Shown here: positions 1 through 64,000 of the stretch, piece by piece | Position numbering within the stretch: position 1 is the first letter of the stretch | Layout of the letters: every line of letters starts with the position of its first letter | Assembly: GCF_002946835.1 (NCBI RefSeq) | Contig: NZ_CP026652.1 | Span: 7,254,001 to 7,318,000, forward strand | Direction of reading: 5' to 3' | Length of the DNA: 64,000 nt | Source of the DNA: Streptomyces dengpaensis | GTDB lineage: Bacteria; Actinomycetota; Actinomycetes; Streptomycetales; Streptomycetaceae | The notes under the pieces: model-generated | The model's input: the letters and a program-made list of their open reading frames with translations, nothing else | Database searches by the model: none | Told to the model about the DNA's origin: nothing | Made by a program: the position numbers and the translations under genes

Positions 1-17
1 GCTGGAATAATCGCTGC

Positions 18-575
18 ATGAGTGAACGTCCGCGGCTGACCGTGCTCTCCGGCCCCTCAGGGGTCGGCAAGAGCACGGTCGTCGCCCATATGCGCAAGGA
101 ACACCCCGAGGTCTGGCTGTCGGTTTCGGCGACGACCCGCAAGCCGCGCCCCGGTGAGAAGCGCGGAGTCCACTACTTCTTCGTCACCGACGACGAGATG
201 GACAAGCTGATCGCCAACGGCGAGCTGCTGGAGTGGGCCGAATTCGCCGGCAATCGCTACGGGACGCCCCGCGGCGCCGTCCTCGAGCACCTGGAGGCGG
301 GTGTGCCGGTCCTCCTGGAGATCGACCTCCAGGGCGCCCGGCAGGTTCGTGAGTCCCTGCCGGAGGCCCTGCTCGTGTTCCTGGCTCCTCCCTCCTGGGA
401 GGAGCTGGTGCGCAGGCTCACCGGGCGGGGCACCGAGCCGCCCGCGGTGATCGAGCGCCGCCTGCAGGCGGCCAAGATCGAACTGGCGGCCGAGCCGGAG
501 TTCGATGTCACCCTGGTCAACACCTCCGTCGAGGACGTGGCGCGCGAGCTGCTAGCCTTGGTAGACGTTGTGTGA
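18..575 (+). CDS. gmk: guanylate kinase
   Basis: This enzyme phosphorylates GMP to GDP with ATP in cytoplasmic purine nucleotide synthesis. The P-loop GPSGVGKST lies at residues 12-20, followed by the GMP-binding region ([14 protein letters not shown]) and the lid. From the ATG at 18 it has 185 residues, slightly short for the family. No in-frame stop lies between base 1 and the ATG and the ribosome site is weak, so the true start may lie upstream of the window. rpoZ follows 37 bp later on the same strand, the usual actinobacterial gmk-rpoZ-coaBC-metK-priA order. Function is secure; the start is not. Confidence 0.93.
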
Positions 576-612
576 TCTTCACTGATCAATCCCACCTTTC
601 GGAAGGCAGAGC

Positions 613-885
613 GTGTCCTCTTCCATCACCGCGCCCGAGGGCATCATCAACCCTCCGATCGACGAGCTCCTCGAGGCCACCGACTCGAAGTACAGCCTCG
701 TGATCTACGCGGCCAAGCGTGCCCGTCAGATCAACGCGTACTACTCGCAGCTCGGCGAGGGCCTCCTCGAGTACGTCGGTCCGCTCGTCGACACCCACGT
801 CCACGAGAAGCCGCTGTCGATCGCCCTGCGGGAGATCAACGCGGGTCTGCTGACGTCCGAGGCCGTTGAGGGCCCCGCGCAGTAA
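613..885 (+). CDS. rpoZ: RNA polymerase omega subunit
   Basis: Omega is the small subunit that helps the beta' chain fold and assemble into RNA polymerase. The 90-residue length is normal for actinobacterial omega. The N-terminal region has the family pattern (PPIDELLE, then [15 protein letters not shown] near residues 29-43). The GTG start is preceded by GGAAGG at 601-606 with good spacing. It lies between gmk and coaBC in the conserved order, and a strong hairpin follows it. Confidence 0.95.
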
Positions 886-931
886 GCGATCCCTCGCGGT
901 AAGTAATATCTGCAGATTGCAGAAGGCTTTT

Positions 932-966
932 CCACAGGCCCGGCAGCACGACTGTCGGGCCTGTGG
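932..966 (+). terminator. rpoZ terminator hairpin
   Basis: The 11-base arm CCACAGGCCCG (932-942) is the exact reverse complement of 956-966, and three inner pairs extend the stem. No T tract follows, as is common in high-GC actinomycetes. It sits between rpoZ and coaBC, so coaBC may be partly uncoupled from rpoZ. Confidence 0.65.
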
Positions 967-1028
967 TGTGTCATGGATGCGTACGCCGATGAGCCGAGGC
1001 GTGCGTGTGTCGAGTGTGGGGAGGCCCG

Positions 1029-2231
1029 GTGGACAAGCCGAAGGTCGTGCTGGGGGTCAGCGGTGGCATCGCCGCGTACAAGGCCTGTGAGCTGCTGCGC
1101 AGGCTGACGGAGTCGGGCCACGACGTACGCGTCGTACCCACCGAGTCGGCGCTGCACTTCGTCGGCGCTGCCACCTGGTCCGCGCTGTCCGGACACTCCG
1201 TGTCCACCGAGGTCTGGTCGGACGTGCACGAGGTTCCGCACGTCCGCATCGGGCAGCACGCCGATCTGGTGGTCGTGGCCCCGGCGACGGCCGACATGCT
1301 GGCCAAAGCGGCCCACGGCCTGGCCGACGACCTCCTCACGAACACCCTGCTCACCGCCCGCTGTCCGGTCGTTTTCGCGCCCGCCATGCACACCGAGATG
1401 TGGGAGCACCAGGCCACCCAGGAGAACGTGGCGACGCTGCGCCGCCGTGGCGCCGTCGTCATCGAGCCCGCTGTGGGCCGCCTGACCGGCGTCGACACCG
1501 GCAAGGGGCGGCTGCCCGATCCCGGAGAGATCTTCGAGATCTGCCGCCGGGTGCTCGCGCGGGGCGTGACCGAGCCCGATCTCGCCGGCCGGCACGTCGT
1601 CATCAGCGCGGGCGGCACGCGCGAGCCGCTCGACCCGGTCCGCTTCCTCGGCAACCGCTCCTCCGGCAAGCAGGGGTACGCCCTCGCCCGCACCGCTGCC
1701 GCGCGGGGCGCCCGGGTCACGCTGATCGCCGCGAACACCGGGCTGCCGGACCCGGCGGGCGTGGATGTCGTGCAGGTCGGAACCGCCGTGCAGCTGCGCG
1801 AGGCGGTGCTGAAGGCGGCCTCGGACGCCGACGCCGTGGTGATGGCCGCGGCGGTGGCTGACTTCCGCCCGGCAACGTACGCGGCCGGAAAAATCAAGAA
1901 GAAGGACGGCCAGGAACCGGAACCGATCGTTCTGATCCGGAATCCTGACATCCTCGCGGAGATCTCGGCGGACCGGCCGCGCCCCGGCCAGGTCGTCGTC
2001 GGCTTCGCCGCCGAGACGGACGACGTCCTCGCCAACGGTCGTACGAAGCTGGAGCGCAAGGGATGCGACCTCCTCGTCGTGAACGAGGTGGGGGAGGGCA
2101 AGACCTTCGGTTCCGAGGAGAACGAGGCAGTGGTGCTGGGAGCCGACGGCAGTGAGACCCCCGTGCCGTACGGACCCAAGGAAGCTCTGGCCGAGACTGT
2201 GTGGGATCTGGTGACGCCCCGTCTGAGGTGA
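1029..2231 (+). CDS. coaBC: bifunctional phosphopantothenoylcysteine decarboxylase / phosphopantothenate-cysteine ligase
   Basis: This two-domain enzyme joins cysteine to 4'-phosphopantothenate (CoaB) and decarboxylates the product (CoaC, FMN-dependent) in coenzyme A synthesis. The CoaC half has GVSGGIAAYKA near residue 9, the catalytic His in HVRIG (about residue 71) and PAMHTEMW at 118-125. The CoaB half has SAGGTREPLDPVRFLGN and later AAVADFRP and KIKK. The GTG at 1029 was chosen because GGGGAGG (1018-1024) precedes it at ideal spacing; an in-frame GTG at 1005 lacks such a site. Length is 400 residues, normal for the fusion. Confidence 0.95.
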   Translation: MDKPKVVLGVSGGIAAYKACELLRRLTESGHDVRVVPTESALHFVGAATWSALSGHSVSTEVWSDVHEVPHVRIGQHADLVVVAPATADMLAKAAHGLADDLLTNTLLTARCPVVFAPAMHTEMWEHQATQENVATLRRRGAVVIEPAVGRLTGVDTGKGRLPDPGEIFEICRRVLARGVTEPDLAGRHVVISAGGTREPLDPVRFLGNRSSGKQGYALARTAAARGARVTLIAANTGLPDPAGVDVVQVGTAVQLREAVLKAASDADAVVMAAAVADFRPATYAAGKIKKKDGQEPEPIVLIRNPDILAEISADRPRPGQVVVGFAAETDDVLANGRTKLERKGCDLLVVNEVGEGKTFGSEENEAVVLGADGSETPVPYGPKEALAETVWDLVTPRLR

Positions 2232-2326
2232 ATGTCTCATTAGCCTCAACGGGCGACCCCCATCCGTGCGAAATCTGGCGTGGCGACCCTGGTGGAGACC
2301 GATCGGCATGGCGCAGAATGCCCGTG

Positions 2327-2372
2327 CCGCAGGTCACAGCCCTTCCGAGAAGCGAGACAGGGTCACCTGCGG
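2327..2372 (+). promoter_or_regulatory. structured leader upstream of metK
   Basis: CCGCAGGT (2327-2334) pairs perfectly with ACCTGCGG (2365-2372), and CCCT (2340-2343) can pair with AGGG (2359-2362) inside it. It lies about 100 bp before the metK start in a 242-bp gap. A -10-like GATAAACT follows near 2384, so the element could be a leader structure or could overlap the promoter. I do not see the conserved core of a known SAM riboswitch class. Confidence 0.35.
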
Positions 2373-2473
2373 CTGAGCGCGACCGATAAACTGTTCTCGG
2401 ACGGCGCCGGGCGCAGCCCCCGAGCCCGTCCGCCCATGATCAGCCAGCAGCCGCTGCAACCACAGGGAGCGTT

Positions 2474-3682
2474 GTGTCCCGTCGCCTGTTCACCTCGGAG
2501 TCCGTGACCGAAGGTCACCCCGACAAGATCGCTGACCAGATCAGTGACACCATTCTCGACGCGCTTCTGCGAGAGGACCCGACCTCCCGGGTCGCCGTGG
2601 AAACGCTGATCACGACCGGCCTGGTGCACGTGGCCGGCGAGGTCACGACCAAGGCGTACGCGCCGATCGCCCAGCTGGTCCGCGACAAGATCCTGGAGAT
2701 CGGTTACGACTCGTCGAAGAAGGGCTTCGACGGAGCTTCCTGCGGTGTGTCGGTGTCGATCGGCTCGCAGTCTCCCGACATCGCGCAGGGTGTCGACACG
2801 GCGTACGAGCAGCGTGTCGAGGGCGATGAGGACGAACTGGACCGCCAGGGCGCCGGCGACCAGGGCCTGATGTTCGGGTACGCGACCGACGAGACCCCGA
2901 ACCTGATGCCGCTCCCGATTCACCTCGCGCACCGCCTCTCGCGCCGCCTCTCCGAGGTCCGCAAGAACGGCACGATCCCCTACCTGCGCCCCGACGGTAA
3001 GACCCAGGTCACCATCGAGTACGACGGTGACAAGGCGGTCCGCCTGGACACGGTCGTGGTCTCCTCGCAGCACGCCTCGGACATCGACCTGGACTCCCTG
3101 CTGGCCCCCGACATCCGCGAGTTCGTGGTCGAGCCGGAGCTGCGGGCTCTGCTGGACGACGGCATCAAGCTGGACACCGAGGGCTACCGCCTCCTGGTCA
3201 ACCCCACCGGCCGCTTCGAGATCGGCGGCCCGATGGGCGACGCCGGCCTGACCGGCCGCAAGATCATCATCGACACGTACGGCGGCATGGCCCGCCACGG
3301 TGGCGGCGCGTTCTCCGGCAAGGACCCGTCCAAGGTCGACCGCTCCGCGGCGTACGCGATGCGCTGGGTCGCGAAGAACGTCGTCGCCGCGGGCCTCGCC
3401 TCCCGCTGCGAGGTCCAGGTCGCCTACGCCATCGGCAAGGCCGAGCCCGTCGGTCTCTTCGTCGAGACCTTCGGCACCGCCAAGGTCGACGCGGAGAAGA
3501 TCGAGACCGCCATCGCCGAGGTCTTCGACCTCCGCCCGGCGGCCATCATCCGCGACCTCGACCTGCTCCGCCCGATCTACTCCCAGACCGCCGCGTACGG
3601 CCACTTCGGCCGCGAGCTGCCCGACTTCACGTGGGAGCGGACGGACCGGGTGGAGGCGCTGCGCGCGGCTGCCGGTCTGTAG
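2474..3682 (+). CDS. metK: S-adenosylmethionine synthetase
   Basis: This enzyme makes S-adenosylmethionine from methionine and ATP. At 402 residues it is the normal bacterial length. The methionine/ATP-binding [11 protein letters not shown] begins at residue 15, [12 protein letters not shown] lies in the first third, and the glycine-rich [20 protein letters not shown] loop lies near two-thirds. The GTG start has AGGGAG at 2464-2469. It precedes priA and ends in a strong hairpin terminator. In Streptomyces, SAM level also influences secondary metabolism and development (family knowledge). Confidence 0.97.
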
Positions 3683-3697
3683 TTCTCCGGTCGTGTG

Positions 3698-3735
3698 GTG
3701 AGGCCCGGTGCCCCTCTGGGGGTGCCGGGCCTCAC
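3698..3735 (+). terminator. metK terminator hairpin
   Basis: GTGAGGCCCGG (3698-3708) is the exact reverse complement of 3725-3735, and the loop itself can pair (GCCCC with GGGGG). It lies 15 bp after the metK stop. Confidence 0.75.
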
Positions 3736-3840
3736 TCATGAGTCGTCGGCGCCCGGTCGCAGAGGGGGCTGACCGCGCGTCCCTGGCGTGGGGAGTTCGG
3801 GCGCCGTCGGTTGTCAGTGCGGTCTGGTAGGAATGCTGCT

Positions 3841-5988
3841 GTGAGCAGCGAGAACAGGCCGGGGGAAGGCGGTGCGGAGAGTGCGCCGCCTGAGCAGCTC
3901 GCGCTGATTCGGGAAGCCGTTCGGAAAGCCAAGGCGCCCAAGGCGAAGCCGCGGACGTGGCGGGGGGCCACGCTGGCGAAGGAGTTGCCCGTCGCGCGGG
4001 TGCTGGTCGACAAGGGCGTGCTGCATCTCGACCGGTACTTCGACTATGCCGTGCCGGAGGAGCTGGACGAGGCCGCGCAGCCCGGGGTGCGGGTGCGCGT
4101 GCGGTTCGGGGCCGGAGGGCGCCATGTGCGGGAGGGGCGGCGTGAGGGCGGCGGGCTGATCGACGGGTTCCTCGTCGAGAGGGTCGCCGAGTCCGACTAT
4201 GCCGGGCCGCTGGCCGCGCTCGCCCAGGTCGTGTCGCCGGAACCCGTGCTCGGGCCCGAGCTGCTGGGGCTCGCCCGGGCCGTCGCCGATCGGTATGCGG
4301 GCAGTCTCGCGGATGTGCTGCAGCTGGCCGTTCCGCCCCGGCATGCCCGGGCCGAGGCGCGGGAGCTCCCCGATGCTCCACCACCGCCTCCTCCGCCCGA
4401 CCCGGGCACCTGGAGGCGGTACGGGCGCGGGCCGGAGTTCCTCGCCTCGCTCGCCTCCGGTGGGGCACCACGGGCCGTGTGGACCGCGCTGCCCGGGCCT
4501 CAGTGGGCCGAGGAGATCGCCCGGGCCGTGCAGGCGACGCTCGCCTCCGGGCGCGGGGCGCTGGTCGTCGTACCGGCCGGGCGGTCCGCCGCGCGCGTGG
4601 ACGCGGCGCTCAGCGCCCACCTCGGGGAGGGGCAGCACGCCGTGCTGACCGCCGACGCCGGGCAGGAGCGGCGGTACCGGGAGTGGCTGGCCGTACGGCG
4701 GGGAGCCGTGCGCGCCGTCGTCGGTACGCGGGCCGCCATGTTCGCGCCCGTACGGGATCTCGGCCTGGTCGTCATGTGGGACGACGGCGACGCCAGTCAC
4801 AGCGACGACAACGCTCCCTTCCCACATGTGCGGGAGGTGCTGGAGCTGCGCGCCGCGCGCGACAAGTGCGGTTTTTTGCTGGGGAGTTGGAGCTGCACGG
4901 TGGAGGCGGCGCAGCTCGTGGAGAGTGGCTGGGCGTTGCCGCTGGTCGCGGAGCGGGAGCAAGTGCGGAGCGCCGCGCCGCTGGTGCGGACCGTGGGGGA
5001 CGGGGATCTCGCGCGGGACGAGGCCGCTCGGGCCGCGCGGCTGCCCACGCTCGCCTGGCAGGTCGTCAGGGAGGGGCTGCGGCACGGGCCCGTGCTCGTG
5101 CAGGTGCCGCGGCGGGGGTATGTGCCCCGGATGGCCTGTGTGCAGTGCCGGACGCCCGCCCGGTGCCGGCACTGCGCCGGTCCGCTGGGGGCGCAGGACG
5201 CGGGCGCGCTGCGGTGTGCCTGGTGCGGGCGGGACGAGGCGGCCTGGCACTGCCCCGAGTGCGGCGGGTTCCGTCTGCGGGCGCAGGTCGTGGGGGCGCG
5301 GCGCACCGCCGAGGAGCTGGGGCGGGCGTTTCCGGCGGTGCCGGTGCGCACGTCCGGGCGGGAGCAGGTGCTGGACACCGTCTCCGAGGCGCCCGCGCTC
5401 GTCGTGAGCACGCCGGGGGCGGAGCCCGTCGCCGAGGGCGGGTATGCCGCCGCGCTGCTGCTCGACGGCTGGGCGATGCTCGGGCGGCCCGATCTGCGGG
5501 CCGGTGAGGACGCGTTGCGGCGGTGGATAGGGGCGGCGGCGCTCGTACGCCCGCAGGGTGCCGGTGGCACCGTGGTCGTCGTCGCCGAGCCGACCCTGCG
5601 GCCCGTCCAGGCGCTCGTCAGGTGGGACCCCGTCGGGCATGCCGTACGAGAGCTCGCCGAGCGGGCCGAGCTGGGGTTTCCGCCCGTCTCGCGGATGGCG
5701 GCCGTCTCCGGGACGCCAGAGGCCCTCGCCGGGTTTCTCGCCGCGGCCGAACTGCCGCGCGATGCCGAGGTGTTGGGGCCGGTGCCGATGCTCGTCACGG
5801 AGGCGGGGAGACCCCGGCAGGCCGGAGGGCCGCCGCCCGGTGAGTACTGGGAGCGTGCCCTTGTTCGCGTACCGCCGGGGAGCGGTGCCGCGCTGGCGGC
5901 CGCGCTGAAGACCGCGCAGGCGGCGCGGATGGCGCGCGGGGGGAGTGAGCCCGTACGGATCCGGATCGATCCGCCGGACATCGGGTGA
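3841..5988 (+). CDS. priA: replication restart protein PriA, actinobacterial degenerate form
   Basis: PriA loads the replisome at stalled forks; in proteobacteria it is a zinc-binding superfamily 2 helicase. This 715-residue protein keeps the N-terminal DNA-binding domain (VARVLVDKGVLHLDRYFDY, FLVERV) and the paired cysteine zinc motifs CVQCRTPARCRHC and CAWCGRDEAAWHCPECG. No GxGKT/S Walker A is visible, and the DEEH Walker B position reads like WDDGDASH, so ATP hydrolysis is unlikely. This is the pattern in actinobacterial PriA. GTG 3841 is preferred (AGGA at 3829-3832); an in-frame TTG at 3811 is less likely. Confidence 0.9.
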   Translation: MSSENRPGEGGAESAPPEQLALIREAVRKAKAPKAKPRTWRGATLAKELPVARVLVDKGVLHLDRYFDYAVPEELDEAAQPGVRVRVRFGAGGRHVREGRREGGGLIDGFLVERVAESDYAGPLAALAQVVSPEPVLGPELLGLARAVADRYAGSLADVLQLAVPPRHARAEARELPDAPPPPPPPDPGTWRRYGRGPEFLASLASGGAPRAVWTALPGPQWAEEIARAVQATLASGRGALVVVPAGRSAARVDAALSAHLGEGQHAVLTADAGQERRYREWLAVRRGAVRAVVGTRAAMFAPVRDLGLVVMWDDGDASHSDDNAPFPHVREVLELRAARDKCGFLLGSWSCTVEAAQLVESGWALPLVAEREQVRSAAPLVRTVGDGDLARDEAARAARLPTLAWQVVREGLRHGPVLVQVPRRGYVPRMACVQCRTPARCRHCAGPLGAQDAGALRCAWCGRDEAAWHCPECGGFRLRAQVVGARRTAEELGRAFPAVPVRTSGREQVLDTVSEAPALVVSTPGAEPVAEGGYAAALLLDGWAMLGRPDLRAGEDALRRWIGAAALVRPQGAGGTVVVVAEPTLRPVQALVRWDPVGHAVRELAERAELGFPPVSRMAAVSGTPEALAGFLAAAELPRDAEVLGPVPMLVTEAGRPRQAGGPPPGEYWERALVRVPPGSGAALAAALKTAQAARMARGGSEPVRIRIDPPDIG

Positions 5989-6061
5989 CGGTGCGGCGGG
6001 TGCCCGTACGGCGGGTGACAGCCGGGCGATGGACGGCAGTGCGGGTGTCGTCAGGAGGGTT

Positions 6062-6092
6062 GCCTCCCGGTCCTGTCGTCGGTCCGGGAGGC
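6062..6092. terminator. bidirectional terminator between convergent genes
   Basis: GCCTCCCGG (6062-6070) is an exact inverted repeat of 6084-6092 with a 13-nt loop. It lies between the ends of priA (plus) and the HTH gene at 6106-6648 (minus) and can serve both. Confidence 0.65.
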
Positions 6093-6105
6093 AGCGGGGA
6101 GTGGG

Positions 6106-9670
<3,565 letters not shown>

Positions 9671-9707
9671 GGCGATTCGTCCCCTCCGCCCCTGCCCGTC
9701 CCGTTGT

Positions 9708-9774
9708 CTGGGGGCTGCGGCCCCAGGCCCCCGCTCCGGCCCGAACGGCCTCGTCCTCAGACCCCGGACGGGCT
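9708..9774 (+). repeat. dispersed Streptomyces intergenic repeat, copy 1
   Basis: The segment starts with CTGGGGGCTGCGGCCCCAG and ends with CCGGACGGGCT. A closely related copy is at 29918-29983 and a shorter hairpin member at 38311-38351. It follows the rsmB stop and may act as its terminator. Confidence 0.6.
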
Positions 9775-9845
9775 CTCCTGCCCGTCACGGCCCCTAGGTC
9801 CGCACCGGGGAGAGCAACCGGGCCGGGGCATGGCACGCTTGGGTC

Positions 9846-10532
9846 ATGGCCGTGCAGATCAACCCCAGCATCCTGTCCGCCGACTTCGCCCGTCTTGCCG
9901 AGGAGGCAAAGGCGGTGGACGGCGCCGACTGGCTCCATGTCGACGTCATGGACAACCACTTCGTACCGAACCTCACACTCGGTGTGCCGGTCGTAGAGTC
10001 TCTCGCCCGTGCGACGGACACGCCGCTGGACTGCCACCTGATGATCGAGGACCCCGATCGGTTGGCGCCCCAGTACGTGGAAGCGGGTGCCGGTTCCGTC
10101 ACCTTCCACGCCGAGGCGGCCGCCGCGCCGGTGCGGCTCGCCCGCGAGATCCGGGCCAAGGGCGCCCGAGCCTCCATGGCTCTCAAGCCCGCGACCCCCA
10201 TCGAGCCGTACGAGGACCTGCTCCCCGAACTCGACATGCTGCTGATCATGACGGTCGAGCCCGGCTTCGGCGGCCAGGCGTTTCTCGACATCATGCTTCC
10301 CAAGATCCGCCGCACCCGGGAGCTGATCAGCAAGCACGGCCTCGAACTGTGGCTCCAGGTCGACGGCGGCGTCTCGGCATCCACCATCGAGCGGTGTGCG
10401 GAGGCGGGAGCTGACGTCTTCGTCGCCGGTTCCGCGGTGTACGGGGCCGCGGACCCGGCTGACGCGGTACGTGCATTGCGCACACAGGCTCAGGCCGCGA
10501 CGGCCCATGCGGCGTGGGCGTGCGACCACTGA
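9846..10532 (+). CDS. rpe: ribulose-phosphate 3-epimerase
   Basis: This TIM-barrel enzyme interconverts ribulose 5-phosphate and xylulose 5-phosphate in the pentose phosphate pathway. At 228 residues, family signatures are present in order: [25 protein letters not shown] with metal-binding His/Asp, [17 protein letters not shown] and VDGGVS. The ATG at 9846 has no clear purine-rich site, so it may be leaderless or weakly initiated. It is followed by a SorC-type sugar-responsive regulator. Confidence 0.96.
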
Positions 10533-10634
10533 GCCAAGGGAACGTGAACGCCGCCCATCAGGGCTGATCAAGCGCGCCGGATCTGCGAGGATGAACGGCG
10601 AATCCAGAGTGTGAACAGCAGTGAGGAGATCGCC

Positions 10635-11654
10635 GTGTCGGGTATGTCGGCGGGCCGGTCAGCCATGCGGATGGGACCCGCTGAGCTGGTGCAGGCGGCG
10701 GCCATGGCCCGCCGCTTCTACCTCGAGGGCAAGTCCAAGATCCAGATCGCCGAGGAGTTCGGCGTCAGCCGCTTCAAGGTGGCCCGGGTCCTGGAAACCG
10801 CCCTCGAACGGGATCTCGTGCGCATCGAGATCCGTGTGCCGGCCGAACTGGACGCCGAGCGCTCCGACGCGCTCCGCGCCCGTTACGGCCTCAGGCACGC
10901 CGTCGTGGTCGAGTCCCCGGCCGAGGCCGAGGAGTCGCCCGACCCCGAGAACCTCGGCGAAGTCGCCGCCGACCTGCTCGGCGAGCTCGTCAACGAGGGC
11001 GATGTCCTCGGCCTCGCCTGGGGCCGCTCCACCATCCACATGGCGGCGGCCCTCGACCGGCTCCCGCCGTGCACGGTGGTGCAGCTGACGGGCGTGTACG
11101 ACGCCGGGACCGCAGAGCGCGGTTCGGTGGAGGCGGTGCGCCGCGCCGCCCAGGTGGCGGGCGGGGACGCCCACCCGATCTACGCGCCGATGCTGCTGCC
11201 CGACGCGGCCACCGCGGCCGCGCTGCGCAACCAGACCGGGATCGCCCGCGCCTTCGAGTACTTCGACAAGGTCACGGTCGCGTGCGTGTCCATCGGCTCC
11301 TGGGAGCCGGGCATCTCGACGGTGCACGACATGCTCAGCGACGAGGAGCGCGAGCACTACGCGTCCTTCGGTGTTGCCGCCGAGATGTCCGCGCACCTCT
11401 TCGACGCCGAGGGCCGCCGGGTCGGCCGTGACCTGGGCGAGCGCTGCATCACGGTCGAGGCCGACCGGCTGCGCCGCATCCCGGAGGTCGTCGCCATCGC
11501 GGGCGGGCAGCGGAAGGCGGCCGCGATCGACGCGGTGCTGCGTTCCGGGCTGGTCACCAGCCTGGTGACGGACACGTCGGCCGCGGACTATCTGATGACG
11601 GCGGGGCCGACGCCACGCCCGGCCCTCAACCGGGCGGACCCGGACGGGGTGTGA
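10635..11654 (+). CDS. SorC/DeoR-family sugar-binding transcriptional regulator
   Basis: The 339-residue protein has an N-terminal HTH (KSKIQIAEEFGVSRFKVARVLETA, roughly 35-60) and a SorC-type effector domain (about 90-330) with GLAWGRS and VVAIAGGQRKAAAI. Such regulators bind phosphorylated sugars. Its place right after rpe suggests a pentose-phosphate ligand (inference). The GTG at 10635 is preferred because GAGGAG (10623-10628) precedes it; the in-frame GTG at 10611 would add eight residues without a good site. Confidence 0.85.
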   Translation: MSGMSAGRSAMRMGPAELVQAAAMARRFYLEGKSKIQIAEEFGVSRFKVARVLETALERDLVRIEIRVPAELDAERSDALRARYGLRHAVVVESPAEAEESPDPENLGEVAADLLGELVNEGDVLGLAWGRSTIHMAAALDRLPPCTVVQLTGVYDAGTAERGSVEAVRRAAQVAGGDAHPIYAPMLLPDAATAAALRNQTGIARAFEYFDKVTVACVSIGSWEPGISTVHDMLSDEEREHYASFGVAAEMSAHLFDAEGRRVGRDLGERCITVEADRLRRIPEVVAIAGGQRKAAAIDAVLRSGLVTSLVTDTSAADYLMTAGPTPRPALNRADPDGV

Positions 11655-11663
11655 CAACGAGTC

Positions 11664-11697
11664 GCCCCGCACCGTTCCTTCAGGGTCCGTGCGGGGC
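11664..11697 (+). terminator. terminator after the SorC-type regulator
   Basis: GCCCCGCAC (11664-11672) is an exact inverted repeat of 11689-11697, 10 bp after the stop codon. Confidence 0.65.
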
Positions 11698-11713
11698 CAG
11701 GCGGCAGCGGGTG

Positions 11714-11806
11714 CTACCGCGAATACACCGTCACCTCCGCAGCCGTGTCCAGCCGAGGTTGCTCGGTTGTCCACGCCTTGTCGCGCTCCCGACTGCCCCC
11801 TACGAC
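11714..11806 (-). pseudogene. orphan C-terminal gene fragment
   Basis: About 30 codons on the minus strand read like the end of a real protein (GSRERDKAW, then QPRLDTAAEVTVYSR and a TAG stop at 11714). No matching upstream part is found, because the frame runs into the MarR remnant. I do not recognise the family. It may be what is left of a deleted gene. Confidence 0.25.
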
Positions 11807-11894
11807 GAGGCGGGGCGCTGGTGCTCGCCCCCTCCGCAGTCTGATGTGACCGCCACACTGGAGCACACTGCCGCCGGTCCAGGCTCGGTGAAGG

Positions 11895-12327
11895 TCAGTT
11901 CCGGTTCGGCGCGGTGAACGCGACCTTCTGCATGGCCTCGATGAACGAGGGGTGCTCCTCGGGCGACAGCGGCTGGAGCAGGCGTTGCCGCACCCGGGCC
12001 ACCCCCCGGCCCGACGTCGGCCAGGGTCCGTGCCCCGCGCGGGGTCAGATGCGGCAGATTGCGCCGCGAGTCCGCGCTGTCCCGGGTTCGGGTGATCAAG
12101 TCGCGCCCGCACATCCGGGTGACCAGGCCGACGCCGGTCGCCCTGTCCGCCGACACCAGCTCGCCCAGCGCTGGTCGATGCCCTCCCGGTGGCCCAGCGC
12201 CACCAGCACCGAGTGCCGGACCGGGGTGACCGACCTGCCGACCTCCTCCGCCCAGTACGCGGTCCCCGGGCCGTCGAGGGGCGCTCCGGCGGGCGAACGC
12301 GCTTGGCGGATCCTCCGAACCGGCCAC
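11895..12327 (-). pseudogene. frameshifted MarR-family regulator
   Basis: Reading three frames in turn on the minus strand rebuilds a complete MarR protein of about 144 residues. It starts VAGSEDPPSAF (GTG at 12327), continues APLDGPGTAYWAEEVG to GHREGIDQR, then ALGELVSADRA to TPRGARTLADVG, and ends EEHPSFIEAMQKVAFTAPN with TGA at 11895. Breaks lie near 12290, near 12170 (two bases lost at GACCAGCGC) and in the C6 run near 12002-12007 (one base gained). The span of 433 bp is not a multiple of three. MarR proteins repress adjacent genes; the original target is unknown. Confidence 0.75.
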
Positions 12328-12408
12328 TGACCAGCCTGGATGATCTGTCCGTGCCTCGCATACCGGCTGACATGGGACAATGAAGTACGTGCTCTTCCCC
12401 CTGGCTGA

Positions 12409-13893
<1,485 letters not shown>

Positions 13894-13908
13894 CGCGCTT
13901 TCCTGGCC

Positions 13909-13941
13909 GACGGCCCCCGCGGTGAGCCCGCGGGGGCCGTC
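13909..13941 (+). terminator. guaB1 terminator
   Basis: A perfect 14-bp stem, GACGGCCCCCGCGG (13909-13922) with its reverse complement at 13928-13941 and a 5-nt loop, lies 16 bp after the stop. Confidence 0.8.
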
Positions 13942-13970
13942 GGCGTAGGTACGCCGTCAGGGTCGGGCGG

Positions 13971-14240
13971 ATGAAGATCGCCGTCTGTACGACTGCCGAT
14001 GTCGCCCTTCTCGACCAGTACATCGGCTCCGCGGAGCCACCTGCGCTGATCCACGAGGCCGAGGAACGGGCGCGCGAGCGCGGCTTCGCCGTCATCGGCC
14101 TCGGCGTGAGCGCTGACAACCCCCGCGCGGCCGGGCTGTACGCACGGCTGGGGTACCTGCCCCTCACCGGGTACGTCGACCGCTGGTCGTACGAGGAGGG
14201 GGACGGTACGACCCGTGAGTGCGCGGACGCGTGCACCTTG
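13971..14240 (+). pseudogene. GNAT acetyltransferase with internal deletion
   Basis: The frame begins MKIAVCTTADVALLDQYIGSAE, which looks like a GNAT N-terminus. It jumps directly to ALIHEAEERARERGFAVI and GVSADNPRAAGLYARLGYLP, the C-terminal acetyl-CoA motif B region. The central part, including the R/QxxGxG acetyl-CoA loop, is absent. The C-terminus (ECADACT) then runs into unrelated sequence up to 14567. The remnant cannot bind acetyl-CoA normally. It lies just after guaB1 and before another broken gene. Confidence 0.65.
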
Positions 14241-14741
14241 ACCGCGCGATGCAGGGGCCGCACCCGCAGCCGGTGCCGGTGCCGCGAAGGCGACGGTCCT
14301 CAAGTCGGCGTCGAGGGAAGGCAGTTGCCCGGGACGCGCCGAAGCGAACACCACGAGGTGCCGCCGCCGGACGCGGCGACCGCCACGCCGCCGTGCCACT
14401 GCGCCGTCGTACCCCACACGCCCGTCCGGCATGACATCGACGGGACCCCAGGAAGCCCATCCGGCCCCGAGGCGACCGGATCTGACGAGGCGTCAGTCGG
14501 GTGCGAAATCGGTGCCGCGCAACCATTGAACGGCCCCGTGCAACGAACATCCGCCGCGATGCGATGAACGCAATGATCTTGCAGAGATGCGCAAGGTTGC
14601 TGCATTACGCCCGCGAAGCCCGGACTCATAGGGTCAAGCGCGGTACATGGTGTGGCGGGGACTCCGCTCGGTGGGTCCCTGCTGCCAGGGGTGCTGCCGG
14701 TCCCCGCCGTTTCCGACCGGCAGCGATGAAGGAGCCAGCGC
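14241..14741. other. gene-free stretch between two pseudogenes
   Basis: No supported gene is seen in these roughly 500 bp. The right part probably holds the promoter of the broken permease and includes the inverted repeat at 14578-14595. Confidence 0.4.
14578..14595. promoter_or_regulatory. candidate AsnC/Lrp-type operator
   Basis: CTTGC-N8-GCAAG forms an inverted repeat containing TGCGCAA, about 150 bp before the permease start. An AsnC-family gene follows the permease, and the core GCGCAA recurs at 19801-19860 before davA. Binding is inferred, not shown. Confidence 0.3.
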
Positions 14742-15765
14742 GTGCTCGATCAAGGCGCACCCCCGCAGTCCCGCACCCCGTCCGCCCCATCGTCCCCGGG
14801 CATAGGCGCGCGCCTCATGCGCCGCAAGCCGGTGGAACGCCTGGTCGCCGAGGGTGGCTGGCGGTGCCCGCGAGTCCGCGCGCGCCAACACGATCATGGT
14901 CATCGTGAAGATCGGCGCCCTGGTGCTGTTCTGCGCGATCGGCGTCCAGGGCTTCCGCTCCGGCAACTACGAGAACTTCATGCCGCTGGGCATGGCGGGC
15001 GTCAGCGCCGCTGGCGCCACGCTCTTCTTCTCGTACATCGGCTTCGACGCCGCCTCCACGGCCGGTGAGGAAGCGAAGAACGCGCAGCGCGACCTGCCGC
15101 GCGCGATCATGCTCTCGCTGGTCATCGTGACGGCGCTGTACGTCCTCGTCGCCGCCGTCGCCGTCGGGGCGAAGCCCTGGCAGCGGTTCGGCGACTCGGA
15201 GGCCGCGCTCGCCGAGATCATGAAGGACGTCACCGGGCAGACCTTCTGGGGCACGCTGCTGGCCGCCTGCGCCGTCGTCGCCATCGCGAGTGTGGTCCTG
15301 ACGGTGCTGTACGGCCAGACGCGCATCCTCTTCGCGATGTCCCGCGACGGCCTCGTGCCGAAGGTGTTCGCCCGCGTCCACCCGAAGACCGGCACGCCGC
15401 GCGCCAACACGCTGTTCGTCTCTCTGTTCTGCGGTGTCCTCGCCGCGGCGATCCCGCTCGGCCAGCTCGCCGACGCCACCAGCATCGGTACGCTCTTCGC
15501 CTTCGCGCTGGTCAATGTGGCCGTCGTGGTGCTGCGCCGGACGCGCCCGGAGATGCCGCGCACCTTCCGGGTGCCGCTGTCTCCCGTGCTGCCCGCGATC
15601 GGCTTCGCCTTCTGCCTGTGGATGATGGGCAGCCTGTCGGCCGTCACCTGGGTGGTCTTCGGTGTCTGGATGGCCGTCGGGCTCGTGTTCTACTTCAGTT
15701 ACGGCTACCGCCGGTCCCGTATCGCGGCCGTGGATACGACCGCGGAAACACTCGCAGAAAAGTGA
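14742..15765 (+). pseudogene. APC-family amino-acid permease, internally deleted and out of frame
   Basis: A good start exists at GTG 14742 (AAGGAG at 14729-14734) and encodes SPGIGARLMRRKPVERLVAEGG, typical of the cytoplasmic N-terminus of APC permeases. At about 14850 the sequence jumps into a different frame that encodes GGARESARANTIMVIVKIG and about 300 further residues with 7-8 membrane segments, including FFSYIGFDAASTAGEEAKNP-like text. About 150-170 residues holding the first transmembrane helices are missing. An ORF from 14854 alone would be only the C-terminal two-thirds. Transport activity is unlikely. Confidence 0.7.
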
Positions 15766-15775
15766 ACCACCCGCA

Positions 15776-16228
15776 GTGCTGAACGATCTCGACGAACGCA
15801 TCGTGCACGCCCTCGCCGAGGACGCCCGCCGCTCCTACGCCGACATCGGCCACCTGGTCGGACTGTCCGCGCCGGCCGTGAAGCGACGGGTGGACCGGTT
15901 GCGCGCGACCGGGGCCATCACCGGATTCACCGTACGGGTGGATCCGTCGGCGCTCGGCTGGGAGACCGAGGGGTTCGTCGAGATCTACTGCCGCCGCAAC
16001 ACCTCGCCGGAGACGATTCAGCGCGGTCTCGAGCGGTACCAGGAAGTGGTGGCCGCCTCCACCGTGACGGGGGAGGCGGACGCGGTCGTGCAGGTCTTCG
16101 CCTCCGACATGCGGCACTTCGAGCGGGTTCTGGAGCGGATCGCCGGGGAACCGTTCGTGGAGCGGACGAAGTCCGTGCTCGTTCTCTCGCCACTGCTGCG
16201 ACGGTTCTCTTCCGGGTCGCCCACGTAG
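15776..16228 (+). CDS. Lrp/AsnC-family transcriptional regulator
   Basis: The 150-residue protein has an N-terminal winged HTH (LNDLDERIVHALAEDARRSY, then IGHLVGLSAPAVKRRVDRL) and a C-terminal RAM ligand domain (GFTVRVDPSALGW, TGEADAVVQVFA). Such regulators sense amino acids and usually control neighbouring transport or catabolism. It begins 10 bp after the broken APC permease, so the pair was probably one amino-acid-responsive unit. The DavA/DavB-like genes 3.7 kb downstream are another possible target. The GTG 15776 start has no strong ribosome site. Confidence 0.85.
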   Translation: MLNDLDERIVHALAEDARRSYADIGHLVGLSAPAVKRRVDRLRATGAITGFTVRVDPSALGWETEGFVEIYCRRNTSPETIQRGLERYQEVVAASTVTGEADAVVQVFASDMRHFERVLERIAGEPFVERTKSVLVLSPLLRRFSSGSPT

Positions 16229-16353
16229 GCGCCTCCGCGGAATTCCCGAGGATCAGGATCACCGTGCCCGCACCAACTGGCCATACGTGCCAGGCGTGTT
16301 GAACGGAGCGGTTACACCCGGCGTATTGAACATCGAGTCAGTTTGCGAAGTCA

Positions 16354-16383
16354 TTGCGGTCCGGGCGAGTCATCCCGTACCTT
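16354..16383 (+). promoter_or_regulatory. candidate promoter of the conservon operon
   Basis: TTGCGG (16354-16359) and TACCTT (16378-16383) are 18 bp apart, about 90 bp before the sensor kinase start. Upstream, CGTGTTGAAC (16295-16304) and CGTATTGAAC (16322-16331) form a direct repeat 27 bp apart. Confidence 0.35.
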
Positions 16384-16470
16384 GATCGCTCTCGCGAACA
16401 GCGGGTAAACGCCGATGGGTAACCAACCGTCGCCCGGCCACCCGACCGTCCTGCCGTCCTGGGGAGACCC

Positions 16471-18855
16471 ATGCGCTGGCCCTTCGGCCGTCCCACCACG
16501 GTCCGTATCCGCATCGTGGCGCTCGCACTCGCTCCGATGATCGCCCTCATCGGGCTGTGGAGTTTCGCCATGGTGTCCGTCACCGGCGAACTGCGCGCGC
16601 TCGTCCGGCTTCAGGGGGTGTACGAAACCTTCGGCACACCGGTCGACACGGCGGTCGGCCAGATCCAGATCGAACGGCGGCTCTCGGCCGCGTACCTGGG
16701 CGCGGACCACAGTACGGCGGCGGCCATCGACCTGCTGGAGCAGCAGCGCCGCACCGACCGCGCCGTGACCGCCATGCGGGACGTGATCCGGGACGGGAGC
16801 AGCGACCTCTCCGACGGGCAGCGGCAGGTGCTCGACACCATGCTCGACGCCGTCGGCGGGCTGGAGGGGCTGCGGGGGCGCGTGCTGTCCCGCGACATCT
16901 CCTGGGACCGGGCCGTCGCCGAGTACAGCGCCCTCGTGGAACCGGGCTTCGCCGTCCAGTCCGCACTCACCGCGCTCCAGGCCGGACAGCTGGCGCGCGA
17001 GGCCCAGATCGTCATCGAGCTGGTGCGGGTGCGGGAGTTCGTGTCGCGCGAGGACGCCCTTGTCGCCGGAGCGCGGGCGGCCGGAACGCTCACGGACCAG
17101 CAGTACGACACGCTCACCGCGACGATCGAGGACCGCCGGATCTTCGAGCGGACGTATGTGCCGGACTTCCCCGCCGACTCACGCGCACTCTTCGAGGCGT
17201 TCCAACGCGAGGACGTCCACCGGCAGTTGACCCGGGGCGAGGACGCCCTGCTGCGGGCGGGCGCGCAGCGTGCGGGCGACGCCGTCGCCGCCGACTCCTG
17301 GCGCACCACCACGGACCGGGCCGCCTACCGCTACTGGGAGTTGTGCGTCCAGGCGGCGATCAACTCCGCCGAGCGCGGGCGGGCGTTCGCCTACTGGGAG
17401 CTGGCCAAGGCCGCGGTCGTCGGAGTGCTCGGACTCGCCGCCGTCATACTGTCCCTGTGGTTCGCCATGCGCGGCGCGCGTCGTATCTCGCGCCGCCTGG
17501 AGGCGCTGCGGGACGCCGCCGACCTCCTGACCACGTACCAACTGCCCGATGTGATGGAGCGGTTGAGCCTGGGTGAGGACGTGGACGCGGCCGCCGAGGC
17601 GCCGCCTCTGGCCGACGAGGAGGCGGGGGACGACGAGGTCGGCCAGGTCGGCCGGTCCTTCAACGCCGCCCGCCTCGCGGCCGTCGAGGCCGCCGTCAAG
17701 CAAGCCACCCTGCGCCGCGCACTGTTCGCCGTACTCCTCAACATCGCCCGCCGCAACCAGGCGCTCGTCCACCGCCAGCTCAAACTCGTCGACACGCTGG
17801 AGCGGCGCACCAGCGACCCGGACGTCCTGGAGAACCTGTTCCGGATCGACCACCTCTCCACCCGTATGCGGCGCCACGCGGAGAGCCTGATCATCCTCTC
17901 CGGCGCGGCGCCCGGCCGCAGATGGCGGCGGCCCGTGCCCATCGCCCAGGTGGTGTCCTCCGCGGTGGGCGAGATCGAGGAGTACGCGCGCGTCGTGATC
18001 CCGCCGATGCCGGAGGTGGGTATCGCGGCGGGCGCCGTCGCCGACCTCGCCCATCTGATCGCCGAACTCATCGAGAACGCCACCGTGTTCTCGCCGCCGC
18101 ATACCCAGGTCACCCTGCGCACCAGTTGGGCGGAGAACGGTTTCGTCCTGGAGATCGACGACCGGGGCCTGGGTCTCGGGCCCGAGCAGATCGAGGAAGC
18201 CCACCGCACCATCACCAAGCCGGACGACTTCGACCCGACCCGGCACGACCGGCTCGGGCTGTATGTGGTGGGGCGGCTCGCCGCGCGGCACGGCATCGAG
18301 GTCACGCTGTGCCGGTCGCCGTACGGCGGTACGACGGCGGTGGTGCTGCTTCCGGAGGCGGTCCTCGCGCAGGTCGAGCCCGAGCGGTCGGAGACGGTAG
18401 CGGACACGGACCGGAGGGCGCTGCCTTCCCGCACGGCGCCGGCCTCAGGGACGGCGCTGCCCTCCCGAAAGGGAGCCGCGGTCCTCCAGAAGCCGCGGAC
18501 GGGGCGGCAGGAGCAGGAGCAGGAGCAGACGCAGGAGCACGAGCAGACGCAGGAGCACGAGCAGGCGCAGGAGCACGAGCAGGAAGCGGGCCGTGCGCCG
18601 GCCAGTGGCCGGGCTTCGGGTACGCCCGCCCTGCCCACCCGCGTCCGTCAGTCCTCCCTCGCCCCCCAACTGCGCACCGAGGATCCCGCAGCCGGCGAGA
18701 CGCCGGAGCGCGAGGTCACCCCCGAGGAGGTCCGCGCGGTCTTCGGAGCCTTCCAGCGCGGCCTCGACCGCGGCCGCAAGGGCCTGCCCACGGAAACCGG
18801 CCCCGCGCAGCGAACCGACACCGAGGAAGGGATGGACGCCGACCATGCTCAGTGA
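16471..18855 (+). CDS. membrane sensor kinase-like protein with nitrate/nitrite-sensing domain (CvnA-like)
   Basis: This 794-residue protein is the first gene of a conservon-like operon. A first membrane helix lies at about 13-35, an extracytoplasmic NIT-type helical domain at about 36-310, and a second helix at about 313-332. A HAMP-like linker, a helical region with RNQALVHRQLKLVDTLERR (His near 434) and an HATPase domain with N-box AELIENATVFSPP (531-543) and DRGLGLG follow. Residues 685-705 are a Q/E/H repeat, and the tail is disordered. No receiver partner is adjacent. The ATG has GGGGAG at 16460-16465. Confidence 0.88.
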   Translation: MRWPFGRPTTVRIRIVALALAPMIALIGLWSFAMVSVTGELRALVRLQGVYETFGTPVDTAVGQIQIERRLSAAYLGADHSTAAAIDLLEQQRRTDRAVTAMRDVIRDGSSDLSDGQRQVLDTMLDAVGGLEGLRGRVLSRDISWDRAVAEYSALVEPGFAVQSALTALQAGQLAREAQIVIELVRVREFVSREDALVAGARAAGTLTDQQYDTLTATIEDRRIFERTYVPDFPADSRALFEAFQREDVHRQLTRGEDALLRAGAQRAGDAVAADSWRTTTDRAAYRYWELCVQAAINSAERGRAFAYWELAKAAVVGVLGLAAVILSLWFAMRGARRISRRLEALRDAADLLTTYQLPDVMERLSLGEDVDAAAEAPPLADEEAGDDEVGQVGRSFNAARLAAVEAAVKQATLRRALFAVLLNIARRNQALVHRQLKLVDTLERRTSDPDVLENLFRIDHLSTRMRRHAESLIILSGAAPGRRWRRPVPIAQVVSSAVGEIEEYARVVIPPMPEVGIAAGAVADLAHLIAELIENATVFSPPHTQVTLRTSWAENGFVLEIDDRGLGLGPEQIEEAHRTITKPDDFDPTRHDRLGLYVVGRLAARHGIEVTLCRSPYGGTTAVVLLPEAVLAQVEPERSETVADTDRRALPSRTAPASGTALPSRKGAAVLQKPRTGRQEQEQEQTQEHEQTQEHEQAQEHEQEAGRAPASGRASGTPALPTRVRQSSLAPQLRTEDPAAGETPEREVTPEEVRAVFGAFQRGLDRGRKGLPTETGPAQRTDTEEGMDADHAQ
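18526..18579 (+). repeat. 18-bp tandem repeat inside the sensor kinase gene
   Basis: Three nearly identical 18-bp units (18526, 18544, 18562) encode QTQEHE, QTQEHE and QAQEHE in the linker after the ATPase domain. Preceding GAGCAG units extend the tract. It is likely to vary in length between strains. Confidence 0.75.
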
Positions 18856-19315
18856 CCAGCCCCCCGAGCACCCCGCCCAGGGCTCCGAGGCCCCGGACAC
18901 CACCCCCGAACCGCCCGGCACGGACCTCGGCTGGCTGCTCGACGACCTGGTGGCCAGAACCGATCACGTCCGCCAGGCCGTCCTCCTCACCGCCGACGGC
19001 CTCCCGCTGAGCTGCTCGGACGGCATGCGGACAGCGGACATCGAGCACCTCGCCGCCGTCTGCTCCGGCTTCCACAGCCTCGCCCGGTCGGTCGGCGAGC
19101 GCTTCGACGCGGGGGAGGTGCGCCAGACCATGGTGATGCTCGACGACGGCTACCTCTTCATCACCCCGGCGGGCGACGGCAGCCGGCTGGCCGTCCTGAG
19201 CGAGGTGCAGACGGACGTCGGACAGCTCGCCCACGAGATGGCGCTGCTCGTCCGCCGCGTCGGCCGCCACATGGCCGCCGCCGTTCGGCCGTCCGCCGAC
19301 CCCGCGGGCCCCTGA
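18845..19315 (+). CDS. roadblock/LC7-domain protein (CvnB-like)
   Basis: The 156-residue protein has a proline-rich N-terminus, then a roadblock/LC7 fold from about residue 30 (LGWLLDDLVARTDHVRQAVL, TADGLPLSCSDG, VMLDDGYLFI). In conservons this type partners the sensor and regulates a small GTPase. It overlaps the kinase gene by 11 bp, indicating translational coupling, and the DUF742 gene starts 8 bp after it. Confidence 0.88.
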   Translation: MLSDQPPEHPAQGSEAPDTTPEPPGTDLGWLLDDLVARTDHVRQAVLLTADGLPLSCSDGMRTADIEHLAAVCSGFHSLARSVGERFDAGEVRQTMVMLDDGYLFITPAGDGSRLAVLSEVQTDVGQLAHEMALLVRRVGRHMAAAVRPSADPAGP

Positions 19316-19322
19316 TGCGCCC

Positions 19323-19703
19323 GTGACCGACGACCACTGGTACGAGGACGAGACCGGGTCGATGGTGCGGCCCTACACCGTGACACGGGGCCGGACCCGG
19401 CCCTCGGACCGGCACACGATCGATCTGATGTCGCGAGTCACAGCCGTGGCGACGGACGAGGGGCAGCCGGGCGTCGACCACGCACGCGCCGCCCTGCTCG
19501 ATCTGGTGCGCCGCGGAGGCCGGCCGGTCGTCGAACTCGCCGTTGACGCGGACCTGCCCCTGACCGTCGTACGGGTGCTGCTCGGCGACCTGGCCGAGGC
19601 CGGTCTGGTGCGTATCGACGCACCGCGGCGGCCGGCGCAGGGCGGGCCGGCCGCCGACCCGGAGCTGTTGCGCGAGATCGTGGAGCGGCTGCGCGCGCTG
19701 TGA
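19323..19703 (+). CDS. DUF742 protein (CvnC-like)
   Basis: The 126-residue protein has the DUF742 layout: VRPYTVTRGRTRP near residue 15, then a winged-helix-like segment (RGGRPVVELAVDADLPLTVV, VLLGDLAEAGLV). In conservons it lies between the roadblock protein and the GTPase CvnD. Here the next gene is an unrelated amidase and no GTPase gene follows. Start is GTG 19323. Confidence 0.87.
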   Translation: MTDDHWYEDETGSMVRPYTVTRGRTRPSDRHTIDLMSRVTAVATDEGQPGVDHARAALLDLVRRGGRPVVELAVDADLPLTVVRVLLGDLAEAGLVRIDAPRRPAQGGPAADPELLREIVERLRAL

Positions 19704-19800
19704 GGACCGGACGCGAGCCGCGAGCACGGGAACGCGGGCCGTACGGCGGGGCGCACGCCTGTGACCTGCACCTCAAGACGATCCGGGCCACGCGCGGGGT

Positions 19801-19866
19801 GCGCAACGAATCGCCGCCGAGCGCCTGGTGCGCGCAACGATTCGTCCAGTGGCGCGCAACGGGTCC
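19801..19866. promoter_or_regulatory. triple GCGCAAC direct repeats upstream of davA-like gene
   Basis: GCGCAACGAATCG (19801-19813), GCGCAACGATTCG (19832-19844) and GCGCAACGGGTCC (19854-19866) start 31 and 22 bp apart, close to three and two helical turns. They end 75 bp before the amidase start. The pattern suits a multimeric regulator on one face of the helix. The AsnC-family protein at 15776-16228 is the nearest candidate (inference). Confidence 0.5.
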
Positions 19867-19941
19867 TTCTTGTCGGCCCGAGCCCACCGCCCGTACCGTC
19901 TATCTGGCCCTCAAACCCCTCCGTACCCGCGAGGAACACGC

Positions 19942-20769
19942 ATGCGCACAGCCCTGCTCCAGAGCTCCGGCCGCCCCGGCTCGGTCGTCGAGAACCTCAA
20001 GGTGCTCGACGAGGCCGCGGGCCGTGCCGCCGCCGCGGGTTCCGGGCTGCTCGTGGCGCCGGAGATGTTCCTGACCGGGTACGCGATCGGCGACGACATC
20101 GCCCGGCTCGCCGAGCCCGCCGACGGCGAGTCCGCCGACGCGATCGCCGAGATCGCCACCCGGCACGGCGTGGCCGTCGCCTACGGCTACCCGGAGCGCG
20201 CGGGCGAGCGAAGCGAGATGGGGGTCCCCCCGGCCGAAGGCTGGGGGAGGGTCTTCAACTCCGCGCAGCTGATCTCCCCCGACGGCACCCGTCTCGCGAA
20301 CTACCGCAAGACCCACCTCTTCGGCTGCTTCGAGCGCGACCACTTCACCTCCGGTGAGCAGCCGGTCGTACAGGCGGAGCTGCACGGCCTCCGTGTCGGC
20401 CTCATGATCTGCTACGACGTCGAGTTCCCGGAGAACGTCCGGGCGCACGCACTCGCCGGCACCGACCTCCTGCTGGTGCCGACCGCGCAGATGCATCCCT
20501 TCCAGTTCGTCGCCGAGTCCGTCGTCCCGGTGCGCGCCTTCGAGAACCAGATGTACGTCGCGTACGTCAACCGGGTCGGCGCGGAAGGTGAGTTCGAGTT
20601 CGTCGGGCTCTCCACGCTGGCCGGGCCGGACGGCGTCGCCCTCACCCGGGCAGGGCGCGCCGAGCAACTGGTCTTCGCCGACGCCGACCCCGTCTTCCTC
20701 GCGGCCTCACGCGAGGCGAACCCGTATCTGAAGGACCGCCGCCCCGGCCTCTACGGGTCCCTGATCTGA
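19942..20769 (+). CDS. nitrilase-superfamily amidase, DavA-like (5-aminovaleramidase type)
   Basis: This carbon-nitrogen hydrolase has the catalytic triad Glu41 (APEMFLTGY), Lys123 (NYRKTHLFG) and Cys157 (MICYDVEFPEN). Sequence around VAYGYPER, FNSAQLI and LLVPTAQM resembles DavA, which hydrolyses 5-aminovaleramide to 5-aminovalerate. The DavB-like monooxygenase gene follows 54 bp downstream, so the pair probably converts a basic amino acid to the amide and then the acid. Arginine-type substrates are also possible. Residues 91-103 are an extra segment encoded by an intergenic-type repeat. ATG 19942 has GAGGAA nearby. Length is 275 residues. Confidence 0.85.
   Translation: MRTALLQSSGRPGSVVENLKVLDEAAGRAAAAGSGLLVAPEMFLTGYAIGDDIARLAEPADGESADAIAEIATRHGVAVAYGYPERAGERSEMGVPPAEGWGRVFNSAQLISPDGTRLANYRKTHLFGCFERDHFTSGEQPVVQAELHGLRVGLMICYDVEFPENVRAHALAGTDLLLVPTAQMHPFQFVAESVVPVRAFENQMYVAYVNRVGAEGEFEFVGLSTLAGPDGVALTRAGRAEQLVFADADPVFLAASREANPYLKDRRPGLYGSLI
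20206..20250 (+). repeat. Streptomyces mini-repeat inserted in frame in the amidase gene
   Basis: GCGAGCGAAGCGAGATGGGG followed by TCCCCCCGGCC and GGCTGGGGGAGG matches the small GC-rich repeats usually seen between Streptomyces genes. Here it adds 13 codons (20212-20250) between GYPERAGER and VFNSAQLI, which are contiguous in relatives I recall. The G-run and C-run halves can form a hairpin. Confidence 0.6.
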
Positions 20770-20823
20770 CATCACGTCAAAGAGCCTCCCCTCTCAAGCT
20801 TTCCCGCAAGGAGTCCGTACCCC

Positions 20824-22533
20824 ATGACGTCCACGGTGCCCAACGCCGTCCAGCACGCCGACGTGCAGCAGCCGCCGATCACCATGTTCGGCCCGGACTT
20901 CCCGTACGCGTACGACGACTTCCTCGCGCACCCCGCGGGCCTCGGCCAGATACCCGCGACCGAGCACGGCACGGAGGTCGCGGTCATCGGCGGCGGCCTG
21001 TCCGGCATCGTGGCCGCGTACGAGCTGATGAAGATGGGCCTCAAGCCCGTCGTCTACGAGGCCGACGAGATCGGCGGCCGGCTGCGCACGGTCGGCTTCG
21101 ACGGGTGCGACCCCTCGCTCACCGCCGAGATGGGCGCCATGCGCTTCCCGCCGTCCTCCACCGCCCTCCAGCACTACATCGACCTGGTGGGCCTGGAGAC
21201 CCGGCCGTTCCCCAACCCCCTTGCCGAGGCCACGCCTTCGACGGTCGTCGATCTCAAGGGCGAGTCGCACTACGCGACCACCGTCGACGACCTGCCGCAG
21301 GTCTACCGCGATGTGATGAACGCGTGGAACGCGTGTCTCGAAGAGGGCGCCGACTTCTCCGACATGAACCAGGCCATGCGCGAGCGCGATGTGCCGCGCA
21401 TCCGCGAGATCTGGTCCCAGCTCGTCGAGAAGCTCGACAACCAGACCTTCTACGGCTTCCTCTGCGAGTCCGAGGCCTTCAAGTCCTTCCGGCACCGCGA
21501 GATCTTCGGCCAGGTCGGCTTCGGCACGGGCGGCTGGGACACCGACTTCCCGAACTCGATCCTCGAGATCCTGCGCGTCGTCTACACCGAGGCCGACGAC
21601 CACCACCGCGGCATCGTCGGCGGCTCGCAGCAGCTGCCGCTGCGTCTGTGGGAGCGCGAGCCGGAGAAGATCGTGCACTGGGCGTACGGGACGTCGCTCG
21701 CCACGCTGCACGACGGCACCCCGCGCCCGGCCGTGACCCGGCTGCACCGCACGGCGGGCAACCAGATCACGGTGACGGACGCGAACGGCGACATCCGTAC
21801 GTTCAAGGCGGCGATCTTCACCGCCCAGTCCTGGATGCTGCTCTCGAAGATCGCCTGCGACGACTCGCTCTTCCCGATCGACCACTGGACGGCGATCGAG
21901 CGCACGCACTACATGGAGAGCTCCAAGCTCTTCGTGCCCGTCGACCGGCCCTTCTGGCTGGACAAGGCCGTCGACGACAGGGGAAATCCGACGGGTCGTG
22001 ACGTGATGTCCATGACCCTCACCGACCGCATGACCCGCGGCACCTACCTTTTGGACGACGGTCCGGACAAGCCCGCCGTCATCTGCCTCTCGTACACCTG
22101 GTGCGACGACAGCCTGAAGTGGCTGCCGCTGTCCGCGAACGAGCGGATGGAGGTCATGCTGAAGTCGCTCGGCGAGATCTACCCGAAGGTCGACATCCGG
22201 AAGCACATCATCGGCAGCCCGGTGACCGTGTCCTGGGAGAACGAGCCCTACTTCATGGGCGCGTTCAAGGCCAACCTGCCGGGCCACTACCGCTACCAGA
22301 GGCGCCTGTTCACCCACTTCATGCAGGACCGGCTGCCCGAGGACAAGCGGGGCATCTTCCTCGCGGGCGACGACATCTCGTGGACGGCCGGCTGGGCCGA
22401 GGGCGCCGTGCAGACCGCGCTGAACGCGGTCTGGGGCGTCATGCACCAGCTGGGCGGGGCGACCGACCCGACCAACCCCGGGCCCGGCGACGTCTACGAC
22501 GAGATCGCGCCGGTAGAGCTCCCCGAGGACTGA
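20824..22533 (+). CDS. FAD amine oxidase-family monooxygenase, DavB-like (lysine 2-monooxygenase type)
   Basis: This 569-residue flavoprotein has the FAD motif VAVIGGGLSG (52-61) with YEA and GGRLRT following, and a C-terminal FAD segment GIFLAGDDISWTAGWAEGA. MFGPDFPYAYDDFLAHPAGL, GFGTGGWDTDFPNS and NPGPGDVYDEI closely match Pseudomonas lysine 2-monooxygenase DavB as I recall it. That enzyme decarboxylates and oxygenates lysine to 5-aminovaleramide. The upstream DavA-like amidase would finish the route to 5-aminovalerate. The substrate could instead be arginine or another amino acid. AAGGAG precedes the ATG. Confidence 0.83.
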   Translation: MTSTVPNAVQHADVQQPPITMFGPDFPYAYDDFLAHPAGLGQIPATEHGTEVAVIGGGLSGIVAAYELMKMGLKPVVYEADEIGGRLRTVGFDGCDPSLTAEMGAMRFPPSSTALQHYIDLVGLETRPFPNPLAEATPSTVVDLKGESHYATTVDDLPQVYRDVMNAWNACLEEGADFSDMNQAMRERDVPRIREIWSQLVEKLDNQTFYGFLCESEAFKSFRHREIFGQVGFGTGGWDTDFPNSILEILRVVYTEADDHHRGIVGGSQQLPLRLWEREPEKIVHWAYGTSLATLHDGTPRPAVTRLHRTAGNQITVTDANGDIRTFKAAIFTAQSWMLLSKIACDDSLFPIDHWTAIERTHYMESSKLFVPVDRPFWLDKAVDDRGNPTGRDVMSMTLTDRMTRGTYLLDDGPDKPAVICLSYTWCDDSLKWLPLSANERMEVMLKSLGEIYPKVDIRKHIIGSPVTVSWENEPYFMGAFKANLPGHYRYQRRLFTHFMQDRLPEDKRGIFLAGDDISWTAGWAEGAVQTALNAVWGVMHQLGGATDPTNPGPGDVYDEIAPVELPED

Positions 22534-22572
22534 GTCTGAGGACTGAGGACCGGGCCGGGGCTCCCGTAGGGT

Positions 22573-23502
22573 TCAGACCCCGGCCGCCCGCGCCGCCGTG
22601 TGCACCTCGGCGGCCACGTCCTTGAGCTCCTCCGCGTCCCGCACGGAGCTCTGCAGGTCGACGAAGATCTCGTCGAGGCCGACCTCGGCGTGGGCCACCA
22701 GATCCTCCACGATCTGGTCGACGCTGCCCTGGAAGGGGCTCCGGTTCGCGCCGTCGTACGCCTTCGCCGTGTACTGCGCATTGGTGCGCAGCACCGTCCG
22801 GATCGGCTCCGTGCGGCCGCGCTCGGCCGCCAGGTCCTGCAACTGGTGCCACTGCGCGGCCAGTTGCCCGGCGCCGTAGGCCCCCGGGATCCAGCCGTCG
22901 GCCATGTCGACGAGCCGGCGCCGGGCCTTGTTGGTGCTCGCGGCCAACAGGACCGGGATCGGCCGGGCGGGCTTCGGGCCGACCGCGGCCGACGCGATCT
23001 TGGTGAGCTTGCCGTCGTACACCACCGGGTCGGGTCCCCACACCGCGCGGCACACCTCGATCAGCTCGTCCAGGACCTGGCCGCGCTCCTCGAAGGGCCG
23101 CACCGACGCCGCCGCGTACTCGTCGAGCGACCAGCCCGTGCCCAGGCCCGCGACGACGCGGCCGCCACTCGCCGCGTCGAGAGTGGCGAGGGCCTTGGCG
23201 AGCTGGAACGGCACATGCAGCGGGGCGACCAGCACGCTGGTGCCGAGCAGGGCCCGCTCGGTGGCCGCGGCCGCGAGGGTCAGGGTCACGAGAGGCTCGG
23301 CGACACCGCGGTACGCCTCCGGCCAGGCCAGTCCCTCGATGCCGTAGAGCCCCTGCGTCGCGGGGTCCGGGAACAGGGCGCGCTCGAAGACCCACAGGCT
23401 GTCGTACCCGATGTCCTCGGCCGCGCGCGCCACGTCGGGCACGTCCCGTCCGATGTCGTACTGCTTCATCTGGGGGAGGCCGAGGCCGAGCCGAGTCGTC
23501 AT
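22573..23502 (-). CDS. LLM-class F420-dependent oxidoreductase
   Basis: The 309-residue TIM-barrel protein has luciferase-like monooxygenase features: LGLGLPQMKQYDIG at the N-terminus, AAEDIGYDSLWVFER, LATLDAASGGRVVAGLGTGW near residues 105-125, and PVLLAASTNKARRRLVDMADGW. It probably uses coenzyme F420, common in actinomycetes. The substrate is unknown. The start at 23502 is preceded by GAAGGAG on its strand. It is convergent with the DavB-like gene, with only 39 bp between. Confidence 0.87.
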   Translation of the reverse strand: MTTRLGLGLPQMKQYDIGRDVPDVARAAEDIGYDSLWVFERALFPDPATQGLYGIEGLAWPEAYRGVAEPLVTLTLAAAATERALLGTSVLVAPLHVPFQLAKALATLDAASGGRVVAGLGTGWSLDEYAAASVRPFEERGQVLDELIEVCRAVWGPDPVVYDGKLTKIASAAVGPKPARPIPVLLAASTNKARRRLVDMADGWIPGAYGAGQLAAQWHQLQDLAAERGRTEPIRTVLRTNAQYTAKAYDGANRSPFQGSVDQIVEDLVAHAEVGLDEIFVDLQSSVRDAEELKDVAAEVHTAARAAGV

Positions 23503-23594
23503 ACCTGTTTGCTCCTTCGCATACGGGTGTGCCCGCCGATCAACGTACAGCGATCTCACCGGCGTTCCGGCGACGACGGCCAGGCGTGGCCGGA

Positions 23595-24269
23595 TCAGTC
23601 CGGCAGCGGAGTGAGCAGCATCCGCCCGGCGAAGCCCACCGCGGCGTCGAGGCGGTCGCCGAACTCCTCGGCGAGGTCGGGGAGCCCGCGCAGCGCCCAG
23701 AGGGCCCGCGCCGCGGCCCAGGTCGCGTCGCGCGCCCGTTCCAGGCTCCAGGAGCCGAGCAGATGGGTGAGCGGATCGGCGATCTGGAGCAGATCGGGGC
23801 CCGGCATCAGATCTTCGCGGACGCGCTCCTCCAGCGAGACGAGGAGGTCGCCCACGCGATCGAACTCGTCCTCCAGATCGGCCGGTTCGCAGCCGAGCGT
23901 ACGACAGGCGTCCACGACGGCCAGCGCCAGATCGTGCCCGATGTGCGCGTTGATGCCCGCGAGCGCGAACTGCAGTGGACGTACGCCGGGATGGCGCCGG
24001 AACTGGATCAGCGGCCGCCAGCAGGCGGGCGCGCACCCCTCCTCCGCCACCGCCAGATAGCGCTCCGCGAACCGCACGTCCAGCGCGATCGCGGCCGTGA
24101 GGTCCGGGAACTCCCCGGCGTCCAGGCGCCGGTCGACCTCCTCGGTGACGGCGAGGTAGACGCGGTTGAAGACGGCGATCCCGTCGCGCTCGGGCAGGGT
24201 CGCGTCCAGGGCGCGCATACGGGAAACGACCGCGTCTACGGGGGTGATGAACTGTGCCAACTCGGCCAT
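23595..24269 (-). CDS. DUF5995 family protein
   Basis: The 224-residue, mostly helical protein has the DUF5995 pattern: an N-terminal LPERDGIAVFNRVYLAVTEEV, central FAERYLAVAEEG, CWRPLIQ and LAGINAHIGHDLALAVV, and a Trp-rich C-terminus (WSLERARDATWAAARALWAL). The function is unknown; paired His residues around GINAHIGHDL could bind metal (inference). It lies 93 bp upstream of the F420-type oxidoreductase on the same strand. Confidence 0.78.
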   Translation of the reverse strand: MAELAQFITPVDAVVSRMRALDATLPERDGIAVFNRVYLAVTEEVDRRLDAGEFPDLTAAIALDVRFAERYLAVAEEGCAPACWRPLIQFRRHPGVRPLQFALAGINAHIGHDLALAVVDACRTLGCEPADLEDEFDRVGDLLVSLEERVREDLMPGPDLLQIADPLTHLLGSWSLERARDATWAAARALWALRGLPDLAEEFGDRLDAAVGFAGRMLLTPLPD

Positions 24270-24378
24270 AAGGGCAGCGTCCCAGCCCTAGGCTGGCCGG
24301 AGTGCCGCCGGGCCGGAGGCTTCCCCAGAACGGGGGAACGCATTCGTGGCGGGAGTGGGGGAGTGGGGGGAGCAGGAC

Positions 24379-25572
24379 GTGTCAGGCTTACGCGCCCAGC
24401 GCACGGCCGCGCGCCGGGCCGAGCGCAGGCGGTCCGCCCGGCGTGGCGCCATGGTCGCCGCGGCCTCGGTCGTAGTCGCCGTCGGTTCGGTGACCGGGAC
24501 GGTGTCCGCCCTCGGCGACGGGCGCTCCTCCGGCGACGCCCAACCGCAGGTCACCACCCGCTCGCCCAGCCTCCAGCCGCTGCCCGCCCTGCCGTCGCCC
24601 TCGCCTTCGCAGGCTTCGGCCTCGCCGTCCTCGTCGAAGTCCCCGTCGGCAAAGCCGACCCGCCCGAAGCCCTCCACGAGCAAGCGGAAGCAGCAGCCCG
24701 CGGCTGCCCCCGCCCGGCTCTACCGCCACCCCGCGTCCCAGGCCCTCGACTGGGTCGCGGCCCATCCCGGCGACGCCCGGCGCGAGGTCATCGAGTCCCG
24801 GATCGCCGACCGTCCGGCCGCGGTCTGGTTCGCGGACTTCACGCCGTCCACCATCACCGCGCGGGTCAGGGCGGTGACGTCGGCCGCCGCCGCGCTCGGC
24901 CGTGTCCCGGTCGTCGTTCCGTACGCCATCCCGCAGCGGGACTGCGGCGGCGCCTCGGAGGGCGGGGCGCCCAGCCTCGCCGCGTACGACGGCTGGATCG
25001 ACAGGTTCGCGGCGGGGCTCGGCTCCGGCGAGGTCATCGTCGTCCTGGAGCCCGACGCGATCGCCCAGTCCGGCTGCCTCACCGAGGGCCAGCAGGCCGG
25101 CCGCTTCGCCTCGCTGGCCCGCGCGGGCCGGGTCATCAAGGCCGCGAACCCCAGGGCACGGGTCTACTACGACGCCGGGCACTCCGACTGGAACTCCACC
25201 GCCCAACAGGCCTCGCTGCTCGACCAGGCGGGCGCCGCGTCACCCGCCTCCTCCGACGGCATCTTCACCAACGTGTCCAATTTCCACCGTACGAGCGATG
25301 AGATCGCGTACGCCCGGCAGGTGCTGTCCGCGCTCGGCGGCCCCGCGAGCCTGGGCGCCGTCGTCGACACCAGCCGGAACGGCAACGGCGCCCCGGCCGA
25401 CGGCGAATGGTGCGATCCGGCGGGCCGGAAGATCGGACAGGCGCCGACCCTGAAGACCGGGGAGGCCAGGATCGACGCCTATCTGTGGGTGAAGCTGCCG
25501 GGCGAGTCGGACGGCTGCAAGGGCACGCCGGGGACCTTTTCGCCGGCGTACGCCTATGAGCTGGCGCGCTGA
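24379..25572 (+). CDS. secreted or membrane-anchored glycoside hydrolase family 6 protein
   Basis: GH6 enzymes are inverting endoglucanases or cellobiohydrolases. The 397-residue protein has an Arg-rich cytoplasmic start, one hydrophobic segment (VAAASVVVAVGSVTGTVSA), a Ser/Pro/Lys linker (about 60-115) and a GH6 domain. Key segments are VPYAIPQRDCGG, VLEPDAIAQSGC with the likely acid Asp, YYDAGHSDWN, and VDTSRNGNG. GTG 24379 fits GGGGAG at 24367-24372; in-frame GTG 24346 is an alternative. Its last 19 bp overlap the convergent permease gene. Confidence 0.85.
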   Translation: MSGLRAQRTAARRAERRRSARRGAMVAAASVVVAVGSVTGTVSALGDGRSSGDAQPQVTTRSPSLQPLPALPSPSPSQASASPSSSKSPSAKPTRPKPSTSKRKQQPAAAPARLYRHPASQALDWVAAHPGDARREVIESRIADRPAAVWFADFTPSTITARVRAVTSAAAALGRVPVVVPYAIPQRDCGGASEGGAPSLAAYDGWIDRFAAGLGSGEVIVVLEPDAIAQSGCLTEGQQAGRFASLARAGRVIKAANPRARVYYDAGHSDWNSTAQQASLLDQAGAASPASSDGIFTNVSNFHRTSDEIAYARQVLSALGGPASLGAVVDTSRNGNGAPADGEWCDPAGRKIGQAPTLKTGEARIDAYLWVKLPGESDGCKGTPGTFSPAYAYELAR

Positions 25573-26996
25573 TCCTGCGCGGCGGGGGCCTTCGCGGCGT
25601 CGGGAGCGCGCTCCTCGTCGTAGGAGTCCTCGTCATAGGAGGAGGTGCCTTCGTCGAGCAGCGGCTCCTGCGTCTTGAGGTGGGCCGGAGCCATCACCCG
25701 CAGCGTGTGGTAGCCGGTGATCACGACGAGGGTGCCAAGCGCGATGCCGTTCAGCGAGAAGTTGTCCGTGAACTTCAGCGAGACGCCGCCGACGCCGATG
25801 ATGATGCCCGCGGCGGCCGGGACCAGGTTCAGCGGGTTGCGCAGGTCGACCCGGGCGTTGAGCCAGATCTGGGCGCCGAGCAGGCCGATCATGCCGTACA
25901 GGATGACGGTGATGCCGCCGAGGACGCCGCCCGGGATCGCCGCCACGACCGCGCCGAACTTGGGGCAGAGGCCGAAGAGGAGAGCGAAGCCCGCGGCGGC
26001 CCAGCAGGCGGCGGTCGAGTAGACGCGGGTCGCGGCCATCACACCGATGTTCTCGGAGTACGTGGTGTTGGGCGGGCCGCCGACCGCCGTGGACAGCATC
26101 GAGGCGGCGCCGTCGGCGGAGATCGCGGTGCCCAGCTTGTCGTCCAGCGGGTCGCCGGTCATCTCGCCGACGGCCTTGACATGCCCGGCGTTCTCGGCGA
26201 CCAGCGCGATCACGACCGGCAGGGCGACGAGGATCGCCGACCACTCGAAGGACGGGCCGTGGAAGTTCGGCAGACCGATCCAGTCGGCCTGGCCGACGGC
26301 GGAGAGGTCCAGCCGCCAGTGGTCCGTGAGCTTGCCGCTCGCGTCCACCGAGTGGATCTTGCCGAAGATCCGGTCGAAGGCCCACGAGATCCCGTACCCG
26401 AAGACCAGACCCAGGAAGATCGCGATCCGTGACCAGAAACCGCGCAGGCACACCACGGCCAGACCGGTGAACAGCATCACCAGCAGCGCCGTCCACTGGT
26501 CCTGCGGCCAGTACGTCGACGCCGTCACCGGCGCCAGGTTGAAGCCGATCAGCATGACGACCGCGCCGGTCACGATCGGCGGCATCGCGGCGTGGATGAT
26601 CCGCGCCCCGAACCGCTGCACCGCGAGTCCCACCAGGAACAGCGCGATGCCGACGACGAAGACCGCGCCCGTCACCGTCGCGCTGGTGCCGCCCTGCGCG
26701 CGGATCACGGCGGCGACGCCCACGAAGGAGAGCGAGCAGCCCAGGTAGCTGGGCACGCGGCCACGCGTCGCCAGCAGGAAGATGACCGTCGCGACGCCGG
26801 ACATCATGATCGCGAGGTTCGGGTCCAGGCCCATGAGCACGGGCGCGACGAAGGACGCTCCGAACATGGCCACCACGTGCTGGGCGCCGAGCCCGACCGT
26901 GCGGGGCCAGGAGAGACGTTCATCGGGGCGGACGACCGCTCCCGGGCCGGGCGTGCGCCCGTCACCGTGCAGCTTCCAGCGCACGCCGAGGTCCAT
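25554..26996 (-). CDS. NCS2-family uracil/xanthine permease
   Basis: The 480-residue membrane protein has about 12-14 helices and NCS2 motifs: GLGAQHVVAMFGASFVAP near residue 35, the conserved acidic region VAENAGHVKAVGEMTG, and GGPPNTTYSENIGVMA. It probably imports uracil or xanthine with protons. The C-terminal tail is acidic (SSYDEDSYDEERAPD). The start is set at ATG 26996; an in-frame extension to 27047 exists and neither has a strong ribosome site. Confidence 0.88.
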   Translation of the reverse strand: MDLGVRWKLHGDGRTPGPGAVVRPDERLSWPRTVGLGAQHVVAMFGASFVAPVLMGLDPNLAIMMSGVATVIFLLATRGRVPSYLGCSLSFVGVAAVIRAQGGTSATVTGAVFVVGIALFLVGLAVQRFGARIIHAAMPPIVTGAVVMLIGFNLAPVTASTYWPQDQWTALLVMLFTGLAVVCLRGFWSRIAIFLGLVFGYGISWAFDRIFGKIHSVDASGKLTDHWRLDLSAVGQADWIGLPNFHGPSFEWSAILVALPVVIALVAENAGHVKAVGEMTGDPLDDKLGTAISADGAASMLSTAVGGPPNTTYSENIGVMAATRVYSTAACWAAAGFALLFGLCPKFGAVVAAIPGGVLGGITVILYGMIGLLGAQIWLNARVDLRNPLNLVPAAAGIIIGVGGVSLKFTDNFSLNGIALGTLVVITGYHTLRVMAPAHLKTQEPLLDEGTSSYDEDSYDEERAPDAAKAPAAQDQRASS

Positions 26997-27144
26997 AAGT
27001 GAGGCTTCGCTTTCTCTGTACCTGAAGACTGTCCGGACCATTGTCACCGGTATGCGGAGGTCCTCCGTTCACAGGGACCTTCCTGTGAACCGCGTTCAGA
27101 TGTCTGACCGGGCCTTGTCGGTCCCCGTCCGGCTCGACGCCGGT

Positions 27145-28377
27145 TCAGGGCTTCGCGTGGGGAACCGCCGCGGCCGGCGGACTGACCGCCGGGCGGTTGC
27201 CATTGCCGATGCCGCCGCCGGTACGCAGCACGCGCGCCAAGGCCGCGACCCCACACGTGAGCACCGTCACCAGACCGAATGACACGACCAGGCTCGTCAC
27301 CTGCGCCAGGCCGCCGATCGCGCTCGGGGCCGCCAGTCCCGAGGTGTAGGTGATGGTGGCGACACCCGCGATGGCCTGGCTCGGGTTGGGTCCGCTGTGG
27401 CCGGCCGCCGCGAAGCACAGCGGGACGACCACCGCGATGCCGAAGCCCAGCAGCGCGAAGCCGGCCATCGCCACCGCGGGGTTCCGTGCCACGACGATGA
27501 GCAGGCCGCCGAGCGTGGCCAGGACGCCGCCGACGCGTACGGTGCGCACCGCGCCGAAGCGGTTCACGACCGCGTCGCCCACGAGGCGGGCCACCGCCAT
27601 GGTCAGCATGAAGCCGGTCGTCGACGCCGCCGCCAGCCCGTCCGAGGTGCCCAGTTGGTCCCGCAGGTAGACCGCCGACCAGTCCAGGCTGGCGCCCTCG
27701 GCGAACACCGCGCAGAACCCGACCGCGCCGATGAGCAGCGCCGACCTGGGCGGCAGCGTGAACCGGGGCGGCGGCTCCTCGTCCTCGGCGGACTGCAGAT
27801 CGAGCACCCAGCGGCAGGCGAGCAGACCGAGCAGGGTGAGCGACGCCGCCGCCAGCGCGTGGTGCAGGCGCGCGTCCGAGCCCAGGTGGGCGGCGAGGGT
27901 GCCCGCCGCCGAGCCGATCAGGGCGCCCGTGCTCCACATGCCGTGCAGCCCGGACATGATCGACTTGTCGAGCCGGCGCTCGACCTCGACGCCCAGCGCG
28001 TTCATGGCGACATCGGCCATACCCGACGTCGCGCCGTAGGCGAACATCGCCAGGCAGAGGGTGAGCAGATTCGGCGCGAGGGACGGAAGGATCAGCGCCA
28101 GCGTCCAGAGCGCCATGAGCCCGCGCAGTGCCGTACGGCTCCCGAAGCGGTGGGTGATCCGGCCGGCCAGCGGCATCGAGCAGGCGGCGCCGAATGCCGT
28201 GAAGGCGAGGGCGAGTCCCAACTGACCCGCGCTGACCGAGGCGTGGTCCTGGATCCAGGGCACGCGGGTCGCGAACGAGCCGGTGACGGCGCCGTGCACG
28301 GCGAACACGGCGGCCACGGCGTACCGGGCCCGCTTCACCTCGCGTCGCTCACCTTGGTCGTACGCCACTTCACTCAT
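27145..28377 (-). CDS. MFS transporter
   Basis: The 410-residue protein has 12 predicted membrane helices with the MFS loop GRITHRFGSRTALRG after helix 2, and a central hydrophilic break near 195-215. The substrate is unknown. The upstream gene on the opposite strand is a ROK regulator, and an operator-like palindrome lies between them, so sugar-responsive control is likely (inference). GGAGGGG precedes the ATG. Its leader contains the 169-nt hairpin at 28406-28574. Confidence 0.87.
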   Translation of the reverse strand: MSEVAYDQGERREVKRARYAVAAVFAVHGAVTGSFATRVPWIQDHASVSAGQLGLALAFTAFGAACSMPLAGRITHRFGSRTALRGLMALWTLALILPSLAPNLLTLCLAMFAYGATSGMADVAMNALGVEVERRLDKSIMSGLHGMWSTGALIGSAAGTLAAHLGSDARLHHALAAASLTLLGLLACRWVLDLQSAEDEEPPPRFTLPPRSALLIGAVGFCAVFAEGASLDWSAVYLRDQLGTSDGLAAASTTGFMLTMAVARLVGDAVVNRFGAVRTVRVGGVLATLGGLLIVVARNPAVAMAGFALLGFGIAVVVPLCFAAAGHSGPNPSQAIAGVATITYTSGLAAPSAIGGLAQVTSLVVSFGLVTVLTCGVAALARVLRTGGGIGNGNRPAVSPPAAAVPHAKP

Positions 28378-28405
28378 GCTCGGACCCCTCCCCGGGTCTT
28401 GGCCA

Positions 28406-28574
28406 CTAAGCGACCCCGGGGAAGTTCAGGCACGCCCCCACGCCGCCCGGCACGCCCTCTCGCCGCACCGGACGAAGACCCAAGTAGCTCCGCTACGAGG
28501 GCCTTCGTCCGGCACGCCGAGAGCACGCACCGAACGACGCGGGAACGCACCCGCACTTCCCCGGAGCCGCTTAG
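28406..28574 (-). promoter_or_regulatory. giant leader hairpin upstream of the MFS gene
   Basis: Two 83-nt arms (28406-28488 and 28492-28574) face each other across a 3-nt loop with no gaps. By my count 61 of 83 positions are complementary. Of the 22 mismatches, 17 become G.U pairs when the minus strand is transcribed, that is in the MFS leader, while in plus-strand RNA they would be A/C clashes. It begins 28 bp upstream of the MFS start codon. It could be a regulatory leader, an RNase III target or a decayed inverted duplication. Confidence 0.7.
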
Positions 28575-28597
28575 CCTCTCCACGCTGCCGCCGTAAA

Positions 28598-28620
28598 CTA
28601 TCAGGAACCCTGCCTGATAG
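28598..28620. promoter_or_regulatory. operator between MFS and ROK genes
   Basis: CTATCAGG-N7-CCTGATAG is a perfect 8-bp inverted repeat in a locally AT-rich stretch, 61 bp before the ROK start and beyond the MFS leader hairpin. Its position suggests that the ROK protein binds here and controls both directions. Confidence 0.6.
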
Positions 28621-28681
28621 ATAGAGAGTTACCGGCCGCCCACCCACGGGGCGGCCCCGCCGATCTGGGAGGATTCCCGGC

Positions 28682-29953
28682 ATGCCCGCATCCCCGAGCA
28701 CCGCCCGGGCCATCAACGACCGGCTCGCCCTGCGGCTGCTGCAGCAGGAAGGCCCGCTGACGGCAGGGCAGTTGAAGCAGCTCACCGGCCTGTCCCGGCC
28801 CACGGTCGCCGACCTCGTCGAACGCCTCACCGTCGCCGGCCTGGTCGCCGTGGTGGGGGAGTCAGGGGAGCAGCGGCGCGGCCCGAACGCCCGCGTGTAC
28901 GGGATCGTCGCCGACCAGGCCCACCTGGCGGCCCTGGACGTCCGGACGGAAGGCGTCTCCGTGGTCGTGTCCGACCTGCTCGGCGAGGTGCTGGCCGAGG
29001 CGTCCGTGCCGATCGGAGGCGACACCGGGACCGGGCCCGCGGTCGAGCGGGCGGTGGCGCTCGTCGAGCAGGTCGCGAAGGAGGCGGACGCCGTGCGGGA
29101 GCCGCCGCGTGGCCCCGTTCCAGGGCGGGGGAGGCTGCACACCGTCGGCATCGGCGCGCCCGGCCTGATCGACCCCGCCACCGGCGAACTCCGCGACTCC
29201 TCGGGCCTGCCCGCATGGCACCGCCGCCTGGTCGCCGCCCTTCAGGACCGCCTGCCCGCCCGCGTCCTCGTCGAGAACGAGACGAACCTCGCCGCCCTCG
29301 CCGAACAGCGCGACGGCGCCGCGCGCGAGCGTGACACCTTCGTGCTGCTGTGGCTGGGGCACGGCGCCGGCGCCGCCGTCATCCTCGACGGGAGGCTCCG
29401 CCGCGGGGCCTCCGGCGGCACCGGCGAGATCGGTTTCCTTCCCGTGCCCGGTACCTCGGGCCTTCCCTCGGCGACGGACTGCGAGGGCGGGTTTCACTCG
29501 TTGGCGGGGGCGATGGCTGTCGCGGCGCTCGCGGCCGAGTGCGAGGTGGTGGCGGAGGCGGCTCCGTACGAACCGCACGCGGCCGCGCTGGTGCGGCGGG
29601 CGGTGGCGACCGCCGATGCCCCGCACTCCGGCCGCTTTCTCGACGCCCTCGCGGACCGCCTCGCCATCGGTGCGGCGTCCGTCATCGCTGTGCTGGATCC
29701 CGGTTGCGTGGTGCTCGGCGGTGAAATCGGCCAGGCGGGCGGGGACGTGCTCGCCGAGCGGGTCTCGGCACGGCTCGTACGGATGTCGCCGCTGCCGACC
29801 GAGGTGCGCGCGAGCGCGCTGGGGGGTGGGGCGGTGCTGCGGGGCGCGTTGCTGATGGCGCGGGACGAGGCGCAGGAGGAGTTGTTCGCCCCCGCCGCCC
29901 CGACCCATTCCCGTCGCCTGGGGGCTGCGCCCCCAGACCCCCGTCCGGCCTGA
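28682..29953 (+). CDS. ROK-family transcriptional regulator
   Basis: The 423-residue protein has an N-terminal winged HTH (GPLTAGQLKQLTGLSRPTVADLV, about 23-46) and a ROK ATPase-like fold with IGAPGLIDPATGEL, VENETNLAALAE and LGHGAGAAVILDGRL. The zinc-binding ROK cysteine cluster is not obvious; only one Cys appears in TDCEGGFHSL. It is divergent from the MFS gene. The last 14 residues (SRRLGAAPPDPRPA) are encoded by a dispersed intergenic repeat, so the ancestral stop was probably lost. Confidence 0.87.
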   Translation: MPASPSTARAINDRLALRLLQQEGPLTAGQLKQLTGLSRPTVADLVERLTVAGLVAVVGESGEQRRGPNARVYGIVADQAHLAALDVRTEGVSVVVSDLLGEVLAEASVPIGGDTGTGPAVERAVALVEQVAKEADAVREPPRGPVPGRGRLHTVGIGAPGLIDPATGELRDSSGLPAWHRRLVAALQDRLPARVLVENETNLAALAEQRDGAARERDTFVLLWLGHGAGAAVILDGRLRRGASGGTGEIGFLPVPGTSGLPSATDCEGGFHSLAGAMAVAALAAECEVVAEAAPYEPHAAALVRRAVATADAPHSGRFLDALADRLAIGAASVIAVLDPGCVVLGGEIGQAGGDVLAERVSARLVRMSPLPTEVRASALGGGAVLRGALLMARDEAQEELFAPAAPTHSRRLGAAPPDPRPA

Positions 29954-30006
29954 ACGGCCTCGTCCTCGAACGCCGGACGGGCTGGGACTCGAACGCCGGA
30001 CGGGCT
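29918..30006 (+). repeat. dispersed Streptomyces repeat, copy 2 with duplicated tail
   Basis: It starts with the perfect hairpin CTGGGGG-CTGCG-CCCCCAG (29918-29936) and ends with CGAACGCCGGACGGGCT twice, at about 29967-29983 and 29990-30006. It is closely related to 9708-9774. It encodes the C-terminus of the ROK protein and runs to the stop of the SDR remnant. Confidence 0.65.
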
Positions 30007-30260
30007 AGGACTTTCCAGCCCTCAGGTACTCCTCGAACGTCCCCTTCCCCACCGCACGCCCCGGCGTGAGATGCCCCCCGCTCCGGAACGCCCGGTACGT
30101 CTTCCCCGCAAGCGGCACGCCGACCAGTGGCCTCCGCTTCCCTGTGGCCCGTACATACGCCTCGGCCAGCGACCGGAACGTACGCACCTCGGGCCCGCCC
30201 ATGTCGGAGACGCGCCCCGCCGGCTCCCCGAGTGCCAGTGCGGCGAGGCGGTCGCGGGCG
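30005..30260 (-). pseudogene. C-terminal remnant of NAD(P)-binding (NmrA/SDR-type) protein
   Basis: About 85 codons on the minus strand encode RDRLAALALGEPAGRVSDMG, GPEVRTFRSLAEAYVRATG, PLVGVPLAGKTYRAFRSGG and GTFEEYLRAGKS. This matches the end of atypical short-chain dehydrogenase or NAD(P)H-binding proteins. The Rossmann N-terminus with its GxxGxxG motif is absent; upstream sequence is unrelated. The fragment cannot bind cofactor. Confidence 0.6.
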
Positions 30261-30323
30261 GCCGGGGGGTGGAGACCCGGCGGCGGGGCAAGGGCCTCCG
30301 TCACCGCCGCCGGGCCGACTGGG

Positions 30324-30353
30324 GGGTGTCGACAAACGGGGGTGTCGACAAAC
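30324..30353. repeat. tandem GGGTGTCGACAAAC repeat
   Basis: The 14-bp sequence occurs at 30324-30337 and 30340-30353, a 16-bp period. Each copy contains the palindrome TGTCGACA. It could be a paired operator; no target gene is evident because both neighbours are remnants. Confidence 0.5.
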
Positions 30354-30385
30354 CGGCCGCAGCGCACCGGTGATCGCAGACCCTA

Positions 30386-30424
30386 AAAGGACTAGACCAG
30401 AGAGGGCAATAGGTATGGACCATA
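30386..30424 (+). promoter_or_regulatory. chitinase-type direct repeats / DasR-like site without a chitinase
   Basis: GGACTAGACCAG (30389-30400) and GGTATGGACCAT (30412-30423) form an imperfect 12-bp direct repeat. The first lies within AAAGGACTAGACCAGA, which agrees at 11 of 16 positions with the DasR consensus as I recall it. Streptomyces chitinase promoters carry such repeats. No chitinase gene follows. Confidence 0.4.
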
Positions 30425-30425
30425 A

Positions 30426-30545
30426 TCAAGGGTGGGCGGTGAGGCGGAAGTTGGCCACTCGCGCGTCGCCGCGGAAGTCCATCCGTATGGCCTGTGAGCC
30501 ACCCCACAGGCTTTCGCCCGCATGGGTGTCGATCAGGCGTGGCAC
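30426..30545 (-). pseudogene. orphan protein-like C-terminal fragment
   Basis: The minus strand encodes LIDTHAGESLWGGSQAIRM, then DFRGDARVANFRLTAHP and a TGA at 30426. The composition looks coding, but no start or conserved domain is recognised and it ends at the edge of the FMN riboswitch. It may be the end of a deleted gene or chance. Confidence 0.22.
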
Positions 30546-30566
30546 ACTGGCTCTGTACCAGAAGCA

Positions 30567-30693
30567 GCGCACTCCGGGGTCGGTGAAACTCCGAACCGGC
30601 GGTTACAGTCCGCGACCCGGTCGCTTCCAGCGGCCGGTTGACCAGGTGAAATTCCTGGACCGACGGTTAAAGTCCGGATGGGAGGCAGTGCGC
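30567..30693 (+). promoter_or_regulatory. FMN riboswitch (RFN element)
   Basis: The P1 stem is GCGCACT (30567-30573) with AGTGCGC (30687-30693). Conserved RFN segments appear in order: GGGGTCGGTGAAACTCCGAA, CCGGCGGTTACAGTCCGCGA, GGTTGACCAGGTGAAATTCC, GGACCGACGGTTAAAGTCC and GGATGGGAG. It lies 154 nt before ribE and should reduce expression of the riboflavin operon when FMN is plentiful. No strong terminator follows; a small GACTCG/CGAGTC hairpin lies in the expression-platform region. Confidence 0.95.
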
Positions 30694-30847
30694 GGTGGGC
30701 GGGCATTCGTGCGCGCCGCCGTTTGTTGCGACTCGTCCTGTGCGGCGAGTCTCCTTTCGGCGTCGCTCCCGGTGTCGTCGTCCGCTTTCTCTGTCGTCTT
30801 CGACAGGCCCCGGAGTCCGTGCCCCATGAGGCAGGAGGACCCGGGAA

Positions 30848-31483
30848 GTGTTCACCGGAATCGTCGAAGAGCTGGGTGAGGTCACCGCCGTCGAGAACCT
30901 CGACGACGCCTCCCGTTTCCGCCTGCGTGGCCCCGTCGTCACGCAGGGCGCGCAGCACGGCGACTCCATCGCCGTCAACGGCGTCTGTCTCACGGTCGTC
31001 GACCACGAGGGCGACGAATTCACCGCCGACGTCATGGCGGAGACCCTGGACCGCTCCAGCCTCGGCGCCCTGGCCGTCGGCTCCCGCGTCAACCTGGAGC
31101 GCCCCATGGCCGTGGGCGGGCGGCTCGGCGGACACATCGTGCAGGGACACGTCGACGGCACCGGCGCGATCATCGACCGCAAGCCGTCCGACAACTGGGA
31201 GATCGTCAAGATCTCGCTCCCCGCGGACCTCTCCCGCTATGTGGTCGAGAAGGGCTCCATCACCGTCGACGGCATCAGCCTGACCGTGGTCGAGGCGGGC
31301 CCGGACTACTTCACCGTCAGCCTCATCCCGACCACCCTCGCGCTGACCACGCTCGGCCTCAAGCAGTCCGGCGACCCGGTCAACCTGGAGGTCGACGTCA
31401 TCGCCAAGTACGTCGAGCGACTGCTCGGCGCGCAGGGCGAGCAGCCGGTCGCGCTGCCGGGCATCCAGGGGAGCGCGCGGTGA
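30848..31483 (+). CDS. ribE: riboflavin synthase, alpha chain
   Basis: This enzyme dismutates two 6,7-dimethyl-8-ribityllumazine molecules into riboflavin and the ribityl diamine. The 211-residue protein starts MFTGIVEELG and has two lumazine-binding repeats: ITQG/SIAVNGVCLTVV in the first and HIVQGHVDGTG then SITVDGISLTVV in the second. The GTG start has AGGAGG at 30833-30838. It is the first gene of the riboswitch-controlled operon and overlaps ribM by 4 bp. Confidence 0.95.
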   Translation: MFTGIVEELGEVTAVENLDDASRFRLRGPVVTQGAQHGDSIAVNGVCLTVVDHEGDEFTADVMAETLDRSSLGALAVGSRVNLERPMAVGGRLGGHIVQGHVDGTGAIIDRKPSDNWEIVKISLPADLSRYVVEKGSITVDGISLTVVEAGPDYFTVSLIPTTLALTTLGLKQSGDPVNLEVDVIAKYVERLLGAQGEQPVALPGIQGSAR

Positions 31484-32118
31484 ACTGGCTGAACTCCGAG
31501 GCCTTCACGCTCTTCGGACAGCACATCAAGTGGTCGGACATGATCGGCAACGTGATCGGTCTGATCGGCCTCGCCCTCGGCTGGCGGCGCTCGATATGGA
31601 GCTGGCCGGTCCAGTTCCTCTCCGGCGTCATCCTCTTCGCGGCCTTCGCGACCGCCCACCTCTCCGGCAGCGCCGGCAAGCAGGTCGTCGTCATGATGGT
31701 CGCGGTGTACGGCTGGTGGCAGTGGAACCGCGGCAAGGGGCAGGACGGCTCCATCGCGGTGCGGTTCGCCACCGGGCGTGAGCGTGCCGTGCTGGTGGGT
31801 GCCGCCGCCGTCGGCACCGTCGCGGTCGCCGGTCTGTTCACCGCGTACCCGACGCTCTCCTGGGACCCGTGGCCGGACGCGTACATATTCGTCGGCACCG
31901 TCGTCGCGATGTACGCCCAGGCGCGCGGCATGGTCGAGTTCTGGTTCGCGTGGCTGCTGGTCGACCTGGTGGGCGTGCCGCTCAACTTCGCCAACGGCTT
32001 CGCCTTCTCCGGTTTCGTCTACGTCATTTACGGCGTGCTCGTCCTGTGGGGCCTGCGCGACTGGTGGCTGCGCTCCCGCAAGGCCGGGCAGCCCGTCCTG
32101 GAAGGAGCTCCGGCATGA
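31480..32118 (+). CDS. ribM: PnuC-family riboflavin transporter (RibM/PnuX-like)
   Basis: The 212-residue membrane protein has 6-8 helices and the PnuC-family WQWNRG segment (near 88-93) and [17 protein letters not shown]. PnuC proteins move nicotinamide riboside. Members in FMN-riboswitch operons of actinobacteria (RibM of Streptomyces davawensis, PnuX of corynebacteria) import riboflavin, and the context here supports that role. It is coupled by 4-bp overlaps to ribE and ribBA. Confidence 0.88.
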
Positions 32119-33404
32119 CCACGGCGCCGGTCTTGTACAGCACTGACAACATCGAGGACTTCGCGCTCGACCCGGTCGAGCAGGCCATCGCCGACATCGC
32201 GGCGGGCCGCCCGGTCGTGGTCGTCGACGACGAGGACCGGGAGAACGAGGGCGACCTCGTCATCGCCGCCGAGAAGGCGACCCCCGAGATCGTCGCCTTC
32301 ATGATGAGCGAGTGCCGGGGACTGATCTGCGCGCCCATGGAGGGCGACGAGCTGGACCGGCTCCGGCTCCCGCAGATGGTCGACGACAACACCGAGTCGA
32401 TGAAGACCGCGTTCACAGTGTCGGTGGACGCGTCCGCCGCTCACGGTGTGACCACCGGTATCTCGGCATCGGACCGTGCCACCACGCTTCAGCTCCTCGC
32501 CGACGGCACCGCCCAGGCCGACGACTTCGTCCGCCCCGGCCACGTCTTCCCGCTGCGCGCCAAGCCCGGCGGTGTCCTGGTCCGCAACGGCCACACCGAG
32601 GCCGCCGTCGACCTCGCTCGCCTCGCCGGCCTGCGCCCGGCCGGTGCGATCGTCGAGATCGCGGGGGAGGACGGCCGGATGCTCCGCCTGCCCGAACTGA
32701 TCCCCTTCGCCCGCAAGCACGGCCTGACGATCATCTCCATCGAGGACCTGATCGCCTACCGCCGCACCGCCGAGCCGACGGTCCGCCGCGAGGCCGAGGT
32801 CCACCTGCCCACCGCCCTCGGCGAGTTCACGGCGTACGGCTACCGCTCCACCGTCGACGGCGTCGAGCACGTCGCCCTCGTCCACGGTGAGATCGGCGAC
32901 GGCGAGGACGTCGTCGTCCGCGTCCACTCCGAATGCCTCACCGGCGACGTCTTCCACTCGCTGCGCTGCGACTGCGGCCCCCAGCTGCAGGCCGCCATGG
33001 AGCGCATCCAGACCGAGGGTCGCGGCATCGTCGTCTACCTGCGCGGCCACGAGGGACGTGGCATCGGGCTGCTCTCCAAGCTGCGCGCGTACGAGCTCCA
33101 GGAGCGCGGGCGCGACACCCTCGACGCCAACCTGGAGCTGGGCCTGCCCGCGGACGCCCGGGACTATGGAGCGAGCGCCCAGATCCTCGAGGACCTCGGC
33201 GTGCGGAGCCTGCGCCTGATGACCAACAACCCCGACAAGACCGACGCGCTCGTCCGCCACGGCCTCAAGGTCACCGCGCGCGAGCCGATGCCCGTGCACG
33301 CGGGCGAGCACAACCTCCGCTACCTGCAGACCAAGCGGGACCGGATGGGGCACGACCTGCCCTGGCTGGACACGACCACCGTGTCCGCCTGCGGCAACCA
33401 GTAA
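32115..33404 (+). CDS. ribBA: bifunctional DHBP synthase / GTP cyclohydrolase II
   Basis: This fusion makes both precursors of riboflavin. The N-terminal RibB half (about 20-215) carries [12 protein letters not shown] and GHVFPL and forms dihydroxybutanone phosphate from ribulose 5-phosphate. The C-terminal RibA half opens the GTP ring and has the zinc motif [15 protein letters not shown], then GHEGRGIGL and NNPDK. At 429 residues it is a full-length fusion. GGAG precedes the ATG, and the gene overlaps ribM by 4 bp. Confidence 0.96.
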
Positions 33405-33449
33405 CGATCGCACGACCGGCAACACAGCACAGCAGCACTGAGGAGAGAC

Positions 33450-33935
33450 GTGAGCGGCAAGGGTGCACCTGAACTGTCCGTACGCAACTGCGGCGACCTG
33501 CGCGTCGCGGTCATCGCGGCACAGTGGCACGAAAAGGTGATGGACGGACTCGTCGACGGCGCGCTGCGCGCCCTGCACGAGCTGGGGATCGACGAGCCGA
33601 CCCTCCTGCGGGTCCCCGGCAGCTTCGAGCTGCCGGTCGTCGCCAAGGTCCTGGCGGGCCGCGGCTACGACGCGATCGTGGCGCTCGGCGTCGTCATCCG
33701 CGGCGGGACCCCCCACTTCGACTACGTGTGCCAGGGCGTCACCCAGGGCCTCACCCAGGTCTCCATCGACACCGGCGTGCCCGTCGGCTTCGGTGTGCTG
33801 ACCTGCGACACCGAGGAGCAGGCCCTGGACAGGGCGGGCCTGCCCGGCTCCAACGAGGACAAGGGGCACGAGGCGGTGACGGCGGCGGTGGCGACGGCGG
33901 CGACGCTCCGCTCAGTATCCGAACCGTGGCGTTAG
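33450..33935 (+). CDS. ribH: 6,7-dimethyl-8-ribityllumazine synthase
   Basis: This enzyme condenses the ribityl diamine with dihydroxybutanone phosphate, the step before RibE. The 161-residue protein has [44 protein letters not shown] and the C-terminal NKGHEA-like EDKGHEAV. Family members form 60-mer or pentameric shells. The GTG has GAGGAGAG upstream. It is the last riboflavin gene, and hisE follows after 34 bp. Confidence 0.96.
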
Positions 33936-33969
33936 GTCGACCGGCACACCGCGTAGAGTGGGCGCCACC

Positions 33970-34242
33970 ATGTCCAAGAAGACGTTCGAGGAGCTCTTCA
34001 CCGAGCTCCAGCACAAGGCCGCCAACGGCGATCCCGCCACTTCGCGCACAGCCGAGCTGGTCGGCAAGGGCGTCCATGCCATCGGCAAGAAGGTCGTCGA
34101 AGAGGCCGCCGAGGTCTGGATGGCCGCCGAGTACGAGGGCAAGGACGCCGCCGCCGAGGAGATCTCGCAGCTGCTGTACCACGTTCAGGTGATGATGGTC
34201 GCGCGCGGGATCTCCCTCGACGACGTGTACGCGCATCTGTAG
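33970..34242 (+). CDS. hisE: phosphoribosyl-ATP pyrophosphatase
   Basis: HisE performs the second step of histidine synthesis, removing pyrophosphate from phosphoribosyl-ATP. The 90-residue MazG-type protein has [25 protein letters not shown] with metal-binding Glu residues, and [14 protein letters not shown]. The ATG at 33970 matches the family start (MSKKTFEEL). It sits between ribH and hisG, the common Streptomyces arrangement. Confidence 0.95.
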
Positions 34243-34329
34243 GGGCCGGTTTCACCAGCGCCCCCTAGAGAGCACGTCCAGTTTTCCAACCCACCCCTGA
34301 ACATTCCCCACGCAAAGGAAGCCGACCTC

Positions 34330-35187
34330 ATGCTGCGCATCGCCGTCCCCAACAAGGGTTCCCTGTCAGGCCCTGCGGCGGAAATGCTGCATGAGGCCGG
34401 CTACCAGCAGCGCCGGGAGTCCAAGGAGCTCAGGATCGTCGACCCGGAGAACGAGGTCGAGTTCTTCTACCTCCGCCCCCGCGACATCGCGATCTACGTC
34501 TCCTCCGGCCGCCTCGACATCGGCATCACCGGCCGCGACCTGCTCATCGACTCGGGCGCCGGCGCGGAGGAGATCCTCCCGCTCGGCTTCGCCCGCTCGA
34601 CCTTCCGCTTCGCCGGCAAGGCGGGCACGGCGGGCGGCGTCGCGGACCTCTCCGGCATGACGGTCGCCACCTCGTACGAGGGCATCGTCGCCAAGCACCT
34701 CGCCGACCACGGCGTCGACGCCTCCGTCGTCCACCTCGACGGCGCCGTCGAGACCGCCATCGAGCTGGGCGTCGCCGAGGTCATCGCGGACGTCGTCGAG
34801 ACCGGCACCTCGCTGCGCAACGCGGGCCTCGAAGTCTTCGGCGACCCGATCATGTCGTCCGAGGCCGTCGTCATCCGCCGCGTCGGAGCCGACACCTCCG
34901 AGGACGCCGAGCCCAAGGTCCAGCAGTTCCTGCGCCGCCTCCAGGGCGTCCTGGTGGCGCGGACGTACGTGATGATGGACTACGACTGCCGGGTCGAGCA
35001 GCTTGAGAAGGCGGTCGCGCTCACCCCGGGCCTGGAGTCCCCGACCGTCTCCCCGCTGCACAACGAGGGCTGGGTCGCCGTCCGAGCGATGGTCCCCGCC
35101 AAGGAAGCCCAGCGGATCATGGACGACCTGTACGACATCGGCGCGCGGGCCATCCTGACGACGGCCATCCACGCCTGCCGGCTCTGA
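34330..35187 (+). CDS. hisG: ATP phosphoribosyltransferase, long form
   Basis: HisG joins ATP to PRPP in the first step of histidine synthesis and is feedback-inhibited by histidine. At 285 residues it is the long form with the C-terminal regulatory domain (about 210-285: VMMDYDCRVEQLEKAV to HACRL). The catalytic part has IAVPNKGSL, DIGITGRDLL and EVIADVVETGTSLRNAGL. AAAGGAAG precedes the ATG. Confidence 0.96.
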   Translation: MLRIAVPNKGSLSGPAAEMLHEAGYQQRRESKELRIVDPENEVEFFYLRPRDIAIYVSSGRLDIGITGRDLLIDSGAGAEEILPLGFARSTFRFAGKAGTAGGVADLSGMTVATSYEGIVAKHLADHGVDASVVHLDGAVETAIELGVAEVIADVVETGTSLRNAGLEVFGDPIMSSEAVVIRRVGADTSEDAEPKVQQFLRRLQGVLVARTYVMMDYDCRVEQLEKAVALTPGLESPTVSPLHNEGWVAVRAMVPAKEAQRIMDDLYDIGARAILTTAIHACRL

Positions 35188-35201
35188 AGGGACCGCGAGC
35201 C

Positions 35202-35684
35202 ATGTCCGATTCCCGACCCACGCCGGACTCGCCCGAGCTGCCCGCCCTCCCCGTCACATTCCGGCCGTCCCGCACCCGGGCCGTGCTGCTCACCGCCGGT
35301 GCGGCGCTCTTCGTGGTCATCACGGCGGTCGCGCTGCTTCTGGAGCATCTCAGCCCAGCGGAGCGCCTCAGCTTCGTCTTCACCGGGGCGCTGCTCTCCG
35401 GGGTGCTCGTGCTGCTCTCCCGGCCCAAGATCGTCGCCGACGAGAGCGGTGTCACCGTCGTCAACATCGTCGGCAGACGGCATCTGGACTGGGCGGAGAT
35501 CCTCCAGGTCAGCCTGCGCCCCGGCGACTCCTGGGTGTTCCTCAACCTCAGCGACGGCACCAGCCTGCCCGCGCTCGGCATCCAGCCGGGCATCGCCAGG
35601 CAGCGTGCGATCGACGACACCCGCGCCCTGCGCGCCCTCGCCGAGGCCCACTCCCTCGGTGACCCCGAGCGACATGAGGCCTGA
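35202..35684 (+). CDS. membrane protein with bacterial PH-like domain
   Basis: The 160-residue protein has two adjacent membrane helices (about 27-47 and 57-75: AVLLTAGAALFVVITAVALL, then FVFTGALLSGVLVLL) and a C-terminal bPH-type beta domain (VADESGVTVVNIVGRRHLDW, VFLNLSDGTSLPALGI). The function is unknown. It starts 14 bp after hisG and is probably cotranscribed; this neighbour is usual in Streptomyces. Confidence 0.8.
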   Translation: MSDSRPTPDSPELPALPVTFRPSRTRAVLLTAGAALFVVITAVALLLEHLSPAERLSFVFTGALLSGVLVLLSRPKIVADESGVTVVNIVGRRHLDWAEILQVSLRPGDSWVFLNLSDGTSLPALGIQPGIARQRAIDDTRALRALAEAHSLGDPERHEA

Positions 35685-35734
35685 CTCTCGGCCCTCCACC
35701 CTGACGTAGGGGCCCATGTCTTGATTAATCTGTT

Positions 35735-35763
35735 GGCGGAGGCGTTTTCATGGCGCCTCCGCC
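35735..35763 (+). terminator. terminator after the his/PH genes
   Basis: GGCGGAGGCG (35735-35744) and CGCCTCCGCC (35754-35763) form a perfect 10-bp stem, 50 bp after the PH-domain gene and before the CNNM genes. TTTTC lies in the loop. Confidence 0.65.
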
Positions 35764-35884
35764 TCTGGTCTGCCACCCGGTGGGTCAGAGGCCCCCTGCT
35801 ACCCGAGGAGTGACTCCCTCCAGCGATGGACGGATCGTCCTGTAGTACCTGCGCCGCCCCCTCCCGATGGCTCGAGGCGGCGGC

Positions 35885-37222
35885 ATGACCATCCCCCTGC
35901 TGCTCCTTGGAGCGGCGTTTCTGCTGATTCTCGCCAACGGTTTCTTCGTCGCGGCGGAATTCGGCCTCGTCACGGTCGAGCGCCCCGACGCCGAGAAGGC
36001 CGCGGCCGACGGCGACCGCCGGGCCGCCACCGTCGTGGACTCGCTCAAGGAGCTGTCCTTCCAGCTCTCCGGCACCCAGCTCGGCATCACCATCACCTCG
36101 CTCGTCGTCGGCATGCTCGCCGAACCGGCACTGGCGGAGCTGCTGGACGGCCCGTTCACCGCGATCGGTGTCCCCGAGGGCGCCGTACCCGGCGTCGCCG
36201 TGGTCGTCGGCATGCTGCTCGCCTCGGCCGTGCAGATGGTCATCGGTGAACTCGTGCCCAAGAACTGGGCGGTGTCCAAGCCCCTGCAGGTCGCCCGTTT
36301 CGTCGCGGGCCCGCAGCACGTCTTCTCGCGGCTGTTCCGGCCGGTGATCGCCACGCTCAACGCGGTCGCCAACCGGCTCGTCCGCGCCCTGGGCGTCGAG
36401 CCGGCCGAAGAGCTGGCCTCCGCCCGCACCCCCGGCGAACTCGTCTCCCTCGTCCGGCACTCGGCGCGGGCCGGCGCCCTGGAGCAGGACACCGCGGATC
36501 TCTTCGTACGGACCATCTCGCTCGCCGGCCTGACCGCGCAGCACGTCATGACCCCGCGCGTGAGGGTCAGCGCACTCCAGTCGTCCGCCACGGCGGAGGA
36601 CGTCGTCAATCTGACCCGCGCCACCGGCCTGTCCCGCTTCCCCGTCTACCGGGAGCGGATCGACGAAATCGTCGGCATGGTGCACCTCAAGGACGCCCTG
36701 GCGATCCCCTCGCACGACCGGCTGCGCACCCCCGTCGTCCGGATCGCCCAGGCCCCGCTGCTCGTCCCGGAGACCCTGCCTGTGCAGCCCCTGCTGGAAC
36801 AGCTGCGCAGCGAGCAGCCGATCGCCGTCGTCGTCGACGAGTACGGCGGCACGGCCGGCGTCGTCACCCTCGAGGACATCGTCGAGGAGCTCGTCGGCGA
36901 GGTCCGCGACGAGCACGACAGCCATGACCTGCCCGAACTCGCGGTGGCGCCGCCCGAGGACGGCCGACTCGCGTGGGACGCCGACGGCAGCTGCCGGGTC
37001 GACGTCCTGCAGCGCATAGGCCTCGACGTGCCCGAGGGCCCGTACGAGACCGTCGCGGGCCTCGTCGCCGATCTGCTCGGCCGGATCCCCGCCCCCGGCG
37101 ACAAGGCCGAGCTCCCGGGCTGGCGCCTGTCGGTGCGCCAGGTCGGGCACTACCGCGCCGAACGCGTCCGCCTGGTGCGGACCGCGCCCATCGCGGAGCC
37201 CCTCGCGGAGGCCGTGCGATGA
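35885..37222 (+). CDS. CNNM/CorC-type hemolysin-family membrane protein, paralog 1
   Basis: The 445-residue protein has an N-terminal DUF21 membrane domain (four helices, FLLILANGFFVAAEFGLVTV to about 140, with GELVPKNWAV), a paired CBS domain (about 215-340: HVMTPRVRV, VVVDEYGGTAGVVTLEDIVE) and a C-terminal CorC_HlyC domain. Relatives export magnesium or help resist divalent cations. ATG 35885 is chosen because GAGGCGG precedes it; in-frame ATG 35867 lacks a site. Confidence 0.88.
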   Translation: MTIPLLLLGAAFLLILANGFFVAAEFGLVTVERPDAEKAAADGDRRAATVVDSLKELSFQLSGTQLGITITSLVVGMLAEPALAELLDGPFTAIGVPEGAVPGVAVVVGMLLASAVQMVIGELVPKNWAVSKPLQVARFVAGPQHVFSRLFRPVIATLNAVANRLVRALGVEPAEELASARTPGELVSLVRHSARAGALEQDTADLFVRTISLAGLTAQHVMTPRVRVSALQSSATAEDVVNLTRATGLSRFPVYRERIDEIVGMVHLKDALAIPSHDRLRTPVVRIAQAPLLVPETLPVQPLLEQLRSEQPIAVVVDEYGGTAGVVTLEDIVEELVGEVRDEHDSHDLPELAVAPPEDGRLAWDADGSCRVDVLQRIGLDVPEGPYETVAGLVADLLGRIPAPGDKAELPGWRLSVRQVGHYRAERVRLVRTAPIAEPLAEAVR

Positions 37223-38310
37223 GCGTGCTCCAACTCCTGTTCGCCGCGCTGCTGGTGCTCGCCAACGGCTTCTTCGTCGGTGCCGAGTTCGCGCTCGTCT
37301 CCGTACGGCGCAGCCAGATCGAACCGCTGGGGACCACGCGGGCCCGGCAGGTCCTGTACGGCCTGGAGCGGCTGCCGCAGATGATGGCCGCGGCCCAGTT
37401 CGGCATCACCGTCTGCTCGCTGACGCTCGGCGCGGTCGCCGAGCCGACCGTCGCCCACCTGCTGGAGCCGGTCTTCGAGGCGGTCCATCTGCCGGACGGG
37501 GTGATCCACCCGCTCGGATACGTCTTCGCGCTCGCCCTGGTCGTCTTCCTCCACCTCGTCATCGGCGAGATGGTGCCGAAGAACCTGGCCATGGCCGCGC
37601 CCGAGAAGACGGCGCTGTGGCTCAGCCCCGGTCTGGTCGCCTTCGCGCGGCTGTGCCGGCCGGTCACGGTCGCCCTGGGCGCGTGCGCGCGCCTGATCCT
37701 GAAGCTGTTCCGCGTGGAGCCCAAGGACGAGGTCGAGGCGGTCTTCACCAGCGAGCAGCTCAACCGCCTCGTCGAGGACGCCGGCCAGGCGGGCCTCCTC
37801 GAACCCGAGGAGCAGGAGCGCCTCGAGGACGCCCTGGAGCTGGGTTCCCGCCCGGTCACCGATGTCCTCCTGGACGGCGACTCCCTGGTGACCGTGAGCC
37901 CTTCGGTCACCCCGGGCCAGATCGTCGCGCTCACCGCGCGCACCGGGTACTCCCGTTTCCCGGTGGTCGCCGAGAACGGTGCCTTCATGGGCTGCTACCT
38001 GCACGTCAAGGACGTTCTCGACCTCGAGAACTCCGACCGCGCGGTCCCGCAGCAGATCTGGCACCCGATGGCGACCCTGCGCTCCGAGGTCCCCCTGGAC
38101 GACGCCCTCACGGTGATGCGCCGCGCCGCGACGCACCTCGCCCAGGTGGCCGACGCCTCTGGCAAGGTCCTGGGCCTCGTGGCCCTGGAGGACGTACTGG
38201 AGCTGCTGGTCGGCGAGGTACGCGACCCGGCCCACCGGGAGGCTCCGGCGACGGTACTGGTCTCCGAACCGCTCGTCAGCGAGACCCCGGCGGAGGCGCT
38301 GGCCAGCTGA
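37219..38310 (+). CDS. CNNM/CorC-type hemolysin-family membrane protein, paralog 2
   Basis: The 363-residue paralog has the DUF21 domain (LLVLANGFFVGAEFALVSVRR, GEMVPKNLAMA) and CBS pair (VTDVLLDGDSL, LGLVALEDVLELLVGEVRD) but lacks the C-terminal CorC_HlyC domain. It overlaps the first gene by 4 bp, so the two probably form a coupled pair and may be heteromeric (inference). Confidence 0.88.
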   Translation: MSVLQLLFAALLVLANGFFVGAEFALVSVRRSQIEPLGTTRARQVLYGLERLPQMMAAAQFGITVCSLTLGAVAEPTVAHLLEPVFEAVHLPDGVIHPLGYVFALALVVFLHLVIGEMVPKNLAMAAPEKTALWLSPGLVAFARLCRPVTVALGACARLILKLFRVEPKDEVEAVFTSEQLNRLVEDAGQAGLLEPEEQERLEDALELGSRPVTDVLLDGDSLVTVSPSVTPGQIVALTARTGYSRFPVVAENGAFMGCYLHVKDVLDLENSDRAVPQQIWHPMATLRSEVPLDDALTVMRRAATHLAQVADASGKVLGLVALEDVLELLVGEVRDPAHREAPATVLVSEPLVSETPAEALAS

Positions 38311-38351
38311 CGAACGCCGGAGGGGCTGGGACTCAGCCCCTCCGGCGTTCG
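38311..38351. terminator. perfect 17-bp hairpin, repeat-family terminator
   Basis: CGAACGCCGGAGGGGCT (38311-38327) is the exact reverse complement of 38335-38351 with a 7-nt loop. It separates the convergent CNNM and AAA+ genes and shares CGAACGCCGG with the repeats near 9.7 and 29.9 kb. Confidence 0.8.
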
Positions 38352-38363
38352 AGGACCACGCGG

Positions 38364-40229
38364 TCACATCGCCGACGGATCCTGCGGCCCCCGCCCCGAC
38401 AGAACCTCCCCGTACGCCTGCATCAGATCCGGCAGCCGCAGCGTGGACAAGTCGTCGCGCGACAGGGTGCCCGGGTACACCGAGAGCCGCAGGTCGCGAT
38501 ACGCGCAGCTCTTCTCGTAGAGCGTGCGCAGGAAGCGGCCGTTCCCCAGCTCGTCGATCCACCCCTGGTCGACGACATGCCCCGCGATGGAGCGCAGCTC
38601 GTCGAGGGCCTCCTCGTCCCACACGTCACCGTTCTCCGCGGCCAGCACCTCGCCGATGGAGGTGAGTTCGAGGGGGCGGTAGGAGGGGAAGTCCACGCGG
38701 GTGGTGAAACGGGAGGAGAGGCCGGGGTTGGCGGCCAGGAGCCGGTCCATGCCCTCCGGGTAGCCCGCGAGGATGACGACCAGGTGGTCGCGGTTGTCCT
38801 CGGCCCGCTTCAGGAGGACCTGCAGGGCCTCGTCGCCGTAGGCGTCGCCCTTGCCGTACCCGGAGTTGGAGAGCGAATACGCCTCGTCCACGAAGAGGAC
38901 GCCGCCGATCGCCGAGTCGATCAGCTCGTTGGCCTTGACCGCTGTCTGGCCGAGATATTCGCCGACCAGGTCGGCCCGCTGTGCCTCCACCAGATGGTCG
39001 CCGCCGAGCAGCCCGAGCGCGTAGAAGACCCGGCCGAGGATGCGGGCCACGGTGGTCTTGCCGGTGCCGGAGGGGCCGGAGAAGACGAAGTGCCGCTTCG
39101 GCGGCTGGACCGGGAGGCCCTGCCCGGCGCGCAGCCGCGCCATGTTCAACTGGGCCGACAGCGCCTTGACTTGGCGCTTCACGGGCTCCAGGCCCACCAT
39201 GCGCTCCAGCTCGGCGAGCGCCTCCTCGAGTAACGCGGGGTCGGTGGGCCCCGCAGGCAGCGGCTGCACCGGCACCACGGCCTTCTCGCGCACCGCGTCG
39301 GTCTCGGGAGGCAGCGCCCCCGGCGCCGCGGCGTCGGGCTCGGAGAGCTTCAGGTCCCGCCCCTCGGCGCCGAACAGCGGATCCACGCCGTCCGGGGTCT
39401 CCATCACGTCCTGCCCGACGCCGGCGAGCATGATCGCCGCGAGGTCGGCGGCGGCATCGTCGTACCCGTCGCCCTCGGAGATGGCCGCGAGCCGCGCCGA
39501 GGTGTCCATGAAGGAGGGGTCGACCCGGTGCACCGCCCGGTACAGGGGCAGCGCCGCGGCGGACCGCCCGGTGCCCTCATGCGCCCGCGCCAGCCAGTAC
39601 CGCAGCTCCTTGCGCTGCGGCTGCTCGCTGCGACAGCGCATCAGCGCGGACGACAGCAGCGGCTCCGCCTGCCCGTACATCTCCAGGCGGACGCGCGCCA
39701 TGCCGCCGAACAGGCCGGCCTCTATCCCCAGCATGGGATCGTCGATCAGCGGGTCGGTGTGCCGGACCAGCTGCTCCCAGTCCTTGACCAGATAGCCGCG
39801 GCACGCGTGCAGGAACCGCACCTGGGGGTCCGCGTCGACGGGCGGCAGGCCCGCGAGCGCCCGGTCCAGCTCCGGGACATGGCGTCCGTCGAGCCAGTGC
39901 GAGGCGTGCGCGAGCAGCAGATCGCGCGGGCTCTCCATCACCGGCTGCACCCACCAGCCCAGCCAGTACCAGGAGTTGAGGGTACGCCGGTGGCGGGCGC
40001 GCTGCTCCCCGAAGCGGTCCCGGTGCCGGAACATCCGCAGCAGCGCGGTGGTCGTGTCCACACGCAGCGCGTGCAGTCCGAGCCAGCCGTCCGCCATGCC
40101 CGGGTCCATGCGGACCGCGGCGCGGAACTCCTCCTCTGCCTGCGGATAGGCGCCCATCGTGTAGGCATCCACACCTCGCAACCAGGCGAGGTCGGCCGGG
40201 GCCTCGGGGCCCTGCGTGCCGAAGTCCAT
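38364..40229 (-). CDS. TPR-AAA+ ATPase, CbxX/EccA-like
   Basis: The 621-residue protein has an N-terminal TPR-like half (about 1-260: AYPQAEEEFRAAVRMDPG, YWLARAHEGTGRSAAALPLY) and a C-terminal CbxX/CfqX-type AAA+ domain. Walker A is SGPSGTGKTT, Walker B is GGVLFVDEAYSL, and the arginine finger region is NPGLSSRFTTRVDF. The layout is like EccA of type VII secretion and SpoVK-like proteins, but no other ESX genes are nearby, so the role stays open. GGGGGA precedes ATG 40229. Confidence 0.85.
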   Translation of the reverse strand: MDFGTQGPEAPADLAWLRGVDAYTMGAYPQAEEEFRAAVRMDPGMADGWLGLHALRVDTTTALLRMFRHRDRFGEQRARHRRTLNSWYWLGWWVQPVMESPRDLLLAHASHWLDGRHVPELDRALAGLPPVDADPQVRFLHACRGYLVKDWEQLVRHTDPLIDDPMLGIEAGLFGGMARVRLEMYGQAEPLLSSALMRCRSEQPQRKELRYWLARAHEGTGRSAAALPLYRAVHRVDPSFMDTSARLAAISEGDGYDDAAADLAAIMLAGVGQDVMETPDGVDPLFGAEGRDLKLSEPDAAAPGALPPETDAVREKAVVPVQPLPAGPTDPALLEEALAELERMVGLEPVKRQVKALSAQLNMARLRAGQGLPVQPPKRHFVFSGPSGTGKTTVARILGRVFYALGLLGGDHLVEAQRADLVGEYLGQTAVKANELIDSAIGGVLFVDEAYSLSNSGYGKGDAYGDEALQVLLKRAEDNRDHLVVILAGYPEGMDRLLAANPGLSSRFTTRVDFPSYRPLELTSIGEVLAAENGDVWDEEALDELRSIAGHVVDQGWIDELGNGRFLRTLYEKSCAYRDLRLSVYPGTLSRDDLSTLRLPDLMQAYGEVLSGRGPQDPSAM

Positions 40230-40504
40230 CACGTCCCCCACAAACCGTGCCCCCGATGGTTCTCCGAACGGGCCGGTGCCCGTCGGCAGCTTCGTCGAAC
40301 TGCTGTGCCGCGGACGGGAGTTGCATCGGTGCGCAGAGCAGCCGTCCGAAGGTCGCACCGAGAGGCATCGTACCTGCGCCGCTTACGGGGCCGAAGGGTG
40401 CCGCACACCCCGTTCCGCGAGGTGGGAGCAGATGGGGCGCACTCCGGGTGGTGACCGAGGGTGAACGAGTAGCGGCGCGCAGCGTCCGGAATGAGAGGTG
40501 TGGG

Positions 40505-40576
40505 CAAAACGAAGCCCCCGATCACGGGGGAACAACCGGGGGCTTCGCGACTGCGGGCGGCTTCGAAGGGCCACAC
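40505..40576 (-). ncRNA. candidate small RNA or attenuated leader
   Basis: A minus-strand promoter (40583-40612) is followed within about 70 nt by a hairpin, GAAGCCCCCG/CGGGGGCTTC (40511-40520 with 40537-40546), and then GTTTTG on that strand, typical of an intrinsic terminator. No ORF with a ribosome site fits inside. The RNA may be a stand-alone sRNA, or the hairpin may attenuate transcription into the AAA+ gene 280 bp further on. Confidence 0.4.
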
Positions 40577-40582
40577 ATTGAG

Positions 40583-40612
40583 AACGTAAGACCTGTACGG
40601 TCCCCCGGTCAA
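40583..40612 (-). promoter_or_regulatory. sigma70-type promoter on the minus strand
   Basis: TTGACC (plus GGTCAA at 40607-40612) and TACGTT (plus AACGTA at 40583-40588) are 18 bp apart. The start would be near 40576. Confidence 0.45.
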
Positions 40613-40679
40613 GCCGAGTTGAAGCACTGAGAGAACTTCTCCCGCAAGGGTCTTCACAAGTTCAGCACACTGCCGATGG

Positions 40680-41315
40680 TCAGTCACCGTGAGTGATGAT
40701 GTGGTCCAATTCTGGCGTCGCAACGGGCCCCGGCAGCACCTCGTACCCCTCAGGGCACTGCCGCACCAGAAGATCGGCGAACGGTCTTGAGGGGTCCTTG
40801 GCGAAGTGTTGGCGTTCCGCGCGGACCCATCCGGCCCAGAACTCGCTCTGCGCCTCTCCGTCCCGCCGCTGCCCGCGCGCCCAGGCCTCGTCGTGCGGCA
40901 ACTCCATCCACAGCAGTCGCGCGAGGAACGGGCGCAGCGCGCGGCGGCCCGCACCGACGCCCTCCAGCAGGATCACGGGCGCGGGCGGCAGTTCTCGGGC
41001 CGGTCCGAAGTGCCGGGTGACCCAGTCGTAGGGGGCGTAGCGCGCCGTCTCGCCGCGCCGCAACGGCTCGACCGCCTCGCTCAGCAGCCGCTCCGTCCAC
41101 GCGAAGAGCTCTTCGTGCGTCGCGATGTCGTCGAGGTGCAGCACGGGCGCGCCGTCGAGTGCCGCCGCCAACTGCCCGGCGAACGTGGTCTTTCCGGAGC
41201 CCGCGTGCCCGTCGACGCCGATCAGGCGGACGGGTCCGCAGGACGGCGGCAGTCGGCGCAGCTGCGCGGCGAGGTCGTGAATGGGGCGTCCCGGGGTGCG
41301 GTGAGGTGTCGGCAT
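40680..41315 (-). CDS. uridine kinase-like P-loop protein
   Basis: The 211-residue protein has Walker A IGVDGHAGSGKTTFAGQL (about 28-45), LHLDDIATHEELFAW in the position of the Walker B/DD region and ILLEGVGAGRRALRPF later. This is the uridine kinase/PRK superfamily layout. The precise phosphate acceptor is uncertain. ATG 41315 has AGGA four bases upstream. The stop lies close to the small-RNA region. Confidence 0.82.
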   Translation of the reverse strand: MPTPHRTPGRPIHDLAAQLRRLPPSCGPVRLIGVDGHAGSGKTTFAGQLAAALDGAPVLHLDDIATHEELFAWTERLLSEAVEPLRRGETARYAPYDWVTRHFGPARELPPAPVILLEGVGAGRRALRPFLARLLWMELPHDEAWARGQRRDGEAQSEFWAGWVRAERQHFAKDPSRPFADLLVRQCPEGYEVLPGPVATPELDHIITHGD

Positions 41316-41756
41316 ATTCCTGGGGAACATTCTATCGGGGTGGTGTTCACCGCCGGCTGGACCGGCGTCTCGGTCATGGTGCTGTTCGTCGCCGCGGCGT
41401 GGTGGTTCGCCACGGCGCGCCGCGGCGGCCGGCTTGTCGTGCCCGCGGTCCGCCGACGGGGTCCGGTCGGCCACGGACGGCCCTACGAGGCCGCGGCGAT
41501 GGACCTCGTCCGGCGGCCGGCCCTTGGCCCGGCAGTCAGCCCTCGGTCCGGCAGCTCGGCCTCGGTCCGGCGGCCCGCCCTTGGCCCCGGCACTCGCCAC
41601 GGCCGAGGCGTCGCTGGTCATGCCAGTGGTCGCGACCAATATTGGTGGACGCGGCACGAGCCGAAGTGCTGGCAGAAGTCGCCTTCCGGCGTCCATAGTT
41701 GGCGCACCACCGTGCATTGGGCCCGCCCGTTACGGACACCTGGGGGTCTTCCACCC
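41316..41756. other. intergenic region with possible small membrane ORF
   Basis: From GTG 41340 the plus strand encodes one hydrophobic helix (VSVMVLFVAAAWWFATA) followed by an Arg-rich tail, but the frame runs without a stop into the peptidase gene, and no ribosome site or family is recognised. The right half holds the tandem repeat at 41521-41597. Confidence 0.3.
41521..41597 (+). repeat. four imperfect 18-20-bp tandem units
   Basis: Units start at 41521, 41540, 41560 and 41578 and share the pattern CCYTYGGYCCGGC. They lie 160 bp before the peptidase gene. Confidence 0.55.
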
Positions 41757-43109
41757 ATGAGCAGAGCCGAACAGCCGTCCCGCAGAACCGTCCTGGCCGC
41801 CGCCGTCGCCGCGGCATCCGTGGGAGCCGCGGCCCCGTCGGCGGCCGCCGCCCCGCCCCGCGCTCCGCAAGCGCCGGGGCGTCTCGTGGACAACCGCGCC
41901 TGGACCTCGTACAGCGACTGGCGCGGCGGCAGCGCGAAGGGCACGCGGGCCGTGCCGGGCGCCCGCCCCGGCCTGGTGATCGCCTCCCCGGCCGGCACAG
42001 CCGACTACACGGACCCGCACACCGGCAAGACCGCCACCTGGGAGTACGCGACCTGGACCTCCCCGGTCCACCGGCTCGCCGTCCCGTCCACCGAGGCGAT
42101 CGCCTCCTGGAACGCGCACACCCCGGCGGGCACCTGGCTCCAGGTCGAGCTGACGGGCACGTACTCCGACGGCACGGACACCCCCTGGTACGTGATGGGC
42201 CGCTGGGCGGCCGGCGACCAGGACATCAGGCGGACCTCCGTGGACGACCAGAGCGACGGCAAGAGCAGCATCTGGACGGACACCTTCTCCATCGACGACA
42301 CCGCCTCGGGACTGCGCCTCGTCTCGTACCGGCTGCGGCTGACCTTGTACCGCACCCCGGGCACCAGGATCACGCCCACGGTGTGGCGGCTCGGCGCCAT
42401 GGGCTCCGACATTCCCGACCGTTTCACCGTCCCGCCCTCCACGCCGGGCCTCGCCCAGGAACTGCGCGTCCCGCGCTACTCCCAGGAGATCCACGCGGGT
42501 CAGTACCCCGAGTACGACAACGGCGGCGAGGCCTGGTGCAGCCCCACCTCCTCGCAGATGATCATCGAGTACTGGGGCCGCAAGCCGACGGCGGAGCAGC
42601 TGGCCTGGGTCAACCCGGACTACGCCGACCCCCAGGTGTGCCATGCGGCCCGCTTCACGTTCGACTACCAGTACGCGGGCTGCGGCAACTGGCCGTTCAA
42701 CGCCGCCTACGCGGCGACGTACAAGGACCTCCAGGGCGTGGTGACCCGCCTCGGCTCGCTCATCGACCTGGAGACGCTGATCGCCGCCGGAATCCCGGCC
42801 ATAACGTCCCAGTCGTTCCTCAAGACCGAGCTGACGGGGGCGGGTTACGGCACCTCGGGCCACCTCATGACCGTCATAGGGTTCACCGCGGACGGCGATG
42901 TGATCGCCAACGACCCGGCGTCGCCCAGCGACGAAGTGGTCCGCCGCGTCTACAAGAGGCGCGAGTGGGAGAACATCTGGCTCCGCACGAAGCGGTACAA
43001 CGCTTCCGGGCAGGTCGTCTCCGGTACGGGTGGCGTCTGCTACCTCTACTTCCCGGCGCAGCTTTCCCCAGCTCAGGGGCGTGCACTGGCTAAAGTCGGG
43101 GTGCGCTGA
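41757..43109 (+). CDS. Tat-exported C39-family peptidase-like protein
   Basis: The 450-residue protein starts with a twin-arginine signal (SRRTVLAAAVAAASVGAAAP with AxA cleavage sites near 30). A beta-rich middle region follows, then a peptidase C39-like papain fold: PRYSQE, GGEAWCSPTSSQMII with the likely catalytic Cys, GTSGHLMTVIGF with His and VIANDPAS with Asp. It is probably a secreted cysteine peptidase or amidase of unknown substrate. The 3' end forms the boundary with the phage-like element. Confidence 0.85.
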   Translation: MSRAEQPSRRTVLAAAVAAASVGAAAPSAAAAPPRAPQAPGRLVDNRAWTSYSDWRGGSAKGTRAVPGARPGLVIASPAGTADYTDPHTGKTATWEYATWTSPVHRLAVPSTEAIASWNAHTPAGTWLQVELTGTYSDGTDTPWYVMGRWAAGDQDIRRTSVDDQSDGKSSIWTDTFSIDDTASGLRLVSYRLRLTLYRTPGTRITPTVWRLGAMGSDIPDRFTVPPSTPGLAQELRVPRYSQEIHAGQYPEYDNGGEAWCSPTSSQMIIEYWGRKPTAEQLAWVNPDYADPQVCHAARFTFDYQYAGCGNWPFNAAYAATYKDLQGVVTRLGSLIDLETLIAAGIPAITSQSFLKTELTGAGYGTSGHLMTVIGFTADGDVIANDPASPSDEVVRRVYKRREWENIWLRTKRYNASGQVVSGTGGVCYLYFPAQLSPAQGRALAKVGVR

Positions 43110-43126
43110 GAGGTAGCTGAGAGGTA
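43105..43126. repeat. 11-bp tandem duplication at the peptidase stop, possible att boundary
   Basis: GCTGAGAGGTA occurs twice back to back (43105-43115, 43116-43126), the first copy covering the TGA stop. A duplication at a gene end beside an integrase is compatible with an attachment core, but the matching right end lies outside the window. Confidence 0.3.
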
Positions 43127-43131
43127 GGCGA

Positions 43132-43160
43132 AGGGCCCTCCAGAGGTGCGGGAGGGCCCT
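43132..43160 (+). terminator. peptidase terminator at the element boundary
   Basis: AGGGCCCTCC (43132-43141) is the exact reverse complement of 43151-43160 and is followed by GATTTTTCTT, one of the few U-rich tails in the window. Confidence 0.85.
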
Positions 43161-43182
43161 GATTTTTCTTGATCCATTTTAG

Positions 43183-43202
43183 CTGGGGAGAATCTGGGGA
43201 GA
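43183..43202. repeat. CTGGGGAGA direct repeats beside int
   Basis: CTGGGGAGA occurs at 43183-43191 and 43194-43202, an 11-bp period, just past the integrase stop. Such repeats can be arm-type integrase sites. Function is inferred from position. Confidence 0.35.
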
Positions 43203-43206
43203 TCCG

Positions 43207-44505
43207 CTAGGAAGATCCCTCGAACCAGCTCTGCATCGCTGAGCGGCCCCGGCCATCCGCCTCGGGCATCATGTGCGCGTAGATCCGGAGTGTGATCGAC
43301 GGATCCGCGTGGCCCAGCCACTTCGAGACTGCCACGATCGGTTCCCGCGCGTCCAGTTGCACGCTCGCGAACGTGTGACGCAACGAATGGAAGCCGTCCT
43401 CGCGGCTCTCCTGATAGGTCAGCACGGTGCGGAACTTGCCCGGCCGATGCCGGACGGGCTGCTGAGTCTTCACCGGCGGCGAAATGACACCCGCCGCAGC
43501 GAGCGCCGGCTTCCATATCCGCGTGTCGAAGCTGTCCCTGCGGATCGCTCCGCCCCGGGCCGCGGTAAGGATGAGCGAGTGCGCCTGCGGAGCCCGTTCG
43601 TCCTTCTCTCGCTCCGTCTTGGGCGGACGCGGATCCTTCCACGGGAGGGTCACCCGGCGTGCAGGCCGCCGCTCCAGCGAGTCAGCGATGCGCTTGAGCA
43701 GGTAGTCGGGCACCGGCACGTCGCGGGTCTTCTCGCCCTTCGGCAGGGCGAACGCGAGCTTCGCCCCCACCTTCTTCACCTGCCTGCGCACCAGGATGCG
43801 CCCGCCCTCGAAGTCGATGTCGTCCACCGACAGACCGAACACCTCACCAGAGCGCAGGCCCGCGCCTACCCCGAGGTCGACACACAACTGGAAGCGCTCA
43901 TCCATGGCGGCCTGAACGGCGAGCACGCGATCCTTGGGCCAGGCGCGGGCTTTGGCCGGCGGTCGTGTCGGCACGCGCAAAGTGGTCTGCCTACGGCACG
44001 GGTTGCGGGTCAGGCGTTCGTCATCAATAGCGGCCTGGAAGATCGCGGACAGGTAGCGCCAGGATTCATTGGCCGTGCTGGGGCCGACGGTCGCCTTGAG
44101 GATCTTCAGCCACTCGCCGAGCTGCTTCGTCTTGATCGAGTTGAGCTGGTAGTCCCCGAGGTGCGGGACGATGTGGGTCCACACCCGCCCCTTCACCGTG
44201 GCCTCGGTGGTGGGGTTGTCGTAGTCGCGGCGCGGCCACCACTCCTGCTCGACATAGTCCTTCAGCAGCATGTGGCCGCGGCGGGGATCGATGAACTCGC
44301 CCGCCGTCGACTCGTGCTGAGCCTTCGCCAGCCAGGCGTTGGCGCCCTCTGGGCCGTGCAACTTCTCGAAGGAGCGGTCCTTCACGCCGGGGATGCCAGC
44401 GACCCGGTACCGCTTGCCCTGTCCCCATCGGCTGGTTCTGCGCTTCTCGCCGGTGGCGGGGTCCGGCTTCTTCGTCATCCACCGGTCTTCGACATAGCCA
44501 GGCAT
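43207..44505 (-). CDS. int: tyrosine recombinase / phage integrase
   Basis: The 432-residue integrase joins the element to the chromosome. An N-terminal AP2-like arm-binding region is followed by a SAM-like core-binding domain (about 80-180: LLKDYVEQEWWPRRDYDNP, SIKTKQLGEWLKIL) and the catalytic domain. Catalytic residues are Arg218 (GLRSGEV), Lys256, His373 and Arg376 (HSLRHTFA), His399 (LGHAD) and Tyr409 (LRIYAH). All are present, so it looks active. It reads toward the chromosome border. Confidence 0.95.
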   Translation of the reverse strand: MPGYVEDRWMTKKPDPATGEKRRTSRWGQGKRYRVAGIPGVKDRSFEKLHGPEGANAWLAKAQHESTAGEFIDPRRGHMLLKDYVEQEWWPRRDYDNPTTEATVKGRVWTHIVPHLGDYQLNSIKTKQLGEWLKILKATVGPSTANESWRYLSAIFQAAIDDERLTRNPCRRQTTLRVPTRPPAKARAWPKDRVLAVQAAMDERFQLCVDLGVGAGLRSGEVFGLSVDDIDFEGGRILVRRQVKKVGAKLAFALPKGEKTRDVPVPDYLLKRIADSLERRPARRVTLPWKDPRPPKTEREKDERAPQAHSLILTAARGGAIRRDSFDTRIWKPALAAAGVISPPVKTQQPVRHRPGKFRTVLTYQESREDGFHSLRHTFASVQLDAREPIVAVSKWLGHADPSITLRIYAHMMPEADGRGRSAMQSWFEGSS

Positions 44506-44529
44506 GCGCTACCCCCTCCTGTGTCTGCG

Positions 44530-44979
44530 TCAGGCGGCGCGGCTGTCGGGCGAGTCCATGGTGATGATCTCCCCATGCCACAACTGGAACCACTGTCCTC
44601 CCGCGAGGAAGCGCTCGGTTGCGGGGTTCAAGGCGCGAACGAACTCTTTCGTTGTGGCGCTGCTTGAGACGTGCACCTTGACGAGTCCGCACGATTCGCG
44701 GACCTCTATGCACCTCAGGCGGTCGATCTTGTCGTCGACTTCGTACTCAACGGTGAGCGGACTCTCCGGAGAGTCGGCGCTGATGATCCGGCCCCGCCAG
44801 ATCTGGAACCAGCCGCAGTTGGCGAGAAACACCTTGAGCGCGGCGGTGAGAGCCTCGGTGAACTGCTCTGCCGGGGCGTCCTGGTCAACCCTGACGCGGA
44901 TGAGTCCGCGGGACTCGCGGACTTCGGCGACCCGGCCTGGGCCGAGGCTTCTGGTTGCTTCGTAGACGACGCGCAGCAT
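44530..44979 (-). CDS. phage protein made of two duplicated units
   Basis: The 149-residue protein has two related halves. The first has VAEVRESRGLIRVRV, then FTEALTAALKVFLANCGWFQ and IWRGRIISADSPES. The second has CIEVRESCGLVKVHV, then FVRALNPATERFLAGGQWFQ and LWHGEIITMDSPDS. No family is recognised. Each unit looks like a small beta-alpha-beta module. ATG 44979 follows GGGAGGG on its strand. It is placed between int and the repressor, where accessory or control genes are common. Confidence 0.72.
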   Translation of the reverse strand: MLRVVYEATRSLGPGRVAEVRESRGLIRVRVDQDAPAEQFTEALTAALKVFLANCGWFQIWRGRIISADSPESPLTVEYEVDDKIDRLRCIEVRESCGLVKVHVSSSATTKEFVRALNPATERFLAGGQWFQLWHGEIITMDSPDSRAA

Positions 44980-45136
44980 GCACCCTCCCGGTGTCACGGT
45001 ACGCGTGGGCGCGATGCGCCGGACGCGCACGGGTGTGGAAGAGTACGCCGCGTGAGCGGGCATCGACAATCAGTTGAAGCGAATGTCTACTTGGGGACTT
45101 TTTCGGTCACTTGACCCGCCGCTAGTCGGTGCCCTG

Positions 45137-45568
45137 CTAGTCATTCTCGCGGCGCGCCCGCTCGTCGGCCTCGATCATTGCCCGCCAACGCCGCAGCTCA
45201 GGCTCCGACATGCCAGCCAAGTGGCCCACGATGATGCGGACTTCGTCGCCATAGCCGGCCAGTTCAGTCGCCGTGTATTCCAGCCACTGCTCCGCCGCGG
45301 CGGCCTTGACGCGGCGCTCACTCACACGAAGGGCATTGGCAAGCGCCTTCAGCTGCAACGGGCTCGGTGCGCTCGCCGGCGGGTTGGCGACCAGGCGTTG
45401 CAGGTACGGCTTGGAGAGCTTCGTGCCGCTCTCGGTGTGCACAGCCAGTTCGGACATCTTCTGATAGGAGAGGCCTCGGTCGTTCGCGTCCTGGATGAGC
45501 TGCGAGAGCGCACCGCGGGAGCTCGGCTCGTCCGTACCCGTTGCCGGGTCGGTGGCCGGTGCCGTCAT
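45137..45568 (-). CDS. phage repressor-like HTH protein
   Basis: The 143-residue protein has an N-terminal XRE-type HTH region (ALSQLIQDANDRGLSYQKMS, TKLSKPYLQRLVANPP, KALANALRVSERRVKAAA). A short helical C-terminus (GMSEPELRRWRAMIEADERA) may dimerise. It is divergent from the small HTH gene at 45813, with operator repeats between, as in phage immunity regions. ATG 45568 has GAGGAAGAGGA upstream; the in-frame start at 45589 is less likely. Confidence 0.75.
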   Translation of the reverse strand: MTAPATDPATGTDEPSSRGALSQLIQDANDRGLSYQKMSELAVHTESGTKLSKPYLQRLVANPPASAPSPLQLKALANALRVSERRVKAAAAEQWLEYTATELAGYGDEVRIIVGHLAGMSEPELRRWRAMIEADERARREND

Positions 45569-45664
45569 GTCCTCTTCCTCTCGGGTCACTGTAAGTACCG
45601 ACTGTCTCTATAGGTGTCCAACTGCGGTCGGGAAAATACCAGCTCAATCCCTACAACCATCTGG

Positions 45665-45762
45665 GATCCGAGACGACCCGTCTACGGATCGATGCTATCT
45701 AGCCACAAGGTTTGCCGATAGTCGAGGTCCAGCCGTCTCGGATCTGTAGACGATTCGTCTCG
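45665..45762. promoter_or_regulatory. operators of the immunity region
   Basis: GATCCGAGACG (45665-45675) faces CGTCTACGGATC (45679-45690), an inverted repeat with one base of asymmetry. The half-site recurs in CGTCTCGGATC-TGT-AGACG (45734-45752) and CGTCTCG (45756-45762). They lie in the divergent gap between repressor and HTH genes and probably bind the repressor, the HTH protein, or both. Confidence 0.6.
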
Positions 45763-45812
45763 ACTGTGGTTAGCTATGTCAGGCAAACAGCTCCGCACCA
45801 CTCGGGGGAACC

Positions 45813-46097
45813 GTGAGCCGACGCTGGACCCTTCGCAGCATCCCGTTCTTCAGGCACTGCATGTTGAATCCCGGCCGCTGCGAGTCATTCTCAGTTCGCA
45901 CGCTGGCCGAAGCCTCAGGCGTCAGTGTCGGGGTGATCGACAAGCTCCTGGCCGGAAGGCAGAGCACGGCCGACGTCCTCGATGCCACCGCCCTCGCGGA
46001 GGCCCTCGGGGTCGCCATCAACCCCCTTTTCGCGCCCCCATCGTCTCCAAATCTGGATCGATCGTCTCGTCCCCCCACCCACACGAGCGAGGAATAG
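45813..46097 (+). CDS. small XRE-type HTH protein (Cro-like position)
   Basis: The 94-residue protein has an HTH segment (FSVRTLAEASGVSVGVIDKL near 26-45, then LAEALGVAINPLF). Its C-terminus is polar and disordered. It is the first rightward gene opposite the repressor, the position of Cro in lambdoid phages. GTG 45813 follows GGGGGAA. A longer ORF from ATG 45776 overlaps it in another frame and looks non-coding. Confidence 0.65.
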   Translation: MSRRWTLRSIPFFRHCMLNPGRCESFSVRTLAEASGVSVGVIDKLLAGRQSTADVLDATALAEALGVAINPLFAPPSSPNLDRSSRPPTHTSEE

Positions 46098-46101
46098 ACC
46101 A

Positions 46102-46338
46102 ATGCCGAACAAGCCCATGGCCCCTCCGAAGGGATGGCTCTGGAGCGCTGAAGCCGCCGATCACCTCGGCGTCTGCGTCACCACCCTCTACAGGTGGCGC
46201 CGAGACAACTACGGCCCGCAGGGCAAGCCCCACGGGCGCCGCCGCTACAAGTACAAGATCGCCGATCTCGACGCCTGGCTCGACGCCTGGGTCAGCGGCG
46301 ACCGCCAGCCGGAAGAGCCGGCCCGCGCCGCCGCCTAG
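46102..46338 (+). CDS. MerR-type HTH / excisionase-like protein
   Basis: The 78-residue protein has a winged HTH-17 pattern: WLWSAEAADHLGVCVTTLYRW, then GRRRYKYKIADLDAWLDAW. Such small proteins serve as excisionases or early regulators in actinophages. GAGGAA precedes ATG 46102, four bases after the preceding gene. Confidence 0.72.
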   Translation: MPNKPMAPPKGWLWSAEAADHLGVCVTTLYRWRRDNYGPQGKPHGRRRYKYKIADLDAWLDAWVSGDRQPEEPARAAA

Positions 46339-46445
46339 AGCGGCCGCGGCCCCAACCGTCGGGCCTTCACACACCGACAGCCGGGGCCACCGCGGCTCAC
46401 GCCGCGCGATCCACCCACACCATCCATGAACAGAAGGGCAGATCG

Positions 46446-46943
46446 GTGCCTTCATCATCCACTACTCCGGAGCGCGAGATCGAGCGCCTCCGCATCGAGC
46501 GGGACGAACTCGCCGCCGCCGCAAAGCGCGTGGCCGACTCGCTCCAGTCCTTCATGAACGACACAACGGACCCGGGCACTGAGGCGCTTGCCGCCCACTA
46601 CGAGGTGTCCCGGCTCCTCGCGAAGCTGGAGATCGACGGTCAGGTGATCGGCGACTCCGAGTACCTGTCGCGCTTCTCCGTCACCCCGGCCGAGGTCCAC
46701 CGATTCCTGGCCAAGAGCCTCGCCGAGGACGTGCACCTGCGCTACCAGCAGGCCGTCGGCGGCCGGGCAGTTGAGGAAGCCGCCAAGGACTTGCGCATGA
46801 CGGCCGCCTCGCTGGAGGCGGAAGGGGAGAAGACCACGCCTCGTGGGCTTCGTGACGCCGCCAACGAGATCGACCCGATGAAGCACGGCGGTCCGTTCCC
46901 GTCCGAGCTGATCCGCTTCGGCGAGACGGGCGGCCAGCGATGA
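46446..46943 (+). CDS. hypothetical phage protein, coiled-coil N-terminus
   Basis: The 165-residue protein begins with a coiled coil (REIERLRIERDELAAAAKRV) and is otherwise helical (VHRFLAKSLAEDVHLRYQQA). No family is recognised. It opens the run of overlapping early genes, the next gene starting 4 bp before its stop. GTG 46446 has AAGGGC upstream. The 107-bp gap before it holds an imperfect GC-rich inverted repeat. Confidence 0.6.
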   Translation: MPSSSTTPEREIERLRIERDELAAAAKRVADSLQSFMNDTTDPGTEALAAHYEVSRLLAKLEIDGQVIGDSEYLSRFSVTPAEVHRFLAKSLAEDVHLRYQQAVGGRAVEEAAKDLRMTAASLEAEGEKTTPRGLRDAANEIDPMKHGGPFPSELIRFGETGGQR

Positions 46944-47209
46944 ACTTCGACCCGCTGACCACGTTCGACGAGATCACGTCCAGCGTCCCGCGTGTCTCCC
47001 CGTTCCGGACGATGTGGAACGAGGCGGAGGAGTTGCTGCACGCGACCCGGCCTGACGGTTTCGAGGTCGAGGAGATCGGCCGGATCGCGTTCGCTGACCT
47101 GCCGGAGGCGGAGCGCAAGGACGCACTGGACGAGCTGTTCTACACGTACTGGACGGCCCTGCTCGACGACCGCGAGACCCGCGCAGCGCAGGGCGGGGGT
47201 GCAGCATGA
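46940..47209 (+). CDS. hypothetical phage protein
   Basis: The 89-residue acidic protein is mainly helical (FRTMWNEAEELLHATRPDGF, EAERKDALDELFYTYW). It is coupled by ATGA overlaps to both neighbours. Unrecognised. Confidence 0.6.
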   Translation: MNFDPLTTFDEITSSVPRVSPFRTMWNEAEELLHATRPDGFEVEEIGRIAFADLPEAERKDALDELFYTYWTALLDDRETRAAQGGGAA

Positions 47210-47784
47210 AGTGCAACGAGCCTTACCCGCAGGGCTCCTACGAGGAGTGCCAGCTCGACCTCGGCCACCGCGGCGACCACGAGTACTTCGACAAGAAATG
47301 GGCGCGCCCCGAGCCGGCTGAGCCGGACGCGAGGGTTGAAGCGCTGCTGGACCGCGCCACCCGTGAGGCCCACCTCTGGGGCGCCGAGGAGCGCAAGTAT
47401 CCGGTGGTCATCGAGCGGACCCTCACCTACGTCCAGTGGGTCGACGCGGACTGCGAGGACAACGCGCTGAAGAACCTCGCCGACGACTCATGGGAGCTCG
47501 ACCTCGACAAGGAGTCGCCGATCAACGGTTCCGACGAGGTGCGCCGACTCGACGAGTTCGAACGGCGTGACGCGTTCCAGTCGGAGATCGGATTCGAGTT
47601 CGGCCCCCGCATTCAGTGCCCGGACTGCCGCCGCCTGGCCTTCCGCCGCGAGTGGTATCACGACCCGTACCGCAAGTGCCACGGCCCCTTGGTGTGGCAC
47701 AAGCACCCTGGCGCGCTGCGGCCGTGGGTGGAGCACAACGCCACGCCGGTGTACGACGCCACCCCTGCGGCGGTGCTCCGATGA
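47206..47784 (+). CDS. hypothetical phage protein with possible zinc-binding sites
   Basis: The 192-residue protein has an N-terminal C-x11-C-x6-H-x2-H arrangement (KCNEPYPQGSYEECQLDLGH, then GDHEY) and a central CPDCRRLAF pair. The first motif resembles short cysteine/histidine modules common in Streptomyces phage proteins. The function is unknown. It overlaps both neighbouring genes by 4 bp. Confidence 0.62.
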   Translation: MKCNEPYPQGSYEECQLDLGHRGDHEYFDKKWARPEPAEPDARVEALLDRATREAHLWGAEERKYPVVIERTLTYVQWVDADCEDNALKNLADDSWELDLDKESPINGSDEVRRLDEFERRDAFQSEIGFEFGPRIQCPDCRRLAFRREWYHDPYRKCHGPLVWHKHPGALRPWVEHNATPVYDATPAAVLR

Positions 47785-48509
47785 CCGCCTTCCACCGCCC
47801 CCTGGCTGCCGCGATCGCCGCGCAGGGTGTCCCGCTGTCGGCGGACATGGCGCGTCTGTCGCCGGAGCGTGAGACCGGGCTCCGCGAGCTGGCCGCCCGC
47901 GCAGAGGGCGACGAGTTCTTCGTGTCGGACTGCGAGGGCGAACTGCAGGTGTGGCGCGAGACGGCGCTGACCCACGTCCGCCGCAATGAGACCGGCACGA
48001 TCACCATGTACTCGTTCCCCTCCTCGTACCGCTCGACCGACGAGGTCATCAGGATCGACCTCGACACGTGGGACCCGGGCGAGGACGCCACGGACGACAA
48101 GCGCCGCCAGGACATCAACGACCTGGTCAACGCACGCGCTGCCGCGGCCACCCTCCTCGCCGAACTGGACGCGGTCCGCAAGGAGCGCGACGAGTTCTGT
48201 GACCGCGTCGACACGCTGACCGCTGTCGCCAAGGGCAACAAGCGCCACGTCCAGGAGATGTTCCTGGAGCTGCAGAAGGCTCAGGCCGAGGTCGCCCAGT
48301 GGCGTGCCACGTTCGGCGCCGACGCCCTGCCCGACGCCCTCGCCCGACTAACGAAGGCCGAGGCCGAGCGTGACGCCCTGCAGAAGCGTCTGCACGACGC
48401 GGCGATGACCCGGACGTGGCGCAACGAGGACGGCAAGAAATTCGTGTTCGTCGAGGACATCGCGCCCGCCCTGCTCGGACTGGAGCCGGGGACGGAGGCA
48501 GACCGATGA
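47781..48509 (+). CDS. hypothetical phage protein with long coiled coil
   Basis: The 242-residue protein has a globular N-terminal half (SADMARLSPERETGLRELAA, EFFVSDCEGELQVW) and a long coiled coil over about 110-220 (LLAELDAVRKERDEFCDRVD, ARLTKAEAERDALQKRLHDA). The last 30 residues are a short beta segment. It could be a structural or scaffold-like early protein; no family is recognised. Confidence 0.6.
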   Translation: MTAFHRPLAAAIAAQGVPLSADMARLSPERETGLRELAARAEGDEFFVSDCEGELQVWRETALTHVRRNETGTITMYSFPSSYRSTDEVIRIDLDTWDPGEDATDDKRRQDINDLVNARAAAATLLAELDAVRKERDEFCDRVDTLTAVAKGNKRHVQEMFLELQKAQAEVAQWRATFGADALPDALARLTKAEAERDALQKRLHDAAMTRTWRNEDGKKFVFVEDIAPALLGLEPGTEADR

Positions 48510-48700
48510 CCACCGACATGCGTGCCCTGGTCGACCGCCAGCGCGAGGCCGCCACCGAGCAACTGCTGGCACTGCGCAAGGCCTACGAGCACCAGCCCGA
48601 GCCGATGGAGCTGGAGTTCGCCGACCTGGCGATCCACCCCACCGGCCACCTGGCCACCGACGCCGACTACCCCGACTTCCACCCCGGAGGTGGAGCGTGA
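48506..48700 (+). CDS. small hypothetical phage protein
   Basis: The 64-residue protein has a helical first half (RALVDRQREAATEQLLALRK) and an acidic, proline-containing tail. It is coupled by 4-bp overlaps. Unrecognised. Confidence 0.55.
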   Translation: MTTDMRALVDRQREAATEQLLALRKAYEHQPEPMELEFADLAIHPTGHLATDADYPDFHPGGGA

Positions 48701-48945
48701 CCGCCAAGCTCACCGGAGGAGTGACCTTCCTCCTCGATGACGGCCCGATCCGCACCAGGTACGGCCGCAGCGAGTTCACCGGCAAGCCCACCGCCTGGCT
48801 GGCCCTCGGCGACAGCGATGGGATCGAAATCTCCGTCACCGACTCGTCGGCCGAGACGCTCGCCCAGCTCGAAGAGGCGGTCGCTGAACTCCGGGCCTGG
48901 GCCAAGCGCCAGGAACGCCTCGCCGCACTCCCCGAGGTGGCGTGA
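48697..48945 (+). CDS. small hypothetical phage protein
   Basis: The 82-residue protein is beta-rich at first (LTGGVTFLLDDGPIRTRYG, AWLALGDSDGIEISVTD) and ends with a helix (LAQLEEAVAELRAWAKRQER). GTG start, 4-bp overlap with the preceding gene. Unrecognised. Confidence 0.58.
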   Translation: MTAKLTGGVTFLLDDGPIRTRYGRSEFTGKPTAWLALGDSDGIEISVTDSSAETLAQLEEAVAELRAWAKRQERLAALPEVA

Positions 48946-49187
48946 TGACCAGTCTCCTCGACGGCACCGTCATCGACCTGGACCGGGTGCAGGTCGCCCT
49001 GGACGGCTCGCACTGGCTGTGGACGTGCGAGCACACCGAGTCCGGCGAGCCGCTCATGCTGCGCCTCGACCGCGACGGCACCGGAGCGCTGCCGCTGGCC
49101 GACGTGTACCGCATCCACGGCCTGCTCGCACCGCAGGCCCAGCCGACCACCGCCGCCATGTACCGGCAAGTCCTGGAGGCGGCGTGA
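48945..49187 (+). CDS. small hypothetical phage protein
   Basis: The 80-residue protein has beta strands (GTVIDLDRVQVALDGSHWLW, LMLRLDRDGTGALPLADVY) and a C-terminal helix. ATG 48945 is used; GTG 48942 is equally possible and gives one more residue. Unrecognised. Confidence 0.55.
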   Translation: MTSLLDGTVIDLDRVQVALDGSHWLWTCEHTESGEPLMLRLDRDGTGALPLADVYRIHGLLAPQAQPTTAAMYRQVLEAA

Positions 49188-49471
49188 GCACCGATCCGAT
49201 CCGACTGACCGCGGGCGTCGTCGCCGAGGTCGTGTACCTCGACCCGAACCGCCCGCACACCGAGCCGGACGAGCGTGGCTGCCCCGAGTGTGGCCAGCCC
49301 GCCTACGACTCCGGATGCGAGGCGCCCGGCTGCAACGGCTGGGGCTGCCCCGACTGCGGCACCGGCTGCGACCTCGACTTCGTCAGCGCCGAAGACGGCG
49401 GCCAGTGCTCCGCCTACGCCGACGGCGAGGAAGCCGTCGACGAGTTCCTCGACGAGGAGGACGAGTCGTGA
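49184..49471 (+). CDS. cysteine-rich zinc-ribbon-like phage protein
   Basis: The 95-residue protein has four CxxC-type groups: CPECGQPAYDSGCEAPGC, then GWGCPDCGTGCDLDF and a single Cys later. This could bind two zinc ions. The C-terminus is very acidic (EEAVDEFLDEEDES). Role unknown, perhaps nucleic-acid or protein binding. GTG start with a 4-bp overlap. Confidence 0.6.
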   Translation: MSTDPIRLTAGVVAEVVYLDPNRPHTEPDERGCPECGQPAYDSGCEAPGCNGWGCPDCGTGCDLDFVSAEDGGQCSAYADGEEAVDEFLDEEDES

Positions 49472-49653
49472 CCGCCCTCGACGCCTACCTCACCGCCCGC
49501 ACCCTCGCCGACCACGGCATGACCGACTCGGACGCGGTCACCATCGCCGACTTCGACACCGCCGCCGACCTCGCCGGAGCCCACCGCCCCGCCGGCCCCG
49601 ACGACCGGCACACCGTGCGGATCGCCCTCGACGCGATCGGAGACGCCCGATGA
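49468..49653 (+). CDS. small hypothetical phage protein
   Basis: The 61-residue protein (LDAYLTARTLADHGMTDSDA, then HTVRIALDAIGDAR) is acidic and helical. It directly precedes the methyltransferase with a 4-bp overlap. Unrecognised. Confidence 0.5.
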   Translation: MTALDAYLTARTLADHGMTDSDAVTIADFDTAADLAGAHRPAGPDDRHTVRIALDAIGDAR

Positions 49654-50399
49654 AGCCGTACTACGAGGACGAGAACGTCCAGCTCTACCTGGGAGATATG
49701 CGCGAGGTGCTCCCGGCTCTGGGCGTCAAGGCTGATTTGATCTTGGCAGATCCGCCGTACTCGGAGACGAGCCTGGCGTGGGACCGCTGGCCCGACGGCT
49801 GGCCCACGCTCGCCGCCACCGTCGCCTCGTCGATGTGGTGCTTCGGGTCGATGCGTATGTTCCTCGACCGCGGCCCCGAGTTCGCCGACTGGAAGCTGTC
49901 GCAGGACGTCATCTGGGAGAAGCACAACGGCTCCGGGTTCACGACCGACCGGTTCCGCCGCGTCCACGAGATTGCCACCCACTGGTACCGCGGCGAGTGG
50001 CGCGGCATCCACCGCAACGTTCCACGGGTTCCGTCCACCTACGACAGCAAGGGCCGCACCGTCAGCGTGCGCGCCGCACGGCCTCCGCACACCGGAGAGA
50101 TCGGCGGCGCCACCTACAGCGACGACGGCCTGCGTCTGGCCCGCTCGGTGCTGTACGCGAAGTCGATGCAGCGCGCCGCGATCCATCCGACGGAGAAACC
50201 CGTCACCGGGCTGCTGGAGCACCTCATCGCCTACGCCTGCCCGCCCGATGGCACCGTCCTGGATCCGTTCGCCGGAAGCGGCAGCACGTTGGACGCGGCC
50301 CGCCAGTCCGGACGGCGCGCGATCGGCATCGAAGCCAACGAGCCGTATGCCGAAACCGCAGCCCGCCGCCTGTCCCATCTGACCTTGGAGGCGTCGTGA
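49650..50399 (+). CDS. orphan DNA adenine-N6 or cytosine-N4 methyltransferase
   Basis: The 249-residue enzyme has motif IV ILADPPYSET at 31-40 before motif I VLDPFAGSGSTLDAA (about 203-217), the order of beta-class amino-methyltransferases. HPTEKP before motif I is also typical. The target recognition region is short and lies in the middle. No restriction gene is adjacent, so it probably protects the phage DNA or acts in regulation. The target sequence cannot be read from the protein. Confidence 0.88.
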   Translation: MKPYYEDENVQLYLGDMREVLPALGVKADLILADPPYSETSLAWDRWPDGWPTLAATVASSMWCFGSMRMFLDRGPEFADWKLSQDVIWEKHNGSGFTTDRFRRVHEIATHWYRGEWRGIHRNVPRVPSTYDSKGRTVSVRAARPPHTGEIGGATYSDDGLRLARSVLYAKSMQRAAIHPTEKPVTGLLEHLIAYACPPDGTVLDPFAGSGSTLDAARQSGRRAIGIEANEPYAETAARRLSHLTLEAS

Positions 50400-50755
50400 C
50401 CACCACCATCACACCCACCAGCACCGAGATAGCCGACGTCCTCGACAAGGCCCTCGCCCACATCATCCGAGTGGGCTTCTGCAAGAAGTACCTGTACAGC
50501 ACCCGGCAGCACAGGGGCGGAACCCCGCTGAACCAGTGCGCGGTGGACCTGGACGGCGCGATCAACGTCGCCGTGCACGGAACCCCGCTCCACCTCGGAC
50601 GCGACCCGCTCACCCGAGCCGTGGTGGAGGCGGTCGCCGCCCGCATCACCGCCCCGTCACTCGCCACCTGGTGCGACTACAAGGGCAACGGCAAAACCCA
50701 AGCCATCGCCCTCCTCCGGGAGACCGCAGCCCAACTTCGTAAGGAGGCCTGGTGA
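50396..50755 (+). CDS. DUF6197-like small phage protein
   Basis: The 119-residue protein reads IADVLDKALAHIIRVGFCKK, then NQCAVDLDGAINVAV and TRAVVEAVAARITAP. This recalls the DUF6197 pattern of actinobacteria and their phages, but the match is from memory and weak. Function unknown. Confidence 0.5.
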   Translation: MTTTITPTSTEIADVLDKALAHIIRVGFCKKYLYSTRQHRGGTPLNQCAVDLDGAINVAVHGTPLHLGRDPLTRAVVEAVAARITAPSLATWCDYKGNGKTQAIALLRETAAQLRKEAW

Positions 50756-51249
50756 TGACCTTCACCGACCTCATCCCCGGCCGCCGGGACCGCAAGAAGC
50801 CCCGGCACCGCGCCGACGACCGCATCGCCGAACTGACGGCCGACTACGAGCAGCAGCTCGCCGAGCTCCGCGACGAGAACGTCCGCCTGCACCACTTCAA
50901 GGCCGAGGCCGACGACTTCTTCATGATCCAGGCCGCCTATGTCACCGGCCTGGAGGACGACAAGCGGGAACTGCAGCAGCGACTCGCCGACGAGCAGGGC
51001 GCACGGGCCGTCGCCGACGCCGACGTCGAAGCCCGCGACCGGTGGGTGCGTGACCTGGAGATCAAGGTCGCCGACCTCGAACGGCGCCTCGACGTGCGGA
51101 AGCTCGCCGAGTCCGCCGTCGCCATCACGCAGCCGATCCCGGTCATCACCCCGGTGCCGTTGCATCAGGCGCCCTTCGCCACCACCAACCCCGGGCGCGT
51201 GCCCGGCTCGTGGGGCGTGAAGGACGACGAGCCCGAGCCGGCCGCCTGA
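50755..51249 (+). CDS. hypothetical coiled-coil phage protein
   Basis: The 164-residue protein is a coiled coil over about 20-120 (RIAELTADYEQQLAELRDEN, DDKRELQQRLADEQG, DLEIKVADLERRLDVRK) with a proline-rich tail. AAGGAGG (50741-50747) favours ATG 50755 over GTG 50752. A 107-bp gap without a gene follows. Confidence 0.6.
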   Translation: MTFTDLIPGRRDRKKPRHRADDRIAELTADYEQQLAELRDENVRLHHFKAEADDFFMIQAAYVTGLEDDKRELQQRLADEQGARAVADADVEARDRWVRDLEIKVADLERRLDVRKLAESAVAITQPIPVITPVPLHQAPFATTNPGRVPGSWGVKDDEPEPAA

Positions 51250-51356
51250 GCTCCCGGCCGCCCGGCCGACGAGGTGCGGGCGGCCGGTGAACAGCAAGAA
51301 CCCCACCCGGGTCCAGCGGGCGGGGGTCCACCACCAGCATCCCACGGAGGAATCAC

Positions 51357-51686
51357 ATGTCCGTCACCACGGCCCGGCCGCACACCATCCAATGCCAGCA
51401 AGGCCCTGAGACCGTCACCGCCACCAGCCCGGTTCCCGGCCTGTACGTCTACGAGATCCCCGGAACGGTCGACCAGCCGAGCCTCCTCCGCTGGCGGGTC
51501 GGCCACCACTCCGGCCTCGTCATCGCCGCAGCCATGTACGAGGGCGACGCCATCCGAGGCGCGCAGAAGATCGCCGATCTCGCCGACTGGACCCTGCCCG
51601 TCGACGAACTGCGCCGCGACGTCTCGCCGACCGAGCTGTACGACGCCATCAGCTGGGCGTCCTGCGACCACCCCGCCTACGCCTGA
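51357..51686 (+). CDS. hypothetical phage protein
   Basis: The 109-residue protein mixes strands and helices (VPGLYVYEIPGTVDQPSLLR, WRVGHHSGLVIAAAMYEGDA, IADLADWTLPVDELRRD). GGAGGAAT gives it a strong ribosome site, so it may begin a new translational unit. Unrecognised. Confidence 0.6.
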   Translation: MSVTTARPHTIQCQQGPETVTATSPVPGLYVYEIPGTVDQPSLLRWRVGHHSGLVIAAAMYEGDAIRGAQKIADLADWTLPVDELRRDVSPTELYDAISWASCDHPAYA

Positions 51687-51740
51687 CCAACAACCCAAGA
51701 CCGGCGGTCGCGTGAGCCCCCCACTCCGCGCCGCCATCCA

Positions 51741-51783
51741 GGGTCGCCGGCCCTAACCACCCCCCGGTCGGGGTCGGCGACCC
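51741..51783 (+). terminator. hairpin in an early-gene gap
   Basis: GGGTCGCCG (51741-51749) pairs exactly with 51775-51783, and the loop holds CCCC and GGGG runs that extend the structure. It lies between two small genes and may terminate or attenuate. Confidence 0.5.
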
Positions 51784-51812
51784 GCCCTTAGTGCACCCAG
51801 AAACGGAACCTC

Positions 51813-52058
51813 ATGTACCTCACCCGCACCATCGGCCGCTGGCAGTTCGAACTGCACCAGCGCGCCATCCACCTCACCCGAACACCGAAACCGGACCCGG
51901 CCTGCGAGGCCTGCTACGGGCGCGGCGGCCACGGCTGGCTCACCCACAGCGGCGACCCCGACTGGGAGGACTGCCACTGCATCAAACAGCTCCGCACCTG
52001 GCGCCTGCCCCTCTGGCCCCGCCGCACCACCACCACCAGCGAGGAGTACCCGTTCTAA
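51813..52058 (+). CDS. small cysteine-containing phage protein
   Basis: The 81-residue protein has CEACYGRGGHGW and DCHC, a DnaJ-like zinc-binding pattern. The N-terminus is basic (TIGRWQFELHQRAIHLTR). It overlaps the exonuclease start by one base. Function unknown. Confidence 0.58.
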   Translation: MYLTRTIGRWQFELHQRAIHLTRTPKPDPACEACYGRGGHGWLTHSGDPDWEDCHCIKQLRTWRLPLWPRRTTTTSEEYPF

Positions 52059-52657
52059 TGACCGCCATCGCCTTCGTTGACACCGAGACCCTCGGACTCG
52101 ACGCCGACGTTCACGCCATGTGGGAGCTCGCCATCATCCGCCGTGAGAACGGCGTCGACACCGAGCACCTGTGGCAGATCAAGCCCAGCAAGATCGACCT
52201 GGAGCACGCCGACCCCGAAGCCCTGCGCATCAACGGCTACATGGACCGCATGGTCCTGCCCGAGGACTACTGGGCCGGCGACATGAGCCACCCGTGCGGC
52301 ATCCCACACCCCATGAAGCGGGACGAACTGCGGACCGTCATCACGGACCTCCTCTCCGACGCGGTCATGGTCGGCTCCAACCCCGCCTTCGACGCCGCGT
52401 TCCTGAAGGTCTTCCTGGACGCCACGCCGTGGCACTACCGGACGATCGACGTCGCCACGCTGGCCGCCGGCTATCTCCGTGGCGTTGACCTGCCGACCGG
52501 CGCCACGTCCACCGAGGCACAGCACCCCTTCTCCAGTCGCAAGCTGTCCCTCGCGGTCGATGTCGACCTGCCTGGTGCCGGAGTCGCGCACACCGCCCTC
52601 GGCGACGCCCGTTGGGCCCGAGCCGTTCACGACGCGGTCATGGGCGGCGTCGCATGA
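52058..52657 (+). CDS. DEDDh 3'-5' exonuclease
   Basis: The 199-residue protein has the three exonuclease motifs of the DnaQ/RNase T fold: FVDTETLGLD (Asp8, Glu10), VGSNPAFDAAFL and HTALGDARWA (His and Asp near 187-192). It probably degrades single-stranded ends during phage DNA replication or recombination. The RecE-like nuclease gene follows with a 4-bp overlap, which suggests a shared recombination unit. Confidence 0.88.
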   Translation: MTAIAFVDTETLGLDADVHAMWELAIIRRENGVDTEHLWQIKPSKIDLEHADPEALRINGYMDRMVLPEDYWAGDMSHPCGIPHPMKRDELRTVITDLLSDAVMVGSNPAFDAAFLKVFLDATPWHYRTIDVATLAAGYLRGVDLPTGATSTEAQHPFSSRKLSLAVDVDLPGAGVAHTALGDARWARAVHDAVMGGVA

Positions 52658-53517
52658 CCGCCGCGGTGGAGGTCGAAGCCCCTCAGATCATCGACGGCCT
52701 GTCCGCCGACGACTACCACGCGGACCGCACGTCGATCTCCTCGACCGGCCTGCGCGCCCTGCTCGCCCCGGGCTGCCCCGCCCAGTTCAAGTACGACCGC
52801 GATAACCCGCAGGCGCCGAAGCGGGAGTTCGACCTCGGGCACGCCGCACACAAGCTCGTCCTCGGCGAAGGCCCCGACTTCGAGATCATCGACTTCCCCG
52901 ACTACAAGAAGGTCGCTGCCCAGCGGCTTCGGGACGAGGCCTACGAGGCGGGCCTGGTCCCGCTGCTCACCAAAGAGCACGACATGGTCCAGGCGATGGC
53001 GGCAGCCGTCCGCCAGCACCCCGTAGCCGGCCCGCTGTTCACCCCGGACGGGGGAGTGGCGGAGCAGTCGCTCTTCTGGACCGATCCCCGGACCGGTGTC
53101 CGCTGCCGCTGCCGCCCCGACTGGATGCCCCACCGCCAGGAGAACGGCCGGCTCGTCGTCGTCGACTACAAGACCGCGAAAGCCGTCGACCCGGCAGCTC
53201 TCGCGAAGGCCGTGTACGACCACGGCTACCACGCGCAGGCCGCCTTCTACCTCGACGGCGTCAAGGCCCTTGGCCTGCACGGCGACCAAGAGCCCGCGTT
53301 CGTCTTCGTGTTCCAGTCCAAGACCGCGCCCTACCTGGTGCACCTGGTCGAACTCGACTTCCCCGCCCTCGCGCTCGGCGCTGCCCGCAACGAGCGCGCC
53401 CTGCGGATCTACGCCGAGTGCGCGCGCACCGGCGTCTGGCACGGCTTCAACGACCGCATCACCTACCTCCCGCTGCCCCCATGGGCCGAGAAGAAAGATC
53501 ACGAGGAATACGCATGA
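52654..53517 (+). CDS. RecE/RecB-type PD-(D/E)XK nuclease
   Basis: The 287-residue protein resembles phage RecE-like exonucleases. SISSTGLRALLAPGCPAQFKY near residues 27-47 is followed by LGHAAHKLVLGEG (His64). The active site is RPDWM (Asp156) and VVVDYKTAK (Asp171, Lys173), followed by YHAQAAFYLDGV in the usual QxxxY position. Such enzymes chew 5' ends and hand the strand to an annealing protein. The next gene is a good candidate for that partner. Confidence 0.82.
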   Translation: MTAAVEVEAPQIIDGLSADDYHADRTSISSTGLRALLAPGCPAQFKYDRDNPQAPKREFDLGHAAHKLVLGEGPDFEIIDFPDYKKVAAQRLRDEAYEAGLVPLLTKEHDMVQAMAAAVRQHPVAGPLFTPDGGVAEQSLFWTDPRTGVRCRCRPDWMPHRQENGRLVVVDYKTAKAVDPAALAKAVYDHGYHAQAAFYLDGVKALGLHGDQEPAFVFVFQSKTAPYLVHLVELDFPALALGAARNERALRIYAECARTGVWHGFNDRITYLPLPPWAEKKDHEEYA

Positions 53518-54344
53518 ACCAGCCCGTACCCATCCCCTCGAACAACGCCCCCGCCCGCATCGGCCAGGGCACCGCAGTCGAACAGTCCCGCGCAGCTGCC
53601 GAAGTACAGGCCGCGGTCGTCGTCGCCCAGCAGTGCCCCCGCAACATCCAGGCCGCCGTCGCCCAGATGCGCGAGTCCTGCAACCAAATGTTCCTCGCCG
53701 AGCGCGCCTTCTACCGCTACCCCAAGGGCGGCCAGACCATCACCGGCGCCTCCGTCCACCTCGCCCGCGAGCTCGCCCGCTGCTGGGGCAACGTCCAGTA
53801 CGGGCTCGTCGAGATGCGCCGCGACGACGACTACGGCCAGTCCGAGATGCAGGCCTTCGCCTGGGACGTCCAGACCAACTCCCGCAACAGCTCGACGTTC
53901 ATCGTCCCTCACCGCCGCGACACGAAGAACGGCCCGCAGGCCGTCACCGACATGCGCGACATCTACGAGCTGAACACGAACAACGGTGCCCGCCGCGTCC
54001 GTGAGGCGATCTTCGCGATCCTCCCGCCCTGGTTCGTCGAGGAAGCCAAGGAGCTCTGCAACGCCACCCTCCGCAACGGCGGCGGCAAGCCCCTCGCCCA
54101 GCGCGTGGCCGACGCCATCAAGACGTTCGAAGGCATCGGCATCACCGCGGACCGCATCGAGGCCCGACTCGACCGGGCGCCAGCGAAGTGGACGGAGCAC
54201 GACGTCGCCCAGCTGATCGTCATCTACAAGTCGATTCAGCGCGGCGAAGTCACCGCCGAAGACGAGTTCCCCGCACCCCGCGTCAGCGCCGACGAGCTGA
54301 TCGGCGGCGGCACCAAGAAGCCGGCCAGCGAGCCCACCCAGTAA
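53514..54344 (+). CDS. candidate phage recombination partner (RecT-like role)
   Basis: The 276-residue protein has no motif I can assign with certainty. Conserved-looking segments are QCPRNIQAAVAQMRESCNQM, YRYPKGGQTITGASVHLARE, SEMQAFAWDVQTNSRNSSTF, PHRRDTKNG and NNGARRVREAIFAILPPWFV. Its place directly behind a RecE-like nuclease with a 4-bp overlap is where single-strand annealing proteins are found, so that role is inferred. It is followed by a strong terminator. Confidence 0.55.
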   Translation: MNQPVPIPSNNAPARIGQGTAVEQSRAAAEVQAAVVVAQQCPRNIQAAVAQMRESCNQMFLAERAFYRYPKGGQTITGASVHLARELARCWGNVQYGLVEMRRDDDYGQSEMQAFAWDVQTNSRNSSTFIVPHRRDTKNGPQAVTDMRDIYELNTNNGARRVREAIFAILPPWFVEEAKELCNATLRNGGGKPLAQRVADAIKTFEGIGITADRIEARLDRAPAKWTEHDVAQLIVIYKSIQRGEVTAEDEFPAPRVSADELIGGGTKKPASEPTQ

Positions 54345-54349
54345 CCGCT

Positions 54350-54386
54350 CCGGGGTCGCTCGCACCCGAATTGCGAGCGGCCCCGG
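54350..54386 (+). terminator. terminator after the recombination genes
   Basis: CCGGGGTCGCTCGCA (54350-54364) pairs with TGCGAGCGGCCCCGG (54372-54386), 15 pairs including one T.G, around a 7-nt loop, 5 bp after the stop. Confidence 0.75.
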
Positions 54387-54408
54387 CTCTCAACAGGAGA
54401 ACACAGCC

Positions 54409-54738
54409 ATGGCCAAGAAGTCCCACTACCGCCCCGCGGTCCAGGAGCTTATCGACCTGCTCCGCTTCCGCTCCTCGTTCGGCCGCCCTTGCTACATCAA
54501 GCGGAACACCCGGCATGCCGCGCTCATCGTCCCCGAGCTCCGCAACGGCGCCGACGGCCCCTACGCCCACCTCAAGACGTTCGACCGGGCCACCGTCCAC
54601 GAAGCCGCCGTCCTCGGCGCCGTGACCCTCGGCCCGGAGTTGGTCGACGTGCCCGCGTTCAGCGGCAACCGCAACCACTGGGCCTTCGACCTCGGCCACA
54701 AGGGCCGCACCATCCAGCTCACGGAGCGTGCGTCATGA
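54409..54738 (+). CDS. hypothetical phage protein
   Basis: The 109-residue basic protein reads VQELIDLLRFRSSFGRPCYI, then KTFDRATVHEAAVLGAVTLG and GHKGRTIQLTERAS. No family is recognised. An AACAGGAGAA site precedes its ATG, and it overlaps the next gene by 4 bp. Confidence 0.58.
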   Translation: MAKKSHYRPAVQELIDLLRFRSSFGRPCYIKRNTRHAALIVPELRNGADGPYAHLKTFDRATVHEAAVLGAVTLGPELVDVPAFSGNRNHWAFDLGHKGRTIQLTERAS

Positions 54739-55082
54739 CCGCCACCGTGCAGCCCGCCCTGGACGGCAGCGTCCCGGAGCTGCGGAAGACGAAGACGCAG
54801 CGGCAGGCCGAGGACTACGAGACGTGGCTCGCCGAAGTGTGGCCGAAGTTCATAGCCGCCGCCGCGTCGGGCCGCACCTTCACCTGCTTCGAGGTCGCCG
54901 ACCGGCACGACCTGCCTGCTCCGCCGAACCCGCAAGCCCACTGGGGCCGGCTGATGACGCTGCTGAAGGACGAGGGCTACGTGCGGACCGCGGGGTGGGC
55001 GTGCAGCGACCGGCCCACCGCCCACCACTCCGGCGTCCGCACCTGGAAGGGCACCGCCGCCGCGAGGAGGGCAGCCGCATGA
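54735..55082 (+). CDS. hypothetical phage protein, possible winged-helix
   Basis: The 115-residue protein has a helix-rich centre with a possible HTH-like fold (TFTCFEVADRHDLPAPPNPQ, HWGRLMTLLKDEGYVRTAGW). The pattern, a small cofactor-free domain ending in a wing, suggests DNA binding but is weak. It overlaps the 33-residue membrane peptide gene by 4 bp. Confidence 0.55.
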   Translation: MTATVQPALDGSVPELRKTKTQRQAEDYETWLAEVWPKFIAAAASGRTFTCFEVADRHDLPAPPNPQAHWGRLMTLLKDEGYVRTAGWACSDRPTAHHSGVRTWKGTAAARRAAA

Positions 55083-55180
55083 CCGACCACGCCGCCGCCC
55101 TGTTCCTCGCCTGCCTCGCCTTCACGGTCGGCCTGGCCGCCGTCGCCTTCGCCCTCATCACCCGCGGGAGGCGGACGTGA
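55079..55180 (+). CDS. 33-residue membrane peptide
   Basis: One hydrophobic helix (AALFLACLAFTVGLAAVAFA) ends in TRGRRT. It overlaps both neighbours by 4 bp, which supports translation despite its small size. Role unknown; superinfection or lysis-related functions are possible. Confidence 0.5.
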   Translation: MTDHAAALFLACLAFTVGLAAVAFALITRGRRT

Positions 55181-55461
55181 CCGACCTGATCTGCGCCGTC
55201 GTGTTCCTGATCGGCCTGGCCGGCGCCGTCTACTGCGTGCGCCGCGGCATCCGCGTCTGGCGCGGCGACGACTACCGCACCCGCAACGACCAGGTCGCAG
55301 CCCAGGCAATCCTCCGCACCGACCCGCCCGCCGAGCAGCAGACCCCCGGCACCGACAGCGCACTGCTCCTCGACTGCATAGCCGTCTTCGGCGACTGCGA
55401 AGAACTCGACCGCCTCCGCAACGCCATCCACCAACACCGGAAGGAGAACCCGCAGCCGTGA
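55177..55461 (+). CDS. membrane-anchored hypothetical phage protein
   Basis: The 94-residue protein has one N-terminal helix (LICAVVFLIGLAGAVYCV) followed by RRG and a soluble acidic region (DCIAVFGDCEELDRLRNAIH). GTG start. Paired with the preceding membrane peptide by overlap. Unrecognised. Confidence 0.58.
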   Translation: MTDLICAVVFLIGLAGAVYCVRRGIRVWRGDDYRTRNDQVAAQAILRTDPPAEQQTPGTDSALLLDCIAVFGDCEELDRLRNAIHQHRKENPQP

Positions 55462-56315
55462 CCACCGCCGCCAAGTCCATACCGCCGCACGGAACCGACG
55501 CCCGCTACAAGGGCAACCGCACCGGCACCCGCCCGCCCTGCCGCTGCACCCGCTGCACGCGCGGCCACCGCCAGGCAGACGTGCAGCGGGAACTCCGCCG
55601 ACTGCGAGGGGAACGCAACCTCGTCCCCTGCACCGAAATCCTTCCGCACATCCAGATGCTCCGCGCCAGCGGCATGAGCCAAACCATGATCGCCCGGGAA
55701 GCGGGGGTCGCCCAGGCCGTCATCAGCTACATCACCACCGGCCGCAACAAGACCTGCCAGACGGAAATAGCCCGCCGCATCCTCGCCGTCCAGCCCCACC
55801 GCTTCGACGGCAACGCCGAACGCCCCGCCATCGGCTCCATCCGCCGCATCCGCGCCCTCTACAGCCTCGGCCACAGCCGCGCCGACATCAGCGCACTCAG
55901 CGGCCTGAGCGTCGCCAGCATCAGCCTCCTCGCCGAAGCCCGCTGGAACGTCATCGACAACCTCGCCGCCACCGCACTGGCCGCCGCCTACGACGAACTC
56001 AAGAACAGCCGCGGCAACAACTGGAAGAACGAGCGGCGGGCCACCGCCGAAGGATGGCGCGACCCCCTGTGGTGGGAGGACTTCGGCGGCATCGACGACC
56101 CGGACTTCGACCCGGCCGCTGTCGACCGTGAACTGCGCCGCACCGAACTCGCGGCCGTCCGCCGCGAAGAGATCACCCACCTTGCCGCCTTCGGCTGCAC
56201 CGCCGAAGAGATCCACCAGCGCCTCAACGAAGAGATCGCACTCAGCACCGTCCGCCAGATCGTCCAGGAATGGCGCACCGGACAGAAACGCGAGCGGAAG
56301 CAGGTGGCCGCGTGA
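55458..56315 (+). CDS. phage HTH protein with N-terminal cysteine cluster
   Basis: The 285-residue protein begins with a basic segment and RPPCRCTRCTRGH, a possible zinc site. Three HTH-like stretches follow: QMLRASGMSQTMIAREAGVA, ALYSLGHSRADISALSGLSV and AFGCTAEEIHQRLNEEIAL. They look like repeated DNA-binding units. It may be an early transcription regulator or replication accessory. GTG start with a 4-bp overlap. Confidence 0.65.
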   Translation: MTTAAKSIPPHGTDARYKGNRTGTRPPCRCTRCTRGHRQADVQRELRRLRGERNLVPCTEILPHIQMLRASGMSQTMIAREAGVAQAVISYITTGRNKTCQTEIARRILAVQPHRFDGNAERPAIGSIRRIRALYSLGHSRADISALSGLSVASISLLAEARWNVIDNLAATALAAAYDELKNSRGNNWKNERRATAEGWRDPLWWEDFGGIDDPDFDPAAVDRELRRTELAAVRREEITHLAAFGCTAEEIHQRLNEEIALSTVRQIVQEWRTGQKRERKQVAA

Positions 56316-56503
56316 GCTTCTACGTCTCCCTCGTCTGCGAAGCCACCAGCCCCGGGGCCGGCCGCTGCTGGACCGAGGACACCCCGCCCGGCGAAGCCCA
56401 ATCCGCGACCGAAGCGCGCCGCCGCCTCAAGCAGCAGGGCTGGCACCGCACCCGCGACGGCCGCGACATCTGCCCCGACTGCTGGAAGGAGGGCCGGCGA
56501 TGA
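56312..56503 (+). CDS. small phage protein
   Basis: The 63-residue protein (SFYVSLVCEATSPGAGRCW, ATEARRRLKQQGWHR) ends with CPDCWKEGRR, so it has three to four cysteines and may bind zinc. It has the length and layout of small Streptomyces phage proteins of unknown role. 4-bp overlaps on both sides. Confidence 0.58.
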   Translation: MSFYVSLVCEATSPGAGRCWTEDTPPGEAQSATEARRRLKQQGWHRTRDGRDICPDCWKEGRR

Positions 56504-56763
56504 GGAATCGCTACGCCACACGCCAAGCCGAGACCGCGGTCATCCACGGCGACGGCACCCGCCACTGCGCCTGGTGTGGGGACCACATCGACCCCATCGA
56601 CTGGTGCGCCGACTGCAAGGCCAGCCAGAAGCCGTGCGCCACGGCCGGTGGCCCACACCGCCGGCTCCGGAAACGAACCGACGCCGCCTTCTGCGACGCC
56701 GGCTGCCGCACCGCCTACCAGCGCGACAACGGCCCCGAGATCACCTCGCACCGCAACCGGTGA
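56500..56763 (+). CDS. zinc-finger-like phage protein
   Basis: The 87-residue protein has CAWCG, CADCKASQKPC and FCDAGCRTAYQ, eight cysteines or histidines in all, resembling paired zinc ribbons. The last gene of this rightward block, it is followed by a terminator and a convergent RHH gene. Confidence 0.6.
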   Translation: MRNRYATRQAETAVIHGDGTRHCAWCGDHIDPIDWCADCKASQKPCATAGGPHRRLRKRTDAAFCDAGCRTAYQRDNGPEITSHRNR

Positions 56764-56785
56764 CCGCCTAGCCCACACACGACGA

Positions 56786-56808
56786 AGCCCCGCCGTACAG
56801 GCGGGGCT
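56786..56808. terminator. bidirectional terminator
   Basis: AGCCCCGCC (56786-56794) and GGCGGGGCT (56800-56808) form a perfect 9-bp stem with a 5-nt loop between convergent genes. Confidence 0.75.
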
Positions 56809-56831
56809 CGAGGAGAGGAGGGGACGTGACG

Positions 56832-57047
56832 TCAGTCGGAATCGGTGGCCGGCTTCTTGCGGCGCACCACGCGGCGCTTCGGGGTCTCGGCACCCTGCTG
56901 CTTGCGCCAGGCGGCGACCTCACGCACGACGTACATGCGGATGTCCGTCGCGCGGGCGATGCCCTTCTCCTCGCACAGCTGGCCGTAGTCCGCCCACGTC
57001 TCATCGTCGATGCGGATAACGCGGCCGGGCTGCCCCTTCGTGGTCAT
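56832..57047 (-). CDS. ribbon-helix-helix-like regulator
   Basis: The 71-residue protein starts TTKGQPGRVIRIDDETWADY, the usual strand and first helix of RHH repressors, then LCEEKGIARATDIRMYVVRE and a basic tail (RRVVRRKKPATDSD). ATG 57047 was chosen because the RHH strand begins right after it. Palindromes in its upstream region are likely operators. It is the only minus-strand gene between 45.6 kb and the window end, so it may control the rightward HNH/replication genes. Confidence 0.7.
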   Translation of the reverse strand: MTTKGQPGRVIRIDDETWADYGQLCEEKGIARATDIRMYVVREVAAWRKQQGAETPKRRVVRRKKPATDSD

Positions 57048-57075
57048 GCCGACAGCGTAGCTGACTGTGCACTGG

Positions 57076-57132
57076 CTGGTCACCAGGCTGTGACACGTTG
57101 GCTGGTCAGTGACCTGCCGGTGACCGGTCACC
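57076..57132. promoter_or_regulatory. RHH operator region
   Basis: GGTGACCGGTCACC (57119-57132) is a perfect 14-bp palindrome. CTGGTCACCAG (57076-57086) is a near-perfect one, and GGCTGGTCA occurs at about 57074 and 57100. All use GGTSACC-like half-sites. TAGGGT lies near 57140 and may be part of the rightward promoter. Confidence 0.55.
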
Positions 57133-57247
57133 CTGCGATAGGGTTCAAACGTGCCGCGGCGGCACCGAAACGCTCAAACAGGCCGCCATAAGGGCTTGGT
57201 TCCGTGCGCCCAAAAGCCCCCAACCAGCACTCTCCGAAAGAAGATCA

Positions 57248-58528
57248 ATGGCCGTCTCCAAGCGCCTTCGCTACGAGATCCTCCGCAGGGATCAGCACAC
57301 CTGCCGCTACTGCGGCGCGTCCGCCCCGGCAGTCCCGCTGCGCGTCGATCACGTCACCCCGGTCGCGCTCGGCGGCACCGACACACCCGACAACCTCGTC
57401 ACGTCCTGCGAGCCGTGCAACAGCGGCAAGAGCAGCGCCACCGTCGACGCGGCCACGGTCGCCGACGTCAGCGACGACGCGCTCCGGTGGGCCGCCGCCA
57501 TGACGCAGGCCGCCGAGGAACTGCGCGAGCAGCAGGCCCCGAAGGTCGCGTACCGGCAGGTATTCCAGGACGCCTGGAACGGATGGACCTGGGAGCGTGA
57601 CGGGAAGAAGGAAACGTTCGACCTCCCCAAGGACTGGAAGGGAAGCCTCGACGCCTTCCGCGAGGCCGGCCTGCCGCAGGACGTCTGGCCCGACATCGTC
57701 GAGAAGTCGATGACCAACAAGACGGTCAGGTCGGAGAACCTCTTCCGCTACTGCTGCGGCATCGGCTGGCGCATGGTCGGCGAACTCCAGGAGCGGGCGC
57801 GCGCGATCGTAGGCGTCACTCCAGATGCGTCGAATCCCATCGATTCAGTCGTTCAGGCAGCCGTCGACACCTGGAAGGGCAACAAGTTCGGCGACATCAG
57901 CGATGACGAACTCGCCCGCTTCGAGGCGAGCGCGGTAGCAGCACGCGAGGCGGAAGAGGAAGACGCTCACCGCATCGTTCAGGCCGGCCAGTACGCAGCC
58001 TGGTACGGCGAAACCGAAGTGGTCGCCGCACTCGCCAAGCTCGACCGCGACGAAGCCTTGCAGGAATGGACCTTCGCATGGCTGTCCGCCGCAGGGGAGT
58101 GGCCTGACGACGAGCCAACTGAGCAGGCGCGCACGCAGATCGACCGTCTCCTCAACGGTCAGGTGAACGTCGCGCGGGTCACGCGGGCTGCGATCTATGC
58201 CGGGTCCCGCCGTTCGGTACGGATCTACTTCGGTCTCTCCGAGGCGGAGCTCAAGATCAGCGGCCAGCACGAGGTCATCTCGAAGTCCGTAGAGGCGTGG
58301 GTCCAGGCGTATCACTCCACGGCCGGCCACTGGCCCTCGAAGGCTGAGGTCTCCGCCTTCTTCGCCAGCATGCGGCGGATCGGGGCCGACGGCGAGATCT
58401 GGATCGACGACATCTACCCGGCGGCTGCCGCAGCTGGCGCCTATCTCGACCCGGACATCTCCACGTGCCTGACCCGACACCTGTCTGTATTCGAGGCCGC
58501 GGCTCGCCCGCTCGCGCCTGCCGCCTGA
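57248..58528 (+). CDS. HNH-domain phage protein with large C-terminal region
   Basis: The N-terminal 60 residues form an HNH nuclease: zinc cysteines Cys19/Cys22 (CRYCG) and Cys54/Cys57 (CEPCN), catalytic Asp34-His35 (VDHVTPVALGG) and Asn49/Asn58. The remaining 360 residues are helical and unrecognised (KETFDLPKDWKGSLDAFREA, ENLFRYCCGIGWRMVGELQE, IDRLLNGQVNVARVTRAAIY). The protein lies directly before the replication gene, so it might act at the origin or be a hybrid with a replication-type C-terminus. AAAGAAG precedes the ATG. Confidence 0.78.
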   Translation: MAVSKRLRYEILRRDQHTCRYCGASAPAVPLRVDHVTPVALGGTDTPDNLVTSCEPCNSGKSSATVDAATVADVSDDALRWAAAMTQAAEELREQQAPKVAYRQVFQDAWNGWTWERDGKKETFDLPKDWKGSLDAFREAGLPQDVWPDIVEKSMTNKTVRSENLFRYCCGIGWRMVGELQERARAIVGVTPDASNPIDSVVQAAVDTWKGNKFGDISDDELARFEASAVAAREAEEEDAHRIVQAGQYAAWYGETEVVAALAKLDRDEALQEWTFAWLSAAGEWPDDEPTEQARTQIDRLLNGQVNVARVTRAAIYAGSRRSVRIYFGLSEAELKISGQHEVISKSVEAWVQAYHSTAGHWPSKAEVSAFFASMRRIGADGEIWIDDIYPAAAAAGAYLDPDISTCLTRHLSVFEAAARPLAPAA

Positions 58529-58561
58529 CGTCCGCCATCCCTGCGATCGGAAAGAGATCCC

Positions 58562-59443
58562 GTGAGCATCAAGGTCACCAACTGGGTGTGGGCCCGGTCT
58601 GAGTCCCGTAACGGGGCTCGGCTGGTCATGCTCGCGCTGGCCGACCGGGCGGATGACAAGGGGCTTGCTTGGCCTTCCATCGAAGACCTTATGGATCGGA
58701 CCAAGTTGTCTCGCCGCGCGGTCCAGAAGGGGATTGCTGCGCTCGTTGACGACGGCGAGTTGACGGTTGAGAACGGTGGCGGCAGGCACCGCTCGAACCG
58801 CTACCGGATCATCCCGAAACCGTGCACATCTGACGCGGTTACTCCCGAGGAACAGCGCACATCTGACGCGGTATTGGACTCAGAAACAGCGCACTTTGAG
58901 CAGGAAACAGCGTCAGATGTGCGCGAAACAGCGCACTCTGCGACGCGAAACAGCGTCCAGAGTGCACCCGAACCACCAGTAGAACCGTCAAGGGAACCGT
59001 CAGGGAACCACCACAACAACCGGCCAGCTCGACAAGATCGACGCCCTACGGCCCGAGGTGTGGAAGAAGCCCCGCTTCCCGAGGAAATCACCCGCCTCCA
59101 GGACGCCATGAGCGGCGCCGGGATCAACCTGCCCTGGAAGTTCCTCGGCGACGACATGATCCGGGTCCTCAACGACGTCAAGCGCCTCGGCATCCCGCTG
59201 ATGGTCGAGCAAGCCCTCAAGGCCGAACAGGGCGCCAACCCGCCGCCCTTCAGCTCCCGCTGGTTCTACGACGGCTGGCACGCCATACGCACACCCGTCG
59301 ACCTCGAAGGCGCCTCCGACGGCAGCAACGTCGTCGCGCTCCGCACCTCGCCGGCCGCCACCCGCCAGCAGCAAGAGACCAACGACCTCTTCGACCGCGC
59401 CATGGCGCGCGCCAAAGCCCGAATGGAGCAGGAATCTTCATGA
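58562..59443 (+). CDS. phage replication initiator-like winged-helix protein
   Basis: The 293-residue protein has an N-terminal winged helix (LADRADDKGLAWPSIEDLMD, LSRRAVQKGIAALVDDGELT, NGGGRHRSNRYRI; about 25-82), as in phage replication proteins of the lambda O/DnaD type. Residues 88-133 are a repetitive polar linker whose DNA is the iteron array. A C-terminal helical domain follows (EITRLQDAMSGAGINLPWKF, WHAIRTPVDLEG). The next gene overlaps by 4 bp and may be a helicase loader. GTG start. Confidence 0.75.
   Translation: MSIKVTNWVWARSESRNGARLVMLALADRADDKGLAWPSIEDLMDRTKLSRRAVQKGIAALVDDGELTVENGGGRHRSNRYRIIPKPCTSDAVTPEEQRTSDAVLDSETAHFEQETASDVRETAHSATRNSVQSAPEPPVEPSREPSGNHHNNRPARQDRRPTARGVEEAPLPEEITRLQDAMSGAGINLPWKFLGDDMIRVLNDVKRLGIPLMVEQALKAEQGANPPPFSSRWFYDGWHAIRTPVDLEGASDGSNVVALRTSPAATRQQQETNDLFDRAMARAKARMEQESS
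58824..58960. other. candidate replication origin: iteron array inside the initiator gene
   Basis: GCACATCTGACGCGGT occurs at 58824-58839 and 58857-58872, with an inverted copy GCGTCAGATGTGC at 58910-58922. GAAACAGCG starts at 58883, 58904, 58925 and 58947, a 21-22-bp period, with a variant at 58849. A less GC-rich stretch (58970-59035) follows. The arrangement resembles the lambda origin inside gene O. Confidence 0.6.
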
Positions 59444-60069
59444 CCCCCGACGAAACCGTTGTGCTCGCCCGCTATGTGCGGGCTCTCTGCCCCGGTCAGA
59501 AGTTCGACGAGTACACCCCGGACGCCTGGCACGACGTCCTCGGCGACTTCGCTCTCGCCGACGCTCGCGCAGCCGCCGCTGCCGTTGCCCGCCGTCAGCC
59601 GTTCGTCAGCCCCGCCGAGATCATCGGCGAGATCAAGCGGCAGCGAGGCGACCGTGCCGACAGCTTCCAGGGGCCCGGTCTTCCGGCCGAGATTCCGGAC
59701 GCTGACCCGGACGACGTCCGTGCGTACCTCGCTGCGCTGCGAGCTCAGAGGACACGGGCCGCGGATGGCTTCGAGCTGAAGCCGCGGAAGATGGCGGAGC
59801 TCCTGGCCGGCGTTGGTCGCGAAGTACCGGCGGAGATCGCCGAGGTGAAGCGCCCGGGACCGCTCGGAATCGAATGCCCGAACTGCTCGGCGGCGATAGG
59901 CCGGCCTTGCCGCACCCCGGGTGGTCACGAGCGAGCGCCTCACGCTGCCCGGGCTGGACGCACGGATCCTGCCGGCGACCAGGCCGAGATGGAGCGTCGC
60001 CGCGCGGCATCCGCCCGGCACCTCGCCCGCCTTGAAGCCGACGGCTCCGACGAGGAGGTCGCCTCGTGA
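59440..60069 (+). CDS. phage protein with zinc finger, possible helicase loader
   Basis: The 209-residue protein has a helical N-terminal part (ETVVLARYVRALCPGQKFDE, AEIIGEIKRQRGDRAD) and a zinc-finger-like C-terminus (CPNCSAAIGRPCRTPGGHER, PHAAR). The same finger pattern occurs in the protein at 61796. Its position right after the O-like gene with a 4-bp overlap matches helicase loaders such as lambda P, but no sequence match is claimed. Confidence 0.58.
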   Translation: MTPDETVVLARYVRALCPGQKFDEYTPDAWHDVLGDFALADARAAAAAVARRQPFVSPAEIIGEIKRQRGDRADSFQGPGLPAEIPDADPDDVRAYLAALRAQRTRAADGFELKPRKMAELLAGVGREVPAEIAEVKRPGPLGIECPNCSAAIGRPCRTPGGHERAPHAARAGRTDPAGDQAEMERRRAASARHLARLEADGSDEEVAS

Positions 60070-60410
60070 CTGCCGAGCAGATCCCGGACGACGACGGCAT
60101 CCAGGTTGACGACGTGAAGGCGGTTCGCCGCGAAGGCCGCAGCGAGCTCAAGGCCTTGATGCGGGCGCAGATCCAGATCGGCCAGGCCCGCCGCGAGCCG
60201 ACCGTGAAGCCCGCCCCGCCGCGCCCTCCCGGCCACAAGCCCGGCGCCTGGCCTGTCGGTACCAGCCCGCCCGGCCCGCCACCCGAGCGGAAGATCCCCG
60301 CCCACGTCTGGGATGCGGCCGTCCGCCACTACCGCAACACCGAGCACCACCCCGACCAGCCCTGCGACTGCGGCAACTGCCCGCCGCCCAACACCGAGGA
60401 GAACCGATGA
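60066..60410 (+). CDS. hypothetical phage protein
   Basis: The 114-residue protein has a charged helix (VRREGRSELKALMRAQIQIG), a long proline-rich middle and CDCGNCPPPN at the end, which may bind metal. GTG start with 4-bp overlaps. Unrecognised. Confidence 0.55.
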   Translation: MTAEQIPDDDGIQVDDVKAVRREGRSELKALMRAQIQIGQARREPTVKPAPPRPPGHKPGAWPVGTSPPGPPPERKIPAHVWDAAVRHYRNTEHHPDQPCDCGNCPPPNTEENR

Positions 60411-60916
60411 ACGTCCGTGGCCCCGTCACTGTTGCCGCGTACATCGCGACCATTCCCGCCGCGAACCTGCTTGTGCAGCATGTCGGGCCCGTGCCCGTCG
60501 GCTTCGGGTACACCGCCCCGGCCGGGGTCTACATGGTCGGCCTGGCGCTGGTGCTGCGTGACCTGGCCCGGGAGGCAGTTGGCAGGGCCGCGGTCCTTGC
60601 CGCCATCGCCGTCGGCGCCGTCGTCTCGTACTTCCTCGCCACGCCCGCGCTGGCCGTTGCTTCGGCTGCCGCGTTCGTGGTCGCCGAGACCATGGACTTC
60701 GCCGTCTACGAACCGCTCCGGGAGCGGGGCCTGCTCGTTGCGATGGGCGTCTCGAACGCAGTCGGTCTCCTCGCCGACAGCGTGATCTTCCTCTGGCTGG
60801 CGTTCGGCTCGCTCGAGTTCCTGCCCGGCCAGATCCTCGCCAAGGCGTACATGACCGCCGCAGCGATAGCCGTGATCGCCGCGGTCCGGCCGCGCCGCGT
60901 CGAGGTGGCCGCCTAG
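60407..60916 (+). CDS. VUT/YhhQ-family queuosine-precursor transporter
   Basis: The 169-residue membrane protein has about five to six helices (VAAYIATIPAANLLVQHVGP, GVYMVGLALVLRDLAREAVG, AVVSYFLATPALAVASAAAF). The conserved VUT segment LRDLAREAVGR after an early helix and the repeated helix pattern match the family that imports 7-deazaguanine bases such as preQ0, preQ1 or queuine. It is shorter than the usual host form (about 220). It overlaps its upstream gene and stands 2 bp before the DpdA-like gene, which supports a precursor-import role. Confidence 0.78.
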   Translation: MNVRGPVTVAAYIATIPAANLLVQHVGPVPVGFGYTAPAGVYMVGLALVLRDLAREAVGRAAVLAAIAVGAVVSYFLATPALAVASAAAFVVAETMDFAVYEPLRERGLLVAMGVSNAVGLLADSVIFLWLAFGSLEFLPGQILAKAYMTAAAIAVIAAVRPRRVEVAA

Positions 60917-60918
60917 TC

Positions 60919-61779
60919 ATGAAATTCATGCTCGGAACCCACATGGCGAACTGGCTTTGGGACGACGACGTGCGCCTTGACGGCGTGACGCTGTTCATCT
61001 CCCGCAACCGGCTTGCCAAGCGCGTCAGCGCCTTCCCGGCCGCCCGCCGGGACTGGGCGCTCGACAGTGGCGGGTTCACCGAGCTGAAGGACCACGGCGG
61101 CTGGCGCACCTCGCCCGAGGAGTACGCCGCCGAGGTTCGGCGCTACCGCGAGCAGCTGGGCCGTCTGCTGTGGGCCGCGCCGCAGGACTGGATGTGCGAA
61201 CCCTGGGTGATCTTCGGCGGTGTTCACAACGGGCAGCGGTTCGCCGGAACCCAGGAAGCCCGCGGCATCAACCCCGGCAAGCCCGACGACCTCGAGGCCG
61301 CGGTGCGTATGCACCAAGAGTTCACCGTCCAGAACTACCTCGAACTCCAGCGCATTGCCCCCGACCTGCCGTGGATACCGGTCCTACAAGGCTGGGCGCT
61401 CGAGGACTACGAGCGGTGCGCACAGATGTACGCCGACGCGGGCGTCGACCTCGCCGCTGCCCCGGTTGTCGGCCTTGGGTCCGTGTGCCGACGGCAGGCC
61501 ACCGAAGAGATCGCCCGCATCGTCGACACCTTCCATGGCCGCGGCCTGCGCCTGCATGGCTTCGGCGTGAAGACCGATGGGCTCGCTGATTACGGCGACC
61601 AGCTCGTATCCGCCGACTCCATGGCCTGGTCGGTCGGAGGCCGCCGCAATCCCCGCCTCCCGGAATGCACCCACCGCGCGAAGAACTGCGCGAACTGCGC
61701 CACCTACGCCCTGCGCTGGCACCAGCGCATCGTCAACGCCCCACCCACCTGGCGACAGCACCACCTGTTCGCTGCCTGA
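60919..61779 (+). CDS. DpdA-like deazapurine DNA transglycosylase (TGT superfamily)
   Basis: The 286-residue protein is a TIM-barrel relative of tRNA-guanine transglycosylase. It has DSGGF (49-53), the base-binding motif with the nucleophile-region Asp, then PVLQGW (154-159, compare GIVQGG), GLGSVCRR (185-192) and HGFGVK (213-218). SADSMAWS (231-238) is typical of DpdA-type proteins. A C-terminal Cys250/His252/Cys257/Cys260 cluster may hold zinc. DpdA exchanges guanine in DNA for a 7-deazaguanine base. With the VUT transporter 2 bp upstream, import and insertion of such a base is likely. Confidence 0.8.
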   Translation: MKFMLGTHMANWLWDDDVRLDGVTLFISRNRLAKRVSAFPAARRDWALDSGGFTELKDHGGWRTSPEEYAAEVRRYREQLGRLLWAAPQDWMCEPWVIFGGVHNGQRFAGTQEARGINPGKPDDLEAAVRMHQEFTVQNYLELQRIAPDLPWIPVLQGWALEDYERCAQMYADAGVDLAAAPVVGLGSVCRRQATEEIARIVDTFHGRGLRLHGFGVKTDGLADYGDQLVSADSMAWSVGGRRNPRLPECTHRAKNCANCATYALRWHQRIVNAPPTWRQHHLFAA

Positions 61780-61795
61780 CCTCGAAGGAGACCCG

Positions 61796-62101
61796 ATGAC
61801 GATCCACACCGGTGCCCCGATGCCCGAGTCCCTGCGCCACCAGATGCGCGCCACGCAGCACCCGGCCCGCGCCGTCGACTGCCCGCACTGCGGCGCCCAC
61901 GCCCACCGCCCGTGCCACCTCCGCACGACCGGCCGCCAGTTGCCGCAGCCGCACCCGCAGCGCGTCTCCGCCTGGGCGCAGACCACCGCCTGCTGCCCCG
62001 AATGCCAGGTCGAGCCGACCGTGCCCTGCCACGACGAAGGCCGCGCACGGGCCACCGTCCACCACCGCCGCCAGCAGGAAGCCGAGGCCACCGCCGCATG
62101 A
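61796..62101 (+). CDS. tandem zinc-finger phage protein
   Basis: The 101-residue protein holds two copies of a finger: CPHCGAHAHRPCHLRTTGRQ with PHPQR, then CCPECQVEPTVPCHDEGRAR with VHHRR. The same C-x2-C-x5-PC-x-T/D-x-G-x-PHxxR pattern ends the protein at 59440. GAAGGAG precedes the ATG. It lies right after the DpdA-like gene. Likely nucleic-acid binding (inference). Confidence 0.62.
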   Translation: MTIHTGAPMPESLRHQMRATQHPARAVDCPHCGAHAHRPCHLRTTGRQLPQPHPQRVSAWAQTTACCPECQVEPTVPCHDEGRARATVHHRRQQEAEATAA

Positions 62102-62313
62102 GCCCTTACGAGCGCCTGATGGCGGAGGCCCTGCCGACCGGCACGTTCGGCCACGCCGAGCCCGTCCGCCCCCGTCCGGCCGAGCGGGTCTCCCTGTGGA
62201 CGCCCGACGAGCAGGCCGCACACGTCGCCGCCCTCGTGGCCGAGCTGGACCGGCTCGAAGGCCGCGGCACCGGCAAGCCGCGCCTGCGGGTCATTGAAGG
62301 CGAGGCCGCCTGA
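62098..62313 (+). CDS. small hypothetical phage protein
   Basis: The 71-residue protein has a disordered first half and a helix (DEQAAHVAALVAELDRLEGR). It overlaps both neighbours by 1-4 bp. Unrecognised. Confidence 0.55.
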   Translation: MSPYERLMAEALPTGTFGHAEPVRPRPAERVSLWTPDEQAAHVAALVAELDRLEGRGTGKPRLRVIEGEAA

Positions 62314-63020
62314 TGACCGCCTGCCCGAACCCGACGAAGTCCCGGTACGCGACCCGTGAGGCTGCCGAGACTGCGGCCCGCCGTGTCGCCCTGCGCATCG
62401 AGGCGCCGCTGAGGCCCTACGAATGCGCCTGCACCTGGTGGCACCTCACCAAGAACCTGCCCGAGCGCCCCGTCGACGTCTCCGCCGCCACCCGCCACGA
62501 CATCGAGTTCCTGAATGTCCTGCCCGACATCGACTTCCGCGAGGTCGTCGTCCGCGACGCCGACGGGCAAGGCGACCCCGGGCAGCGGGCCGCACTCCGC
62601 CACCACCGCAACCAGGTCCGCTGGAAGAAGCAGCTCGGCCAGCTGATCGCCGACGTGGAAGAGCAGCTGAAAGACCGCCGCGGCGACAAGTCGCTCGCAA
62701 GCCACGACTGGGCGAAGCGGGCCACCGGCTACCGGGACTCGCTGATCGTGCGGCTCAACGAGTGCAAGCGGCTCCGTGCCGCCGACCACGCGCAGGCGAT
62801 CGTCAACCAGGAACATCGCCGCCGGGATGCCGAGATAGCAGCCGCGGCCGGGGCCACCGTGAAGGAACTCCGGGCAGCGGCAGGGGAGATCGCAGTCCAG
62901 CGGCTGATCGCGGCCCACGGCCCAGAGTTCGACGACTACCTGGCCGAGGAGTACGCGGTGTTGGGGATCAGCTTGCCGGCCCGTGTCGAACGTCACCGGC
63001 GCGAACGAGGTGCCGCCTGA
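62313..63020 (+). CDS. hypothetical phage protein, charged helical
   Basis: The 235-residue protein starts with KSRYATREAAETAARRVALR and an ECACTWWHLT segment, common at the start of actinophage proteins of unknown role. The rest is charged helix (LRHHRNQVRWKKQLGQLIAD, EHRRRDAEIAAAAGATVKEL). The ATG overlaps the previous stop by one base. Confidence 0.6.
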   Translation: MTACPNPTKSRYATREAAETAARRVALRIEAPLRPYECACTWWHLTKNLPERPVDVSAATRHDIEFLNVLPDIDFREVVVRDADGQGDPGQRAALRHHRNQVRWKKQLGQLIADVEEQLKDRRGDKSLASHDWAKRATGYRDSLIVRLNECKRLRAADHAQAIVNQEHRRRDAEIAAAAGATVKELRAAAGEIAVQRLIAAHGPEFDDYLAEEYAVLGISLPARVERHRRERGAA

Positions 63021-63097
63021 TGTCGCCCGTTGTCCTCCGCCCGCAGCCGCCCGGCCTGATCCGTGACCGCCCGCCTGCCCCCGCCCGACCACTGTGA
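63020..63097 (+). CDS. possible 25-residue peptide
   Basis: An ATG overlapping the previous stop by one base opens a 25-codon frame rich in proline and arginine (LRPQPPGLIRDRPPAPARPL). The coupling is its only support. Confidence 0.25.
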   Translation: MSPVVLRPQPPGLIRDRPPAPARPL

Positions 63098-63136
63098 CCT
63101 GCACGAATCCGTGAACTGACCGACAGGAGAACCGAC

Positions 63137-63691
63137 ATGACCGACCGCACGCCGCTCACTGAGCAGCAGCTCGACAGCTACGCCGAACTCGCGATCACCG
63201 CCGAACACGACGGGATCCAGGTTGATCCGGCCGTCGTCACACGGCTCGTCGACGAGGTTCGCCGCCTGCAGTTTCAGTGCCGCTACCTGATCGGCCAGCT
63301 CGCGAAGCGGGACGCGGCGTCCGGCCGCGGCGACCGGGCGGTGCGGGAGTTCCTCACCGCCGACCCCGGCCCGACCGTGCAGCCGACCGGCTACGTCGTC
63401 TCCTGCCTGCCCGCGGGTCACGACGACCGGTGGACGTTCACCGTTCAGGTGCAGCACGCGGGCGGCGACAAGTTCGTCGTCAGGCACGGCCTCCGCCATT
63501 ACGGCGTGGACGGCGCATGGTCCTACGAGCCCGGCTTCGACGAGGACGACGACTCGGCCGAGGTGGAGTGGGCTGATGCGCACCGCTTCGACCACGACAC
63601 GGCGCTGCGCCTCGCCCGCGAGTTGGCGCCGCGGCTCACGTACCGGGGCCGGACCGTCGCCGACGTACTGGCCGAGGGAGCGCAGCGATGA
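63137..63691 (+). CDS. hypothetical phage protein
   Basis: The 184-residue protein has a helical start (EQQLDSYAELAITAEHDG, VVTRLVDEVRRLQFQCRYLI) and an acidic beta-rich later part (WTFTVQVQHAGGDKFVVRHG, FDEDDDSAEVEWADAHRFD). ACAGGAGA precedes its ATG. No family is recognised. Confidence 0.58.
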   Translation: MTDRTPLTEQQLDSYAELAITAEHDGIQVDPAVVTRLVDEVRRLQFQCRYLIGQLAKRDAASGRGDRAVREFLTADPGPTVQPTGYVVSCLPAGHDDRWTFTVQVQHAGGDKFVVRHGLRHYGVDGAWSYEPGFDEDDDSAEVEWADAHRFDHDTALRLARELAPRLTYRGRTVADVLAEGAQR

Positions 63692-63963
63692 GCGATCTCT
63701 TCGAGGCCAACTCCGACGCGGCGACCGCACTTCTGGCTGCGGGCTGGACCGTCGACGATCACCACTTCCTGCCGACCCTGCGCAACGGCGGCGCCTTCTG
63801 GTCCGTCGGCGGTGACGCCACCTCGACGCTCTGGTCCGGCGACTGGATTGCCGAGTTTGACCGCGGCACCCCGGTGATCGTCGTCGTCGCCGCGTGTCTT
63901 GCGGCTGCGGGTCAGACCGCCGAGCGGCTGGCCGACGTGATCCCGATCCGCCCCACCCCGTGA
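63688..63963 (+). CDS. hypothetical phage protein
   Basis: The 91-residue protein reads ALLAAGWTVDDHHFLPTLRN, GGAFWSVGGDATSTLWSGDW and IVVVAACLAAAGQTAERLAD. It looks like a small alpha/beta domain. It overlaps the preceding gene by 4 bp and is the last complete gene in the window. Confidence 0.57.
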   Translation: MSDLFEANSDAATALLAAGWTVDDHHFLPTLRNGGAFWSVGGDATSTLWSGDWIAEFDRGTPVIVVVAACLAAAGQTAERLADVIPIRPTP

Positions 63964-64000
63964 CACGCAGGACGGTCGGCCCCGCCGTTACCGGGCCCGA

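Follow-up and report, generated by a model that had tools for sequence, protein, structure and literature searches.

Why would a phage integrated in the genome of Streptomyces dengpaensis carry, back to back, the gene for a VUT-family transporter and that for a DpdA-like base-exchange enzyme, and from where would such an enzyme obtain its 7-deazaguanine? The two genes lie in the window, by which we mean the whole stretch of 64,000 nucleotides that was analysed. They and the surrounding features are listed in window coordinates.

42968..43062, no strand: left copy of a 95-bp repeat (attachment site); the right copy, at C1:7380411, lies beyond the window
43207..44505 (L305:7207-8505), minus strand: phage integrase (PHROG 1, integrase, 157 bits)
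45137..45589 (L305:9137-9589), minus strand: repressor-like gene (PHROG 12831, transcriptional repressor, a weak match of 32 bits)
52612..53517, plus strand: exonuclease VIII-like recombination gene (PHROG 412, 326 bits)
58562..59443, plus strand: replication initiation protein, a short way before the pair (PHROG 391, 86 bits)
60066..60410, plus strand: ORF of 114 aa
60407..60916, plus strand: VUT/COG1738 (YhhQ-type) transporter, 169 aa, a predicted importer of free 7-deazaguanine
60919..61779, plus strand: DpdA-family base-exchange enzyme, 286 aa

The original prediction placed a VUT/YhhQ-type gene 2 bp before a DpdA-like gene, and this is exact: the stop codon of the transporter ends at 60916 and the ATG of the enzyme is at 60919. 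The transporter's own ATG lies across the stop of the ORF before it, an overlap of 4 bp, and given this and the 2-bp gap, coupled translation is likely. Both reading frames are intact. PADLOC gave no call for either protein, and searches of solved-structure sequences with the DpdA and VUT families returned nothing useful.

The enzyme matched the Pfam DpdA model PF23859 with 272.1 bits (cutoff 27) and PHROG 1279 with 268 bits. Its structure model (pLDDT 93.9) contains the TGT/DpdA barrel fold, and the first Foldseek match was 7ui4, a solved bacterial DpdA which at 413 aa is longer than the window enzyme. Its placement in the DpdA/TGT superfamily was thus upheld, and the claimed TGT motifs, DSGGF (49), PVLQGW (154), GLGS (185) and HGFGVK (213), are all present, as is the C-terminal cysteine cluster (C250, C257 and C260). 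In an alignment of 74 relatives D49, D90, E94, Q157, G158, G185, G187, H213, G216 and D233 are invariant; D49 and D233 are, going by motif order, the presumed TGT-type catalytic aspartates. The cysteines are conserved in 52/74 (C250), 64/74 (C257) and 73/74 (C260) of the relatives. When the sequence was checked for a TGT-type zinc site of three Cys and one His, a constant His was absent (H252 in 25/74, H268 in 8/74). The protein is thus a DpdA-family enzyme, predicted to insert a 7-deazaguanine into DNA. It could instead act on RNA, either tRNA or phage transcripts, since the fold is common to tRNA-guanine transglycosylases at equal Z and numerous relatives are annotated 'queuine tRNA-ribosyltransferase'. 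We regard this as highly improbable: the first Foldseek match is a DNA enzyme, VUT genes of the genus adjoin DpdE of the DNA system, and the host, as described below, has no TGT, so that its tRNA should be free of queuosine.

The predicted DNA-inserting enzyme is preceded by a protein whose hydrophobic segments are spread along its length. It matched the Pfam model Vut_1 (PF02592) with 44.6 bits, above the cutoff of 27.2, which agrees with its earlier placement in the VUT family, and PHROG 4899 with 135 bits. Against the NCBIfam model TIGR00697, 'queuosine precursor transporter', it scored 50.5 bits, under the cutoff of 50.95 by 0.45, and against the E. coli YhhQ-type model NF008406 it scored 23.9 with a cutoff of 252. 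Membership of the VUT family rests on the Pfam match, and the specific transport function is a predicted one; the protein is probably an importer of free 7-deazaguanine, most likely preQ0. YhhQ is required for salvage of preQ0 and preQ1 in E. coli (PMC5372724), and COG1738 members have been seen in TGT-less bacteria with genes for deazapurine modification of DNA (Zallot 2017, PMC5372724).

As originally claimed, the pair lies inside an integrated element. Its ends are marked by a perfect direct repeat of 95 bp, at C1:7296968 and C1:7380411, which encloses about 83 kb, with the integrase and the repressor-like gene at the left end and genes for terminase, portal, scaffold and tape-measure proteins rightward of the pair. 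In IMG/VR, a 78-kb viral contig encodes both proteins at 100% identity; a near-identity search of phage records with window positions 47000-64000 gave no match. Because of the bounding repeat, the flanking phage genes and the IMG/VR contig, the pair is placed among the rightward early genes of a siphovirus-like prophage. The suggestion that the lysogen might also modify host DNA found no support. The pair follows the replication genes and the repressor-like gene near the left end is on the opposite strand, and hence the pair is probably silent in the lysogen.

To locate a source of precursor, profiles were built for QueC, QueD, QueE, FolE1 and FolE2 and run against five 20-kb stretches covering the prophage. 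None had a match at E 0.1, in keeping with the claimed absence of preQ0-synthesis genes from the element, and DpdE and DpdF had no match in the prophage either. The host is Streptomyces-like, judging by a Streptomyces-metK RNA in the window and by what the nearest protein matches are called. Its genome gave a single QueC-profile match of 25.4 bits, above the Pfam cutoff of 22, in a 536-aa ORF. This candidate was rejected, as the ORF appears by eye to be GMP synthase-like and scored 12.7 bits with a QueC-specific profile. No TGT was found in the host genome by a search that was positive in 14 of 14 control genomes. There is one PTPS/QueD-like gene in the host, and within a 13-kb stretch around it QueC, QueE and FolE had no match. 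Of the genes named for the host search that was proposed with the original prediction, no true copy of QueC was found and a QueD-like gene is present; QueE and FolE were sought in the prophage and in the 13-kb stretch. With QueE and FolE covered on this scale, the host should make neither preQ0 nor queuosine, and as it has no true QueC and no TGT, preQ0 would need an outside source. The salvage-only arrangement that had been proposed is consistent with a prophage devoid of matches to synthesis genes in a host lacking a true QueC.

Based on these observations, we consider the pair to be real and probably functional, and we favour with reasonable confidence its interpretation as a salvage-only import-and-insert module for modifying phage DNA, conditional on the precursor. 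The transporter would import a free 7-deazaguanine that other microbes release, preQ0 being the likeliest, and DpdA would exchange guanine in DNA for the imported base in a TGT-type reaction. If the pair is expressed during lytic growth along with the replication genes, replicating phage DNA would be modified only when outside precursor is available, and DNA so modified would probably be guarded against restriction.

The same pairing is widespread among viruses. VUT loci were collected with an alignment of 17 VUTs, all found beside a PF23859-type enzyme (D); partners of other types were thus not built into the scan. Nevertheless, when the 80 best of 151 confirmed viral loci were inspected, an enzyme of one of three families, D, S or R, lay within 500 bp of the VUT in 73: D in 30, S in 23 and R in 20. 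DpdE was the partner at one locus and preQ0 genes at another, and five loci had no assigned partner. At three of these (L207, L209 and L211) the VUT is 22 bases or less from the end of the stored stretch, and at the other two (L238 and L275) other proteins lie upstream of it. The S family, a shorter DpdA-like group, is represented by StevieRay gp54 and Aoka gp40, and R by RHph_N3_2 EVB98_054; neither has a Pfam match above cutoff. R matches PHROG 887, 'queuine tRNA-ribosyltransferase', and phage MED16 has a DpdA related to it (38.7% to RHph_N3_2 EVB98_054). A structure model of R (pLDDT 88.8) is a barrel for which the top VIA-align rows were of the TGT family, with unrelated barrels scoring little less, and Foldseek gave no match at 0.001. 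Among phage records, a D-type relative was found in 400, of which 391 are mycobacteriophages, and a VUT relative in 14, an imbalance that weighs against the import-and-insert reading.

At L275:1575-2252 there is a DUF6610 protein (PF20314, 112 bits) directly upstream of the VUT, which is not of the D, S or R type; on inspection its sequence shows LLGGSP and ISADGN stretches, and it may be a further TGT-like partner. Upstream of the VUT at L238:1225-2136, a 304-aa protein with an IDSGAFQ stretch, possibly another variant of DpdA, had no Pfam or PHROG match.

We also approached the association from the side of the enzymes, in three scans (best 80 of 112, of 438 and of at least 576 viral loci; near-duplicates remain here and in the other sets of 80). 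A VUT was adjacent in 51/80 S, 41/80 R and 14/80 D loci, the gaps in the D loci being 5-472 bp. It was upstream of S in 47 of the 51 adjacent pairs and downstream of R in 31 of the 41. Synthesis genes were found without a VUT in 12 S, 6 R and 4 D loci, and together with an adjacent VUT in one of the 240 (S 1, R 0, D 0). Neither was nearby in 17 S, 33 R and 62 D loci, although 4 of these S loci and 5 of these R loci have less than 700 bp on one side. The avoidance between VUT and synthesis genes gave one-sided Fisher p values of 1.4e-5 for the pooled 240 loci, 8.6e-6 for S and 0.011 for R, and was not significant for D alone (p 0.46); given the relatedness of the loci and the limited length of the stretches, these values are only a guide.

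A tree of D enzymes was constructed from 98 of 110 DpdA loci, after identical, short and poorly flanked rows had been dropped. On this quick tree, in which long branches were flagged, 16 rows have an adjacent VUT, a distribution that takes no fewer than 11 changes to explain, 6 of which are forced by supported branches. A similarly quick VUT tree, again with long branches flagged (122 rows after removal of short and near-identical ones), places the window gene in a supported set of 26, whose neighbours are D in 14, preQ0 genes in 5, DpdE/F in 4 and others in 3. We read this as a putative supply gene having been repeatedly joined to a putative insertion gene. It would then be a tentative generalisation, which we doubt slightly more than we favour, that in phages of several host groups VUT has repeatedly been joined to TGT-like enzymes, of three families or more, in place of preQ0 synthesis, making DNA armour conditional on the 7-deazaguanines of neighbours.

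Two other explanations need to be weighed against import and insertion. The transporter might carry a different cargo, either another purine or preQ0 outwards, its proximity to DpdA reflecting regulation or export. COG1738 is heterogeneous and other substrates are possible (PMC5372724), and the window VUT groups with those of dpd islands and preQ0 operons, where export is conceivable. However, that VUT partners three enzyme families, with gene orders that differ, argues for supply, and so does the small number of loci in which it accompanies synthesis genes; we rate another cargo as very unlikely. Alternatively, the pair might be a relic or only weakly active, DNA being mostly unmodified without precursor and the genes mattering little. 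The 62 of 80 D-type viral loci without nearby VUT or Que genes speak for this and against an import-and-insert module. In addition, 7-deazaguanine was absent from the DpdA-only phage Orion (PMC6884629), and for the DNA of MED16 a dADG level of only about 0.13% is reported, which hardly affected the restriction enzymes tested (PMC8306585). On the other hand, both reading frames of the window pair are intact, the catalytic-type positions are invariant in 74/74 relatives, and the changes needed on the D tree suggest repeated selection for the pairing, which leaves a relic or weakly active pair unlikely. In view of the D loci without a supply gene, Orion and MED16, the steps of the favoured import-and-insert module, namely substrate, import direction, DNA target, timing and protection, are what we infer from the gene pair and its relatives.

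The neighbours of VUT genes were also examined in bacteria. For the window's genus, as grouped in the genome collection, 295 genomes were scanned with the Pfam VUT model, taking flanks of about 1.5 kb on either side. VUT was above cutoff at 17 loci in 16 genomes, one of them that of the window. Sixteen of the 17 adjoin 7-deazaguanine genes: PF23859 DpdA (5), the S family (5), FolE2 (3) and DpdE (3). The remaining one is in two pieces and its neighbour has no assignment. Two more VUTs scored below cutoff, and no 7-deazaguanine gene was found within about 1.5 kb of them. Taken from the other side, PF23859 DpdA was above cutoff in 31 of the 295 genomes, and 3 of the 30 DpdA loci examined had a VUT within 1.5 kb. 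A continuous run in Streptomyces lucensis (L128) consists of QueC, a QueE-like radical-SAM gene, QueD and FolE2, with VUT at its end, and in Streptomyces stelliscabiei (L129) VUT is divergent from DpdE (1396 bits), which DpdF (502 bits) adjoins. Among the best 80 of 399 VUT loci in genome_contigs, preQ0-synthesis genes lay within 5 kb at 40, DpdE/F at 13, DpdA at 9 and the R enzyme at 1; none of the sought genes was found at 17, of which 16 are, by title, outside Streptomyces. The association is thus looser here than in the viral loci.

Some individual loci may be recorded here. At L286 (genome G117) the VUT is in two separated pieces of 174.9 and 57.2 bits, and D, S, R, Que, FolE and DpdE/F had no match in the available stretch. 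Relatives of VUT and DpdA adjoin on the plasmids NZ_CP046906.1, NZ_CP108778.1 and NZ_CP109568.1 (Streptomyces, Embleya and Nocardia). Genome G069 of the genus has four DpdA matches; two have identical scores and lie towards the two ends of its C1 contig.

How does the window prophage compare with known systems? The third group of Hutinet 2019, the 'DpdA-only' phages such as Orion and Salmonella 7-11, resembles it in having DpdA without preQ0-synthesis genes of its own, and host preQ0 or uptake of exogenous precursor were named as possible sources for these phages (PMC6884629). As far as that text describes them, the window prophage differs in that a transporter gene is coupled directly to dpdA, a pairing that recurs; YhhQ was noted in some phages, uncorrelated with any phage group (Hutinet 2019, PMC6884629). 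Like the window prophage, EC151 and CAjan combine a transporter with DpdA in one phage. EC151 has a preQ0 transporter alongside the complete set of synthesis genes (PMC8310023), the CAjan record contains the transporter together with the synthesis set, and CAjan DNA is reported to contain dPreQ0 (PMC6884629); both thus have folE, queD, queE and queC, none of which was found in the window prophage. Their combination of transporter and synthesis set counts against the favoured reading. Bacterial dpd islands, about 9% of which have YhhQ according to a 2025 preprint (PMC11888242), share with the window pair the transporter family and a TGT-fold DpdA, but the window prophage has no match to DpdE or DpdF, the two further island proteins searched for. 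Pantoea phage MED16 has a TGT-fold DpdA and measured dADG, its enzyme being of the R type, unlike the D type of the window; its report describes no transporter-independent source of its own, and the word 'transporter' is absent from its main text (PMC8306585). In the literature searched, we found no recurrent VUT-enzyme pair, no set of three enzyme partners and no avoidance of synthesis genes. Within that literature the recurrent pairing looks new, whereas precursor uptake by phages was already suggested in 2019.

Since the same VUT-enzyme pairing occurs in many other viruses, there may be phages that collect a chemical outside the cell and armour their DNA with it. If true, this would explain the use of DpdA by phages whose hosts have no queuosine pathway, would tie the DNA chemistry of phages to a compound shared in soil, and would offer a simple, precursor-controlled, two-gene route for 7-deazaguanine into DNA. 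It also makes testable why a precursor pathway is missing from so many phages with DpdA, and why the DNA of one such phage proved to be unmodified. If the armour is conditional, phages grown in the laboratory can look unmodified while those in the environment are not.

Elsewhere in the window, the prophage ORF at 49275-50399 has a DPPY stretch and by eye resembles a DNA methyltransferase, possibly a second DNA-modifying gene. The host part of the window holds a Streptomyces-metK RNA at 2352-2469 and an FMN riboswitch at 30565-30695.
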